A stretch of DNA of 39,236 bases from a virus, in the IMG/VR virus record IMGVR_UViG_3300034108_001023, positions 1 to 39,236 of that record, one strand, 5' to 3'. Of the stretch, positions 1-39,236 are shown one piece after another (position 1 is the first letter of the stretch; every line of letters begins with the position of its first letter). The notes beneath the pieces were generated by a model, which was given only the letters and a program-made list of their open reading frames with translations, ran no database searches and was not told the origin of the DNA. A program made the translations under genes and the position numbers.

Positions 1-1091
1 ACCACACCTGCTTTTGTTATTTCCTGCAAAAGTATTTTTGTCGATCCAATGGCTCCAATGCTGATTGGAATATCTGCAAATGATACTCCATTAAATCTTA
101 CATTTGCCGCAGAATACGCTTCGTTTGAGTTTGCAATAGTGAATGGAAGCCCTTGGATTTCAGCAATTCCGGTCGATGATCCTTTGTTTGAAAGAGATAG
201 GTTTCCGCTTACTGTAACTTGCCTTCCGATCTTTGTGTATCGTCCAGTATTGGTGGCGGTTGTTATTCCAGTGCTTCCACCACCAAACGTCAGACCAATC
301 GTCCAAGTACCCTCCTCGTAATCATCCAGCGTATTGACATCGGACGAAGCGACTTGAGTGGCGGGGAAATTGATACCACTCGAAAGCTGCAAGCAACCTT
401 TACCAGCACTCGGCGTAACGCCTATGCCCACTTGGCCCGTTTCGGTAACTATGAAGTTATCGGTCGTACCATTTCCGACAAGGAATCGACCGTCATTCCG
501 CATGAAACAGATGACGTTTCCGCTCGATGCTTTTCCGTACAGCACATAAGCGGAGGAATCGGTAGTGCTACCACGCGCCTGAAGGCGAGAAACAGAAGCA
601 GCCTCCCCCACGCCCAGCCCCGTGGAGTTCAGGGTCATGGCGGTGGAGCCGCCGACGGACCATGTAGAAGTGCCACCGGCTGCAATGCGATAACACTCAG
701 TCGCATTCGTTCCGAAAATCAGCGGAGTGCCATAACGAGTTTCAATCGTCGAAGTCGTGCTTGTAACAGCAAGGTTAAGGCAGTTCAGCGATTCAGGATT
801 CGCATCCGAAATACGAACACCAGTCAGCACTTGTAGCGATTGCGTCCCAGTGAACGTAGTAATACCAACACCAACCTGATTCGATCCACTAGCCACCTTC
901 AGGGTCGACGTATCCACCGTCAGATCGCCGGTGATGGTGGCGCTGGCGAGGGTGGCGGTGCCGCCTGCTCCGAGGATCTGGTTGCTGGTGATCTTCTTCG
1001 TGGTGCCGGTGACGTCGACCACGGGCAACACATCGGTAGCCGGGGTCAGCGTCGTGATCGCTGTTAGCTGTGAAATCTTAAGGTCTGCCAT
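1..1091 (-). CDS. Tail fibre / appendage protein, 3' end outside window
   Basis: An ATG at 1091 opens a frame that stays open to base 1, giving at least 363 residues with no stop, so the gene is truncated by the window edge. The N-terminus (MADLKISQLTAIT..., then a VLPVVD segment and TKKITSNQIL) is the usual opening of phage fibre proteins anchored to a virion. It is followed by low-complexity Ser/Thr/Gly beta-type sequence, a 'GQVGIGVTPSAG' segment and a LDDYEEGTWT...YTKIGRQVTVSG module typical of fibre C-terminal regions. It starts directly after the preceding small gene (TAATATG). Host-surface binding is inferred from family resemblance. The distal half has lower GC than the capsid genes, as expected for a swappable receptor-binding region. 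Confidence 0.85.
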   Translation of the reverse strand, partial: MADLKISQLTAITTLTPATDVLPVVDVTGTTKKITSNQILGAGGTATLASATITGDLTVDTSTLKVASGSNQVGVGITTFTGTQSLQVLTGVRISDANPESLNCLNLAVTSTTSTIETRYGTPLIFGTNATECYRIAAGGTSTWSVGGSTAMTLNSTGLGVGEAASVSRLQARGSTTDSSAYVLYGKASSGNVICFMRNDGRFLVGNGTTDNFIVTETGQVGIGVTPSAGKGCLQLSSGINFPATQVASSDVNTLDDYEEGTWTIGLTFGGGSTGITTATNTGRYTKIGRQVTVSGNLSLSNKGSSTGIAEIQGLPFTIANSNEAYSAANVRFNGVSFADIPISIGAIGSTKILLQEITKAGV

Positions 1092-1092
1092 A

Positions 1093-1332
1093 TTATTGGA
1101 TTGCTAGGATTAGTTTGCCGCCATCTTCCTGTACGAGGAAGTCACTGGCTTCAGTGAGTAAAGAGTCGAATGTTCCGAAAGTAATAACCAGGTGACCGCC
1201 GTCTTCTTGCACCAGGTAGTCGCCGTTCTCGCAAAGGATGTCGCGCCGTTCGATGGGAGGATCAGGCGGAATGCCGCCGCCTTTGATACGGCGGACAATA
1301 TCCAGTCCCAGTCCTAGTCCGAGGCGAGGCAT
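1093..1332 (-). CDS. Small virion-region protein with duplicated LVQEDGG motif
   Basis: This is a 79-residue protein with ATG at 1332, four bases after the upstream stop and immediately before the fibre gene. It begins with a Gly/Leu-rich MPRLGLGLGL stretch. It then carries two copies of a short beta-hairpin-like unit, DYLVQEDGGHLVI (about residues 38-50) and DFLVQEDGGKLIL (about 64-76). Similar NGD-LVQEDG repeats occur in short proteins next to capsid genes of other phages. The role is unknown. The position between head proteins and a fibre suggests a minor virion component, but that is inference only. Confidence 0.7.
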   Translation of the reverse strand: MPRLGLGLGLDIVRRIKGGGIPPDPPIERRDILCENGDYLVQEDGGHLVITFGTFDSLLTEASDFLVQEDGGKLILAIQ

Positions 1333-1335
1333 TGC

Positions 1336-1590
1336 TTAGGCGTACTTGCGGTTATAGGCCACAATGGAGCCGTTCGACACGGTGATAGAGGTCCACACAC
1401 CGGGAAGCTCATCACCGGCCTGCAGCGTCACGCCGGCAGGGAAGTTGGTGATGTTGGAAGCGGTTGCTCCGAGGATCGTGATCTCAAGAGCATGAATGGT
1501 CTGCCAGTTTCCGGTCACAGTTCCGGATGCGCTGGAGATGTAGGTGCCGCCGTACTCGCCGGCTAGCTGACGATTGGATCCGACATTCAT
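1336..1590 (-). CDS. Small beta-rich virion protein, possible head decoration protein
   Basis: This 84-residue protein has an ATG at 1590 overlapping the upstream stop (ATGA). The sequence is beta-rich, with Thr/Ser/Gly repeats followed by ITNFPAGVTLQAGDELPGVWTSITVSNGSIVAY. This pattern (hydrophobic strand, 'ipg.fTsi.l.sG.v.aY' ending) recurs in short proteins encoded just after phage major capsid genes and often treated as capsid-associated or decoration proteins. No enzymatic motif is present. The function is inferred from this resemblance and its neighbourhood. Confidence 0.7.
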   Translation of the reverse strand: MNVGSNRQLAGEYGGTYISSASGTVTGNWQTIHALEITILGATASNITNFPAGVTLQAGDELPGVWTSITVSNGSIVAYNRKYA

Positions 1591-1970
1591 AGGGTGAACT
1601 TCTGACTACTGCGTTTTGTGCCACCGGTCCATCCAACCTGCAAGCGTGTAGCCCCGCAGCGCACTCGCACCTCGGGGTTATCGCGCTCTACTTCTTTGAG
1701 AAACTGGGAATCTTTCCAGCAATCGTACCCGACCTTGTGCCCCCAGGCATGGTAGAGGGTGGGGTCGATACGCATCCGCAGGCGCCCGATGCCGTCAACG
1801 GATCGGATATCGCGATCCGAGTCCTTGGCGATGCGCTTCTGATCAATGCCGGCCTTAACCCAGTCCTTCTGGATGCCGGTTTGGAACTCTTTGATGACGG
1901 CGCGGCGCAGTTCGCCGGGCAGGTCGTCGAGAGCGTTTGCGATGACGGATGCTGCGGAATTCTGGGCCAT
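1587..1970 (-). CDS. Conserved head-region protein of unknown function
   Basis: This 127-residue protein starts at ATG 1970, the first gene after the hairpin that follows the major capsid gene. The N-terminal half is helical (ANALDDLPGELRRAVIKEF). The C-terminal half contains RSVDGIGRLRMRIDPTLYHAWG and a short Cys/Trp-rich stretch (YDCWKDSQFLKEVERDNPEVRV). It is coupled to the next gene by an ATGA overlap. I do not recognise an enzymatic family. Its place between the major capsid and small virion proteins suggests a head-completion or minor capsid role, which cannot be shown from sequence alone. Confidence 0.7.
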   Translation of the reverse strand: MAQNSAASVIANALDDLPGELRRAVIKEFQTGIQKDWVKAGIDQKRIAKDSDRDIRSVDGIGRLRMRIDPTLYHAWGHKVGYDCWKDSQFLKEVERDNPEVRVRCGATRLQVGWTGGTKRSSQKFTL

Positions 1971-1983
1971 GAGAAAAGTAAGG

Positions 1984-2010
1984 AGGGGAGGCCCGTGATG
2001 GACCTCCCCT
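1984..2010 (-). terminator. Hairpin after major capsid gene, possible leaky terminator
   Basis: An 8-bp perfect stem (AGGGGAGG / CCTCCCCT at 1984-1991 and 2003-2010) with an 11-base loop lies 14 bases past the capsid stop. On the minus-strand transcript it is followed only by CCTTACTTTT, so the U-tract is weak. On the plus strand it is followed by TGTTGGTTTTTT. It could attenuate transcription or protect the 3' end of the abundant capsid message, as the terminator after T7 gene 10 does. Confidence 0.5.
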
Positions 2011-2023
2011 GTTGGTTTTTTGA

Positions 2024-3085
2024 TTAGCTAGCGCCGTTGAACATACCAAAGCCGCTCGGGTTCTTCACCACGAGACCGGCAATGGCCTCGATCAAGCGGG
2101 CAGGGCCGCCGCCGGCGTCAGGCAGGGTCTTGACCTGCGGGAGCTTGGCGTAGCGGACCTCGACCATGTCCATCGGGATGACGTAGCCCTTGAACGCCTG
2201 AGCGCTCAATGCAGTACCAGTAGTACCACCGATAAAAGTGGACGGGTGCAAAATCAAGCGACCAAAGTCGCCCTCGAAGATGTCGATGGATGACTTGAAG
2301 GTGTCGCTTGACAGCTCTTGGTTGAAGGTGCGGACCGAGGTGGCAGCGATGGAGTTGGAATTGACAACCTGAGTCGTGCCAGAGGCAGTCAGGTTGGTGA
2401 ACGCACGCTTGAGCGTGGTGCCCAAGATGCAATCGTAGTCCCGGAAGGTGCCGGTGATGCCGTAGACGGCAGTTAGCACGTTCTGGGCGGTGGCCTCAGT
2501 GAAATTGGCGGACGTAGTGGTGTTCACAGCGCCGGAGGCCGGCTTGAAAACCGAACCGGAGGCGACAGCACCGATGTTGGCGGCGTTGTCAGCGGTCAAC
2601 CAATTGCCCAGGGAGCCCGTCAGGTACGGGTTGGAGGTGCTGACCTCGGTCTGCGCAGCCTGGTTGGTGCACATGAAGGTCGCCTCCATGGAGCGCTTGA
2701 GCTCAACGAGGCGTTTGGCAATGCCGTTGGCGAGCTCATCGCTCACGCCGGCCACGTTCTGCGTCTCGGCGATGAAACCGATGCGCAGGTCGTTGCGGAA
2801 CACCTGACCGTAGTTGTTCAGGCGGGTCCGGTTCTCAACCGGGTTGCCGGCGCTGGACACGGTCACGTCAGTACCGTCGACAACGCCACCCATGGTCGGG
2901 GCAGCGTAATTGTCGACCTGCCACGAGAACTGCATATTGCCGATGTCCTTGCCCTTGGGGGCCATGGACACGAACGGCGTTGACTTGGCGTCGACGATGG
3001 CGATGTAGTCCGCCAGATCCTCACGGATCGAGGACGTTGAAGCGAGCGGTACTGTACCGGATTGGTTTTCTTGGAGCAGGGGCAT
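2024..3085 (-). CDS. Major capsid protein (SU10/DUF5309-like, HK97-type fold)
   Basis: The protein has 353 residues with ATG at 3085 preceded by AAGGATG inside the scaffold 3' end. The N-terminal segment (REDLADYIAIVDAKSTPFVSMAPKG) and the following QFSWQVDNY, NPVENRTRLNNYGQVF and VSDELANGIAKRLVELKRSMEATF (helix resembling the E-loop/spine region) match the SU10-like/DUF5309 major head proteins. The C-terminal half has the beta-rich DFGRLILHPSTF...YVIPMDMVEVRY region of the A and P domains. It directly follows a scaffold-like gene and the portal and terminase genes, the usual order. It forms the icosahedral shell and no protease gene lies between it and the portal. Confidence 0.88.
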   Translation of the reverse strand: MPLLQENQSGTVPLASTSSIREDLADYIAIVDAKSTPFVSMAPKGKDIGNMQFSWQVDNYAAPTMGGVVDGTDVTVSSAGNPVENRTRLNNYGQVFRNDLRIGFIAETQNVAGVSDELANGIAKRLVELKRSMEATFMCTNQAAQTEVSTSNPYLTGSLGNWLTADNAANIGAVASGSVFKPASGAVNTTTSANFTEATAQNVLTAVYGITGTFRDYDCILGTTLKRAFTNLTASGTTQVVNSNSIAATSVRTFNQELSSDTFKSSIDIFEGDFGRLILHPSTFIGGTTGTALSAQAFKGYVIPMDMVEVRYAKLPQVKTLPDAGGGPARLIEAIAGLVVKNPSGFGMFNGAS

Positions 3086-3088
3086 GAT

Positions 3089-4099
3089 TTAGAGCATCCT
3101 TTTGAGTACTTGAGCTAATTCGGTGGTCGTCCCGGACTTTCGGAACTTCGACTTGGCGTTATCCAGGCCGACCTTGACCGAATCCTTTTTTGCAGGGATT
3201 GCGGTCGGTCGACCGGGCTGGTTGGGTGCCTTGACTAGTGGGCGGGTGGCAGATGGCTTGCCCTTGGAGGACTCCTGCGCCAGACGCAACTTGCGCCCGG
3301 CAATGAAGTCACCGACCAGCACCTGGTACTCCGGCAGTGAGGCAATCTGCGGCAGTTGCCGCAGGACGGCCTGCGCCTCGGTGTACTCGGTAGCCGAACG
3401 GTCCTTCCACCATGGGTAGAGTTGTTCTGCGATTGGCTTGATCTGCTGGTAGTTCTGCAGGAAGCGGGCGCGGGTTGGTATGTGCAGGTCGATGGCGTCT
3501 TCTACACGCCGCTTGATCTGCTTCACGTCCTCCGCGCTGTACTCCTTGCCCTCTACTTCGCAGCCGTCGATGTTGTCCTCGCACCACCGTTTCAGATTCC
3601 GGGCCTTGCTCCACTCATCGTTGAGCTTCGACACTTCCCAGACATCGGCAAACGGGTCTGCAGCGGACTGCACCGCGGTCGGCCTGTCGTTGGTCTGCTC
3701 CAGCTTGGTCTTGGCGTCGTTGAGCTCCCGCTCGAGTGCCTCGGCCTTCTCCAGCGCCTCTTTCTTCTGGCGCGTGAGCTTGTCGATGCGTTTGCGGTAG
3801 CCCAGCGAATCCTCGTCGCTGTTCTCTTCGGTCTCGGAAAGAACATCCTGATCAGGCGACTCGGCCTGATCGTCCGTTTGTTCTGCGGTCGGCTCCGCAT
3901 CCTCGGCCTGATCGTCCACGGAAGTGGCTTCCGGCTCCGGCGCTTGTCGCTCGACGGCTGATGCCTTCTCTTCCTCCCCGCTGAAGCGTGACTTCAGTAG
4001 CTTGGCCAACGCCGATTCGTCGAACTGCATCGGGTTGATTGGGGGCTGTGCCGTGTTTTGGGCAGGTTTCGCTTCCTGTGTATTCGTCGGGATGTCCAT
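3089..4099 (-). CDS. Capsid scaffolding protein
   Basis: This 336-residue, strongly charged protein starts at ATG 4099 and ends three bases before the capsid start. The N-terminal third is acidic and Pro/Glu/Asp-rich (many EE, DD and QAESPDQD runs). It is followed by a Lys/Glu-rich predicted coiled coil (RKRIDKLTRQKKEALEKAEALERELND, about residues 102-135). The C-terminus is basic with Lys/Arg/Pro (GRPTAIPAKKDSVKVGL...FRKSGTTTELAQVLKRML). Acidic-coil-basic composition immediately before the major capsid gene is characteristic of podovirus scaffold or assembly proteins. There is no protease motif. The assignment rests on composition and position. Confidence 0.82.
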   Translation of the reverse strand: MDIPTNTQEAKPAQNTAQPPINPMQFDESALAKLLKSRFSGEEEKASAVERQAPEPEATSVDDQAEDAEPTAEQTDDQAESPDQDVLSETEENSDEDSLGYRKRIDKLTRQKKEALEKAEALERELNDAKTKLEQTNDRPTAVQSAADPFADVWEVSKLNDEWSKARNLKRWCEDNIDGCEVEGKEYSAEDVKQIKRRVEDAIDLHIPTRARFLQNYQQIKPIAEQLYPWWKDRSATEYTEAQAVLRQLPQIASLPEYQVLVGDFIAGRKLRLAQESSKGKPSATRPLVKAPNQPGRPTAIPAKKDSVKVGLDNAKSKFRKSGTTTELAQVLKRML

Positions 4100-4178
4100 G
4101 CTTTTAGACCCTGCAAGCCGGGTATGCTGCGCCAGGGTTGTTTAAGGCCAACCAAGAAGCCGTTGTTTGAGTGAGAGC

Positions 4179-4421
4179 CTAGAATTGACCGGAAGTCAAC
4201 TCCCTCCCGTTTCTTAACGCACTGATTTGTGCGATGAGATCCTTGATTGCGGCGGCGCGTCCTGAGTTATAGGCACGGTCCTCCGCAGAAAGTGATGGGA
4301 GGATGGCGTTGAGCACCTCGTCCCGCAGCGTGTCGTCGATGAGTTGGCCCATGGCCTTGAGCACCGGGTGCTCCTCTGACACGGAGAGGGCCTCGGAAAG
4401 CTGTTCGTCGGTCAGTTTCAT
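4179..4421 (-). CDS. Small helical protein between portal and scaffold
   Basis: This 80-residue protein has its ATG at 4421, sharing one base with the portal stop (TAATG), so translational coupling is likely. It is predicted to be mostly helical (MKLTDEQLSEAL..., LIDDTLRDEVLNAILPSL, AAAIKDLIAQISALRNG) and acidic at the N-terminus. Short helical proteins in this slot are common in podovirus-like head modules, but I do not recognise a named family. The 79 bases between it and the scaffold gene hold no gene. Confidence 0.7.
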   Translation of the reverse strand: MKLTDEQLSEALSVSEEHPVLKAMGQLIDDTLRDEVLNAILPSLSAEDRAYNSGRAAAIKDLIAQISALRNGRELTSGQF

Positions 4422-6505
4422 TAGACTCCGAGGCGGCCGGTGATGGCGTTCTGCTGCTGCTGGACACTGAACTGCAGGTTCTCAATGTACTTCTGCAGGT
4501 TGGCTTGGAAAAGCGGGTCCTGTTGGAGCTGGGCCTGATATTTCGGGTTGGATTGCAGGACCTGTTGGCTGAATTGAAGGCGCATGGGCGCGGTGGGGTC
4601 GTTCTCCCGGAGTTGGGGAGGATTGCCAAGCGACATCAGCGCGATCTCGTCGTTGGTTTCGTTGAACATCTTCTGCGCGGCCGGGCCCTGCTGCATGACC
4701 AGCTCGCTCGCGAGGTTGGGGTCGATGGCTCGGAGTGCGACGGAGATCAGCTTGGCCCGGTCGATCACGCCGGCAGTGTCGAGGGGCAGAACGAGGGTAC
4801 TGATGGCCTTGAGCTTCTCGGTTACGAGGTCGGTACTCATTTCCCTGACATCAAACTTGAGCATCACGTCGAAGTCCTGCACGTCCTGCGGGAGCGGGGT
4901 GGCCGAGGCCGTGATGCGCTGGATCTCGGCGGGGCCGATGTACTGCAGCGTGAGGGCTAGTACCTGGCGAAATGCCTCGGTCCAGCCATGCAGCCAGTTG
5001 TTGATCAGGCGCTGCTGGCGCATCTGGGTGATCACTGGCGGGACCTTCTCGGTCGGGCGTCCAAAGTAGCGGTCAGTCTGGGCCTCAATGGCTGCGATCA
5101 ACTGGAAGGCCACACCGGGCTCGCGTGCGGGCGGTTGCAAAAAGCCGATCTCGCCGCGGCGCAGGACAGGAATCTGAATTGCGGGACCGATCTTCAGGTT
5201 GCCGCCGCGGGTTTTGGGGACCTCGATGGGCGGAAGCGTGGCGAGCGAGGTGTAGTCGAATATGGAGTCGCGCTGGGCCTTGACCTCATGCTGCCAGGTG
5301 GAACAGACCTCGGGCACGCCACGGCTCTCGGTGATCTGGCGGTGGATGAGCTCGGAGCGCCAGATAACGAAGGGATACTGACCGTGCGCGTAGTCGAGCC
5401 CCTCAAAGTAGCCCCACTTGTCGCCGACTTGGGGGCTGAAGACGGTGTAGAACACGCCGGGGATGCCGTCTGAGTCGACTGCTTTCTGGTAGGCATAGAC
5501 CACCTCGATCAGATTCTCGCGGTCGAGGATGGAGTTCTCGGCAATGCCGACGGCGCCATACTGGAAGGCAGCGTAGTCACTGAAACGGCCCATCGTGTTA
5601 ATGGCTTCCTGCGCCCACTCGGCATCCCACTTTTCGGTCTCGACCTTGTTCAGGAGTTGGGCCTCGGTCATGTAGAACCGGCGGAAGACTACTCGGGCGG
5701 ACTGGATGTCGGTGGTCTCGGGCGGGAACACCAACTCGTCCCAAGGCGCGAGGGCAGCGATCATGGGCTTGTTGGTGACCATGGTCGGGATAGGGAAGTC
5801 GCACTCGCCCTCCTCGCGCAGTTCGCGGATGGCCTTGAGCGCCCGGCGCTTGCGCAGGTTGGGGAAGGCAGCGAGCAGGAGCTCCGCGGATTGGTCGTCG
5901 GCCTCGGGGTTGGCGATGAGGTTGGGCAGGTCGGCCAGGACCGAGCCCTCGGGAGACTGGGCTGCCAAGGCCACGATCTGCTCCATCGTCAGGTACTGCT
6001 CTTTCTGCCCCATCTCCTGCTGCCAGGTGACGTGGACGCCGGCCCAGCCGTAGGTCCAGAGGTACTGAGAGAGTAGTTCGACCTCGCGGGTGAGGTCGTT
6101 GTACATCCGGGCGTTGACCGTCCAGTCCATCAGGTTGTGCGCGGTGACCGCTTGGTCGAGCTGGCTAATGTTGGTGGGCGACACACGGAGCATCGAGCGC
6201 CAGAAAGAGGTGGAACAGAGGTCGACGAGGCCGTTGATCACCTCGTCGGCCAGCGGGATGCGCGTGTCGGAGGCCCCGTCCCAGGGGAATGCCGGGGCAT
6301 TGCGGTTGGAATCATTCCACTTCTTGCCATCGTCGCTCTGGCCGGGCCAGCGGCAGAAGCGCACGTTCTCCACATTATCAACACGGGCGTAGACGCCGTA
6401 GTCGGTGGCCGAGCGCCGTAGTTCCTCGGTTAATGCCGGTACATTGGGCTCGTCGCCGACCCGTGCCATCACGTCGGTTGCTTGCTTGTATGAATCGCCT
6501 TGCAT
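4421..6505 (-). CDS. Portal (head-tail connector) protein
   Basis: The protein has 694 residues from the ATG at 6505, 11 bases after the terminase stop. An upstream in-frame start at 6541 would overlap the terminase gene and is less likely. The length fits large podovirus portals. The sequence has the N-terminal acidic/aromatic region (FPWDGASDTRIPLADEVINGLVDL), a long helical middle with WTVNARMYNDLTREVELLSQYLWTYG, and a Gln-rich helical C-terminus (QLQQDPLFQANLQKYIENLQFSVQQQQN) like the portal barrel/crown. It lies directly downstream of the large terminase and upstream of scaffold and capsid. It would form the dodecameric DNA channel at one capsid vertex. Confidence 0.88.
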   Translation of the reverse strand: MQGDSYKQATDVMARVGDEPNVPALTEELRRSATDYGVYARVDNVENVRFCRWPGQSDDGKKWNDSNRNAPAFPWDGASDTRIPLADEVINGLVDLCSTSFWRSMLRVSPTNISQLDQAVTAHNLMDWTVNARMYNDLTREVELLSQYLWTYGWAGVHVTWQQEMGQKEQYLTMEQIVALAAQSPEGSVLADLPNLIANPEADDQSAELLLAAFPNLRKRRALKAIRELREEGECDFPIPTMVTNKPMIAALAPWDELVFPPETTDIQSARVVFRRFYMTEAQLLNKVETEKWDAEWAQEAINTMGRFSDYAAFQYGAVGIAENSILDRENLIEVVYAYQKAVDSDGIPGVFYTVFSPQVGDKWGYFEGLDYAHGQYPFVIWRSELIHRQITESRGVPEVCSTWQHEVKAQRDSIFDYTSLATLPPIEVPKTRGGNLKIGPAIQIPVLRRGEIGFLQPPAREPGVAFQLIAAIEAQTDRYFGRPTEKVPPVITQMRQQRLINNWLHGWTEAFRQVLALTLQYIGPAEIQRITASATPLPQDVQDFDVMLKFDVREMSTDLVTEKLKAISTLVLPLDTAGVIDRAKLISVALRAIDPNLASELVMQQGPAAQKMFNETNDEIALMSLGNPPQLRENDPTAPMRLQFSQQVLQSNPKYQAQLQQDPLFQANLQKYIENLQFSVQQQQNAITGRLGV

Positions 6506-6516
6506 GATCGTTTCTT

Positions 6517-8229
6517 TTAGTATCCACCGCCGCCGCGGCAATCAAAGCCCCCGCGGCCTACGAAGGCAAGACCTGAGACTAAAAGCATCCCTAGGCAGTC
6601 GATTGGATCCTTGGTCGCGCCTTTCTGCCCGTCGCGGCCGGTGTGCTCGGAGAGTGCGTAGATAAGATTGGCGCAGTCGTTGGTGATGTAGAGGGATGGC
6701 TCGTTGAGCGGGGTGAGCGGCTGGGTGGCGTCGTAGGAGAGGAGACTATTGATGGCGGATGTGCGCTGGTCGACGGGCACGCCGGGTGCGGGAATGAATG
6801 CCATGGGCTCGTCCCGGGGATCGTCGGATTCGGCTAGGAGGTCGATGAGGGTCGTGCCGCCGGCCTCGGAGAGCGCGGGAGAACCTCCGGCCTTGGGGTC
6901 GATCAGTCGCATGACGGGCTCGCCGTAGCCGAGGTCAGACTCAATCTGGCGGAAGAGGTTGCGGTACTCGGAGATGGAACGGCCGGCGTCTAGGGTTTGC
7001 GCGGGACCGAGCTTGCCGTCGGGTTTTTCGGACGGTAGTGCCCACTCTCCGAAGTTGGAGAAGTCCGGGAACTCACGCACCACGATGCGCTTGCCGTCCT
7101 CGTAGACTAGGAGCCATAGGCAGAACCAATTGCGGGCGCCGGCGGGGTCGCAGACCATGTATAGCGTGCCGCCGGGTGGCACCTTGGAGGCCGGGATGCA
7201 GTGGATATCGGGGCGGAAACGGGCGAAGGCCTTGCCGATGTTGTCCGAGGCCCAGCCGTAGGCTCGGGTCAGGATCTGGCCCATGGGAGAGGTGACCAGC
7301 TTCGACTTCATCTCGTCGAAGGGGTTGTAGGGGTTGTCCTCGGAGTAAAAGAAAACGGTTTTGCGCTTGGTTGCGGGCTGCTCCATGACCCTGGGAGCCT
7401 TGCCGGGTGGCCATGTAGGCAGGCCCTGTTTGCCGGCTAAGAGTTCGCCGGTGCCCCAGTTCTTGACCTGTGATCCGGCGGTGAACTCCTTGTAGACCGA
7501 GGCCACGCCTTCGAGGGGTGTCTGGGTCACGAGGAGTTTGCCACGGCGGGTGATCAGACGGTAGCGCAGTGTGTCCACCCAGGATTGGGGCACGAGCTCG
7601 TCGCACCAGATCAAGTCAGCCTCGCGGCCCTCGATGGTGTTCTCGGACTGCGTGTAGTTCAGGAAGTCGCAGCGGGAGCCGTTGGGTAGGATGAATGAGC
7701 CGTCGGTGAATCCGTTCTTGCGGCTGTAGTTCAGGTAGTGGATGCGGCCCTTCTTGGTCGCCCGGAGTGCGACGGGGAGATAGTTGTAGATGGCGGGTTG
7801 TTGCACGGTGACCGAGGTGGCGTGAGAGGTGTGGCAGCAGAGTACCGATGCGTTCTCTTTCTCAAGGAGGGTTTGAACCACGCGGCGGGCGGCCCAAAGG
7901 GTTTTACCGGCGCGGTTGCCGCCGGAGATGAGGAGCTCCTGGGTGAGCGAATACTCAGTGTTGGCGATCTCCCAGTGGTCGGGGATGAAACCGTAGGTGT
8001 AGGGGTCGGCCTTTTCAAGGAGCACGAGTTGGGTGCGCTTCTGCTTCAGCTCGAGTGCGCGGGGGTGATGGGCGTCTACCCGGGGGATGACAGGGTGCAG
8101 CGGTTGCTCGTTCCACCACGTGTCGTTGCAGTGGTCGGAGCAGAAGCGCTTTTGCTTGGAGCCGATGCGGATCTTGATGATCTCGAAGGGCTTGGAGCAG
8201 GTGAGGCAGAGGTTGGGTGGTTGGCTCAT
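6517..8229 (-). CDS. terL: Terminase large subunit with N-terminal zinc finger
   Basis: This 570-residue packaging ATPase/nuclease starts at ATG 8229, overlapping the stop of a tiny upstream ORF (ATGA). An N-terminal Cys cluster (C8, C11, C30, C34, then TWW) looks like a treble-clef zinc finger. The ATPase has Walker A GGNRAGKT at residues 103-110 and Walker B LIWCDE at 206-211. A coupling-type segment VTQTPLEG follows. The C-terminal RNase H-like nuclease is marked by MVCDPAGARNWF and the late acidic segment RLIDPKAGG plus KDPIDCLG. The order small subunit, large subunit, portal, scaffold, capsid supports it. The zinc finger ahead of the ATPase is an uncommon but known addition in environmental phage terminases. 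Confidence 0.95.
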   Translation of the reverse strand: MSQPPNLCLTCSKPFEIIKIRIGSKQKRFCSDHCNDTWWNEQPLHPVIPRVDAHHPRALELKQKRTQLVLLEKADPYTYGFIPDHWEIANTEYSLTQELLISGGNRAGKTLWAARRVVQTLLEKENASVLCCHTSHATSVTVQQPAIYNYLPVALRATKKGRIHYLNYSRKNGFTDGSFILPNGSRCDFLNYTQSENTIEGREADLIWCDELVPQSWVDTLRYRLITRRGKLLVTQTPLEGVASVYKEFTAGSQVKNWGTGELLAGKQGLPTWPPGKAPRVMEQPATKRKTVFFYSEDNPYNPFDEMKSKLVTSPMGQILTRAYGWASDNIGKAFARFRPDIHCIPASKVPPGGTLYMVCDPAGARNWFCLWLLVYEDGKRIVVREFPDFSNFGEWALPSEKPDGKLGPAQTLDAGRSISEYRNLFRQIESDLGYGEPVMRLIDPKAGGSPALSEAGGTTLIDLLAESDDPRDEPMAFIPAPGVPVDQRTSAINSLLSYDATQPLTPLNEPSLYITNDCANLIYALSEHTGRDGQKGATKDPIDCLGMLLVSGLAFVGRGGFDCRGGGGY

Positions 8230-8330
8230 TTCCTAATATTTTTCGCTTTGGGAAACCCGTCGACTTTTACCGTCGCCGCGGATTGCCCGACCCCCTCCCC
8301 CGGGGTGGCCCTTGTAACGGGGTAGGACAT
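8226..8330 (-). CDS. Tiny ORF (34 aa) coupled to terminase start
   Basis: An ATG at 8330 opens a 34-residue frame that begins MSYPVTRATPGEG and ends exactly in the terminase start with an ATGA overlap, the coupling used throughout this genome. It is basic at its C-terminus (FPKAKNIRK). It shares its first 12 bases with the 40-residue ORF at 8372-8494. No Shine-Dalgarno is evident. It could be a real microprotein or a leader that delivers ribosomes to the terminase gene. Confidence 0.4.
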   Translation of the reverse strand: MSYPVTRATPGEGVGQSAATVKVDGFPKAKNIRK

Positions 8331-8371
8331 TGGCCCGGCGGAGGGGTGCTGACGTGCGTTTCGATCAATGT

Positions 8372-8494
8372 TTACGGGCCTTTGCTGCTGGTTTGCGTCA
8401 CCAAGTGAATATAACTGCTATTGTAGGCATGAGTGCCAGAAACAGGCCTGAAGTCGTGGTTTTCGATGACGCTTCCGCGGTAGGGGTAGGACAT
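8372..8494 (-). CDS. Tiny ORF (40 aa) between the terminase subunits
   Basis: ATG at 8494 opens a 40-residue frame beginning MSYPYRGSVIENHDFRPV and ending in TAA. It begins 14 bases after the small-terminase stop with a weak AGGTAG upstream. Its first 12 bases are identical to those of the ORF at 8226-8330. No family is recognised. Together the two ORFs account for most of the 278-base gap between the terminase genes. Confidence 0.4.
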   Translation of the reverse strand: MSYPYRGSVIENHDFRPVSGTHAYNSSYIHLVTQTSSKGP

Positions 8495-8507
8495 TTCGGG
8501 CCACTAC

Positions 8508-9119
8508 CTAAACCAGATCAGGTGTCTGCTCGTCGTTCACAGGGGTCACATTGCGCTCTTTCAGGTCCTTCATAAGGTCCCGATGGCTCACAGAGGCCGT
8601 CATGGCTAGGTGAATACTGGTGGGCTGGCCTTTTATATTTGCGAGCTTGTCAGTTAGCACGGCCACCGCTACGGGTAAACTACGGTCATCTATGAACGCC
8701 ATTGATTCCTGAGCTAATCGTTTTGTGCCTTTCCAGATAGCAACCTCCAGAAATCCAGTAACGTCCTTCCTCCAGTCCTCCTCATTTTCAGGGTAGTCTG
8801 CTGGGACTTTGACTCCTCTGATGTATTTCAAGGCGGTGTGCTCGCTCAACCCTGTCTCTGAGGCAATGCTGGAAAGTGACTTGTTGGCCACGATACCCTC
8901 CACAATCTTGTCAGCCTTGTCTTGGTCTAGTTTAGAGTTTGGGTGCTGGTTCTCTGGTGGCTTGACATAGCCGACATCCTCTGCGGCTTTTCTGACCTTA
9001 TCTTTGAACTCTTGTGCCAGATTAGGGTCATCACGCAGCGCCAGTGCTACCCGGTTTCTGTCTGTCCCTGCCTTTGCAGCGACATCGTTCAGCGATGCCC
9101 TGGTCTTCTTACCCGGCAT
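8508..9119 (-). CDS. Terminase small subunit-like protein with LacI-type HTH
   Basis: The protein has 203 residues from ATG 9119, overlapping the previous gene by 11 bases; an upstream TTG at 9128 is less likely. Residues about 8-50 (ASLNDVAAKAGTDRNRVALAL...KVRKAAEDVGY) closely follow the LacI/GalR DNA-binding headpiece pattern. A second helix-turn-helix lies around 67-105 (SLSSIASETGLSEHTALKYIRG). The C-terminal part (DDRSLPVAVAVLTDKLANIKGQPT) resembles the region of phage small terminases that follows the DNA-binding domain. It sits directly upstream of terL. The likely job is recognising the packaging site and nucleating the packaging motor, but a transcriptional repressor is an alternative because the ligand-binding domain of LacI is absent. 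Confidence 0.65.
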   Translation of the reverse strand: MPGKKTRASLNDVAAKAGTDRNRVALALRDDPNLAQEFKDKVRKAAEDVGYVKPPENQHPNSKLDQDKADKIVEGIVANKSLSSIASETGLSEHTALKYIRGVKVPADYPENEEDWRKDVTGFLEVAIWKGTKRLAQESMAFIDDRSLPVAVAVLTDKLANIKGQPTSIHLAMTASVSHRDLMKDLKERNVTPVNDEQTPDLV

Positions 9120-9897
9120 AAGGCGCAAAGCTAAAGGGGAACTCTCCCCAGTGGTTGAGTTGCTTCCGGGGCTTCATCGAGAGGTGCTTCACTCCGGCCA
9201 GGGTCATCCTGACTGCGGCAGCGTAATCCTCACTGAGATACTCGAGTTTGCCGGGCATGGATTCCATGGCCAGTGGCATCCACAGGGTCGGGAAGCGTTC
9301 GACGCGCACATCCTCGCACCAGTCGATCCTGTACTGGCTCTGCACTCCTGACCCTTCCAGCGCATCAAGTGTCGCCAGAAGGCATTTACGGGGGATTGCG
9401 AGGCATCCCGATGCGAACATGGTGATGGGCACCAGCTCCGCTGCGCACTCAGCGTCATTCACCTGATGCTTGAGGGCCTGCAGGTGCTCTGCTTTGGGGC
9501 GTAGGGCTGGCCTGGGTGGAAGTGTTCTGCACGGGTATGGTATGCACACGGTAGCCTGGTGCTGATGGGCCAGCTCTGCCATACGGATGACGTCGGCCGC
9601 GGTGAACTCAATGTCGTGGTCCAGTTGAATCCAGACGTCCTTGCCGCTGTCGAGAAACCACTTGGTCGCACGGCAACGGCTGCGGGATATCAGGGCATCC
9701 TCCCGGATGGTGCGCAGATCGGTCTGCCTGTCTGAACGGGCGAACGTGGCCGTCAGGTCTACCCAGGACATCATGCAGGCTGCGCTGATGCCACCGTATG
9801 CGTACAGCGAGACATGGATCGACGGCCTGGTGCCTGCCTGGGTCGGTTGCTCTGTTGGATCTTCCATCTGCGGGGATTCTGCCTTTGTTGTGGTCAT
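9109..9897 (-). CDS. Glycosyltransferase-like (GT-A fold) protein
   Basis: This 262-residue protein starts at an ATG overlapping the upstream stop (ATGA). After a Pro/Thr-rich leader, residues about 27-110 read like a GT-A nucleotide-sugar domain: IHVSLYAYGG, ISRSRCRATKWFLDSGKDVWIQLDHDIEF, with an acidic D93-H94-D95 metal-binding triad. Further on are VPITMFASGCLAIPRKCL and RIDWCEDVRVERF, which resemble the acceptor side of GT2-like enzymes. The substrate cannot be predicted. It could glycosylate modified DNA bases, a virion protein or a host surface structure. Its location between replication and packaging genes is unusual for a cell-surface enzyme. Confidence 0.65.
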   Translation of the reverse strand: MTTTKAESPQMEDPTEQPTQAGTRPSIHVSLYAYGGISAACMMSWVDLTATFARSDRQTDLRTIREDALISRSRCRATKWFLDSGKDVWIQLDHDIEFTAADVIRMAELAHQHQATVCIPYPCRTLPPRPALRPKAEHLQALKHQVNDAECAAELVPITMFASGCLAIPRKCLLATLDALEGSGVQSQYRIDWCEDVRVERFPTLWMPLAMESMPGKLEYLSEDYAAAVRMTLAGVKHLSMKPRKQLNHWGEFPFSFAPYAG

Positions 9898-10220
9898 GGT
9901 TCAATGTCCTTCCGTTGGCTTGCGAGGTAGAGTTCATGCCCCTTGCTGATCAGGTAGACTACGCTGCCTCGGGGCACTTGGCAGGCTGTGGCGACGTCGT
10001 TGAGAGACAGGCCGCGGTCACGCAGGATGTAGGCCTTACGGGCTAGGTCCGGCGTGTGGCGCTGCTCGGTAAATTCCGGTTCAACCTGTATCACCGGGTC
10101 CGGTGTACCGTCCTCCTTGAACGCCATGTCCTTGGGGTACGACAGCCAGCCACGCTGCACTCCTATTTTCACAAGGTGCGGTGCCTCCATTAGTAGTTTA
10201 GTTGTGTTTGTTACTATCAT
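9894..10220 (-). CDS. Small helix-turn-helix protein (paralogue of the gene at 19042-19278)
   Basis: This 108-residue protein has ATG at 10220 overlapping the upstream stop. A helix-turn-helix is visible near residues 66-95 (ILRDRGLSLNDVATACQVPRGSVVYLISKG). An earlier GVQRGWLSYPKD segment matches AVAAGWLTYPEQ in the 78-residue protein at 19042-19278, and both have an HTH at the same distance downstream, so the two look like paralogues. It may be a phage transcription regulator. It is coupled to the glycosyltransferase-like gene by an ATGA overlap. Confidence 0.6.
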   Translation of the reverse strand: MIVTNTTKLLMEAPHLVKIGVQRGWLSYPKDMAFKEDGTPDPVIQVEPEFTEQRHTPDLARKAYILRDRGLSLNDVATACQVPRGSVVYLISKGHELYLASQRKDIEP

Positions 10221-10549
10221 AACAGTGATATGTCTAGTGGTGTAGCGGGCAAGTGCTGCCTACCCTTGCCGCTTTTATCTCCTATAAGCTGAAATATGCG
10301 TTGTCTATGTGCCTTGCCGCTGGCGCCGGGGTGGATAACGCAACCAAACCTCCCGTCTGCCTGGATGACGAGATGGTTGCGTTGTTTGTCCCCTCCTTCC
10401 TCGGCACAGGCTGGGCATTGCCCGATCAATTTCGAGCCAATTTTACGCAGGCCTACCGCTGTCAAGCACTGTCTAGTGTTTGGGACGGATGGGACGGCAT
10501 TTTCCAACTTCGTTTCTACTTTGAACACAGTTTTGCTACCTTTACTCAT
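10217..10549 (-). CDS. CHC2-like primase zinc-finger protein
   Basis: The protein has 110 residues from ATG 10549; a TTG at 10612 overlapping the primase stop is an alternative that would read through one arm of an inverted repeat. The centre has C45-x2-C48 and C70-x2-H73 around GDKQRNHLVIQADGRFGC, the layout of the zinc-ribbon that primases use to find templates. It follows the large primase/helicase gene, which shows no zinc finger of its own. The two likely act together in primer synthesis. An imperfect ~40-bp-arm inverted repeat overlaps its 5' coding region and leader. Confidence 0.7.
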   Translation of the reverse strand: MSKGSKTVFKVETKLENAVPSVPNTRQCLTAVGLRKIGSKLIGQCPACAEEGGDKQRNHLVIQADGRFGCVIHPGASGKAHRQRIFQLIGDKSGKGRQHLPATPLDISLL

Positions 10550-10608
10550 CTTGCACCGAGTTGAGAAGTGCCGTCCTCCGTCCCAAACGCTTGACAACGC
10601 TTGACAGC
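10458..10608. repeat. Large imperfect inverted repeat (arms ~40 bp)
   Basis: The arm at 10458-10499 and the reverse complement of 10569-10608 agree over about 40 positions with about four mismatches and a two-base gap, separated by 69 bases. Each arm contains GTCAAGC near one end, a TTTGGGACGGA core and a second GGACGGCA. The left arm is coding sequence in the zinc-finger gene, and the right arm lies in the leader before its ATG and just past the primase stop. It could form a long mRNA stem or a DNA cruciform. A replication origin, a regulatory structure or a palindromic mobile element are all possible. Confidence 0.75.
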
Positions 10609-12591
10609 TCAAGCCATTTCCGACGAGGTCAAGACCACTTTCATGTAGCCTCGCGCCTGTTGTTGCTGACCGTCACTGCGGTGAATGTGGTTCGACGGGA
10701 TGGCCTGGTGTATCTCCAGCATCAGTTCCGCTGCCCGGCGCTGGAAGCGCTTGTCCGGTTCAGGCCCCCATTCCTTGTTGCTGCACATGGCCATATAGGC
10801 AGCATACAGCTCCTCGCTAGTAATACTATCCGATGACATACTACTAGCACGGACATGGTTCACAATAAAGTATCTCACACTATCACTTTCGCTCAATAAG
10901 TTGTCTATCATACCGCGCTGCCTGTCGCTGACCGGAAACGGCCTACCGGCCTGCATCACCCGGCACAAGTCCTCCGCGCCCTCTAGGAACCAGTTTAATA
11001 TCCCGCTGCCTTCACGCTCAATCATCACGTCGTGATAGTTGGGGATCACCTTCTCCGGTTTGGGCTGACTGAAGTCGAGCAGCAGCAGCCGTCTCGACCA
11101 CGCGCCGAGGTCACCCTGCACGTTGACCTTCAGCCGGCTATTGGCCGTCACGATGACGTTCCAGTCGCCGACCACGGCCTTGGCACCGCTCTTGCCCTTG
11201 AACTCGACGGCCAGCCTGTCGCCGCCGGTCAGCGCCTTCAGGAACTGGCTCTCCTCGCAGGACAGGAAGTCCGGCGGCACATCGCTACCGATCAACAGCG
11301 TCCGGTCATGGAAGTTGCCCAGTTCAAACCGGCTGCCCAAGTGATTCGTTCTCAGCTCGCTGCAGTTCTCATCGCCGACCAGCCGCCGCACCAGCCCGGC
11401 CACCGTGCTCTTCCCGCCGCCACCGGTTCCGGTCAGCAGCAGAATCACCTGCGGCCTGTTCCGCTGCAGCAGCGCCAGGCCGCCCCATCTCTGCAGCAGC
11501 ACCTGATCCTCGCGCTCGGGCAGCGCATGATCCAGGAATGCCTGCCACATCCCGCTGCCGGCACCCTGTACATACCTTACCGGCGTCTGGTTCCTCGACA
11601 TCCACTCCGGGCCGAACCCGTGCATCGCATAGGGCACGCTTCTCAGGTCCACCATCACATTGCTGCAGTGCACCACGCTGTCGGGCCTTGAGAACGGATT
11701 GCGCTCGACCTGCAGCGCCCCAATCAGATCGACCACCTGATCCGCGAAGCTCACGGTCAGTCGCGTCAGGAGCGCCGGCAGCCGCGGATCCTCTGTCGAT
11801 GCCATCTGGTCCAACAGAACGCGCCTGGCGGTCTCCAGGACGCGCTGCTGCATCTCCTCGCGGCTCATGGATATCCAGATCCCCCGATCCGCGGCATACC
11901 AGTAGTGCTGCCCGGTCTGGGCATCGAACAGCAGCCGCTCCTTGTGCGCCATGTAGCCCGCGAAGAAAGTCGGGTGCAGGTTACCAGTTCCGCTCCTTCC
12001 GAACGTCCAGGGCACGCCATGCAGCCGGAGCAACTGCGCCATCTCATCCCTACTGCCCGGCACCGGCCATCCATCGGGCCAACGGATCTGGCTGAACTCC
12101 AGCGCCACCGGCGGCCTGTCCACCAGCACGCTATACTCGCACCCGCTGGTGTGCACGCCCTTCACAGTGCTCAGGTTCCCCGTGCTGCGCCATTCGTACA
12201 GCGGCTTGCCCATCATGCGCCCATTGACCTCCACCATCTCGGTCGTGCTGCGCTCCGCGCACGGCTTGGGGTATGCCCCCGTGATCCTCACGCCGACCTG
12301 AGCGCCCCGCTTGCCCTTCCACCGGGCACTGCCCTGCAGCACCGGATTCACCTTCAGGAACGCCTCCAGACTCCCCTCATCGTCGAAGTCTATCGCGCAC
12401 AGCCCGCCGGAGAACTCCCCCAGCCTCACAGCCACGTTCCCGTGCTCGAGCATGACGCGGTACACGTCCCTTTTCGTACTCTCCATGGTCTCCTGGGTGT
12501 ACTTGACCATCGGAATCTTGGTCCCCGGGTTCTGCGGCACCAGGAACAGCGGCGTGCCCAGCCAGCCCTCGATCTCTTGCGTCGTCATCAT
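10609..12591 (-). CDS. Primase/helicase (AEP primase plus SF3 D5-like helicase)
   Basis: This 660-residue replication protein starts at ATG 12591, overlapping the end of the methyltransferase frame (ATGA). The N-terminus resembles the bifunctional primase-polymerase domain, with NVAVRLGEFSGGLCAIDFDDE carrying D68-x-D70 and a following basic RGAQVGVRI strand. A D5_N-like helical region is followed by the superfamily 3 helicase core with Walker A TGTGGGGKST (K394). Next are the downstream acidic segment LLIGSDV, VEFKGKSGAKAVVGDWNVIVTANSRL (sensor Asn) and SRRLLLLDF. This is the P4/phage-plasmid primase type. It primes and unwinds the phage origin. The zinc finger seems to be supplied by the small gene immediately downstream. 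Confidence 0.88.
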   Translation of the reverse strand: MMTTQEIEGWLGTPLFLVPQNPGTKIPMVKYTQETMESTKRDVYRVMLEHGNVAVRLGEFSGGLCAIDFDDEGSLEAFLKVNPVLQGSARWKGKRGAQVGVRITGAYPKPCAERSTTEMVEVNGRMMGKPLYEWRSTGNLSTVKGVHTSGCEYSVLVDRPPVALEFSQIRWPDGWPVPGSRDEMAQLLRLHGVPWTFGRSGTGNLHPTFFAGYMAHKERLLFDAQTGQHYWYAADRGIWISMSREEMQQRVLETARRVLLDQMASTEDPRLPALLTRLTVSFADQVVDLIGALQVERNPFSRPDSVVHCSNVMVDLRSVPYAMHGFGPEWMSRNQTPVRYVQGAGSGMWQAFLDHALPEREDQVLLQRWGGLALLQRNRPQVILLLTGTGGGGKSTVAGLVRRLVGDENCSELRTNHLGSRFELGNFHDRTLLIGSDVPPDFLSCEESQFLKALTGGDRLAVEFKGKSGAKAVVGDWNVIVTANSRLKVNVQGDLGAWSRRLLLLDFSQPKPEKVIPNYHDVMIEREGSGILNWFLEGAEDLCRVMQAGRPFPVSDRQRGMIDNLLSESDSVRYFIVNHVRASSMSSDSITSEELYAAYMAMCSNKEWGPEPDKRFQRRAAELMLEIHQAIPSNHIHRSDGQQQQARGYMKVVLTSSEMA

Positions 12592-13704
12592 AACAGTTCC
12601 CTGATCAGTGTTCTGAAGGCTCGCTCCGCTGTTGCCGGGACAACACCGTTTCCGAGGAGACGAAGTTCGTCGGTTCGATTGTCACAGGAGACGCACAGCT
12701 TGGCATAGTCCAGCCCACCGGCAGGCCCATCAGGGTCTCCACCCAGCGGGGGTTGAGTTTGCCGTTCACCTGCTGATCCAGCTTGTCGATCATGCTGCCG
12801 TCCTTCTGCCGGTGCGCTCCGGTCGACACGGTGGCTGTCTGCCATTGCTTCACCTGCGCCGTCAGCGGCATCGTCGCCACATCCCCCTTGGCTTGCCTCT
12901 TCGCCCATGTCTCCGGGTTCTCGTCCGTTGTCTTGCCGGCTCTCGGTGTTGCCCACGACTCTGGGCGGCTCCCATCCGTACTGCTGCTCGCCGGGACGGC
13001 TGGGCCATGCTGCTTGATAACCACCGTGGTGAGACTCTCCTGCTGTCCTTTCATACCGCGGCTCCTGTTCTGGAATCCCTGTCGAACCTCGCTGGCTTGT
13101 ACTGTGGGCCAGAAGCACAGACGTGCCGAGGGGGGGGGGTAAGCGCTTGAGCTGAGACCCGCCTTGCGAATTCTTGGCCTCGTTCGCTGTCATGGTTGGC
13201 CATGATGAACACCCGCTTGCGTTGGTGCGGTGCTCCGCATTCAGACGCGCTGAATATGCCCCACGTCGTTCGATAACCCATTCCTGCCAGGTCTTCGATG
13301 ACGTCGGACAGCCCCAAGCTGATATGTCCTTCGACGTTCTCAAAGAAGCAGCACCGAGGTCTGAGAAGTCGAATGCCGTCTGCGATGTAGGGCCACAGGT
13401 GCCTCGGGTCGTCCTTACCTCGGCGCTGCCCTGCTGCACTGAAGGGTTGGCATGGGTAGCCCCCAGTGAGGATGTCCACTCGGTCGCGAAACGCTGCCCA
13501 AGGGAAGGTCTTAAGATCCGGCCAGATAGGTGCTGGGTCCATGAGTCCCGCCTCCATTTTCGCAACCAGATTGCTGATGGCGAAGGCTTCGATCTCACAA
13601 AGAGCGACTGTGCGCAGACTTGGGATTGCTCGCTTGAGTCCAAGCTCAATGCCTCCGTATCCAGCGCAGAGGCCAACGTGTGTAACTGCTTTGGAAGTAT
13701 CCAT
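12588..13704 (-). CDS. DNA cytosine-5 methyltransferase, frame interrupted at a C10 tract
   Basis: From ATG 13704 the frame carries motif I (VGLCAGYGGIELG, residues 10-22), catalytic motif IV GGYPCQPFS (C85), motif VI ENV (122-124) and motif VIII QRKRV (161-165), then stops at 13051. Motif X (LRLLGNGVVPATAERAF) is in a different frame that ends at 12588, where its stop overlaps the primase start by ATGA. Removing one base from the C10 run at 13130-13139 joins the two into a single 371-residue enzyme of normal length with all motifs in order. So this is either an assembly or sequencing slip, a phase-variable gene, or programmed slippage. It would methylate cytosines in phage DNA, probably to evade host restriction. 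Confidence 0.8.
12605..13054 (-). other. Overlapping frame with methyltransferase C-terminus-like sequence
   Basis: In the third minus frame, the same DNA reads ESWATPRAGKTTDENPETW and then LNPRWVETLMGLPVGWTMP, segments that look like the variable and C-terminal region of many phage cytosine methyltransferases. The frame is also open upstream (WPTVQASEVRQGFQNRSRG) to the C10 run. With nine Cs it joins the +1 frame reading SSWPTMTANEAKNSQGG. It therefore overlaps the frame that carries motif X. Whether it is translated is unknown; an ATG at 13054 exists. It could be a remnant of an alternative target-recognition region. Confidence 0.4.
13130..13139 (-). repeat. C10 homopolymer in the methyltransferase gene
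   Basis: Ten consecutive Cs on the coding strand (G10 on the plus strand) sit between motifs VIII and X. This is exactly where loss of one base would restore the methyltransferase frame. Homopolymers of this length are prone to polymerase slippage and to base-calling error. Confidence 0.9.
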
Positions 13705-13705
13705 G

Positions 13706-14971
13706 TCATTCCGCCCTCCTCTCAAATGCCAACGCCTCCTCGCTGATGAACCAGCCCTTCGGCCACTCGGTCAGGTAGATCCCGCCCAGCGTCCGCACCC
13801 GGCTCAGTGCCACGTAGGCCTGCCCGGGCTCTCGGGCCGCTCGGATATCAATCCTCGCGGCATCCAGGGTCAGTCCCTGCGCCCGGTGTATGGTCATCGC
13901 GTAGGCCAATCGGAGCGGGTATTGTTGGACGGTGACCCCCAGACTCTCAAAGAACCATTTGCGCCGGCCCACTGAAATATACCCACCGCGGCTCCAGACC
14001 ACGATGTCGCTGCCCCGATAGTCCACCACTTTGCCCACCTGCCCATTGTAGAAGCCCTGCTCCGCATCGTTCGCGGTGAACATGACCGCAGCCCCGGGCT
14101 TCAACTGCAGCACCCGCGGCGTGCTCATGTTCTTGGTGGCGAACTCCACCGCCTGATCCACACCCTTGACCTCGGCGTCAAACACGGCAATCGGGCCATC
14201 AATTGAGCTCAACCGATAATTATTCCACTTATCCACCTGCACGTTGTGCGTCATCAGCCGGGTAATATGTTCAGGCGGGTTCATCCTGAGCGCACTCCGC
14301 AGCAACTGGTTGTCCCGCGGCTTCATCCTGCCCACCCGGAACCCGCTCAACATCTCAATGAAAGGCACGTCATTCTGCCGCCGCACCTTCTCGAGCTTGA
14401 TCGTCTTGAAGTCGGCCTCCTTCCAAGCCTGACTCAGGAATGCCCAGTCGTATGGCTTGCTCTGGTCGGTCCTGACCGGCGGCAACTGCAGGAAGTCGCC
14501 CAGGAAGATAACCTGTAACCCGCCGAAAGGTCGGCTGTCTTCCCTGATCCGCTTCACCCAGAAGTTCAGGAAGTCGAGGTGCCGGCCGGCCATCATGCTG
14601 ATCTCGTCGACCACCAGCACCTCGGTGCCCCGCACCCGCTTGCGGGCGCCATGAATCGAAGGCTGCTCCTCTAGCCTCTCGGCAGCCTGCAGGAAGTCCT
14701 CGCCATCCTGCGGCCCCAACTGCATCCCGCACCACCTGTGCACGGTGGTCCCGCCTATGTTCAGCGCGGCAATGCCTGTCGGGGCCGTGATGGCCACGTC
14801 CCGAACTCCTTCCACCCTGCTCAGGAACTCCCGCAGCAGCGTGCTCTTGCCGGTGCCCGCCTGCCCCGTGAGGAAGACGTTCCCGAACGATGTTGCCCAG
14901 ACCATAAAACGGTCCTCGGGCGTCGGATCGAAGTCGTCCCCGATCACATGGACAGACGGGCTGGCAATCAT
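13706..14971 (-). CDS. Pif1/Dda-like superfamily 1B DNA helicase
   Basis: The protein has 421 residues with ATG at 14971. Helicase motifs appear in order: Walker A GQAGTGKST (K42), motif Ia TAPTGIAALNIGG, Walker B VLVVDEISMM, motif III VIFLGDFLQLPPV, motif IV-type region KLEKVRRQND, motif V YAMTIHRAQGLTLD and motif VI YVALSRVRTL. This set and the 'TIHRAQG' signature are characteristic of Pif1/RecD-like 5'-to-3' helicases such as T4 Dda. It probably remodels replication forks or recombination intermediates beside the exonuclease, SSB-like and RuvC-like proteins encoded upstream. The methyltransferase ATG follows its stop by one base. Confidence 0.92.
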   Translation of the reverse strand: MIASPSVHVIGDDFDPTPEDRFMVWATSFGNVFLTGQAGTGKSTLLREFLSRVEGVRDVAITAPTGIAALNIGGTTVHRWCGMQLGPQDGEDFLQAAERLEEQPSIHGARKRVRGTEVLVVDEISMMAGRHLDFLNFWVKRIREDSRPFGGLQVIFLGDFLQLPPVRTDQSKPYDWAFLSQAWKEADFKTIKLEKVRRQNDVPFIEMLSGFRVGRMKPRDNQLLRSALRMNPPEHITRLMTHNVQVDKWNNYRLSSIDGPIAVFDAEVKGVDQAVEFATKNMSTPRVLQLKPGAAVMFTANDAEQGFYNGQVGKVVDYRGSDIVVWSRGGYISVGRRKWFFESLGVTVQQYPLRLAYAMTIHRAQGLTLDAARIDIRAAREPGQAYVALSRVRTLGGIYLTEWPKGWFISEEALAFERRAE

Positions 14972-14976
14972 TGGCG

Positions 14977-15639
14977 TCAGTAGGTCGGGATCAGGATGTC
15001 TGCCACCGCTTGTGTGAGCTGGACGTCGCGCAGGCAGTAGTTGATCGCTGCCTCGCGGTCGGTCTGGAAGAGCTCGCTGAACATGGCGCCGTTGCCGGCC
15101 TTGTCGCCCAGCCCGAGGTGCCTCGAGATCGCAGCCAGACTCCCGTGCGCCCGGTTGTCACCGAGCTGCCATGACTCGCGCAAATCGACGATCAGGTCAT
15201 TCCAGTACCTGCCATTCCTGAGCCAGTACGGCACCGTCACCCGGTGCTTCCAAGACCGCTTGATCAGGAACGGCAAGTCGAACGGCTTGGTATTGAACCC
15301 GATCAATTGCGGCTTGCGCTCGAAGCTGTCTAGTAGGGCCCAGAACTGCACCAGCATGGCCTTCTCGCCATCCGCGTCGGCGCAGAGCACCGCGGGCTGC
15401 TCATGCTCGACTCGGTAGCCGATGCACAGCACCTGCCCGCTCAGGGCATCCAGTGCTGCGTGCTTGATATAGTCGCTGACGTGGTTCTCCTCGGCCCGCT
15501 GGATTTTCTCCGCGATGATGTCCGGGTTCTTGATGTTGCCCAACTTGACCTGGCTCGGGTCAAACGGTGGGATGACCAACTCCGTAATAGGGAGCGGTCC
15601 TGTCTCGATGTCAAAGTAGATACGTGGATTTGCTGGCAT
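14977..15639 (-). CDS. DEDDy-type 3'-5' exonuclease (PolB-like)
   Basis: The protein has 220 residues from ATG 15639; an in-frame ATG at 15708 with AGGGA close upstream is a possible alternative adding 23 residues. Motif Exo I is YFDIETG (D10, E12), Exo II is IGFNTKPFD (D121), and Exo III is INYCLRDV with Y201-x3-D205, so it is the DEDDy subtype. The fold matches the predicted PolB-like 3'-5' exonuclease family found as stand-alone phage genes. It may proofread or process ends for recombination, next to the SSB-like protein and helicase. No polymerase domain is attached. Confidence 0.88.
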   Translation of the reverse strand: MPANPRIYFDIETGPLPITELVIPPFDPSQVKLGNIKNPDIIAEKIQRAEENHVSDYIKHAALDALSGQVLCIGYRVEHEQPAVLCADADGEKAMLVQFWALLDSFERKPQLIGFNTKPFDLPFLIKRSWKHRVTVPYWLRNGRYWNDLIVDLRESWQLGDNRAHGSLAAISRHLGLGDKAGNGAMFSELFQTDREAAINYCLRDVQLTQAVADILIPTY

Positions 15640-15742
15640 AATGCTAAAACGGTTTGAATTGGTAATTGCGCGTTTGTCCGCCGATGCGCGCCCCCGGCTG
15701 CTTACCATGAGTCCCTAGCAGCAACAGGCTGCCAGGAAAGTG

Positions 15743-16144
15743 TTAGACTATCTTCCCGCAGTGCGGGCACAGCTTGGGCATCTTGGGCTGCTTCAGGAGC
15801 ACCGGAACGCCCAGCCATTCGCAGATCTCGGAGTAGGACTTCCATCCGAATCCGGTCACCGAATGCGGGTGCAGGTGCCCCGATGCGTAAAGGCTAAGGG
15901 CCTCGTCCTTGTTCTTCACCGCCATCCGGTTGAGGACATTGAATGTGCGCGTGGTGAAGGGCCAGCCCCACTGCGCCTGAATTGCTTCCTTGGCCTTGGC
16001 CACCATGGATATCTGGCTGACCCGCTGCTTGCTCAATCCGAGCACCGCACCGATGCGGGTGATTGACTGGCCCTCGGCCCTCATCTGCATCACCTCGGGG
16101 ATAAGGTGCGTTATCTTGGAGTACTTCTTCTTCGGAGCAGTCAT
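15743..16144 (-). CDS. HTH protein with C-terminal zinc knuckle, putative regulator
   Basis: The protein has 133 residues from ATG 16144, four bases after the SSB-like stop; an in-frame ATG at 16165 is possible but overlaps the previous gene. Residues about 15-50 (EVMQMRAEGQSITRIGAVLGLSKQRVSQI) form a sigma-region-4/resolvase-like helix-turn-helix. A middle Trp/aromatic region (NALY-type helices, GFGWKSYSEICEWLGVP) may be a second DNA-binding element. The C-terminus ends CPHCGK, a Cys pair that could bind zinc. A DNA-binding regulatory role is inferred. Confidence 0.6.
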   Translation of the reverse strand: MTAPKKKYSKITHLIPEVMQMRAEGQSITRIGAVLGLSKQRVSQISMVAKAKEAIQAQWGWPFTTRTFNVLNRMAVKNKDEALSLYASGHLHPHSVTGFGWKSYSEICEWLGVPVLLKQPKMPKLCPHCGKIV

Positions 16145-16148
16145 AGAC

Positions 16149-16931
16149 TCAGTAGTTGAGGTCATCCTCTTCCTGCTTAATCTGGGCTTCCTCGTCGGCC
16201 TTGAACTTGGCCTGATACCAAACCAGCGCATTGATCAAGCGCTTGTCGTCAGCGGTCTGCTTGACCTCGGCCCGGGCCTTGGGCAGCCAGTGCTCAATCA
16301 GGCTCGTGATGCTCTCCTCGGTCAGCTCACGGAGCTCGATGCCCTTGTGCTTTCCGACGTGCACCTTGACCTTTGACGCATCGTCCGCCGGAGGTTGTCC
16401 GCCGCCGGTGGTCTTGCGGAAGCTCGAGTCCCCCGTAGCCGGCGCTGCCTTGCCCTCGGCCCCATCCTTCGCAGGACGGTCCTGCAGCCGCACCCACAGA
16501 CCGCTGGGTGCCAATGCCTCGCCGCTCTTATGGGCCATGATCAGCTTGATGTTCGCGTAGGTCTTGCTTCCGTCCTCGCTCTGCTCGTGCCCGATGACAA
16601 TGCTGGCCGGGCGCCCGAGAAGGCTCTCCAGATCCAGACTCTTGTTCTCGACGTCGGTCAGTTTGCGCCCGAACCAGTCCTTGAGGAACTTGGTGAGTGC
16701 TGCCTTCTCGTGCAGGCTGGGCACCATGGGCTTGGTGAACACCACCCAGGGCTGCACCGGGTCCCTGCTGTCGTCCTGCAGTTCGATCTCGAACGCGAAC
16801 TTGAACTTCTGCTTCACGCCGTACTGGGTTTCGTACTCCTTGAGGGGAGTCACGTCCACACAGACCGCCCGGCCCGAGAACTCGGGGCACGGCGCGAAGT
16901 CCTTCTTACCACCTGTTGCACTGATTATCAT
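16149..16931 (-). CDS. Phage ssDNA-binding-like protein with C-terminal GKHKG domain
   Basis: This 260-residue protein has ATG at 16931. The N-terminal 150 residues form a beta-rich OB-like domain (GKKDFAPCPEFSGRAVCVDVTPL, then KFKFAFEIE and RPASIVIGHEQ) of the kind found in phage single-strand-binding proteins next to exonucleases. A Pro/Ala/Gly-rich linker (about 150-185) leads to VHVGKHKGIELRELTEESITSLIEHW (GKHKG at 193-197), which resembles the small C-terminal domain of exonuclease X-type proteins. The acidic C-terminal tail (EEAQIKQEEDDLNY) is typical of SSBs that recruit partners. It probably coats ssDNA during replication and recombination. Confidence 0.62.
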   Translation of the reverse strand: MIISATGGKKDFAPCPEFSGRAVCVDVTPLKEYETQYGVKQKFKFAFEIELQDDSRDPVQPWVVFTKPMVPSLHEKAALTKFLKDWFGRKLTDVENKSLDLESLLGRPASIVIGHEQSEDGSKTYANIKLIMAHKSGEALAPSGLWVRLQDRPAKDGAEGKAAPATGDSSFRKTTGGGQPPADDASKVKVHVGKHKGIELRELTEESITSLIEHWLPKARAEVKQTADDKRLINALVWYQAKFKADEEAQIKQEEDDLNY

Positions 16932-16963
16932 GTTATCGTCTTACCTATGTTGTTGTTGTTGTG

Positions 16964-17155
16964 TTATTTCGAGGCCTGCTTTTCGACCTCGGAAAGTTGC
17001 TTTGCCATCCGTGTGTATTGGCTCCAGTACTCGGGCCAGGTGGCCTTGATTCGGTTTAGGTTCTGCTGGTCGGCCACCAAGGCAGCGGCGCCCAGTTTCC
17101 GCACAAAGCTGCCGCCGTATTCCATCATTGTCTCGATGGTCTTCTTGTCGGTCAC
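16964..17155 (-). CDS. Small conserved phage protein (63 aa)
   Basis: GTG at 17155 overlaps the preceding stop (GTGA). The protein is helical, with SFVRKLGAAALVADQQNLNRI followed by PEYWSQYTRMAK. This is a recurring pattern of short proteins in phage early operons whose role I do not know. Its gene is the last of the small-gene train before the SSB-like gene. Confidence 0.6.
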   Translation of the reverse strand: MTDKKTIETMMEYGGSFVRKLGAAALVADQQNLNRIKATWPEYWSQYTRMAKQLSEVEKQASK

Positions 17156-17301
17156 TTGGTTGCCTTTCCGCGTTTGCGCGTCCAGAAGCTGGTGAACTCC
17201 ATCTTCTTAGCCCGTGCCGCCCTGAAGGCAGCACCGACCTCTCCGCGGGCCAGCACCCGCAATCCATCCCCCTCGCGCTGTATTTCCCTGGCTGATTTCA
17301 T
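17152..17301 (-). CDS. Small basic protein (49 aa)
   Basis: ATG at 17301 overlaps the upstream stop (ATGA), and the gene ends in the start of the next one (GTGA). The protein is rich in Lys and Arg (MKSAREIQREGDGLRV... AARAKKMEF...WTRKRGKATK) and may bind nucleic acid. No family is recognised. Confidence 0.5.
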   Translation of the reverse strand: MKSAREIQREGDGLRVLARGEVGAAFRAARAKKMEFTSFWTRKRGKATK

Positions 17302-17489
17302 TGCATGATGAAGTCGAAGTTGTTCTGCCAGGTGTCGTTCAGCCGGTTGTAGGTGTCGTTCTTGATGCGCCAGGTCCGCGGGTCCCGGGTTGTCCCGCTG
17401 TGCCGGCACTTGATGCGCACATCCAAATCCTTGATAGCGATATTCCTGAGACGGTGATCAGGCGGCAGCTCGTGAAGTCTGGTGCTCAT
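17298..17489 (-). CDS. Small unknown protein (63 aa)
   Basis: ATG at 17489 overlaps the upstream stop (ATGA). The protein has Arg/Asp-rich sequence (HRLRNIAIKDLDVRIKCRHSG) and an Asn/aromatic C-terminus (YNRLNDTWQNNFDFIMQ). No domain is recognised. The start and end overlaps with its neighbours support translation. Confidence 0.5.
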   Translation of the reverse strand: MSTRLHELPPDHRLRNIAIKDLDVRIKCRHSGTTRDPRTWRIKNDTYNRLNDTWQNNFDFIMQ

Positions 17490-17731
17490 GCTCGGAATTT
17501 CAGGCCCTCGACCAGGCTGATGCAGGTGTCCAAGATTTCGCGCTGGTGCTGCAGTGCTTCGAGTTTTTGCGCTCGGAGCTCCTCAATCTGCCGCAGTGCC
17601 TCGGCTAGGCCGGCCTCAAGTCCGCGGGCGAACTGAGCGGGGCAGACCTCGTTCGCCGGATAGGTGTGCACAACCTCGTCCCGGTTGATAGTGAATGCGA
17701 CGGCGTCGACCATCGGTGTAGGTGGTTTCAT
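17486..17731 (-). CDS. Small coiled-coil protein (81 aa)
   Basis: ATG at 17731 lies four bases after the previous stop. The N-terminus is beta-like (AVAFTINRDEVVHTYPANEV). The C-terminal half is a Leu/Glu/Arg/Gln heptad-type helix (FARGLEAGLAEALRQIEEL, then a Lys/Gln-rich stretch). This layout recurs in other genes of the train and suggests oligomerisation. The function is unknown. Confidence 0.5.
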   Translation of the reverse strand: MKPPTPMVDAVAFTINRDEVVHTYPANEVCPAQFARGLEAGLAEALRQIEELRAQKLEALQHQREILDTCISLVEGLKFRA

Positions 17732-17735
17732 AGTT

Positions 17736-17960
17736 TTACGGCTTCAAATCCCTGCATTGCTTGATCGCGTCGTCGATTGCCTTACGCAGCACGGTCCACT
17801 CCTCTGGGTTGATGCTGACTTTACCATGGCCATCAGCAGATTGACTGACCTCGACGTACTCACCGCCGCCTTCATCGACGATCTCGATGTCGGTGCATTC
17901 TATGGAAAGCATATGGTCATCGGTGGGTGACAGCACCCATTTGATCGGTCGCAGTTTCAT
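17736..17960 (-). CDS. Small acidic unknown protein (74 aa)
   Basis: ATG at 17960 overlaps the upstream stop (ATGA). An in-frame start at 17975 would overlap more and is less likely. The sequence is acidic and beta-rich (MLSIECTDIEIVDEGGGEYVEV) with a C-terminal helix (EWTVLRKAIDDAIKQCRDL). No family is recognised. Confidence 0.5.
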   Translation of the reverse strand: MKLRPIKWVLSPTDDHMLSIECTDIEIVDEGGGEYVEVSQSADGHGKVSINPEEWTVLRKAIDDAIKQCRDLKP

Positions 17961-18172
17961 CGTCCCTCCAACCATTTCTTGAGGTCTTGCAGTTCTGCCT
18001 CCTTGAGTTCCAGTTCCTTGATCCGCTTGTTGGCTCCGGCTAGTTGCCGCTCAAGCTGTTTTGCGAAGCCAGCCTTCACGAAGTGCTGGAACGCCACGGT
18101 GACAACCGGCTGTCGGTCTGTGCGCGGGGTTTTACTGACGACCATTTTGTTGGCGTTAACAAGATGGCTCAC
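17957..18172 (-). CDS. Small coiled-coil protein with TPRTD-type motif (71 aa)
   Basis: GTG at 18172 overlaps the stop of the upstream gene (GTGA), inside the direct repeat at 18167-18191. The N-terminus has VVSKTPRTDRQPVV, a motif I associate with short accessory proteins of environmental phages. The rest is a long charged helix (AKQLERQLAGANKRIKELEL...LQDLKKWLEGR). The function is unknown. Confidence 0.55.
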   Translation of the reverse strand: MSHLVNANKMVVSKTPRTDRQPVVTVAFQHFVKAGFAKQLERQLAGANKRIKELELKEAELQDLKKWLEGR

Positions 18173-18191
18173 AGCTTGGCCTCCTTGGCTT
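18167..18191. repeat. 25-bp direct repeat, copy A
   Basis: This is identical over 25 bases to 18397-18421 (230 bp apart). It begins GCTCACAGCTTGGCC on the plus strand and ends CTTGGCTT. On the coding strand it spans the shared C-terminal KEAKL codons, the stop and the GTGAGC start of the next gene. The flanking bases differ on both sides. Confidence 0.9.
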
Positions 18192-18402
18192 TGTTTCTAT
18201 TTTGATTGATGAAGCTAATTGGATTTGCTGAAAGCGTCTGCTTACCGCAATGGATGCATTTCCATTTTCTTTTAACATTGAATGCAACGTCCCAGTGAGA
18301 ATGTGAGCCATGGAAACTGTCGTTTAGCGGTTGCCAATAATGAGAACACGCAATTCCAAGAAACCGTTTGAGTATCTTTCCAATACAATTCATTGCGCTC
18401 AC
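18169..18402 (-). CDS. AT-rich accessory gene between 25-bp direct repeats, zinc-knuckle protein
   Basis: The protein has 77 residues from GTG 18402 (GTGA overlap) or 74 from ATG 18393. It has a Cys pair in KWKCIHCGKQTL plus CSHYW and several His residues (FHGSHSHW), suggesting metal binding. Its base composition is clearly more AT-rich than neighbouring genes. The gene lies between two copies of a 25-bp repeat, each of which encodes the same C-terminal AKEAKL and the following GTGA. So the insertion preserved coupling both upstream and downstream. It looks like a recently acquired moron-type gene. The function is unknown. Confidence 0.6.
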   Translation of the reverse strand: MSAMNCIGKILKRFLGIACSHYWQPLNDSFHGSHSHWDVAFNVKRKWKCIHCGKQTLSANPISFINQNRNKAKEAKL

Positions 18403-18421
18403 AGCTTGGCCTCCTTGGCTT
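18397..18421. repeat. 25-bp direct repeat, copy B
   Basis: This is the second copy of the repeat at 18167-18191. It covers the end of the coiled-coil gene at 18399-18797 and the GTG start of the AT-rich gene. The pair brackets that gene exactly. Confidence 0.9.
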
Positions 18422-18797
18422 CTGTCCAAATTCTCACTCGGGCCGCATATTCAAAGGGGTAGATTGCTTCATCCCCACCCTCCTCCAGCCGCTTGATGCG
18501 TTCCAGAAGCCTCGGCACCTCGCGCATGATGACGACACGTTGAGACTCGCCAAGCTGTCCACCAAGCATCGTTGAAATAGCGTTCGCATCCCACTCGCGC
18601 TCCACGGCCATCGCGGAGTCCTTCCAGTCCTCCAGCCGCTTGATGCGGTCTTGAAGCCGCAGGTTTGCTTCATCCAACAATTGCTGCTGACGGATGATTG
18701 TATTGGACGCGGTAAGTTCGCGTTCCAACCTCCTGCACAGCATCCCCAGATCGGCTATGTTGTGAGGAGTCGAGTCTGATATTGGGGTGTCGTTCAT
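18399..18797 (-). CDS. Coiled-coil accessory protein (132 aa)
   Basis: ATG at 18797 overlaps the upstream stop (ATGA). After MNDTPISDSTPHN the protein is nearly all charged helix (CRRLERELTASNTIIRQQQ, ANLRLQDRIKRLEDWKDSAM, VPRLLERIKRLEEGGDE). Two IKRLE-type segments look like internal repeats. The C-terminus AKEAKL is shared with the inserted downstream gene because of the direct repeat. The role is unknown. Confidence 0.6.
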   Translation of the reverse strand: MNDTPISDSTPHNIADLGMLCRRLERELTASNTIIRQQQLLDEANLRLQDRIKRLEDWKDSAMAVEREWDANAISTMLGGQLGESQRVVIMREVPRLLERIKRLEEGGDEAIYPFEYAARVRIWTEAKEAKL

Positions 18798-19045
18798 TTC
18801 GCCTCCCTCGCTTTGAGCATTGCGTCGGCTGCTTTGTACGCATCTGAAGCCGCTTTATTCCACGCATCTTCGCCGTCGTAATAGCCAACATCGATTGACT
18901 GTGATGCTAGGTTCCCCTGCAACGCAGCCGCCGCGAAGTAGTCGCGCATTGAAATACCATGGTAATTGATTGCTGGAGTAATTCCGTCCCATTGCGTTGT
19001 ATGTGGAAACGCCGGTCCTCCGTCGTTGATTGGTTGGTTGGTCAT
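18794..19045 (-). CDS. Small conserved phage protein, GPAFP type (83 aa)
   Basis: ATG at 19045 overlaps the upstream stop. The pattern NDGGPAFPHTTQWD...GISMRDYFAAAALQG is a family I recognise from many phage early regions, where it is left as hypothetical. A helical, Ala-rich C-terminus follows (KAASDAYKAADAMLKAREAK). No activity is known to me. Confidence 0.65.
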   Translation of the reverse strand: MTNQPINDGGPAFPHTTQWDGITPAINYHGISMRDYFAAAALQGNLASQSIDVGYYDGEDAWNKAASDAYKAADAMLKAREAK

Positions 19046-19278
19046 TTGTTGTTTCTCCCATGCTCAATGATTGCCTGCACACCGCGCCGGCTGCACCCGA
19101 CAGCCCGTGCGATCTGTTCCCGGCTAGATCCGTTGTCCCACATCCGCCAAGCCAGACCAGAGTCGAAGGCCTCGACCGCCTGCGCTAGGTTGCGAGACAT
19201 CATCCGCGGCTTCACCTCGGACTGCTCTGGGTACGTCAGCCAGCCAGCGGCCACGGCCTTGCCCATGTCGATCTTCAC
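19042..19278 (-). CDS. Small HTH protein (78 aa), paralogue of the gene at 9894-10220
   Basis: GTG at 19278 overlaps the upstream stop (GTGA). An in-frame ATG four codons later is an alternative. The HTH is clear (WRMWDNGSSREQIARAVGCSRRGVQAIIEHG). The N-terminal AVAAGWLTYPEQ matches RGWLSYPKD of the protein at 9894-10220, and the two proteins share architecture. It is likely a DNA-binding regulator or nucleoid-type protein. Confidence 0.6.
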   Translation of the reverse strand: MKIDMGKAVAAGWLTYPEQSEVKPRMMSRNLAQAVEAFDSGLAWRMWDNGSSREQIARAVGCSRRGVQAIIEHGRNNK

Positions 19279-19466
19279 TTGAGCCCCTCCAGCTTCTCAA
19301 TGCGTTGCTGCATCTCCCGGATCACGTCGCAAAGCCCGATAATCGTTGTCCCAGTGCCATCGAGTCTCTTCCCTGTCTTGCCGGTGATTTCCAAACCACG
19401 GCGCTGCGCATCAAGCGCAATGGCTCGCCACGGGTCGTCGATGAAGTCTGAAATCTTGACGCTCAT
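19275..19466 (-). CDS. Small unknown protein (63 aa)
   Basis: ATG at 19466 overlaps the RuvC-like stop (ATGA). The sequence starts MSVKISDFIDDPWRAIALDAQRRGL and ends with a short charged helix (REMQQRIEKLEGLK). No domain is recognised. Overlaps at both ends support expression. Confidence 0.55.
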   Translation of the reverse strand: MSVKISDFIDDPWRAIALDAQRRGLEITGKTGKRLDGTGTTIIGLCDVIREMQQRIEKLEGLK

Positions 19467-19918
19467 TTCAACCCCTCCGCAATCATGGCGTGTTCCAGGA
19501 TGAGCACAGCGTCCGACGTCTTCAGCGTGATCAGGATGCCTGGCTGTCGCTGCTGGGCCAGTTGCTTCAGGTGCGCCTTCCACTTGGTTCCATGGGTCGC
19601 CTTGTTTCCAGCCGAGATCGTCTTCTGCCAGCGCTGCGGGGTGACCTCGATCATCCGCAAGTTCATAGAAGCAATCAGGCCGTGCAGGAACCCGACGTTG
19701 TAGCCGAAGTTAAACATCGCTGACCCCGGTGCTCCCTTGCCGCCCACGTAGCCTCCGACCTTCTCGATGTAGACGACGTCGCTCTGTGCCAGCCAGTTGA
19801 TCAGCACATCTCGGATGTCGCCGTCTGTGTCCGGCATCGGTTCGACGATCACGCGGCCATTGGCAAAGTGCGCGATGCCACCGCTTGCGCCGGGGTCGAT
19901 AGCTAGGATGCGTTTCAC
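19463..19918 (-). CDS. RuvC-like Holliday junction resolvase
   Basis: The protein has 151 residues from GTG 19918, which overlaps the upstream stop (GTGA). A TTG at 19939 is an alternative. The RNase H-like fold is marked by ILAIDPGASGGIA (D8), VVYIEKV (E52) and the C-terminal TSDAVLILEHA (D136), with basic residues around KATHGTKWKAHLK. These match the catalytic acidic positions of RuvC family resolvases. It would cut branched recombination or replication intermediates, for example before packaging. There is no T7-type endonuclease I in the window, so this may fill that role. Confidence 0.82.
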   Translation of the reverse strand: MKRILAIDPGASGGIAHFANGRVIVEPMPDTDGDIRDVLINWLAQSDVVYIEKVGGYVGGKGAPGSAMFNFGYNVGFLHGLIASMNLRMIEVTPQRWQKTISAGNKATHGTKWKAHLKQLAQQRQPGILITLKTSDAVLILEHAMIAEGLK

Positions 19919-20052
19919 TTTGCCGCCTTTCTCAGCCAAGCCTGAATCGCCTTGTCGGCCACGGCCTGCAGTTTTAGGCCTGCCTGTAGACAGTAGCTAC
20001 GCAGGGCTTTGTGGGTTTCTGTGCTCACGTTTACGGTTTTCGGTTTAGTCAT
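19915..20052 (-). CDS. Small ribbon-helix-helix-like protein (45 aa)
   Basis: ATG at 20052 overlaps the endolysin stop (ATGA), and the gene ends by GTGA overlap with the resolvase. The sequence KTVNVSTETHKALRSYCLQAGLKLQAVADKAIQAWL has the strand-helix-helix pattern of MetJ/Arc-type DNA-binding proteins. Its length fits one RHH unit, which would act as a dimer. A repressor role is inferred. Confidence 0.6.
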   Translation of the reverse strand: MTKPKTVNVSTETHKALRSYCLQAGLKLQAVADKAIQAWLRKAAK

Positions 20053-20378
20053 TTGAGATGCTTCTTCACCTTGGCCCAGTACGCCTCGGTGGCAGGCTTG
20101 CGGTCGCCGGTGGGACCCCCATTCCAACGACGGGCGAGCTGCTCGGTGCTGCAGTTCTTCCCGTAGTGCTTCAGGTAGGCCTCACACACTGCCCGGGCTT
20201 GAGCGCGGTTGGTCATCTGCTGCCACTGGTAGTGACTGCCGGTGATCCGATTCACATCGAGCACAACGGCCTTGTGGATCTGCAGCGGCCCGATGGCCTT
20301 GCCGTTGTCGCCGATTGCCATGTCGTTGCCTGAGCTTTCGACGATGATCAGAGCGGTGATGAGGTTGGAGAGGTTCAT
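20049..20378 (-). CDS. Lytic transglycosylase-like endolysin
   Basis: The protein has 109 residues from ATG 20378. It has the SLT-type lysozyme fold signature: IIVESSGNDMA with likely catalytic E14, GKAIGPLQIHK, and a C-terminal ARRWNGGPTGD. It has no signal peptide or membrane segment, so release through a holin is expected, and holin-like genes lie near 39 kb. It would cleave the glycan strand of peptidoglycan at the end of infection. It is coupled to the RHH-like gene. Confidence 0.8.
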   Translation of the reverse strand: MNLSNLITALIIVESSGNDMAIGDNGKAIGPLQIHKAVVLDVNRITGSHYQWQQMTNRAQARAVCEAYLKHYGKNCSTEQLARRWNGGPTGDRKPATEAYWAKVKKHLK

Positions 20379-20386
20379 GGCTGAGA

Positions 20387-20611
20387 TTAAGCGGCCAACA
20401 TTGCGCGAATCGCCCGGTGCTGGTTGAGATAAGCATCCTCAATTTCTTGCATTAATCCGTTAGCGGACTGATAGGCGGTCATGGTGTCTGAGTCGCGATT
20501 CGCTTTGCGGGCGAGAGCTTTTTGTTGAGAAACCGCAGAACCGTAGGCGGCATCAAGTTCTGATGCGGTTTTGATGCTCGGGATCATAGCGAGGATTTCG
20601 GAGATGTTCAT
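20387..20611 (-). CDS. Small helical protein (74 aa)
   Basis: ATG at 20611 gives a helical, Ala/Gln-rich protein (MNISEILAMIPSIKTASELDAAYGSAVSQQ...QSANGLMQEIEDAYLNQHRAIRAMLA). Its stop is eight bases before the endolysin start. An upstream in-frame start exists at 20707 but would span the intergenic hairpin. The function is unknown. Confidence 0.55.
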   Translation of the reverse strand: MNISEILAMIPSIKTASELDAAYGSAVSQQKALARKANRDSDTMTAYQSANGLMQEIEDAYLNQHRAIRAMLAA

Positions 20612-20698
20612 TTTGATTCGATAGATGTTGAAATTGTGCGCGTTGACCAGTCGCGCCCCTGGTGCTCCGTATTCCTCACGAGCCGGATGGGGTGATTG

Positions 20699-20715
20699 AG
20701 GGCTCACCCAGCCCT
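20699..20715. terminator. Small hairpin, 6-bp stem
   Basis: AGGGCT-CACCC-AGCCCT forms a short GC-rich stem eight bases past the gene ending at 20724, within the 112-base gap before the next start. No U-tract follows in the transcribed direction, so a terminator role is weakly supported. Confidence 0.35.
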
Positions 20716-20723
20716 ATAAACAG

Positions 20724-21056
20724 TTATGGTGCGATGATTCCAAAAGAGACGTCGTAATCGGCATCGTAAGGCCCGCACAGCTTGGCGACCTTTTCCTGAG
20801 CAGCCTCACGGCTCGGATAAGCGCAAACGAAAGCGGTAAAAGTACCAGCGAAAGCATCGGTTGCCTTGCAGTACTGCGGGAATTCCTTAACCACAACGAA
20901 CAGCCCAAGGGCCAATGCGCGGTTGATGTTGGCACGATCAGGGGCTGCCTTGTCAGCGACCGACAACCGGGCTTCAAACAGGCAGTTCTGCAGTTCGCTG
21001 CAGGCACCGGCCTCGTGTTCGTAGTGCTCTTGTTCCTGAAGTATTGCGTTGCTCAT
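20724..21056 (-). CDS. Unknown protein (110 aa)
   Basis: ATG at 21056 follows a 131-base non-coding gap, so it may be the first gene of its own transcript. The N-terminus is Glu/His-rich (ILQEQEHYEHEAGACSELQNCL). The middle has hydrophobic strands (ALALGLFVVVKEFPQY, FTAFVCAYPSREAA). It has four Cys and no recognisable motif. Confidence 0.55.
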   Translation of the reverse strand: MSNAILQEQEHYEHEAGACSELQNCLFEARLSVADKAAPDRANINRALALGLFVVVKEFPQYCKATDAFAGTFTAFVCAYPSREAAQEKVAKLCGPYDADYDVSFGIIAP

Positions 21057-21119
21057 GGTGTTTTGCTTTCGACTTGATTGGACCGACGGCCGTCAAGTTG
21101 CCACAGAGGCAGACATGAG

Positions 21120-21147
21120 TCTACAGAGAAAACCTTTTTTCTGTAGA
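21120..21147. repeat. Inverted repeat with ~12-bp stem in an intergenic gap
   Basis: TCTACAGAGAAA pairs with TTTTTTCTGTAGA, loop about four bases, with seven perfect outer pairs. It lies alone in the 131-base gap 21057-21187. Only the plus-strand reading is followed by T residues (ATTTTGG), while all genes here are on the minus strand. It could be an operator, attenuator or transcript end. Confidence 0.55.
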
Positions 21148-21187
21148 TTTTGGAGAAAACCCAATGTTTACGCGGGTCAAACAGTGG

Positions 21188-21370
21188 TCACTTTTCTGCG
21201 AGCGCAGCGAACTTCAGGAAGAACTCGGCCTTCGGTCTGATGTGAATCGTGCCTGTCGACAGGCGCCGATAGACGATTGCCTGGCGTTTGGTCTCGGCCA
21301 ACCTGAGCTCGGCCTCGGGATGCAGCACCTCGACCTCAATCGCCGGGTTGGATCGGTTGCGGTAGGTCAT
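21188..21370 (-). CDS. Small unknown protein (60 aa)
   Basis: ATG at 21370 overlaps the upstream stop (ATGA). The sequence is basic and beta-rich (MTYRNRSNPAIEVEVLHPEAELRLAETKRQAIVYRR). A longer in-frame reading to 21610 overlaps the previous gene and is unlikely. No family is recognised. Confidence 0.5.
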   Translation of the reverse strand: MTYRNRSNPAIEVEVLHPEAELRLAETKRQAIVYRRLSTGTIHIRPKAEFFLKFAALAEK

Positions 21371-21627
21371 GGCCAGGCGGTGTAGACCACGGTGCCCTGG
21401 CCATTGGCGTCGACCAGCTCGACAGCGTTGACGCCGCGGAGCTTTCCCAGTGCTGCCAAGAGCTGCGTGTCGTTGTTCGCTTGCGCGATGCAGGTCGACA
21501 CGATGTCCGCGTCGTCGTAGGAGGCCGATAGGTTCTCCTTGGTGCGGTCGCGCCAGACGCGCACCACTCGACCGTTGGAGAGGTTGACGCGCCGCATTGA
21601 TTCGACGCACGGGAAGGTATGTTTCAT
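21367..21627 (-). CDS. Small unknown protein (86 aa)
   Basis: ATG at 21627, six bases after the fibre-head gene stop. The sequence has a Cys/Arg N-terminus (MKHTFPCVESMRRVNLSNGRVVRVWRD) and an alpha/beta middle (DIVSTCIAQANNDTQLLAALGKL). It ends by ATGA overlap with the next gene. The function is unknown. Confidence 0.5.
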   Translation of the reverse strand: MKHTFPCVESMRRVNLSNGRVVRVWRDRTKENLSASYDDADIVSTCIAQANNDTQLLAALGKLRGVNAVELVDANGQGTVVYTAWP

Positions 21628-21633
21628 GCAGAT

Positions 21634-22161
21634 TTACCGATGGGCGATATGGAGATCGACCACATCCAGAATGGTGTAAATTTCAATGTCGCCGGTATTC
21701 GTAGCAACGCCAAGTCCATCAGGGCTTTTCGCCTGCTGGGCGTAGTAGTCGAGCCGGTAGGTGTTTGTCTTGTGCGGCTGGATGCGCTCGGTCTGGTACA
21801 AATAGGCGTTGGTCTGGTTGTAGACGTAGGTGCTGACCGAGTAGCCGACCAGCGTGTTGTTGGTCACGTCCCAGATGCGCGTGCGGGTGCCATGTGTCGC
21901 ATGGAATGGGCTGATGACGCGGATCTGGTACTCGCCTGCCTCGACCGTGAACTGGTTGTTCGCAAGGCTTGTGATGATGCCATACGGGTCGCTGTGGATC
22001 TCATTCAGCGTGCGGGTTGTCCAAGTGTTTGCCACCGAGGCACCGCCGTCGACCCCAGTCGCCTTCTGGTCCTGCAGGGTCGCAATACGCAGCACCAAGG
22101 CATCGACGTCCTTCCTGAGCTTGTTGATCAGGCTGGTGCTGGTCTGTGAATCGTAGCTCAT
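21634..22161 (-). CDS. Fibre/receptor-binding protein with TNF/C1q-like domain
   Basis: The protein has 175 residues from ATG 22161, overlapping the stop of the giant gene (ATGA). A short coiled coil (INKLRKDVDALVLRIATLQDQ) precedes a jelly-roll-like C-terminal domain: AGEYQIRVISPFHATHGTRTRIWDV, then YQTERIQPHKTNTYRLDYYAQQ and a GLGVATNTGDIEIYTILDVVDL ending. This pattern is common at the tip of phage tail appendages. It would trimerise through the coil and bind the host surface or cap a fibre. It lies right after the injected-type proteins, the place where T7 carries gene 17 (the tail fibre). Confidence 0.72.
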   Translation of the reverse strand: MSYDSQTSTSLINKLRKDVDALVLRIATLQDQKATGVDGGASVANTWTTRTLNEIHSDPYGIITSLANNQFTVEAGEYQIRVISPFHATHGTRTRIWDVTNNTLVGYSVSTYVYNQTNAYLYQTERIQPHKTNTYRLDYYAQQAKSPDGLGVATNTGDIEIYTILDVVDLHIAHR

Positions 22162-25100
22162 TGCTTAACCTTCTTTCGGATGATGCGTTGCGCCTCGTCA
22201 AGGCTAGCCGCGATGCCGATCAGGCTGCCGGCGGGGCCGTAGAGGCGGAGACTGCCCTTGGCCTTGCCTGGGAGCGCACGGTAGCCACCGGGGAAGCTGT
22301 AGGCACCGGGCATGGCAGAGTCGGGGGAGGGCATAAAGGCAAACTGGCTAGGATCGCCATACACCGGGTTCTTTACAAACACCGTGTTGCCTACGCTCAC
22401 AGACTCAGAGCCACCGATGACTGGCTGGTCGGTGCGCTTGTCGTAGAAGTAGGCGTGCTCCTTCGGGTCCATTCCGACCGGCACGTAGTTCTCCAAGTCA
22501 CCCGGTATGGATCGGTCGGCCATGATCTTTCCGTCGACCGTTGCCACTGGGAACTTGGCGGACTTGCCCTCGTAGATCCGCTGCACGCCGGGTTTAACCA
22601 CGAACTTCGGGTTCTGCAAGCGGGTCACTGTATCGTATCCGATCACCTTGCCGGGTCCACCAGCAGCGCCATCGGGCTCGTGCACAGCAACCACATACTT
22701 GCCGGTTCTCAGGAAGGCCGGAATGTCGATGCGTGCGGCTACCTGAGTACCCGGCTTAATGCTTCTGGCAGCGCCAAACTTTGCCTTTTTCTCAGAGCTC
22801 AGAGCGTCGACAGCCTCGGCGTCGGTAGGTGGGTTGGCGAAGTCCTGATTGCGGCCGATGTCGCGCTGGATTGTTTCCGGCATATACCGGATATCCTCCG
22901 AGGTAGCCTTGAACCGCTGCGAGAGGGGGATGACGTTGCCGGCGTTGTCCTTGGTGATCGCATCAACCAGTTTGACCTGGCTTGAATCTGCGACGTAGTA
23001 GATACGTTCGTTGCCGGGTAGTTGAACAATGCCAGCCTTGGTGGGCTGATTTTCCGCACTGAACCCAGACATCACTTGCCCAAGCGTTTGCGGTGTAGCT
23101 TGGAATACGGGAGCCCCTTCAGGAATACGCAGGAAGACCCGCTTCACTTCGGGCACGGCCTTTGTCGAGGTCATCACCTTGGCCGCCTCAATAAAGCTGT
23201 CGGACAACCTTTTGTTGATAGGCTTCAGGTCTTTAGCGTAACCACGCAGCTCCTTAATGAACTCAGGAACGTCGTCAATGGAGCCCCAGTCGAACTCAGG
23301 CAGCATTCCATCATCCACCGAGCTGTAGCCCTTGGACGAGAAGTACTCCTGAGCAGCCACGTCCTCGTCGAACATACGCATTGCGTCGTTAGCAACACGC
23401 AGGCCGGCGTCCAATCGCACAGCCTCGTCACCAAGGCGCTTGGAATAGTTTTCAGCAGCCTTCTTGTCAGTGGTAAACGAGAACGCTTGGCGGGACACAC
23501 CCGAGGTCTCGCCGCGCATCCGCTTGTCGAACACGTTGAACCCACCCGTAGGCGTCCCGTGGTAGACAGGACCGATAGTGTACCCAGCCGCCTTCGCCGC
23601 CTCATCGACCATCCGCTGCGCGGTTACCGTGTCGCCCTTCTTCACCGCGGAGAGGTAGTCGGTGTCCGAGGCCGGCATATTCCGCACGCTGATTGCCGCG
23701 GCGATCTTCTTGGAGGGCACCGCCCACAGGTTCTCCGGATCGAACCGCTCGATCTCGGAAGCCTTCTTCAGGCGGATGGGATCCTCCATGCCGTCGTAGA
23801 GCGCACCGTACAGCCTGTAGCCCTTCTCAAACAGGTCCATGGCCTCGCGGTGGTCCTTGACGCCGCGGCCAGTAGCCATGTCGCCGGCAGGCATGAAGCG
23901 AGGCTGACCTGATTCACTCACCGACTTACGCATTTCGGGCGTAATATCAACGCGCCAAATGGTAGTTTTCTGTCCTTCTTTCCGAGCTTTTTGATACTCC
24001 GAGAAGTCAGCGTATTCAGTGGGCTTTCCTTGGCCTGTATTGACTTCGTTTTTCTTCACCTCGCTGCCCCATTGTTTCACGTACTTCTGAACCTCTGAAG
24101 GCAGGATCTTGTCGTAGAATCCCTTCATTCCTTCGCCGCCGACCTTGAGATCAAGACCACGCAATGTCATCCTGCCTCCACCAGACTGACCTTCTCCTTT
24201 GGCTATTTTATCGGCGATCTCTTTGCCGACGGCATCAGATACACGGCTTTGATTGATGCCTGTTTCAGAAAACAAGTCGGTTCCATTTTTGCCAACAACC
24301 GAAACATCATATTTGTCGGGTCCGACTCGACGATAATCAATGTAATCAACCTGTTTGCTAAGGTCGAACCGTTCTGCCTGAGTCTCTCCAGTAGTCCACC
24401 CAATCCATTCCTTTCCAGAAGCGACAGCATCGCGCAGCGCACGCTTGAACATCTGCAGCGACCAGTCTTTTCGGAACGGTGCGTCTGCAATGCCTTTGGC
24501 GATTCTTGAATCGTAGTTCTTCTTCAGCTTCTCAAGCGATCCTTCAACGTGGTGCACACCGCCATCAGGAGCCACAAGCCGGTACAGACCGTCTTTGACC
24601 TCAATGTGCATGACGCTAGGGAACTCGCCTTTAGCCACCAGATCACGGTACTGATACACTGGAACCTTCGACCAATCAGTTCCTTGGTCCTCAAGATATC
24701 CCTTTTCACGCGCCTGTTGATGGCGGTCAGACTGGATCTCCTCAATGAATAGACCCGGCTTTCCACTGTTGTCTGCACGCTCGTTGACCCGCATATGGGC
24801 AACGTAGTTTGGAATGTCTCTGAAATGAGTCGACGTGTACGGACTCGCATTGTCAGAGGTCAGCACCACCTCGCGGTAGTTCTCACCTCCCGGCAACTGA
24901 TACCTTGAATACTGCGCTTCGGTTCCAAGCTCTTGGCTTTCAAAGCGCAGCACTGCGTCTTCGTAGGCAGACCAGTCAGCGTTTGATCGCGTTCGCTGGG
25001 CTCTGCGTTCAAGGCGGTCGACCTCGTCCTGCGTGATCGACTTGCCTTCTATGCCGGAGGTTACTTCCTCAAACTTGACTTGGCCTTCGTTCTTGAGGTG

Positions 25101-28100
25101 CTCAATGATCTTCTCCTTCGGAACCTTGCCACCATTCTCCTTGGCGATGCGCTCGACGGCCTGAGCAAACCCAGTCCATTTCAGCTCCTCTGGTTTGACT
25201 CCGCTTCCTTTTCCGGGATCAACGGAGGCAAGCACCTGTTGAGGTGAAGCAACCTTTGGCAACTTAGCGTTAACAACTTCTTCCAGCTTGCTATAGAAGC
25301 CTTGCTGGTCGGAGGGCATGAAGCGCATATCGCCTTCGCCAACCACAAACTTCGGCATATTGGTCTGAACCTTCCGAGTGAATGCCGGTGGCTGTGTTTT
25401 TGATAAGAAATCGCGGAACACGTCCTTGATCATCGTCTTCTGAGGCAGTGTTCCGATTGCCTTGCCCGGTATCAGCGCTTCGTATGATGGATGCGGCTTA
25501 GCTCCGATGGTCTCAGCACGCACCGGCTCGGCACCGCTGAACTGAACCACGGCAACAACCTGCCCCGGCGTGAAGTCTTTGTTCTGCAGGTTGTAGTTCC
25601 TGAGCACGTCCTTCCAGCTCCTGATTCCTAGTGCCTTCTTGTTGTCGTGCGATCCAATTGTGCGCACCAGAAAGTCACGATCATTAAACGTGAGTCCTCT
25701 TTCAGATTGCTCTCCAGATCTCTCAAGCTGTGTGAGTCTTGCCCAATCTTCCAGACTGTTTATCTCCGGGACATCGATGCTTCTGCCCTCACCTCTGCGG
25801 TACTCAATCCACTGCTTGCGTGCGTTGCGGGCTATCTTGTCGAGCTTCTCCTTCAGCTTTGGATTCTGAGATATGGAGTCTGCCAATTCCTCACCAAACG
25901 CACGTGAGAACGCACGGCTGGATGCGCTGGACTCTGGACCACCAAGGACAACAAGTCCGATGCCATCGGTAGCCTTGATCTTGTCCATCACCTTGTCGGT
26001 CATCCCCGAGAACGTGCCGGCCCATGCGCCTTTGCCGGAAATTTCAGGCAGGAAAGGATAGCCCATTCCACCCATCAGCACGTCGACTTTGCGTCCAAGC
26101 TGGGTGACGTATGGACGCCCAGCATCCGCCCAGTCGGAAACGAACGCGAAACCGCTCTTGCCGCGCATTGCCTGACGCTGCTCATCAGTGACTGCCAGCT
26201 TGTCGATCAAGTCCGGCGGCATGAACCGGAACGTCCCGAGCATTTCACCGTCTCTAAGCATCGACGTGTCACCGGAGGCCACCTTCTTGGCGACCTCTGG
26301 CGACTCGGGAGTGATTACATCCCCCGCTTGTCGAACCGTCCCGAGTTCTTGCCGGCCTTCTTCTCGGCCTTGCGTGCGACCGAGAGCGCTATCGCCACGG
26401 CCTGCTTCTGCGGTTTGCCGGCCTTCATTTCGCGGGACACGTTGCTGCTGATCGACTTCTGGCTGTAGCTTTGCTTGAGTGGCATCTGCTTTCCTTTCTG
26501 CTTGGGTTTGTGTGTCGTAGATTCCGATGAGCTTTCCATCGGGACCGTAGAGCTTGTGCTTGGCACCGCTGATGATGCGGTAGCCCTCGTCGGAGTTGAT
26601 GACCGACTTGTCGCCGATGGTCTCGGCAGGCATCCAGCGCTGCTTCGAGAGCTGGTAGGCTTCCTCGGAGAACTTCGCCTTGAAGTCCATCGGAGACATC
26701 GAGCCAACACGATCCAGCCGGAAGCTGCGAACGAACTTGCTTCCGCCTTTCTCAGCAGCGCCAACAAAGTCGCCAAGGAACTTTGCCTTCTCGACTCCGA
26801 ATATCTCAGCAGATCGGCGAGCGCCTTCCTTCTGGTCGAGGTTGGTAAAGTACCTCGCCAGATCGGTCATAAACCCATCTGTGTTGCTCCACAGGCCTCC
26901 AATGCTGCCATCCTTCTTCAGCAGCTTGCTGAGTTCGTTTCGGACCTTGGTGATGTCGATGGCGTTTACCACCGGGTTGTCTGCCTTTGTGATCTTGAAG
27001 CTGTACGGAGAGAACTCCCGTTCGCTGACTCGGATGCCGCTGTCGTACTTCGGAGAGTACTTCTTGGTGAGCTTGTTCCTCACCCGTTTAAGTGCTGCGA
27101 AGTAGGTGACGAACAGGCTGTTGCCGTTCTCGATTGCCAGATTGGTGCCTCGGATTAAGTCCTTCATCCGGGAGCTAATCGTCTGCGACTGCTCAATGGC
27201 ACTAAGTTGCTCTGGGCTGTACCTGCCAAGCACTTCTCCATCAACAAGCCGAGCACCGGGCACTTTTTCAACAATCGACCGTAGCGACGTGACATCTCTG
27301 TCGTCGCGTGCTCGGATCTCTTCGCTGGAAAGGTTCCTGATGCTGCCATCGGGCATCTGCTCGGCCAATCCAAGGTCGACCAGTTCCTTTGCTGCCAACG
27401 GGTTGGAAACGTCCTCCGGCTTCAGCACGCGGCCACCGCGGCTGTCATCGAGCATGATCTTCTCGTCCAGCTTGCGACGGGCACGCACCAAGTCGCGCAG
27501 CATGGCGTTCACCTGAGGCGATGCCTGCTTGAGATCCGGAAACAGGACTGAGTCAGTCGGCTTCACGCCAAACGTGCGCTCAATCGACGCAGCAGCGTTT
27601 GCGATGGCCTTGCTGGCGTTCTGCGTCAGTGCGGCATCCAGAAGCTGTCTGGTGAGGCCTGAGAAGCCTTTCAGCATTGCGTCCGGCTTCTGACCAGCAA
27701 TCAGTGCTGCAAAGTGTTCAGCAGCCAGCTCCGAGGCAATGTAGTCGGCCTTCTTGTTGATCGTGTCGAACTGGGCAAGTTCTGCTGCACGCTGCGGACT
27801 GCCTGCGGACAGCTTGTCTCGGTACTCGTTGAACCGAGCCTCAATTTCGGCATCATTGAAAGCGCCGTCGGACAGTTTACGGATGACGTCGCCTTCCTGA
27901 ATCCAGCGTCCGACAAGAGCGTTCTTGATCTCAGTTGCACCGCCTGCGAGCTGCTCGCTCTTTTCGAGAGCGTGGAACAGCTCGTGGCCGAGAGTGTACA
28001 ACGGGCTGTCGCCTTTGCCTTTTCCAAGGATGTCGGCATTGATGACGATGGTCGGGCGGTCTCCAATCTCAACCTGAACACCACGGGCACGGCCCTTGTA

Positions 28101-29456
28101 CTGATCAACAAAGTCAGTGTCTGAAAGGTACTTTACGTCAACATCGCCAAACCGACCTTTGACCAGTCCTTCGACGTCCATCAGCGCCGAGGCCGTATCG
28201 ACGCCGTGTTGGTCTCTGACACGCTCAAACAGCGCCTTGGTCGTCGGGTCCTGCTGGGCGTCGATGAATCGTCCTAGGTCGCCGGCACGGGCTTCCTTAG
28301 CGGCAGCGCCTGTGAGCTTCTGGTACATCCGGCCACCGAGAGCACCGGCAGAACCTTGAACACCGCCAGAACCGAGACCTGCAGCAGCACCCTCTTCACC
28401 GCCGGACAAAAAGCCCAAGCCTGTACCAACTGCAGCGCCTTCGATTCCTCCGGCAATACCCCTGAGTGAGGCATCCAGTGCAGCGTCACCGCCGTACTGC
28501 CCGACCACACCAAGCATACGCTGGCGCAGGTTAGCCCCCGGTGCAGCGCCAATGGCTTCCAGCGGTCCAACACGGGAAGGCTGGGTCATCAGGTTCTCGC
28601 CGGCCCGGGTCAGGGCCTCGCCGGCCTCGCGTGCGGTACGGATACCGGCAGGTATGGCAGCGAAGGCAGCAGCCTCCGGAGCAATTCCAAGAGCGCCGGC
28701 AACACCGGCTGTGGAAGCTGCGGTGCGAAGCGCTTCTGGCGTCATTCCAAGCGCTTCCGCTGTCATACGCTCGGCAGCACCGGCAAAGCGTTCCAGAGGC
28801 CTTGCAGCGCCAGCAACGGCACGTCCTGCGAGCTGGGTTCCTTTACCGACTGCACGGGTGGCGAGTTTGCCTGCGCCTAGGATTTCACCAACACCGGGTA
28901 CGAATAGTGTCGGGTCGAGAATCATTGAGACTCCCTGCACGTACTCCGGATTGGTGTACTCGGGCGGAACAATCAGTCCTTCTTCACCACGCTCCAGACG
29001 GGCGCTGGTGTTGGCAAAGTCTCGCGCCTCAAGGAATTGCTGGTAGCGAGACTCGGGCGTTCCACTGCCTGCAACCAGATCCTTGAACTTGAACAACGGT
29101 GACGATGGGTCCTGCGATTGAGCAGCAAGCCCGTAGAGCTGCCGGGTGCCTTGAGCCGCGCCCTCGATGTAGTTGAGCGGATTGATTACGGCACCTTGGG
29201 CTCCCTCGGAGATCGCGCCACCGATCATGTTGGCTGCAGCATCCACCGACTGCGCGATGGTGTTGATCCAGTCGGTCTGCTTGGTCCTGGCGTACTCCTC
29301 GTACTTCAGGTAGTCTGCCTGCGTTGGCGTGAAAGCAGGGTCCTGCATTGCCAGCGAGATGTCCTCGCCGGTAACCGGAGCATCCAGCAGGCTCTCGACG
29401 CTGTCTGCTGGTTCTGGGCCGAACAACAAGTCGATGTCTGCTTTGGATAGGGTCAT
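22158..29456 (-). CDS. Giant polyvalent protein (2432 aa) with metalloprotease and ADP-ribosyltransferase-like domains
   Basis: ATG at 29456 overlaps the upstream stop. The position is that of T7 gp16, the large internal virion (ejection) protein, but no T7-type transglycosylase is visible. Residues ~170-390 are Ala/Gly-rich helices that could insert in membranes. A zinc metalloprotease motif HELFH is at 491-495 with a downstream SELAAEH (E576/E580) as candidate third ligand. Polyvalent-protein domains follow: GGPESSASSRAF region (~1150-1370), PYTSTHF...NERADNSG with LFIEEIQSDRH and WTTGETQAERFDLSK (1539-1700), ADP-ribosyltransferase-like VYHGT...FSFTTDKKAAENY (1965-2003) and a DIPAFLRTGKY...HAYFYDKRTDQPV domain (~2230-2370). 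R-F/Y/W-M-P-type motifs stand at 940, 1077, 1378, 1853, 2190 and 2373, mostly between domains. It is probably injected with the DNA to modify host targets. Confidence 0.88.
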   Translation of the reverse strand: MTLSKADIDLLFGPEPADSVESLLDAPVTGEDISLAMQDPAFTPTQADYLKYEEYARTKQTDWINTIAQSVDAAANMIGGAISEGAQGAVINPLNYIEGAAQGTRQLYGLAAQSQDPSSPLFKFKDLVAGSGTPESRYQQFLEARDFANTSARLERGEEGLIVPPEYTNPEYVQGVSMILDPTLFVPGVGEILGAGKLATRAVGKGTQLAGRAVAGAARPLERFAGAAERMTAEALGMTPEALRTAASTAGVAGALGIAPEAAAFAAIPAGIRTAREAGEALTRAGENLMTQPSRVGPLEAIGAAPGANLRQRMLGVVGQYGGDAALDASLRGIAGGIEGAAVGTGLGFLSGGEEGAAAGLGSGGVQGSAGALGGRMYQKLTGAAAKEARAGDLGRFIDAQQDPTTKALFERVRDQHGVDTASALMDVEGLVKGRFGDVDVKYLSDTDFVDQYKGRARGVQVEIGDRPTIVINADILGKGKGDSPLYTLGHELFHALEKSEQLAGGATEIKNALVGRWIQEGDVIRKLSDGAFNDAEIEARFNEYRDKLSAGSPQRAAELAQFDTINKKADYIASELAAEHFAALIAGQKPDAMLKGFSGLTRQLLDAALTQNASKAIANAAASIERTFGVKPTDSVLFPDLKQASPQVNAMLRDLVRARRKLDEKIMLDDSRGGRVLKPEDVSNPLAAKELVDLGLAEQMPDGSIRNLSSEEIRARDDRDVTSLRSIVEKVPGARLVDGEVLGRYSPEQLSAIEQSQTISSRMKDLIRGTNLAIENGNSLFVTYFAALKRVRNKLTKKYSPKYDSGIRVSEREFSPYSFKITKADNPVVNAIDITKVRNELSKLLKKDGSIGGLWSNTDGFMTDLARYFTNLDQKEGARRSAEIFGVEKAKFLGDFVGAAEKGGSKFVRSFRLDRVGSMSPMDFKAKFSEEAYQLSKQRWMPAETIGDKSVINSDEGYRIISGAKHKLYGPDGKLIGIYDTQTQAERKADATQAKLQPEVDQQQRVPRNEGRQTAEAGRGDSALGRTQGREEGRQELGTVRQAGDVITPESPEVAKKVASGDTSMLRDGEMLGTFRFMPPDLIDKLAVTDEQRQAMRGKSGFAFVSDWADAGRPYVTQLGRKVDVLMGGMGYPFLPEISGKGAWAGTFSGMTDKVMDKIKATDGIGLVVLGGPESSASSRAFSRAFGEELADSISQNPKLKEKLDKIARNARKQWIEYRRGEGRSIDVPEINSLEDWARLTQLERSGEQSERGLTFNDRDFLVRTIGSHDNKKALGIRSWKDVLRNYNLQNKDFTPGQVVAVVQFSGAEPVRAETIGAKPHPSYEALIPGKAIGTLPQKTMIKDVFRDFLSKTQPPAFTRKVQTNMPKFVVGEGDMRFMPSDQQGFYSKLEEVVNAKLPKVASPQQVLASVDPGKGSGVKPEELKWTGFAQAVERIAKENGGKVPKEKIIEHLKNEGQVKFEEVTSGIEGKSITQDEVDRLERRAQRTRSNADWSAYEDAVLRFESQELGTEAQYSRYQLPGGENYREVVLTSDNASPYTSTHFRDIPNYVAHMRVNERADNSGKPGLFIEEIQSDRHQQAREKGYLEDQGTDWSKVPVYQYRDLVAKGEFPSVMHIEVKDGLYRLVAPDGGVHHVEGSLEKLKKNYDSRIAKGIADAPFRKDWSLQMFKRALRDAVASGKEWIGWTTGETQAERFDLSKQVDYIDYRRVGPDKYDVSVVGKNGTDLFSETGINQSRVSDAVGKEIADKIAKGEGQSGGGRMTLRGLDLKVGGEGMKGFYDKILPSEVQKYVKQWGSEVKKNEVNTGQGKPTEYADFSEYQKARKEGQKTTIWRVDITPEMRKSVSESGQPRFMPAGDMATGRGVKDHREAMDLFEKGYRLYGALYDGMEDPIRLKKASEIERFDPENLWAVPSKKIAAAISVRNMPASDTDYLSAVKKGDTVTAQRMVDEAAKAAGYTIGPVYHGTPTGGFNVFDKRMRGETSGVSRQAFSFTTDKKAAENYSKRLGDEAVRLDAGLRVANDAMRMFDEDVAAQEYFSSKGYSSVDDGMLPEFDWGSIDDVPEFIKELRGYAKDLKPINKRLSDSFIEAAKVMTSTKAVPEVKRVFLRIPEGAPVFQATPQTLGQVMSGFSAENQPTKAGIVQLPGNERIYYVADSSQVKLVDAITKDNAGNVIPLSQRFKATSEDIRYMPETIQRDIGRNQDFANPPTDAEAVDALSSEKKAKFGAARSIKPGTQVAARIDIPAFLRTGKYVVAVHEPDGAAGGPGKVIGYDTVTRLQNPKFVVKPGVQRIYEGKSAKFPVATVDGKIMADRSIPGDLENYVPVGMDPKEHAYFYDKRTDQPVIGGSESVSVGNTVFVKNPVYGDPSQFAFMPSPDSAMPGAYSFPGGYRALPGKAKGSLRLYGPAGSLIGIAASLDEAQRIIRKKVKQ

Positions 29457-31234
29457 TTGAGGGATTCGATTTGTTGAACGGCCTGCTGCTTGGTGATGGC
29501 TCCTGAAGCCTGGCGGGCTCGGATGGCGGCAACACGGGGGTCAGAGAGCAGTGGTGAGCGTGTCTGTCCGCTGCTGATTTGGTTCACGTAATCATCAGCG
29601 TTTTGACCAGCTTTTTTCATCGTATTGTTCATGGCATCAATACGCATCAGTTCTTTTTGCTTCACCACTTTTTCGCTGTCTCCAGCAATTGGGAAATACT
29701 GCTTTTCAGCCGCTGGGTATTCATCCGGTGAAATAACAGCACCAGAGCGATCTCTAAGGAAGTTTTCAATCCAAGCGTCACGCGCTGCCTCGTATGACTT
29801 GCGAGAATCGGTCTTCAACCGTTCAGGCATGAATCCGAATTCAGTCAAAGACCTTGGAGAGTATCCAGACTTGAAAACGCTATTGATCGTCTCGTTGTTC
29901 AATTTCATGCCGGCAGCAAATGCTGCTGACTTGCCTTGCGCTTCAGTCAACGGTTTGCCCTCGACCATCTTGGGCGCAGGCAGAATGTCGACCTTGCCGT
30001 CAGCACGCACCACGGTGATGCCACCGGGCAGGGTCTGGGTGTCGATTTGGATGGGTTTCTGTTGTCCAGCAATCTCAAGCACGCGATCAAGACCGGCAAA
30101 CACCTCTGGTCGCATACCCTGCTGGGCAGCGTACTGAGCGATATTCCTGCGCAAGTTTTCGTAAGGCACAGCCTCGGTGCGAGTGGTCTGGCCTTGCACC
30201 TCAATTGGAGGCAGGAACTGTGCTGCAGGCTGTTGAGCTGCAGGCTGTGTAGTAAACTGCTCCCGCGTCGGCATGGTCGGCTGTGGAGCCTGAGCACGCT
30301 GAAGCTGCGCTTGAAGCACTTGCTGTTGCCTTTGGGCATCCAGAATGCGTCCAACGGCTTGTTTTGGGTTTTCTGTGATGGTCGCCATCGACACGCCCAT
30401 TCCTCCGCCAATGCCACCTTGAAGCGATGGAATGCGGAACTGCTGTGGGCGCTCGACCAACATTGGTTGAAGTTTTGCCAACTGGGCTTGGATGGCTTGT
30501 GTGTCGCTAGGTGCAACACTGGACTGTTGGCGATAGCGCTCCAGTGCCTGCATATAGCCCTGCTGGTCGAATACAGGAGCCGTAGGCGGCATAGTAGCTG
30601 GTTGCACCGGACCAACCGGCTGCAGCATCTCGGTGGTCGGCTCGGTGACGGTCTGCGTGGTCGGCATCGTCAGTCCATAGCGCATCAGTTCACCGAGCTG
30701 TTGCGTGGTCTCGTACTGACCGCGGGCTTGAGCAATCTGCAGATCTTGCAGTTCTCGAGCTCTTCCCTGCTGCTGATCAGTCCGGTACTGGTTCAGCACC
30801 ATCACGGCGTCTCCAAGAGCCGCCTTCTTCTTGGCAAGGCTCATGTCCGGGAACTTCTCACCGAGCGCTGAGAACTTGTTAAGCATCTCCCGGTCGGCCT
30901 GCACCTGCTGGGTGTACCGCGGGATGTCCTGCTCGGTGACGCCCTGGGGGAGCGCCCCGGTCTCCATGTACTGCTGAATGGCAAGGTACTTGGGGTCCGA
31001 AGCCAACTGCTGCTGCATCAGCCCGGAGACAGTCTCCCAGCTCTGCGTGGCAGCCTCGGTCTCGGCCTTCTTGGTGCGGTACTGCTCAATAGCCTTCCCG
31101 AGGCCCTGGCCCATGGCAGCAATGCCCATCGCCAGGTTGCGCCCGGGGGCTGTTGCGGCCTCCATGTAGCCAGGAGGCAGCGGGCCGGTGTCGCCGCGTC
31201 CGGTGTATGGTGTGGAATAGCCGTAAGTTGCCAT
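29453..31234 (-). CDS. Internal virion / ejection protein (gp15 position), Gln-rich
   Basis: The protein has 593 residues from ATG 31234 and is coupled to the giant gene by ATGA. It is strongly Gln/Ala-rich and helical (LMQQQLASDPKYLAIQQYMET, LQDLQIAQARGQYETTQQLGEL, QQQVLQAQLQRAQ). A Pro/Thr-rich linker region lies around 195-360, and a structured C-terminal third carries GGITVVRADGKVDIL. It sits immediately before the giant gene, matching the gp15-gp16 pair of T7 internal proteins. A role in the ejected core is inferred from this synteny and composition; sequence similarity to T7 gp15 is not evident. Confidence 0.65.
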   Translation of the reverse strand: MATYGYSTPYTGRGDTGPLPPGYMEAATAPGRNLAMGIAAMGQGLGKAIEQYRTKKAETEAATQSWETVSGLMQQQLASDPKYLAIQQYMETGALPQGVTEQDIPRYTQQVQADREMLNKFSALGEKFPDMSLAKKKAALGDAVMVLNQYRTDQQQGRARELQDLQIAQARGQYETTQQLGELMRYGLTMPTTQTVTEPTTEMLQPVGPVQPATMPPTAPVFDQQGYMQALERYRQQSSVAPSDTQAIQAQLAKLQPMLVERPQQFRIPSLQGGIGGGMGVSMATITENPKQAVGRILDAQRQQQVLQAQLQRAQAPQPTMPTREQFTTQPAAQQPAAQFLPPIEVQGQTTRTEAVPYENLRRNIAQYAAQQGMRPEVFAGLDRVLEIAGQQKPIQIDTQTLPGGITVVRADGKVDILPAPKMVEGKPLTEAQGKSAAFAAGMKLNNETINSVFKSGYSPRSLTEFGFMPERLKTDSRKSYEAARDAWIENFLRDRSGAVISPDEYPAAEKQYFPIAGDSEKVVKQKELMRIDAMNNTMKKAGQNADDYVNQISSGQTRSPLLSDPRVAAIRARQASGAITKQQAVQQIESLK

Positions 31235-31237
31235 AGA

Positions 31238-31660
31238 TTAGCTGTGTTGAGAGTGATACGCGAACTCGCGCAGTTTCAAGCTGATAGCCCTCATGTGCTT
31301 GTATCCCCCAATGATCCAAGCCACTTGGATGATCATGTCGTTACCACAGAGCCGTAAGACATCTGATGTCTGACGCTTCCACTCCTCGTCTGACTTCTCC
31401 CAGGCAACCGAGTCGGCGTAGGTGCTGGTGATCTGCGCGATGACGGGCTGCAGCCGGAACCAGTTCTCAATGTAGAACGGGGTCGAGTAGAGGCTGTTGG
31501 CCTGCATCATCACGTCAAGGAAGGCCTCTGGAGTGAACGGAACATCTCCGTCGACTAGGTCGTCGATGGCGTGGCAGTAGGCATGGAATGCCGTGATGAA
31601 CACCACAGCGTTATGGTTTCCACCGGCTGCGTCGAAGTAGAGTTGGCCGAGTTTGTTCAC
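31238..31660 (-). CDS. Conserved tail-region protein of unknown function (140 aa)
   Basis: GTG at 31660 overlaps the upstream stop by four bases (GTGA). An upstream in-frame start at 31705 would overlap further and is less likely. The protein is helical with FHAYCHAIDDLVDGD, PFYIENWFRLQPVIAQI, DEEWKRQTSDVLRLCGNDM and GGYKHMRAISLKLREFAY. This reads as a compact conserved helical protein encoded in podovirus tail modules. The function is unknown. Confidence 0.6.
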   Translation of the reverse strand: MNKLGQLYFDAAGGNHNAVVFITAFHAYCHAIDDLVDGDVPFTPEAFLDVMMQANSLYSTPFYIENWFRLQPVIAQITSTYADSVAWEKSDEEWKRQTSDVLRLCGNDMIIQVAWIIGGYKHMRAISLKLREFAYHSQHS

Positions 31661-31986
31661 GCCGGGTTGAAGTCTACTGCCGCGGAGGTTGGGTTGCCGC
31701 TCCACCGCTCCAGATTGGCGAACACCGAGAACGACATCGCAATGGCACTGTGCTGCACGCCGGCTGGGACGGGCTTAGACCATCCGCAGTGGTAGCTGGT
31801 GACGTGCTTTGATTTGCCTCCCATTATCCAACGCATGGTCCCGAGGATGTGGATGATCCGCGAATCAAACTGACTGTGGGAGTGCGCCGGGATCAGCTCT
31901 CCAGCGGGGCAAAACCAGACCTCAAGCTGCCATCGGAACAACCGAAAGAGCCTGATTCCTGTGCATCGCTGGAACTTGATGATCAC
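31657..31986 (-). CDS. Cupin-like protein (109 aa)
   Basis: GTG at 31986 overlaps the upstream stop (GTGA). The centre has WFCPAGELIPAHSHSQFDSRIIHILGTMRWIMGG, the G-x5-HxH and downstream strand layout of a cupin metal-binding barrel, and a later PVPAGVQHSAIAM (second His). Small cupin-like proteins occur beside the tail genes of other podovirus-like phages. The substrate is unknown. The protein may be a structural jelly roll rather than an enzyme. Confidence 0.55.
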   Translation of the reverse strand: MIIKFQRCTGIRLFRLFRWQLEVWFCPAGELIPAHSHSQFDSRIIHILGTMRWIMGGKSKHVTSYHCGWSKPVPAGVQHSAIAMSFSVFANLERWSGNPTSAAVDFNPA

Positions 31987-32324
31987 AAAGATGACGCAAG
32001 GCCTTTAAGGCCAGCACCAGCGGCAGACGCTGCTCCGGTGAGATTACTTCCGGCAGCCTTGATGCCACCACCAATAGCCTCAAGCGCCTTGCCTTGCATC
32101 TCATCGCGCTTCTCGAAAAGGCCCTGCTTAAACGACAAGGCATCGTCGATCATGGTGTCGTCCAGTCCGAGGGCTTTGAGGCGCTTGCGCTGGGCTTCCA
32201 CATCTGCGGTGGTGTTCTGGAAGTTGGTCATCATGGGCGCACCGTACCCACTGCCAGGCATCATCGGCGGCTGGGGTGCGTAGCCCTGCATCATCCCACC
32301 GGGCTGCTGGTATCCGTAGTTCAT
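31983..32324 (-). CDS. Small Gly/Met/Pro-rich internal virion protein candidate (113 aa)
   Basis: ATG at 32324 overlaps the stop of the gp14-like gene. The N-terminus is low complexity (GYQQPGGMMQGYAPQPPMMPG), the middle charged and helical (VEAQRKRLKALGLDDTMIDDAL), and the C-terminus Ala/Gly-rich (IGGGIKAAGSNLTGAASAAGAGL), possibly membrane-active. The location among ejection-type proteins suggests a virion core component. No family is recognised. Confidence 0.55.
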   Translation of the reverse strand: MNYGYQQPGGMMQGYAPQPPMMPGSGYGAPMMTNFQNTTADVEAQRKRLKALGLDDTMIDDALSFKQGLFEKRDEMQGKALEAIGGGIKAAGSNLTGAASAAGAGLKGLASSL

Positions 32325-33118
32325 AGGCTGGATGCGGCAGACATACCCGCACCAATCAGTGCTGTGGTGTTGGCTGCGGAAGCAGTACGGGCAGCAAGCT
32401 GGGCCTGCTGGTTTCCACCAATCAGGTTGGCAGCGTACTGCGACTCCGGATTGAACAACTGGCCGGGGTTGAATCCTTGAGCCTGCCCGAGGAAGCCCTG
32501 AGATCCAGCAAAGGCCTGAGAAGGCCGACCAAGCACCTGTTGGAACACGTCGCCATAGACTCCTTGGGAAGCCCCGAGGGCACCCATGGCCTGCTGCTGG
32601 CGCTGTTGTTGAAGGCCGGCACCGGCCATCTGGGAGCGCACAGCCTCCTGCAGGGCACCGGACGGACCTTGGGCCAAGCCGCGGGCAGCTAGGCCGGAAC
32701 GGGTCTGCTGTTCAACCATGCGCTGTTGCTCAGGGGTCAGACGGGAACCTGCGGCCAAGCCAGACTGGGCCTGCGCGGTCAACGTATCGGCCAAGGCAGC
32801 CTGTTCCGGCGAGGCCGCCTTGATCGCAGCACGGGCTTGAGGTCCGAGTTTTTCAATGTCGGCAATGTCACCGGCCCGGGAACGGGAGCGGGCGGCCGCC
32901 TCTACCTCGCCCATCGTAGGCGCGATCTGCTCCTTGTAGAGCTGCAGGAGTTCCGGAGTGGCAGACTTGAGCAGGCCGAGCTGCAACGCCTGATACTGCG
33001 GAGCATACTTAGCCTCTGCCGCATATTTCTGCGGAGCTAGGTCAAGCTGTGCTTGCAGCGTGTCACGGGTTTCTTGGCCGTAGTTACGCGGCGCTGGAGC
33101 TTCAACTGATGTTCCCAT
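32321..33118 (-). CDS. Internal virion protein (gp14 position)
   Basis: The protein has 265 residues from ATG 33118, overlapping the GNAT-like gene by 17 bases. It is Gln/Ala-rich and helical throughout (RDTLQAQLDLAPQKYAAEAK, AALADTLTAQAQSGLAAGSR, GLQQQRQQQAMGALGASQG) with a C-terminal Ala-rich hydrophobic run (TASAANTTALIGAGMSAASSL). T7 gp14, the first protein ejected into the outer membrane, has the same size class and position between gp13 and gp15. The assignment rests on synteny and composition. Confidence 0.65.
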   Translation of the reverse strand: MGTSVEAPAPRNYGQETRDTLQAQLDLAPQKYAAEAKYAPQYQALQLGLLKSATPELLQLYKEQIAPTMGEVEAAARSRSRAGDIADIEKLGPQARAAIKAASPEQAALADTLTAQAQSGLAAGSRLTPEQQRMVEQQTRSGLAARGLAQGPSGALQEAVRSQMAGAGLQQQRQQQAMGALGASQGVYGDVFQQVLGRPSQAFAGSQGFLGQAQGFNPGQLFNPESQYAANLIGGNQQAQLAARTASAANTTALIGAGMSAASSL

Positions 33119-33518
33119 ATTTCTTGTCTGCCACCCGGTAGATCGGCATTGAGCCTTTCTTGTAGGTGGTCAGTTTGCCGTTGCGATAGCCGATAGCCGG
33201 GAGGATTGCAGCCTCCGGTCGGTCATGGAAGAACTTAGCCGCCACCGCCATGGCGAATACCGCGCAATCCGCGGCGAATTGATGCCAGTACCAGTGGTCG
33301 CCATTGGGGTCGGACTTCTGCCACTCCCAGGCCTTAGGCTCTGGACCCGTCTGACGCCAGCCTACCAGCACACCGACCACATGGTCGTCCTGGGTGGCGA
33401 TCTTGAGCGTGCCCTGCTCCGCATGGAACATGACGTAGTCCTCGACGGCCTCACGGGTCCAGCCCTTGAAGCTGTCGGGGAGCTTGCGGAGCAGGTAGTC
33501 TGTGATCTGGGGGATCAT
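33102..33518 (-). CDS. GNAT-like protein (gp13 position, 138 aa)
   Basis: ATG at 33518 shares a base with the fibre stop (TGATG). A TTG one codon earlier is an alternative. The protein is 138 residues long, the same length as T7 gp13, and lies in the same slot before the gp14-like gene. The fold looks GNAT-like: N-terminal helix and strand (TREAVEDYVMFHAEQGTLKIA), a central strand VVGVLVGWRQ, and HDRPEAAILPAIGYRNGKLT in the cofactor-loop region. A classic Q/RxxGxG/A acetyl-CoA loop is not obvious, so it may have a structural or assembly role. Confidence 0.65.
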   Translation of the reverse strand: MIPQITDYLLRKLPDSFKGWTREAVEDYVMFHAEQGTLKIATQDDHVVGVLVGWRQTGPEPKAWEWQKSDPNGDHWYWHQFAADCAVFAMAVAAKFFHDRPEAAILPAIGYRNGKLTTYKKGSMPIYRVADKKYGNIS

Positions 33519-34462
33519 CAAGTCGGCAGAATCTCCTGAAGGATCGTCTGAGATGTGGCTCTCATATAGAAGTTTTGATCCGCATCGCTAATCGACCTGT
33601 TCAAACCAAAAACAGCGCTCGCAGCCGAGCAATAAACTCTGATCCGGTACGAAATGGTGTTCGTTGTTGCTGGTGAATCCAGAAACGAGATCGCCATATT
33701 GAATTGTGTCGAACCGTCGTCTGCGTCAAATGGCGCAACCTTGGTGCCATAAATCCGGTTTGATCCCGGGCTTGAAGGGACCCCAAGCGGAGTCACAGTA
33801 GCACCGTCAACGCGCTCAAGAATGAATGCAGAAGTGTAAACGATTTCTCCGCTGAAATTAAACTGAACCAACACTTTTGAGGTGTTTGACTGAGGCGTGA
33901 TTTGTGTGGTCAGAGGTGCGATTTCAACCGCACTGGATCGGTTATTTGAGACAGTATATGTGCTTGCTGCTTCAACATTTGTAAAAGCCGTCCGAGGCCT
34001 CAATGACGTCAGAGATCCAGAAGCCAGCGTCAACCCAACCCCGACACTAATCTCCTGCGGAATGCCATTGGTTCCAGCAGATCTGCCAATCAACCGCGCA
34101 TCGGTGACGTGCTGGATCTTGGCGTAGGTGACTCCGGTGGCGGATGACGAGGAGTCGGCCAGCTTGGCCGTGGTGACAGCTCCGGTGCCGATATTAACGG
34201 TTCCGGTGGCAAACGCCAGATCGGTGGACGTCAGCGCAGTCGGACTTGCAGATGATCCAGAGGCATTGCCGACAAGCGTGCTGGCATTCTGCGCTGCCAA
34301 TGCTGTCAGCGGAACTGATCCGGAAGTGATCGACAGCGAACCGCCATCGACCGTTCCCGTGACGTCGACGTTCGGAGTACCGAGCAGGTTGAGCGTGCTG
34401 GCATCCAGCGTAGTGGATGACGTGACGGTGGTTCCCGGTGTGACAGTGACAAAGAGTGGCAT
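33518..34462 (-). CDS. Tail fibre protein
   Basis: The protein has 314 residues from ATG 34462. The N-terminal 160 residues are Ser/Thr/Ala-rich repeats with SLSITSGSVPLTALAAQNASTLVGNASG, a common fibre shaft/knob phrase, then DARLIGRSAGTNG. The C-terminal half is a beta-rich receptor-binding head (SKVLVQFNFSGEIVYTSAFILERV, ...MAISFLDSPATTNTISYRIRVY, ...LNRSISDADQNFYMRATSQTIL) of a type often found on podo- and siphovirus fibres. Lower GC in its 3' half suggests exchange. It lies between nozzle and GNAT-like genes. Confidence 0.78.
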   Translation of the reverse strand: MPLFVTVTPGTTVTSSTTLDASTLNLLGTPNVDVTGTVDGGSLSITSGSVPLTALAAQNASTLVGNASGSSASPTALTSTDLAFATGTVNIGTGAVTTAKLADSSSSATGVTYAKIQHVTDARLIGRSAGTNGIPQEISVGVGLTLASGSLTSLRPRTAFTNVEAASTYTVSNNRSSAVEIAPLTTQITPQSNTSKVLVQFNFSGEIVYTSAFILERVDGATVTPLGVPSSPGSNRIYGTKVAPFDADDGSTQFNMAISFLDSPATTNTISYRIRVYCSAASAVFGLNRSISDADQNFYMRATSQTILQEILPT

Positions 34463-34465
34463 AGG

Positions 34466-37246
34466 TTAGACGTCGGTTTTGCCGTAGAGTCTGAAAGGGA
34501 TTGCGATGGATTTGACCGAGTGAATCGTCAGCGCCCCGGTGGTGGTGGTGACCACTGGCTGCATGGTAATGGAGTGGCGGCGCAGGCGAGCCTTGTGGCT
34601 GAAAGACTGCAGGATGCCGGCGCGAAACCCGGAGATGTTACACCGCAAACCGGGAAGCGTGGAGTAGTCTTCTCGGAACGGAGCGAGGAAGTTGTCGCCG
34701 GAGTTGTTGGTCGCAAAAGTGCCCGAGCCATAGGTGTAGTACGCCGTGCGGCTCTTGGTTTCATTGGTGGCCACCGTGTAGGACTCGTTCACGCCGTCGA
34801 AGTTGGCCGTGATCGAGTAGGTCGGGTTCCAAGATGACAGCTCGAACTGCAGGCCCGTCCACTGCTTGTGATCAATGTCGTTCTCCCCGGAATGGCCGCG
34901 GAAGTATACCGTGGTCGCAATCTGCTGAATGGATCCGACACGAGTGCGATCCTGCAATGCATTCAGGTCGAAGGTGTGGATGAGTCCGCTCTCATCGGCC
35001 CAGCACAGCGTGTCGGTGCCGGCAACGATGACACGGGTGTAATACCGCGGGACAAGCAGCGAGCCCTCCCAGTATCCCTCCCACGCTTGGTTCAGGAAGT
35101 TGTAGACCAGTGTGCGCTGGTTGGTTCCGTCTCCGCCTTCGACAGGCACGCTCAGGATGTAGCGATTGTTGAAGTAGGCAGCGCAGGACTTGCCCCAGTG
35201 GGCTTGGTCGATCTCTTCGATGACGTCCTGAATAGGATCGGACAGCGGGAGAACCACCGACTGACTAATGCCAAACTCGGTCTGCTTTAGGCTGATGACT
35301 CCGCGCTGACTCAGGAAGACGATATCGGAGCCCGTGGAAGCGATAGACGCCTGACTGACGCATCCAAACTCCCGGGTGACCTCAGTGAGGCGGGTGGTCG
35401 ACAAGTCGCCGTAGAGGTTCTCTACAGCGAGAATGCTGCGCTCCTTGAAAACGATCAGCGTCGTGGTGTTGAAAGGATACAGGGCCACCACAGCGTCATT
35501 GGCACCCGTGTTCAGCTTGAACTCGTTCAGGATCGGGCTGTAGTGCAGCGGGTCCAGCACGTCTGACACTGCAAGATAGTCGGGTCCGTAGAGCAGCAAC
35601 AAGCGGTTCTGGAAGTACAGCCCCTCACGTCCTGCAGGCACGTTGGCTCCGGAGGCCGATGACTTCTTGATCGTGCCGGTGATGGCGCTTGATGTGATTT
35701 CGACAAGCGTCGAAGGCATCGAAACTCCGGTTGAAGACACTGTCGGAGTCGTCGAATAAGCACCTGCACTTGTGATCGTTACGCTGGTCAATTTCCCATT
35801 CGTCAAAACGGGAGTCAAAACAGCGGGAGTTCCAGTGCCTGTTACCGTGATCGAAGGGGTCGCAATGTATCCCGATCCCTGATTGATGATCGTGACCGTA
35901 GCGACCTGAATATTTGGGCTTGTTCCGCTGGTTGTGATTGAAACCACCGCACGGCTTGCGTCGTTCAGCGAGTCGGTCTCCTCGGTTACTCCAGAGAACA
36001 GCTTCAGCGAGTTCTTATCGCTCGGGAATACGTAGTAGATTTTGTTGGTAACCGTAGCGCCGCCATTGACTACGTTTGACAGCGTCACCTGATCGCCGGG
36101 AACGAACGGATGATTTGGGACGGTAATCGTATTAGTTACGTCAGATGACGCCACGATGGCGTTTACCGATGCAATCCGGTTGAAGCCATTGTCGAGAGCA
36201 GAGACCGGAGTGCCCGATGAGTACGAGGCCTCCATGATCAGCGGCAACCCATCGTTGTAGAAGTCGCTGATGCCCTCGGTGACATCGTAGCCTGTCGTGT
36301 TGTTCGACAGCTCAAAGTAGTACCGATCCGATGACGTCAGGCCTGACCTGAGCGTGACCGGGCTGGTGCCCTGCTGGCCGCTGGCCTGCGACAGGTGCAG
36401 CGTGCAGACGCCGCCGGCCTTCACGTTGACGTACATCCCGAAGCCCTGACCAGTCGATGTGGACGAGGTCCAGAGGTTCGGTGAATTGCCGATCTGGAAA
36501 ACCACAACACGATCACCGGACTGCAGGTCGGGTGTGACATTCAAGGTCACAGTGTTGTTGCCGGTATTGACGTCGGCTCCGGTGAAGTAGTACCGAGCGT
36601 TCCCGGGGCGCAGCATGACCACAGAGTTGGTGGCCTGAATCAAACGCACCGGGCTGTAGATATCGTGCCCGTTGAGCGGGATCTCCAAATGCGACTGATT
36701 GGGACGCACGAGGTACATCTTGCCCTGTCCTCCGTCGGAAGTGCGCACCTCGTTGGTGGCAACGATCAAGGCTTGGTAGCCGGTGTCCGGATCGCGGAAA
36801 GGCAGCACACCGAGGATGTCGGTGAAGGCTGTGGTGTTGTTGTAGGACTGGATGTTGCGATTGGTCGGACCACCAGTGAACGTGATGGCTGCAGACGACA
36901 GGATCGCGTTGGAGTTGGTGTCCGAGATGCAGCGGGTGCCGTTCGGGAACACCAGCACATTGGCACTGCTGTCGGAGCAGACAATCGTTCCGTTTGGAGG
37001 CGGACTGCCGCTCACAACATCAACCTGATTCGACCCTGATGTGACCGTTGCCGAGAAGGTGTTCAGGGTCCACTTGCCGCCCCACTTGGGCTGCACAATG
37101 CCCCAGCGGTTGCGGATGTTTTGATCCTGGAATATCCGGTTGACTGCCTGACTGACAAACTGGGCGGGCAACTGGGCGGGATCAAGGCGTGAGATGACTC
37201 CCTTGAAGCCGTCGTCGACCGATATGATGTCAGGCAGGTCAGGCAT
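34466..37246 (-). CDS. Tail nozzle protein (gp12-like)
   Basis: The protein has 926 residues from ATG 37246, two bases after the upstream stop. The first 40 residues (DGFKGVISRLDPAQLPAQFVSQAVNRIFQDQNIRNRWGI) are typical of podovirus tail tubular B/nozzle proteins, and the rest is beta-rich and propeller-like. A conserved core runs GLYFQNRLLLLYGPDYLAVSD, ALYPFNTTTLIVFKERSILAV, TGSDIVFLSQRGVISLKQTE, AYFNNRYILSVPV and LVYNFLNQAWEGYW. The middle (about 400-560) carries Thr/Ser/Gly repeats that may be an insertion with carbohydrate-binding folds. It would cap the tail and open to eject DNA. Confidence 0.78.
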   Translation of the reverse strand: MPDLPDIISVDDGFKGVISRLDPAQLPAQFVSQAVNRIFQDQNIRNRWGIVQPKWGGKWTLNTFSATVTSGSNQVDVVSGSPPPNGTIVCSDSSANVLVFPNGTRCISDTNSNAILSSAAITFTGGPTNRNIQSYNNTTAFTDILGVLPFRDPDTGYQALIVATNEVRTSDGGQGKMYLVRPNQSHLEIPLNGHDIYSPVRLIQATNSVVMLRPGNARYYFTGADVNTGNNTVTLNVTPDLQSGDRVVVFQIGNSPNLWTSSTSTGQGFGMYVNVKAGGVCTLHLSQASGQQGTSPVTLRSGLTSSDRYYFELSNNTTGYDVTEGISDFYNDGLPLIMEASYSSGTPVSALDNGFNRIASVNAIVASSDVTNTITVPNHPFVPGDQVTLSNVVNGGATVTNKIYYVFPSDKNSLKLFSGVTEETDSLNDASRAVVSITTSGTSPNIQVATVTIINQGSGYIATPSITVTGTGTPAVLTPVLTNGKLTSVTITSAGAYSTTPTVSSTGVSMPSTLVEITSSAITGTIKKSSASGANVPAGREGLYFQNRLLLLYGPDYLAVSDVLDPLHYSPILNEFKLNTGANDAVVALYPFNTTTLIVFKERSILAVENLYGDLSTTRLTEVTREFGCVSQASIASTGSDIVFLSQRGVISLKQTEFGISQSVVLPLSDPIQDVIEEIDQAHWGKSCAAYFNNRYILSVPVEGGDGTNQRTLVYNFLNQAWEGYWEGSLLVPRYYTRVIVAGTDTLCWADESGLIHTFDLNALQDRTRVGSIQQIATTVYFRGHSGENDIDHKQWTGLQFELSSWNPTYSITANFDGVNESYTVATNETKSRTAYYTYGSGTFATNNSGDNFLAPFREDYSTLPGLRCNISGFRAGILQSFSHKARLRRHSITMQPVVTTTTGALTIHSVKSIAIPFRLYGKTDV

Positions 37247-37247
37247 A

Positions 37248-38171
37248 TTACCGGGAGGGCACGATTATCTGCCGCACATATTTCTCTTGCAGCGCCACCT
37301 TGTCGATCTCCTTGGTGAGTTCAGCCTCTCCTAGTTCGAGGAACTGGTTGCCTAGGTCGATCTTGCCGTCGACCCGCAGCATCTGACCGGCCGCCTTGAG
37401 GGAGCAGATCTCGCAGAACCGGTAGGGGAAGGCGTAGGCGGTGGCCTCTGCGGCACTGGACAGGAGCGGCGGTGTCTTTCGGAACTCAATCCAGACGTAG
37501 GGCAGATCGGCTGTGACCAGGATGCCGTCGTCTGTGAAGGTGTACGGTGCCTCCTGCTGGCGCCAGGTTACCCGCGGATCAATGGGCCACACTGAGAAGG
37601 TTTCGCCAATGGGTACGGCCCTTGTGGTGCCGTCGGGATTGGTCGTCTGCGAGATGTTGCGCAGGAACTTGTTCAGGCGTCCCCAGTAGGATGTGTTGGT
37701 CGGGAGAGTGCCTGCCGAGGCGGTGCCGTAGAGTTGGTAGTACTCTTGGGTCGCCGGATAGAGGACGATGGTGCCGACGGTGTACGTGGTCGTTGAGCTC
37801 CAGCTTGCGTTTCCGGAATAGGATGACTGCGCCAGCCCCCAGTATTGAGAGTTCAGCGTTCCATTGGGTCCACTGATCGTAGGCGCATTGCCGGAGCTGG
37901 ATGCACCGACGTACTGGTAGTACTTCTGCTCTACCGGGTAGTACACCACGGTTCCCTGCGAATACGTGATTGCATCGCTGTAGTTCGGAGCGAAAAACTC
38001 CTGCTGATACACCGTCTGCTCGGGCCAATCGAAGCACTCCCAGGCGCTCCTTAATGACATCGAGATGAACGTGCGGAAGAAGTTGGACTCCTCGGTCGTC
38101 AGCGTTGAGAAAACGCGCCCAGTGAGCTCACAGGCGCGTTGCAGGACGTAGTCGTAGGTGACGGTTCTCAT
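37248..38171 (-). CDS. Tail adaptor (gp11-like) with two CBM5/12-like repeats
   Basis: The protein has 307 residues from ATG 38171. Residues 1-60 are helical (YVLQRACELTGRVFSTLTTEESNFFRTFISMSLRSAWECFDWPE) and the last ~120 residues are adaptor-like, ending in helical ALQEKYVRQIIVPSR, as in podovirus tail tubular A proteins. Between them, about 64-112 and 123-164, are two repeats (TYSQGTVVYYPVEQKYYQ...YWG and TTYTVGTIVLYPATQEYYQ...YWG) with the Y-x2-G-x2-V-x-Y...W pattern of CBM5/12 chitin/cellulose-binding modules. It should sit below the portal and may bind a glycan or fibre. Confidence 0.7.
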   Translation of the reverse strand: MRTVTYDYVLQRACELTGRVFSTLTTEESNFFRTFISMSLRSAWECFDWPEQTVYQQEFFAPNYSDAITYSQGTVVYYPVEQKYYQYVGASSSGNAPTISGPNGTLNSQYWGLAQSSYSGNASWSSTTTYTVGTIVLYPATQEYYQLYGTASAGTLPTNTSYWGRLNKFLRNISQTTNPDGTTRAVPIGETFSVWPIDPRVTWRQQEAPYTFTDDGILVTADLPYVWIEFRKTPPLLSSAAEATAYAFPYRFCEICSLKAAGQMLRVDGKIDLGNQFLELGEAELTKEIDKVALQEKYVRQIIVPSR

Positions 38172-38174
38172 TGG

Positions 38175-38420
38175 CTACCAGGATTTACACGCCCAATACT
38201 TGGCGGAGAGTTTGGTGCCTGGCTCGTCACAACCATGACGGGCGCGGAATGATGCACGCCGCTCCGGGATGTGCTTCTTGATCGTCATATCCGGGTCGCC
38301 GAAACGCACGAGAGCGACCTTGTCGCCCTCCTTGGCTAGGACAGCGAATTTCTTGTTCTCGCCCGGCGTGCGCTTGGGCTTGTTGTAGCCGGAGAACTTG
38401 TTGCCCTTGTAGTTGATCAT
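38175..38420 (-). CDS. Small basic protein, DUF6321-like (81 aa)
   Basis: ATG at 38420 overlaps the lipoprotein stop (ATGA); an upstream in-frame start at 38444 is less likely. The sequence has FSGYNKPKRTPGE...FAVLAKEGDKVALVRFG and ends SFRARHGCDEPGTKLSAKYWACKSW. This 'SGYNKPKRTP ... FxARH ... SAxYWAxxxxW' pattern is a small phage family annotated DUF6321 in databases, as I recall. The biochemical role is unknown. Many Lys/Arg suggest nucleic-acid or virion contact. Confidence 0.65.
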   Translation of the reverse strand: MINYKGNKFSGYNKPKRTPGENKKFAVLAKEGDKVALVRFGDPDMTIKKHIPERRASFRARHGCDEPGTKLSAKYWACKSW

Positions 38421-38647
38421 TTGCTCTTGGGAAGTGCGTACCAACCTGCAGGAATTACCACCGTCGCAGGCCCGACCAGCTTCTTATTCTTGTCGAAGGA
38501 ATAGACGCTGGCCTTCGTGGGCGCTGCCAGCATCACCGGGTCACCGTTTGGGACCATTACCACCGTTGTCTGGCAGGCCGGGAAGATCGGCAATGCGAGC
38601 AGCCAGATCAGCCTTGAGCTTCTTCGGTGCTTTGCCGTGGTCGACAT
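38417..38647 (-). CDS. Phage lipoprotein, possible spanin component
   Basis: The protein has 76 residues from ATG 38647. It has a basic n-region (KHRRSSR), hydrophobic h-region (LIWLLALPIF) and a lipobox-like FPAC with C25, so a signal-peptidase II lipoprotein is likely. The mature part is beta-rich (VVMVPNGDPVMLAAPTKASVYSF...VVIPAGWYALPKSK). Its start lies inside the upstream GTG-start ORF in another frame. It lies next to holin-like genes, so an outer-membrane spanin or lysis accessory role is plausible but unproven. Confidence 0.6.
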   Translation of the reverse strand: MSTTAKHRRSSRLIWLLALPIFPACQTTVVMVPNGDPVMLAAPTKASVYSFDKNKKLVGPATVVIPAGWYALPKSK

Positions 38648-38711
38648 CGGGTGGTGGTGTTTGACGGATCCAGTCCAGCAGAGCCTTCAGGATCTGGTAG
38701 ATCCAGTTCAC
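38541..38711 (-). CDS. Small ORF (56 aa, GTG start) overlapping the lipoprotein gene
   Basis: GTG at 38711 overlaps the holin-like stop (GTGA) and the frame ends at 38541, overlapping the lipoprotein gene by 107 bases in a different frame. The sequence begins MNWIYQILKALLDWIRQTPPP, a Trp-rich amphipathic helix, then DVDHGKAPKKLKADLAARIADLPG. Short proteins of this kind occur between holin and lipoprotein genes in other phages as I recall. The nested layout resembles Rz/Rz1, but the first 20 residues are not a clear transmembrane segment. Confidence 0.55.
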   Translation of the reverse strand: MNWIYQILKALLDWIRQTPPPDVDHGKAPKKLKADLAARIADLPGLPDNGGNGPKR

Positions 38712-38905
38712 TCGGACTTCTTGATCTCGAGCTTCTCGGTGGCGTCCTTAGCCATGATCAAGCCGATGCCGGCAGAGATCGCGGCAATGGTGGCAGCCGG
38801 GTCGACCGAGGTGGTCGGGTCGCCGTCGAACAAGGCCTTGAGAGCCCCACCGACTGCGACGAGGATGGCTCCGATACCGGCGAGAGTTGTCTTGGTGTTT
38901 TTCAT
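38708..38905 (-). CDS. Holin-like membrane protein (65 aa)
   Basis: ATG at 38905 overlaps the stop of the preceding gene (ATGA). Two hydrophobic segments are visible, TTLAGIGAILVAVGGALKAL and TIAAISAGIGLIMAK, joined by a short Asp/Pro turn and followed by a charged tail (EKLEIKKSE). This is the size and layout of a small two-segment phage holin. It would permeabilise the inner membrane to release the endolysin. Confidence 0.62.
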   Translation of the reverse strand: MKNTKTTLAGIGAILVAVGGALKALFDGDPTTSVDPAATIAAISAGIGLIMAKDATEKLEIKKSE

Positions 38906-39075
38906 TTCTTGATGGCTTTGTAGAGGGCAACACAGGCCGCAATCAAACCAACCACGGCGGAGGCAAAACGGATCTCGTCGGTGAGCTGGGGCAGCATAGA
39001 TGCAGACGTTGCTGCCGCTGCCGTTCCCAGCGACAAGGCTAGTCCATTCGTTCCGCCGTGGTTGGTTGCGTCCAT
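38902..39075 (-). CDS. Small membrane protein, holin/antiholin candidate (57 aa)
   Basis: ATG at 39075 lies one base after the preceding stop. The protein (MDATNHGGTNGLALSLGTAAAATSASMLPQ...) ends with one clear hydrophobic helix (FASAVVGLIAACVALYKAI) and a basic tail (KK), with a weaker hydrophobic stretch near residues 10-25. It precedes the 65-residue holin-like gene, so the two may form a holin/antiholin pair. An upstream reading to 39177 in this frame overlaps the preceding gene and is unlikely. Confidence 0.55.
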   Translation of the reverse strand: MDATNHGGTNGLALSLGTAAAATSASMLPQLTDEIRFASAVVGLIAACVALYKAIKK

Positions 39076-39076
39076 G

Positions 39077-39232
39077 TTACTCGGAGGCTTTGGGTTGGGC
39101 TGCTGCGATGATGATGTCGGCCAAAGGAACGCCGACCTTGGCGTTCTGGTAGCCACCTGCCTTGATGGCGATGTCAATGAGCTGAAGCAGGCTGTTGGTC
39201 TGCTCCTGAGTCAGTGTGATGGTGATTTCCAT
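39077..39232 (-). CDS. Small unknown protein (51 aa)
   Basis: ATG at 39232 opens 51 residues (MEITITLTQEQTNSLLQLIDIAIKAGGYQNA...) ending TAA one base before the holin-like start. The segment LLQLIDIAIKAGGYQ is a recurring piece in small phage and bacterial proteins. No function is known. If the window continues past 39236 this may be part of a longer upstream reading, but the ATG is plausible. Confidence 0.5.
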   Translation of the reverse strand: MEITITLTQEQTNSLLQLIDIAIKAGGYQNAKVGVPLADIIIAAAQPKASE

Positions 39233-39236
39233 ATCA

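What the first reader, a model, noticed from the sequence alone, without database searches (positions are those of the whole stretch)
22158..29456. Giant injected-type protein is a string of domains separated by R-F-M-P-like motifs and carries its own HExxH protease
Six short motifs of the form R/A-F/Y/W-M-P occur at residues 940, 1077, 1378, 1853, 2190 and 2373, mostly at boundaries between recognisable polyvalent-protein domains. HELFH at 491-495 marks a metalloprotease-like domain in the same chain. A testable idea is that the protein is a polyprotein, cut at these sites (by its own protease or a host one) after delivery, releasing separate effectors. The motif may instead be only a recurrent linker at domain edges of polyvalent proteins.
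Basis: partly seen in the sequence, partly recalled or inferred. Interest (0 to 1): 0.85.

Follow-up and report, generated by a model that had tools for sequence, protein, structure and literature searches.

The report
Tag-delimited cassette array in phage protein
A giant phage protein is built from interchangeable cassettes joined by one short tag whose spelling tends to change in step along the chain from phage to phage, as expected if the tags are cut or gripped by a matching partner, most likely the protease-like domain at the front of the same chain.

Summary
The minus-strand 2,432-aa ORF has six [RA][FYW]MP sites (0.03 expected by shuffling), a seventh degenerate copy (RNMP, 1925) and HELFH at 491-495.

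The motif is not an ordinary linker. In relatives the protein is a fixed head (with HExxH plus an invariant downstream Glu) followed by shuffled cassettes: 26 arrays, 22 cassette families. Over 61 junction types the four tag positions carry 3.4-5.5 bits; the 24 flanking positions 0.4-1.4.

Homologous heads in other phages use FQP, FLP, FSP or FRP instead, and the middle residue tends to be shared along one chain (167 same-residue pairs against 93.8 +- 8.9; tag z 8.3, 43 control patterns -1.4 to 2.1). Other polyvalent proteins show the same effect more weakly.

Best reading: the tags are recognition sites, most probably cut by the head's own zincin-like domain, making a plug-and-play self-processing polyprotein (about 0.5). 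Cleavage is not shown. Rivals: a recombination-maintained linker, or a docking or ejection tag. Autoprocessing of polyvalent proteins by zincins is in print (PMC5512222); the tag, cassette array and dialects were not found there.

The parts
22158..29456 (-). giant polyvalent-type ORF, 2,432 aa
26640..29456 (-). head, residues 1-939; constant part shared by relatives; no [FYW]MP inside
27972..27986 (-). HELFH, residues 491-495; H, E and H are invariant columns of alignment A1
27729..27731 (-). Glu 576, invariant in A1; presumed third zinc ligand
   Evidence: invariant column; role inferred
26628..26639 (-). tag 1, RWMP 940-943 (head-end tag)
26229..26627 (-). cassette family 1 (first position of most arrays); holds a ~34-aa module homologous to one in the last cassette
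26217..26228 (-). tag 2, RFMP 1077-1080
25326..26216 (-). cassette family 7
25314..25325 (-). tag 3, RFMP 1378-1381
23901..25313 (-). cassette family 4 (called D4 here; EIQSD-type domain; no Pfam match at E 0.05; matches part of phrog_7348, a 2,564-position family labelled endolysin)
23889..23900 (-). tag 4, RFMP 1853-1856
23685..23888 (-). cassette family 3 (about 70 aa)
23673..23684 (-). degenerate tag RNMP 1925-1928
22890..23672 (-). cassette family 2: ADP-ribosyltransferase of polyvalent proteins (ART-PolyVal)
   Evidence: E 4.7e-7, 31.1 bits, cut-off 31.2
22878..22889 (-). tag, RYMP 2190-2193
22341..22877 (-). cassette family 5, like phage L5 gp82 / phrog_586 (22.6 bits, below the Pfam cut-off of 27)
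22329..22340 (-). tag, AFMP 2373-2376
22161..22328 (-). cassette family 0, the usual C-terminal end of the array

Best explanation
The protein is a self-processing cassette polyprotein. A constant N-terminal head, with a zincin-like metallopeptidase domain, is followed by an array of exchangeable effector cassettes, each bounded by the same short tag, [RK]-[FYW]-M-P in this lineage. The head's peptidase recognises the tag and cuts there, releasing cassettes as separate proteins during virion maturation or after delivery. Because recognition is specific, a cassette must carry the local tag to work, so the tags of a chain keep the same spelling and change together between head lineages (FMP, FQP, FLP, FSP, FRP). 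Shown by computation: cassette shuffling at the tags, tag conservation above flanks, concordance of the tag residue along a chain, conserved HExxH plus Glu, tags at or in low-confidence (probably flexible) segments. Inferred: that the recognition factor is the head zincin, that recognition means cleavage, when it happens, and that the protein is delivered into the cell.
For: Six sites against 0.03 expected. 61 junction types from 33 upstream and 29 downstream sequences: R precedes in 53 of the 57 that were found as [FYW]MP, which did not ask for R; flanks 0.4-1.4 bits. 26 arrays, 22 cassette families, both orders 2-3 and 3-2 seen. In several pairs cassettes are 94-98% identical while heads are 27-83% identical. 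Heads found with the A1 profile: L423, L526, L527, L528 and L460 use FQP; L467/L537 (near-identical) FLP; L172/L542 (96% identical heads) FSP; L152 FRP. 20 non-redundant of 66 head proteins, 193 [FYW]XP sites: same-X pairs 167 vs 93.8 +- 8.9; without M 98 vs 52.4; without M, D, N, G 68 vs 23.2 (0 of 20,000 permutations each); head-end X against later sites 41 vs 21.3, p 0.0002, 17 proteins. With the mixed L103 and L027, L029 put back: 180 vs 110.4 +- 9.8; looser reductions (22 and 27 proteins) agree. 43 control patterns z -1.37 to 2.09, tag z 8.34. HExxH in 32 of 39 MP proteins, always before the first tag, never after. H491, E492, H495, E576 invariant and the Pro of tag 1 nearly invariant in A1. 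Tags lie at the start of, or inside, pLDDT<50 stretches: five of five (RNMP included) in one model, where 340 of 1,063 residues are that low, and tag 1 in the other. Two-anchor concordance 9 of 14 vs 2.7 and 7 of 8 vs 1.6 (three proteins in both).
Against: No cleavage data. L005 and L027-L029 have a head-end NFQP but RFMP arrays, and L115, L092 and L103 mix L, M or Q, so head and tag are not strictly coupled. Foldseek gave no PDB match at E <= 0.001 for the head model (mean pLDDT 70), so the zincin assignment rests on sequence. L031 has four FMP tags and a long upstream region with no HExxH. N4 vRNAP, which also has an HExxH, is packaged unprocessed according to PMC5512222. The giant BcepIL02 gp70, which has an HExxH, shows no clearly recurrent tag, nor by eye do the PH1 and CRP-9 proteins, which have none. 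In the wider set the S, Q, A and N labels are hardly or not enriched against shuffles and the D4-labelled set is not significant. The codon bias of the tag fits DNA-level exchange as well. The scissile bond is unknown, and X-Pro bonds are, as recalled, poor protease sites.
Confidence: 0.5

Rival explanations
1. Recombination linker. The tag is a short stretch of shared DNA at which cassettes are swapped; it is kept because crossovers happen there, and has no function in the protein.
For: Cassettes are exchanged at the tag. In close relatives Tyr in the tag is TAT in 15 of 15 unique sites although TAT is 21% of Tyr codons in those proteins, and Phe is TTC in 96% of 46 against 76%. Tyr before Met outside tags is TAC 19, TAT 4 (long ORFs of any frame in the relatives), so this does not look like codon context. 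In unrelated MP proteins TTC is also over-used (46 of 58 against 29.2 expected) and TAT is 11 of 14 against 7.6.
Against: Pro and Arg codons of the tag vary within one protein. Tags persist in proteins with third-position GC from 0.27 to 0.78. The middle residue tends to change in concert across sites, including the head-end tag, where the same first cassette follows in most relatives. R is conserved across 33 upstream sequences.
Confidence: 0.25
2. Docking or ejection tag. The tag is a short linear motif that binds a phage-specific partner (head domain, chaperone, portal or ejection channel) in packaging or threading of the long chain, without cleavage.
For: The dialect effect only asks for a matching partner, not for a cut; tags sit at or in probably flexible segments. 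In P1, DarB's first 30 residues suffice to send a reporter to the capsid (PMC9024508, passages), a precedent for short packaging signals.
Against: A packaging signal is needed once per chain; a copy at nearly every cassette border is more than needed (inference). An HExxH precedes the tags in 32 of 32 MP proteins that have one.
Confidence: 0.15
3. Cut by a protease other than the head zincin: a host enzyme or another phage protease acting in trans.
For: L031 has tags but no HExxH; L005 and L027-L029 carry very different heads with RFMP arrays.
Against: No peptidase family appeared for the 20 other window proteins scanned against PHROGs, of which 7 had no hit at E 0.01 (other ORFs were not scanned, and one amidase match at 34466-37246 is of the lysis kind). 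A common host enzyme would not predict dialects that tend to follow head lineages; hosts were not assigned here.
Confidence: 0.1

Closest known systems
Polyvalent proteins of phages and conjugative elements (Iyer et al. 2017, PMC5512222)
   Same: Giant multidomain phage protein with an ART-PolyVal domain and a zincin-like HExxH domain; autoprocessing by the zincin is proposed there (section 8 read in full).
   Different: No cleavage sites or inter-domain tags were found in its text (0 hits for interdomain, between domains, short motif, conserved motif, domain boundaries; 'cleavage site' only in a reference). Cassette shuffling at a tag and per-lineage tag dialects are added here. Its supplementary files were not seen.
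Phage P1 DdrB (as described in PMC5512222)
   Same: Polyvalent protein with an HExxH-type domain, reported there as processed to about 76 kDa before packaging.
   Different: Its peptidase domain is C-terminal; its sequence was not compared here.
N4-type virion RNA polymerase (PMC12633501, passages)
   Same: Giant ejected protein of loosely connected domains with an HExxH motif.
   Different: Packaged unprocessed according to PMC5512222; its sequence was not examined for tags here.
Polymorphic toxins (PMC3482391, search listing only)
   Same: Constant part plus exchangeable C-terminal cassettes.
   Different: As recalled, one C-terminal effector at a time with an immunity gene; here three to seven cassettes in series, each bounded by a tag.
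Polyproteins of RNA viruses of eukaryotes (recalled; analogy also drawn in PMC5512222)
   Same: One chain carrying its own protease and repeated recognition sites.
   Different: Different peptidases, and here the segments are shuffled between viruses.

Membership tests
Polyvalent protein (Iyer et al. 2017) | several conflict-type domains in one phage or plasmid polypeptide | tested here: inconclusive
   In the window's own protein two sub-threshold Pfam matches: ART-PolyVal 31.1 bits against cut-off 31.2 and L5-gp82 22.6 against 27, plus the HExxH region. Relatives add a ParB C-terminal cassette (phrog_2579, E 2.5e-36) and DUF7178 (E 9e-29). Probably met, but no match above a curated cut-off in the window's protein.
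Polyvalent protein (Iyer et al. 2017) | carried in the virion and delivered with the DNA | not testable with these tools
   position among virion-type genes only
Zincin-like metallopeptidase | HExxH plus downstream Glu | tested here: met
   H491, E492, H495, E576 are invariant columns of the 18-row alignment A1
Zincin-like metallopeptidase | zincin fold | tested here: inconclusive
   mean pLDDT 69.6; no PDB match at E <= 0.001; Pfam only Peptidase_M91 at E 0.032, below cut-off
Self-cleaving polyprotein | repeated recognition-like sites at module borders | tested here: met
Self-cleaving polyprotein | site sequence follows its recognition factor across lineages | tested here: inconclusive
   strong concordance of sites along a chain, but L005 and L027-L029 break head-tag coupling and three proteins mix residues
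Self-cleaving polyprotein | proteolysis at the sites | not testable with these tools
   needs protein chemistry
Polymorphic toxin | single variable C-terminal toxin (definition recalled) | tested here: not met
   several cassettes in series and a nearly constant last cassette
Polymorphic toxin | linked immunity gene | not tested
   not searched for

The most novel reading that the evidence does not exclude
Phages carry a plug-and-play, self-processing delivery polyprotein with a lineage-specific 'tag code': the head protease and the inter-cassette tags co-evolve, the tag decides which cassettes can be exchanged between phages, and similar codes (FMP, FQP, FLP, FSP, FRP; perhaps DIR[FY]S and xGGx[VI] types) exist across polyvalent proteins at large.
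Probability: 0.4. Interest if true: 0.88.

Novelty: new variant of a known kind. Interest (0 to 1): 0.74.

Why it matters
PMC5512222 proposes processing of polyvalent proteins by their zincins but names no sites. A tag that marks cassette borders turns this into a simple test (look for termini at named residues), offers a way to parse unannotated giant phage proteins into effectors without knowing their folds, and predicts which cassettes can move between phages. If the head proves to be a peptidase specific for a short tag with natural variants, it is also a source of orthogonal sequence-specific proteases.

Tried and rejected
Internal translation start at each ATG of the tag: rejected as a general cause because the FQP, FLP, FSP and FRP tags at equivalent places have no Met. 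Motif shared by other proteins of the phage: the one FGFMP in the upstream gene is not conserved. Codon context as the cause of TAT-ATG: not supported.

Dialect tests that were weak or negative. Against shuffles, in the ART-labelled set (134 non-redundant of 190), MP is 12-fold, GG 5.7-fold and LP 3.2-fold (2 proteins) enriched, but S only 1.18-fold, and Q, A and N 0.82, 0.58 and 0.91; the whole diagonal is beyond 20,000 label permutations, and without MP p is 0.00005. With a tighter grammar and comparison between labels the ART set gives M 3.75, S 2.07, Q 2.60, N 4.04 (p 0.001, 0.009, 0.001, 0.013), A 1.54 and E 2.37 (not significant). The D4-labelled set (53 of 77) gives diagonal p 0.11; five of its six ratios exceed 1, none significant, and N is 0. 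MP labels were partly ascertained with an MP pattern. In one search the second line (two residues) is invalid because the list had already been shuffled; I do not use it. An early labelling regex missed most proteins and was replaced. The first HExxH regex was too narrow and was replaced. In one search, 46 of 66 head proteins were dropped as redundant, among them L103 (mixed tags) and L027-L029 (NFQP then RFMP); one search puts L103, L027 and L029 back and the result holds. Presence of aromatic and Pro at the head-end sites is by construction (sites were found with [FYW]XP); the independent statement is the nearly invariant tag-1 Pro in A1. In one search M and P, and mostly the aromatic, are fixed by the search pattern.

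Of the seven MP proteins without HExxH, five (L024, L054, L093, L105, L108) open at a contig end, the upstream part of L107 lies in another frame and has an HExxH, and L031 really lacks it.

Foldseek's top hits for the head model were a zinc-metalloprotease toxin of a listed germ with TM about 0.16 and rmsd about 30 A; treated as meaningless, nothing fetched. The phage collection has no match to the head and 4 records with D4; in one, Dolichospermum phage Dfl-JY45, DIRFSRAA and GQPAFSRTE share FSR after two different domain ends, though a third candidate end, GQPMFYRAP, differs. In BcepIL02 gp70 no [FY]ab pattern is better than p 0.0096; three FSV sites can be picked by eye.
Full report
What is there. 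The finding lies on the minus strand of a 39,236-base virus record. The ORF runs from ATG at 29456 to 22158 and gives 2,432 aa. The six stated motifs and HELFH at 491-495 are present; shuffles of the protein expect 0.03 [RA][FYW]MP. Twenty other window proteins were scanned against PHROGs; 13 had a hit at E 0.01. Among them are a major head protein (E 2e-37), a scaffold, a head-tail adaptor, a very weak large terminase, primase, Dda-like helicase, methyltransferase and resolvase families, and a tail-fibre match (E 1e-9) just downstream of the giant gene. The giant gene therefore sits among virion-type genes, and 'delivered' is an inference from place.

A cassette array. A search of IMG/VR found 208 stretches that encode a relative; the best 80 (77 loci) were kept. 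About 30 of these share more than one region with the window's protein; most of the others match only the D4 stretch around 1375-1890. Mapping P0001 on the relatives shows a constant head of about 940 residues and then blocks that come and go and change order, with breaks at the tag. Cutting 26 proteins (the window's own among them, some cut by contig ends) at the tags gives 22 cassette families. Family 1 is usually first and family 0 last; the middle is shuffled, for example 4-3-2-5, 4-2, 6-3-2, 2-3 and 2-8. In several pairs cassettes are 94-98% identical while heads are 27-83% identical, so cassettes move between phages. The first and last cassettes share a small homologous module (15 of 34 identical, E 1e-6). 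Some cassettes resemble separate phage proteins or domains: L5 gp82 / phrog_586, a ParB C-terminal domain, DUF7178.

Tag against linker. Collapsing the junctions of this group to distinct upstream and downstream sequences leaves 61 junction types from 33 and 29 sequences. Arg precedes in 53 of the 57 found as [FYW]MP, although the pattern did not ask for it (56 of 61 in all). Relative entropy is 3.4, 3.6, 5.5 and 4.4 bits at R, [FYW], M and P, against 0.4-1.4 at the other 24 positions (M and P are fixed and the aromatic mostly fixed by the search). Two AlphaFold models of modest quality (mean pLDDT 70 and 62) put the tags they cover at or in stretches below 50; tag 2 was in neither.

Dialects within the head family. 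A profile of the head region (A1) finds homologous heads in other phages whose tags read differently. L423, L526, L527, L528 and L460 have FQP at the head end and again at later sites; L467 and the near-identical L537 have seven FLP; L172 and L542 three and six FSP; L152 three FRP; L087, L101, L094, L082, L110, L128 and L197 FMP. Taking every [FYW]XP after the head in 20 non-redundant proteins (193 sites; 66 head proteins before reduction), the same X recurs within a protein in 167 pairs against 93.8 +- 8.9; leaving out M gives 98 against 52.4, and leaving out M, D, N and G gives 68 against 23.2, none reached in 20,000 permutations. X at the head-end site predicts X at later sites (41 against 21.3, p 0.0002, 17 proteins). 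Forty-three control patterns of the same shape give z from -1.37 to 2.09; the tag gives 8.34. Exceptions matter: L005 and L027-L029 have NFQP at the head end and RFMP later, and L115, L092 and L103 mix residues. L103 and L027-L029 had been dropped as redundant; with L103, L027 and L029 back the figure is 180 against 110.4 +- 9.8, and looser reductions to 22 and 27 proteins give 181 against 109.4 and 235 against 157.9.

Dialects elsewhere. The same domain, here D4 or the ART domain, is followed in other giant phage proteins by different short tags, such as xFSP, xFQ, xFE, DIR[FY]S, NILYQ or xGGx[VI]. Where one protein holds both an ART-type end and a GxP-x-[FY] site, the next residue agrees in 9 of 14 proteins against 2.7 expected, p 0.0001, and in 7 of 8 with D4-checked ends against 1.6, p 0.00035; three proteins are in both sets. 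Over 134 non-redundant ART-labelled proteins the MP (12-fold) and GG (5.7-fold) dialects stand out against shuffles, S and Q only in comparison between labels (2.1- and 2.6-fold); the D4-labelled set (53 proteins) is not significant. I therefore call the general claim likely but weaker than the head-family result.

The protease. Of 39 proteins with at least three [FYW]MP and at least 1,000 aa, 32 hold an HExxH; in all 32 it is N-terminal to the first tag and in none is there one after it. Of the seven without, five open at a contig end, the upstream part of L107 lies in another frame and has an HExxH, and L031 is long and lacks it. Twenty-four of the 39 are relatives of the window's protein, so these are not independent events. 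In A1 the two His and the Glu of HExxH and Glu 576 are invariant, the ligand set described for these zincins in PMC5512222 section 8. The fold was not confirmed and Pfam has only a sub-threshold M91 match.

DNA or protein. Codons for Arg and Pro in the tag vary within single proteins, and tags persist in AT- and GC-rich phages, which argues for selection on the peptide. But Tyr is TAT in 15 of 15 unique tag sites of the close group, against 21% in the same proteins and 4 of 23 for other Tyr-Met pairs, and TTC is over-used in unrelated MP proteins too (46 of 58 against 29.2). So recombination through the tag is probably recent and frequent, and the linker hypothesis keeps real weight.

What it most likely is. 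A chain of swappable effectors in which the tag must be read by something that differs between lineages. The head's peptidase-like domain is the simplest reader, and cutting the simplest reading. I put the existence of a specific recognition factor at about 0.75 and cutting by the head at about 0.5. The idea that such zincins process polyvalent proteins was published in 2017 (PMC5512222, section 8 read in full; passages). I did not find inter-domain tags there. Searches for polyvalent proteins with phage, with cleavage site and motif, internal virion protein processing, ejection protein with domain shuffling, polyvalent protein with metallopeptidase or autoproteolysis, DdrB/DarA and interdomain cleavage (no paper) listed nothing that from title and abstract opening describes them; only listings were seen, except passages of PMC12633501, PMC9024508 and PMC9144972. 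The library holds open-licence papers only. Giant virion-type proteins are not all of this kind: BcepIL02 gp70 (4,667 aa, with an HExxH) shows no clearly recurrent tag, nor, by eye, do the PH1 protein and CRP-9 gp54.

Noticed in passing
22158-29456 (tags) and relatives L002-L030: Tyr codons in the tag are TAT in 15 of 15 unique sites and Phe TTC in 96%, unlike the rest of the proteins: a DNA-level trace, probably of recombination through the tag.
   Followed up: partly
22161-22331 and 26220-26627: First and last cassettes of the array share a ~34-aa module (GYR..LYGP.G.LIGI), as if the array were bracketed by two copies of it.
   Followed up: partly
L159, L136, L169, L203, L142, L167: A different repeated peptide, of the form Ax-GG-x-[VI], recurs through some giant phage proteins (37 against 6.5 expected in 6 proteins).
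   Followed up: partly
L245, L062, L233: Very long proteins with strongly repeated tags of the S type: DLRFSRPF/DIRFSRPV in L245 and DITFSL in L233, PQYSR in L062.
   Followed up: no
6517-8229: Very weak large-terminase match with an N-terminal Cys-rich stretch that matches phrog_2308 and an HNH family (phrog_1271).
   Followed up: no
29453-31234: Upstream 593-aa gene with one FGFMP that 9 of 12 spanning homologues read as FGFTP; probably a coincidence.
   Followed up: yes
12588-13709: DNA methyltransferase match (phrog_1008) between primase-like and helicase-like genes.
   Followed up: no
L107 (two ORFs in different frames): Head with HExxH and its tag array lie in two reading frames; a frameshift in the contig or two genes.
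   Followed up: no
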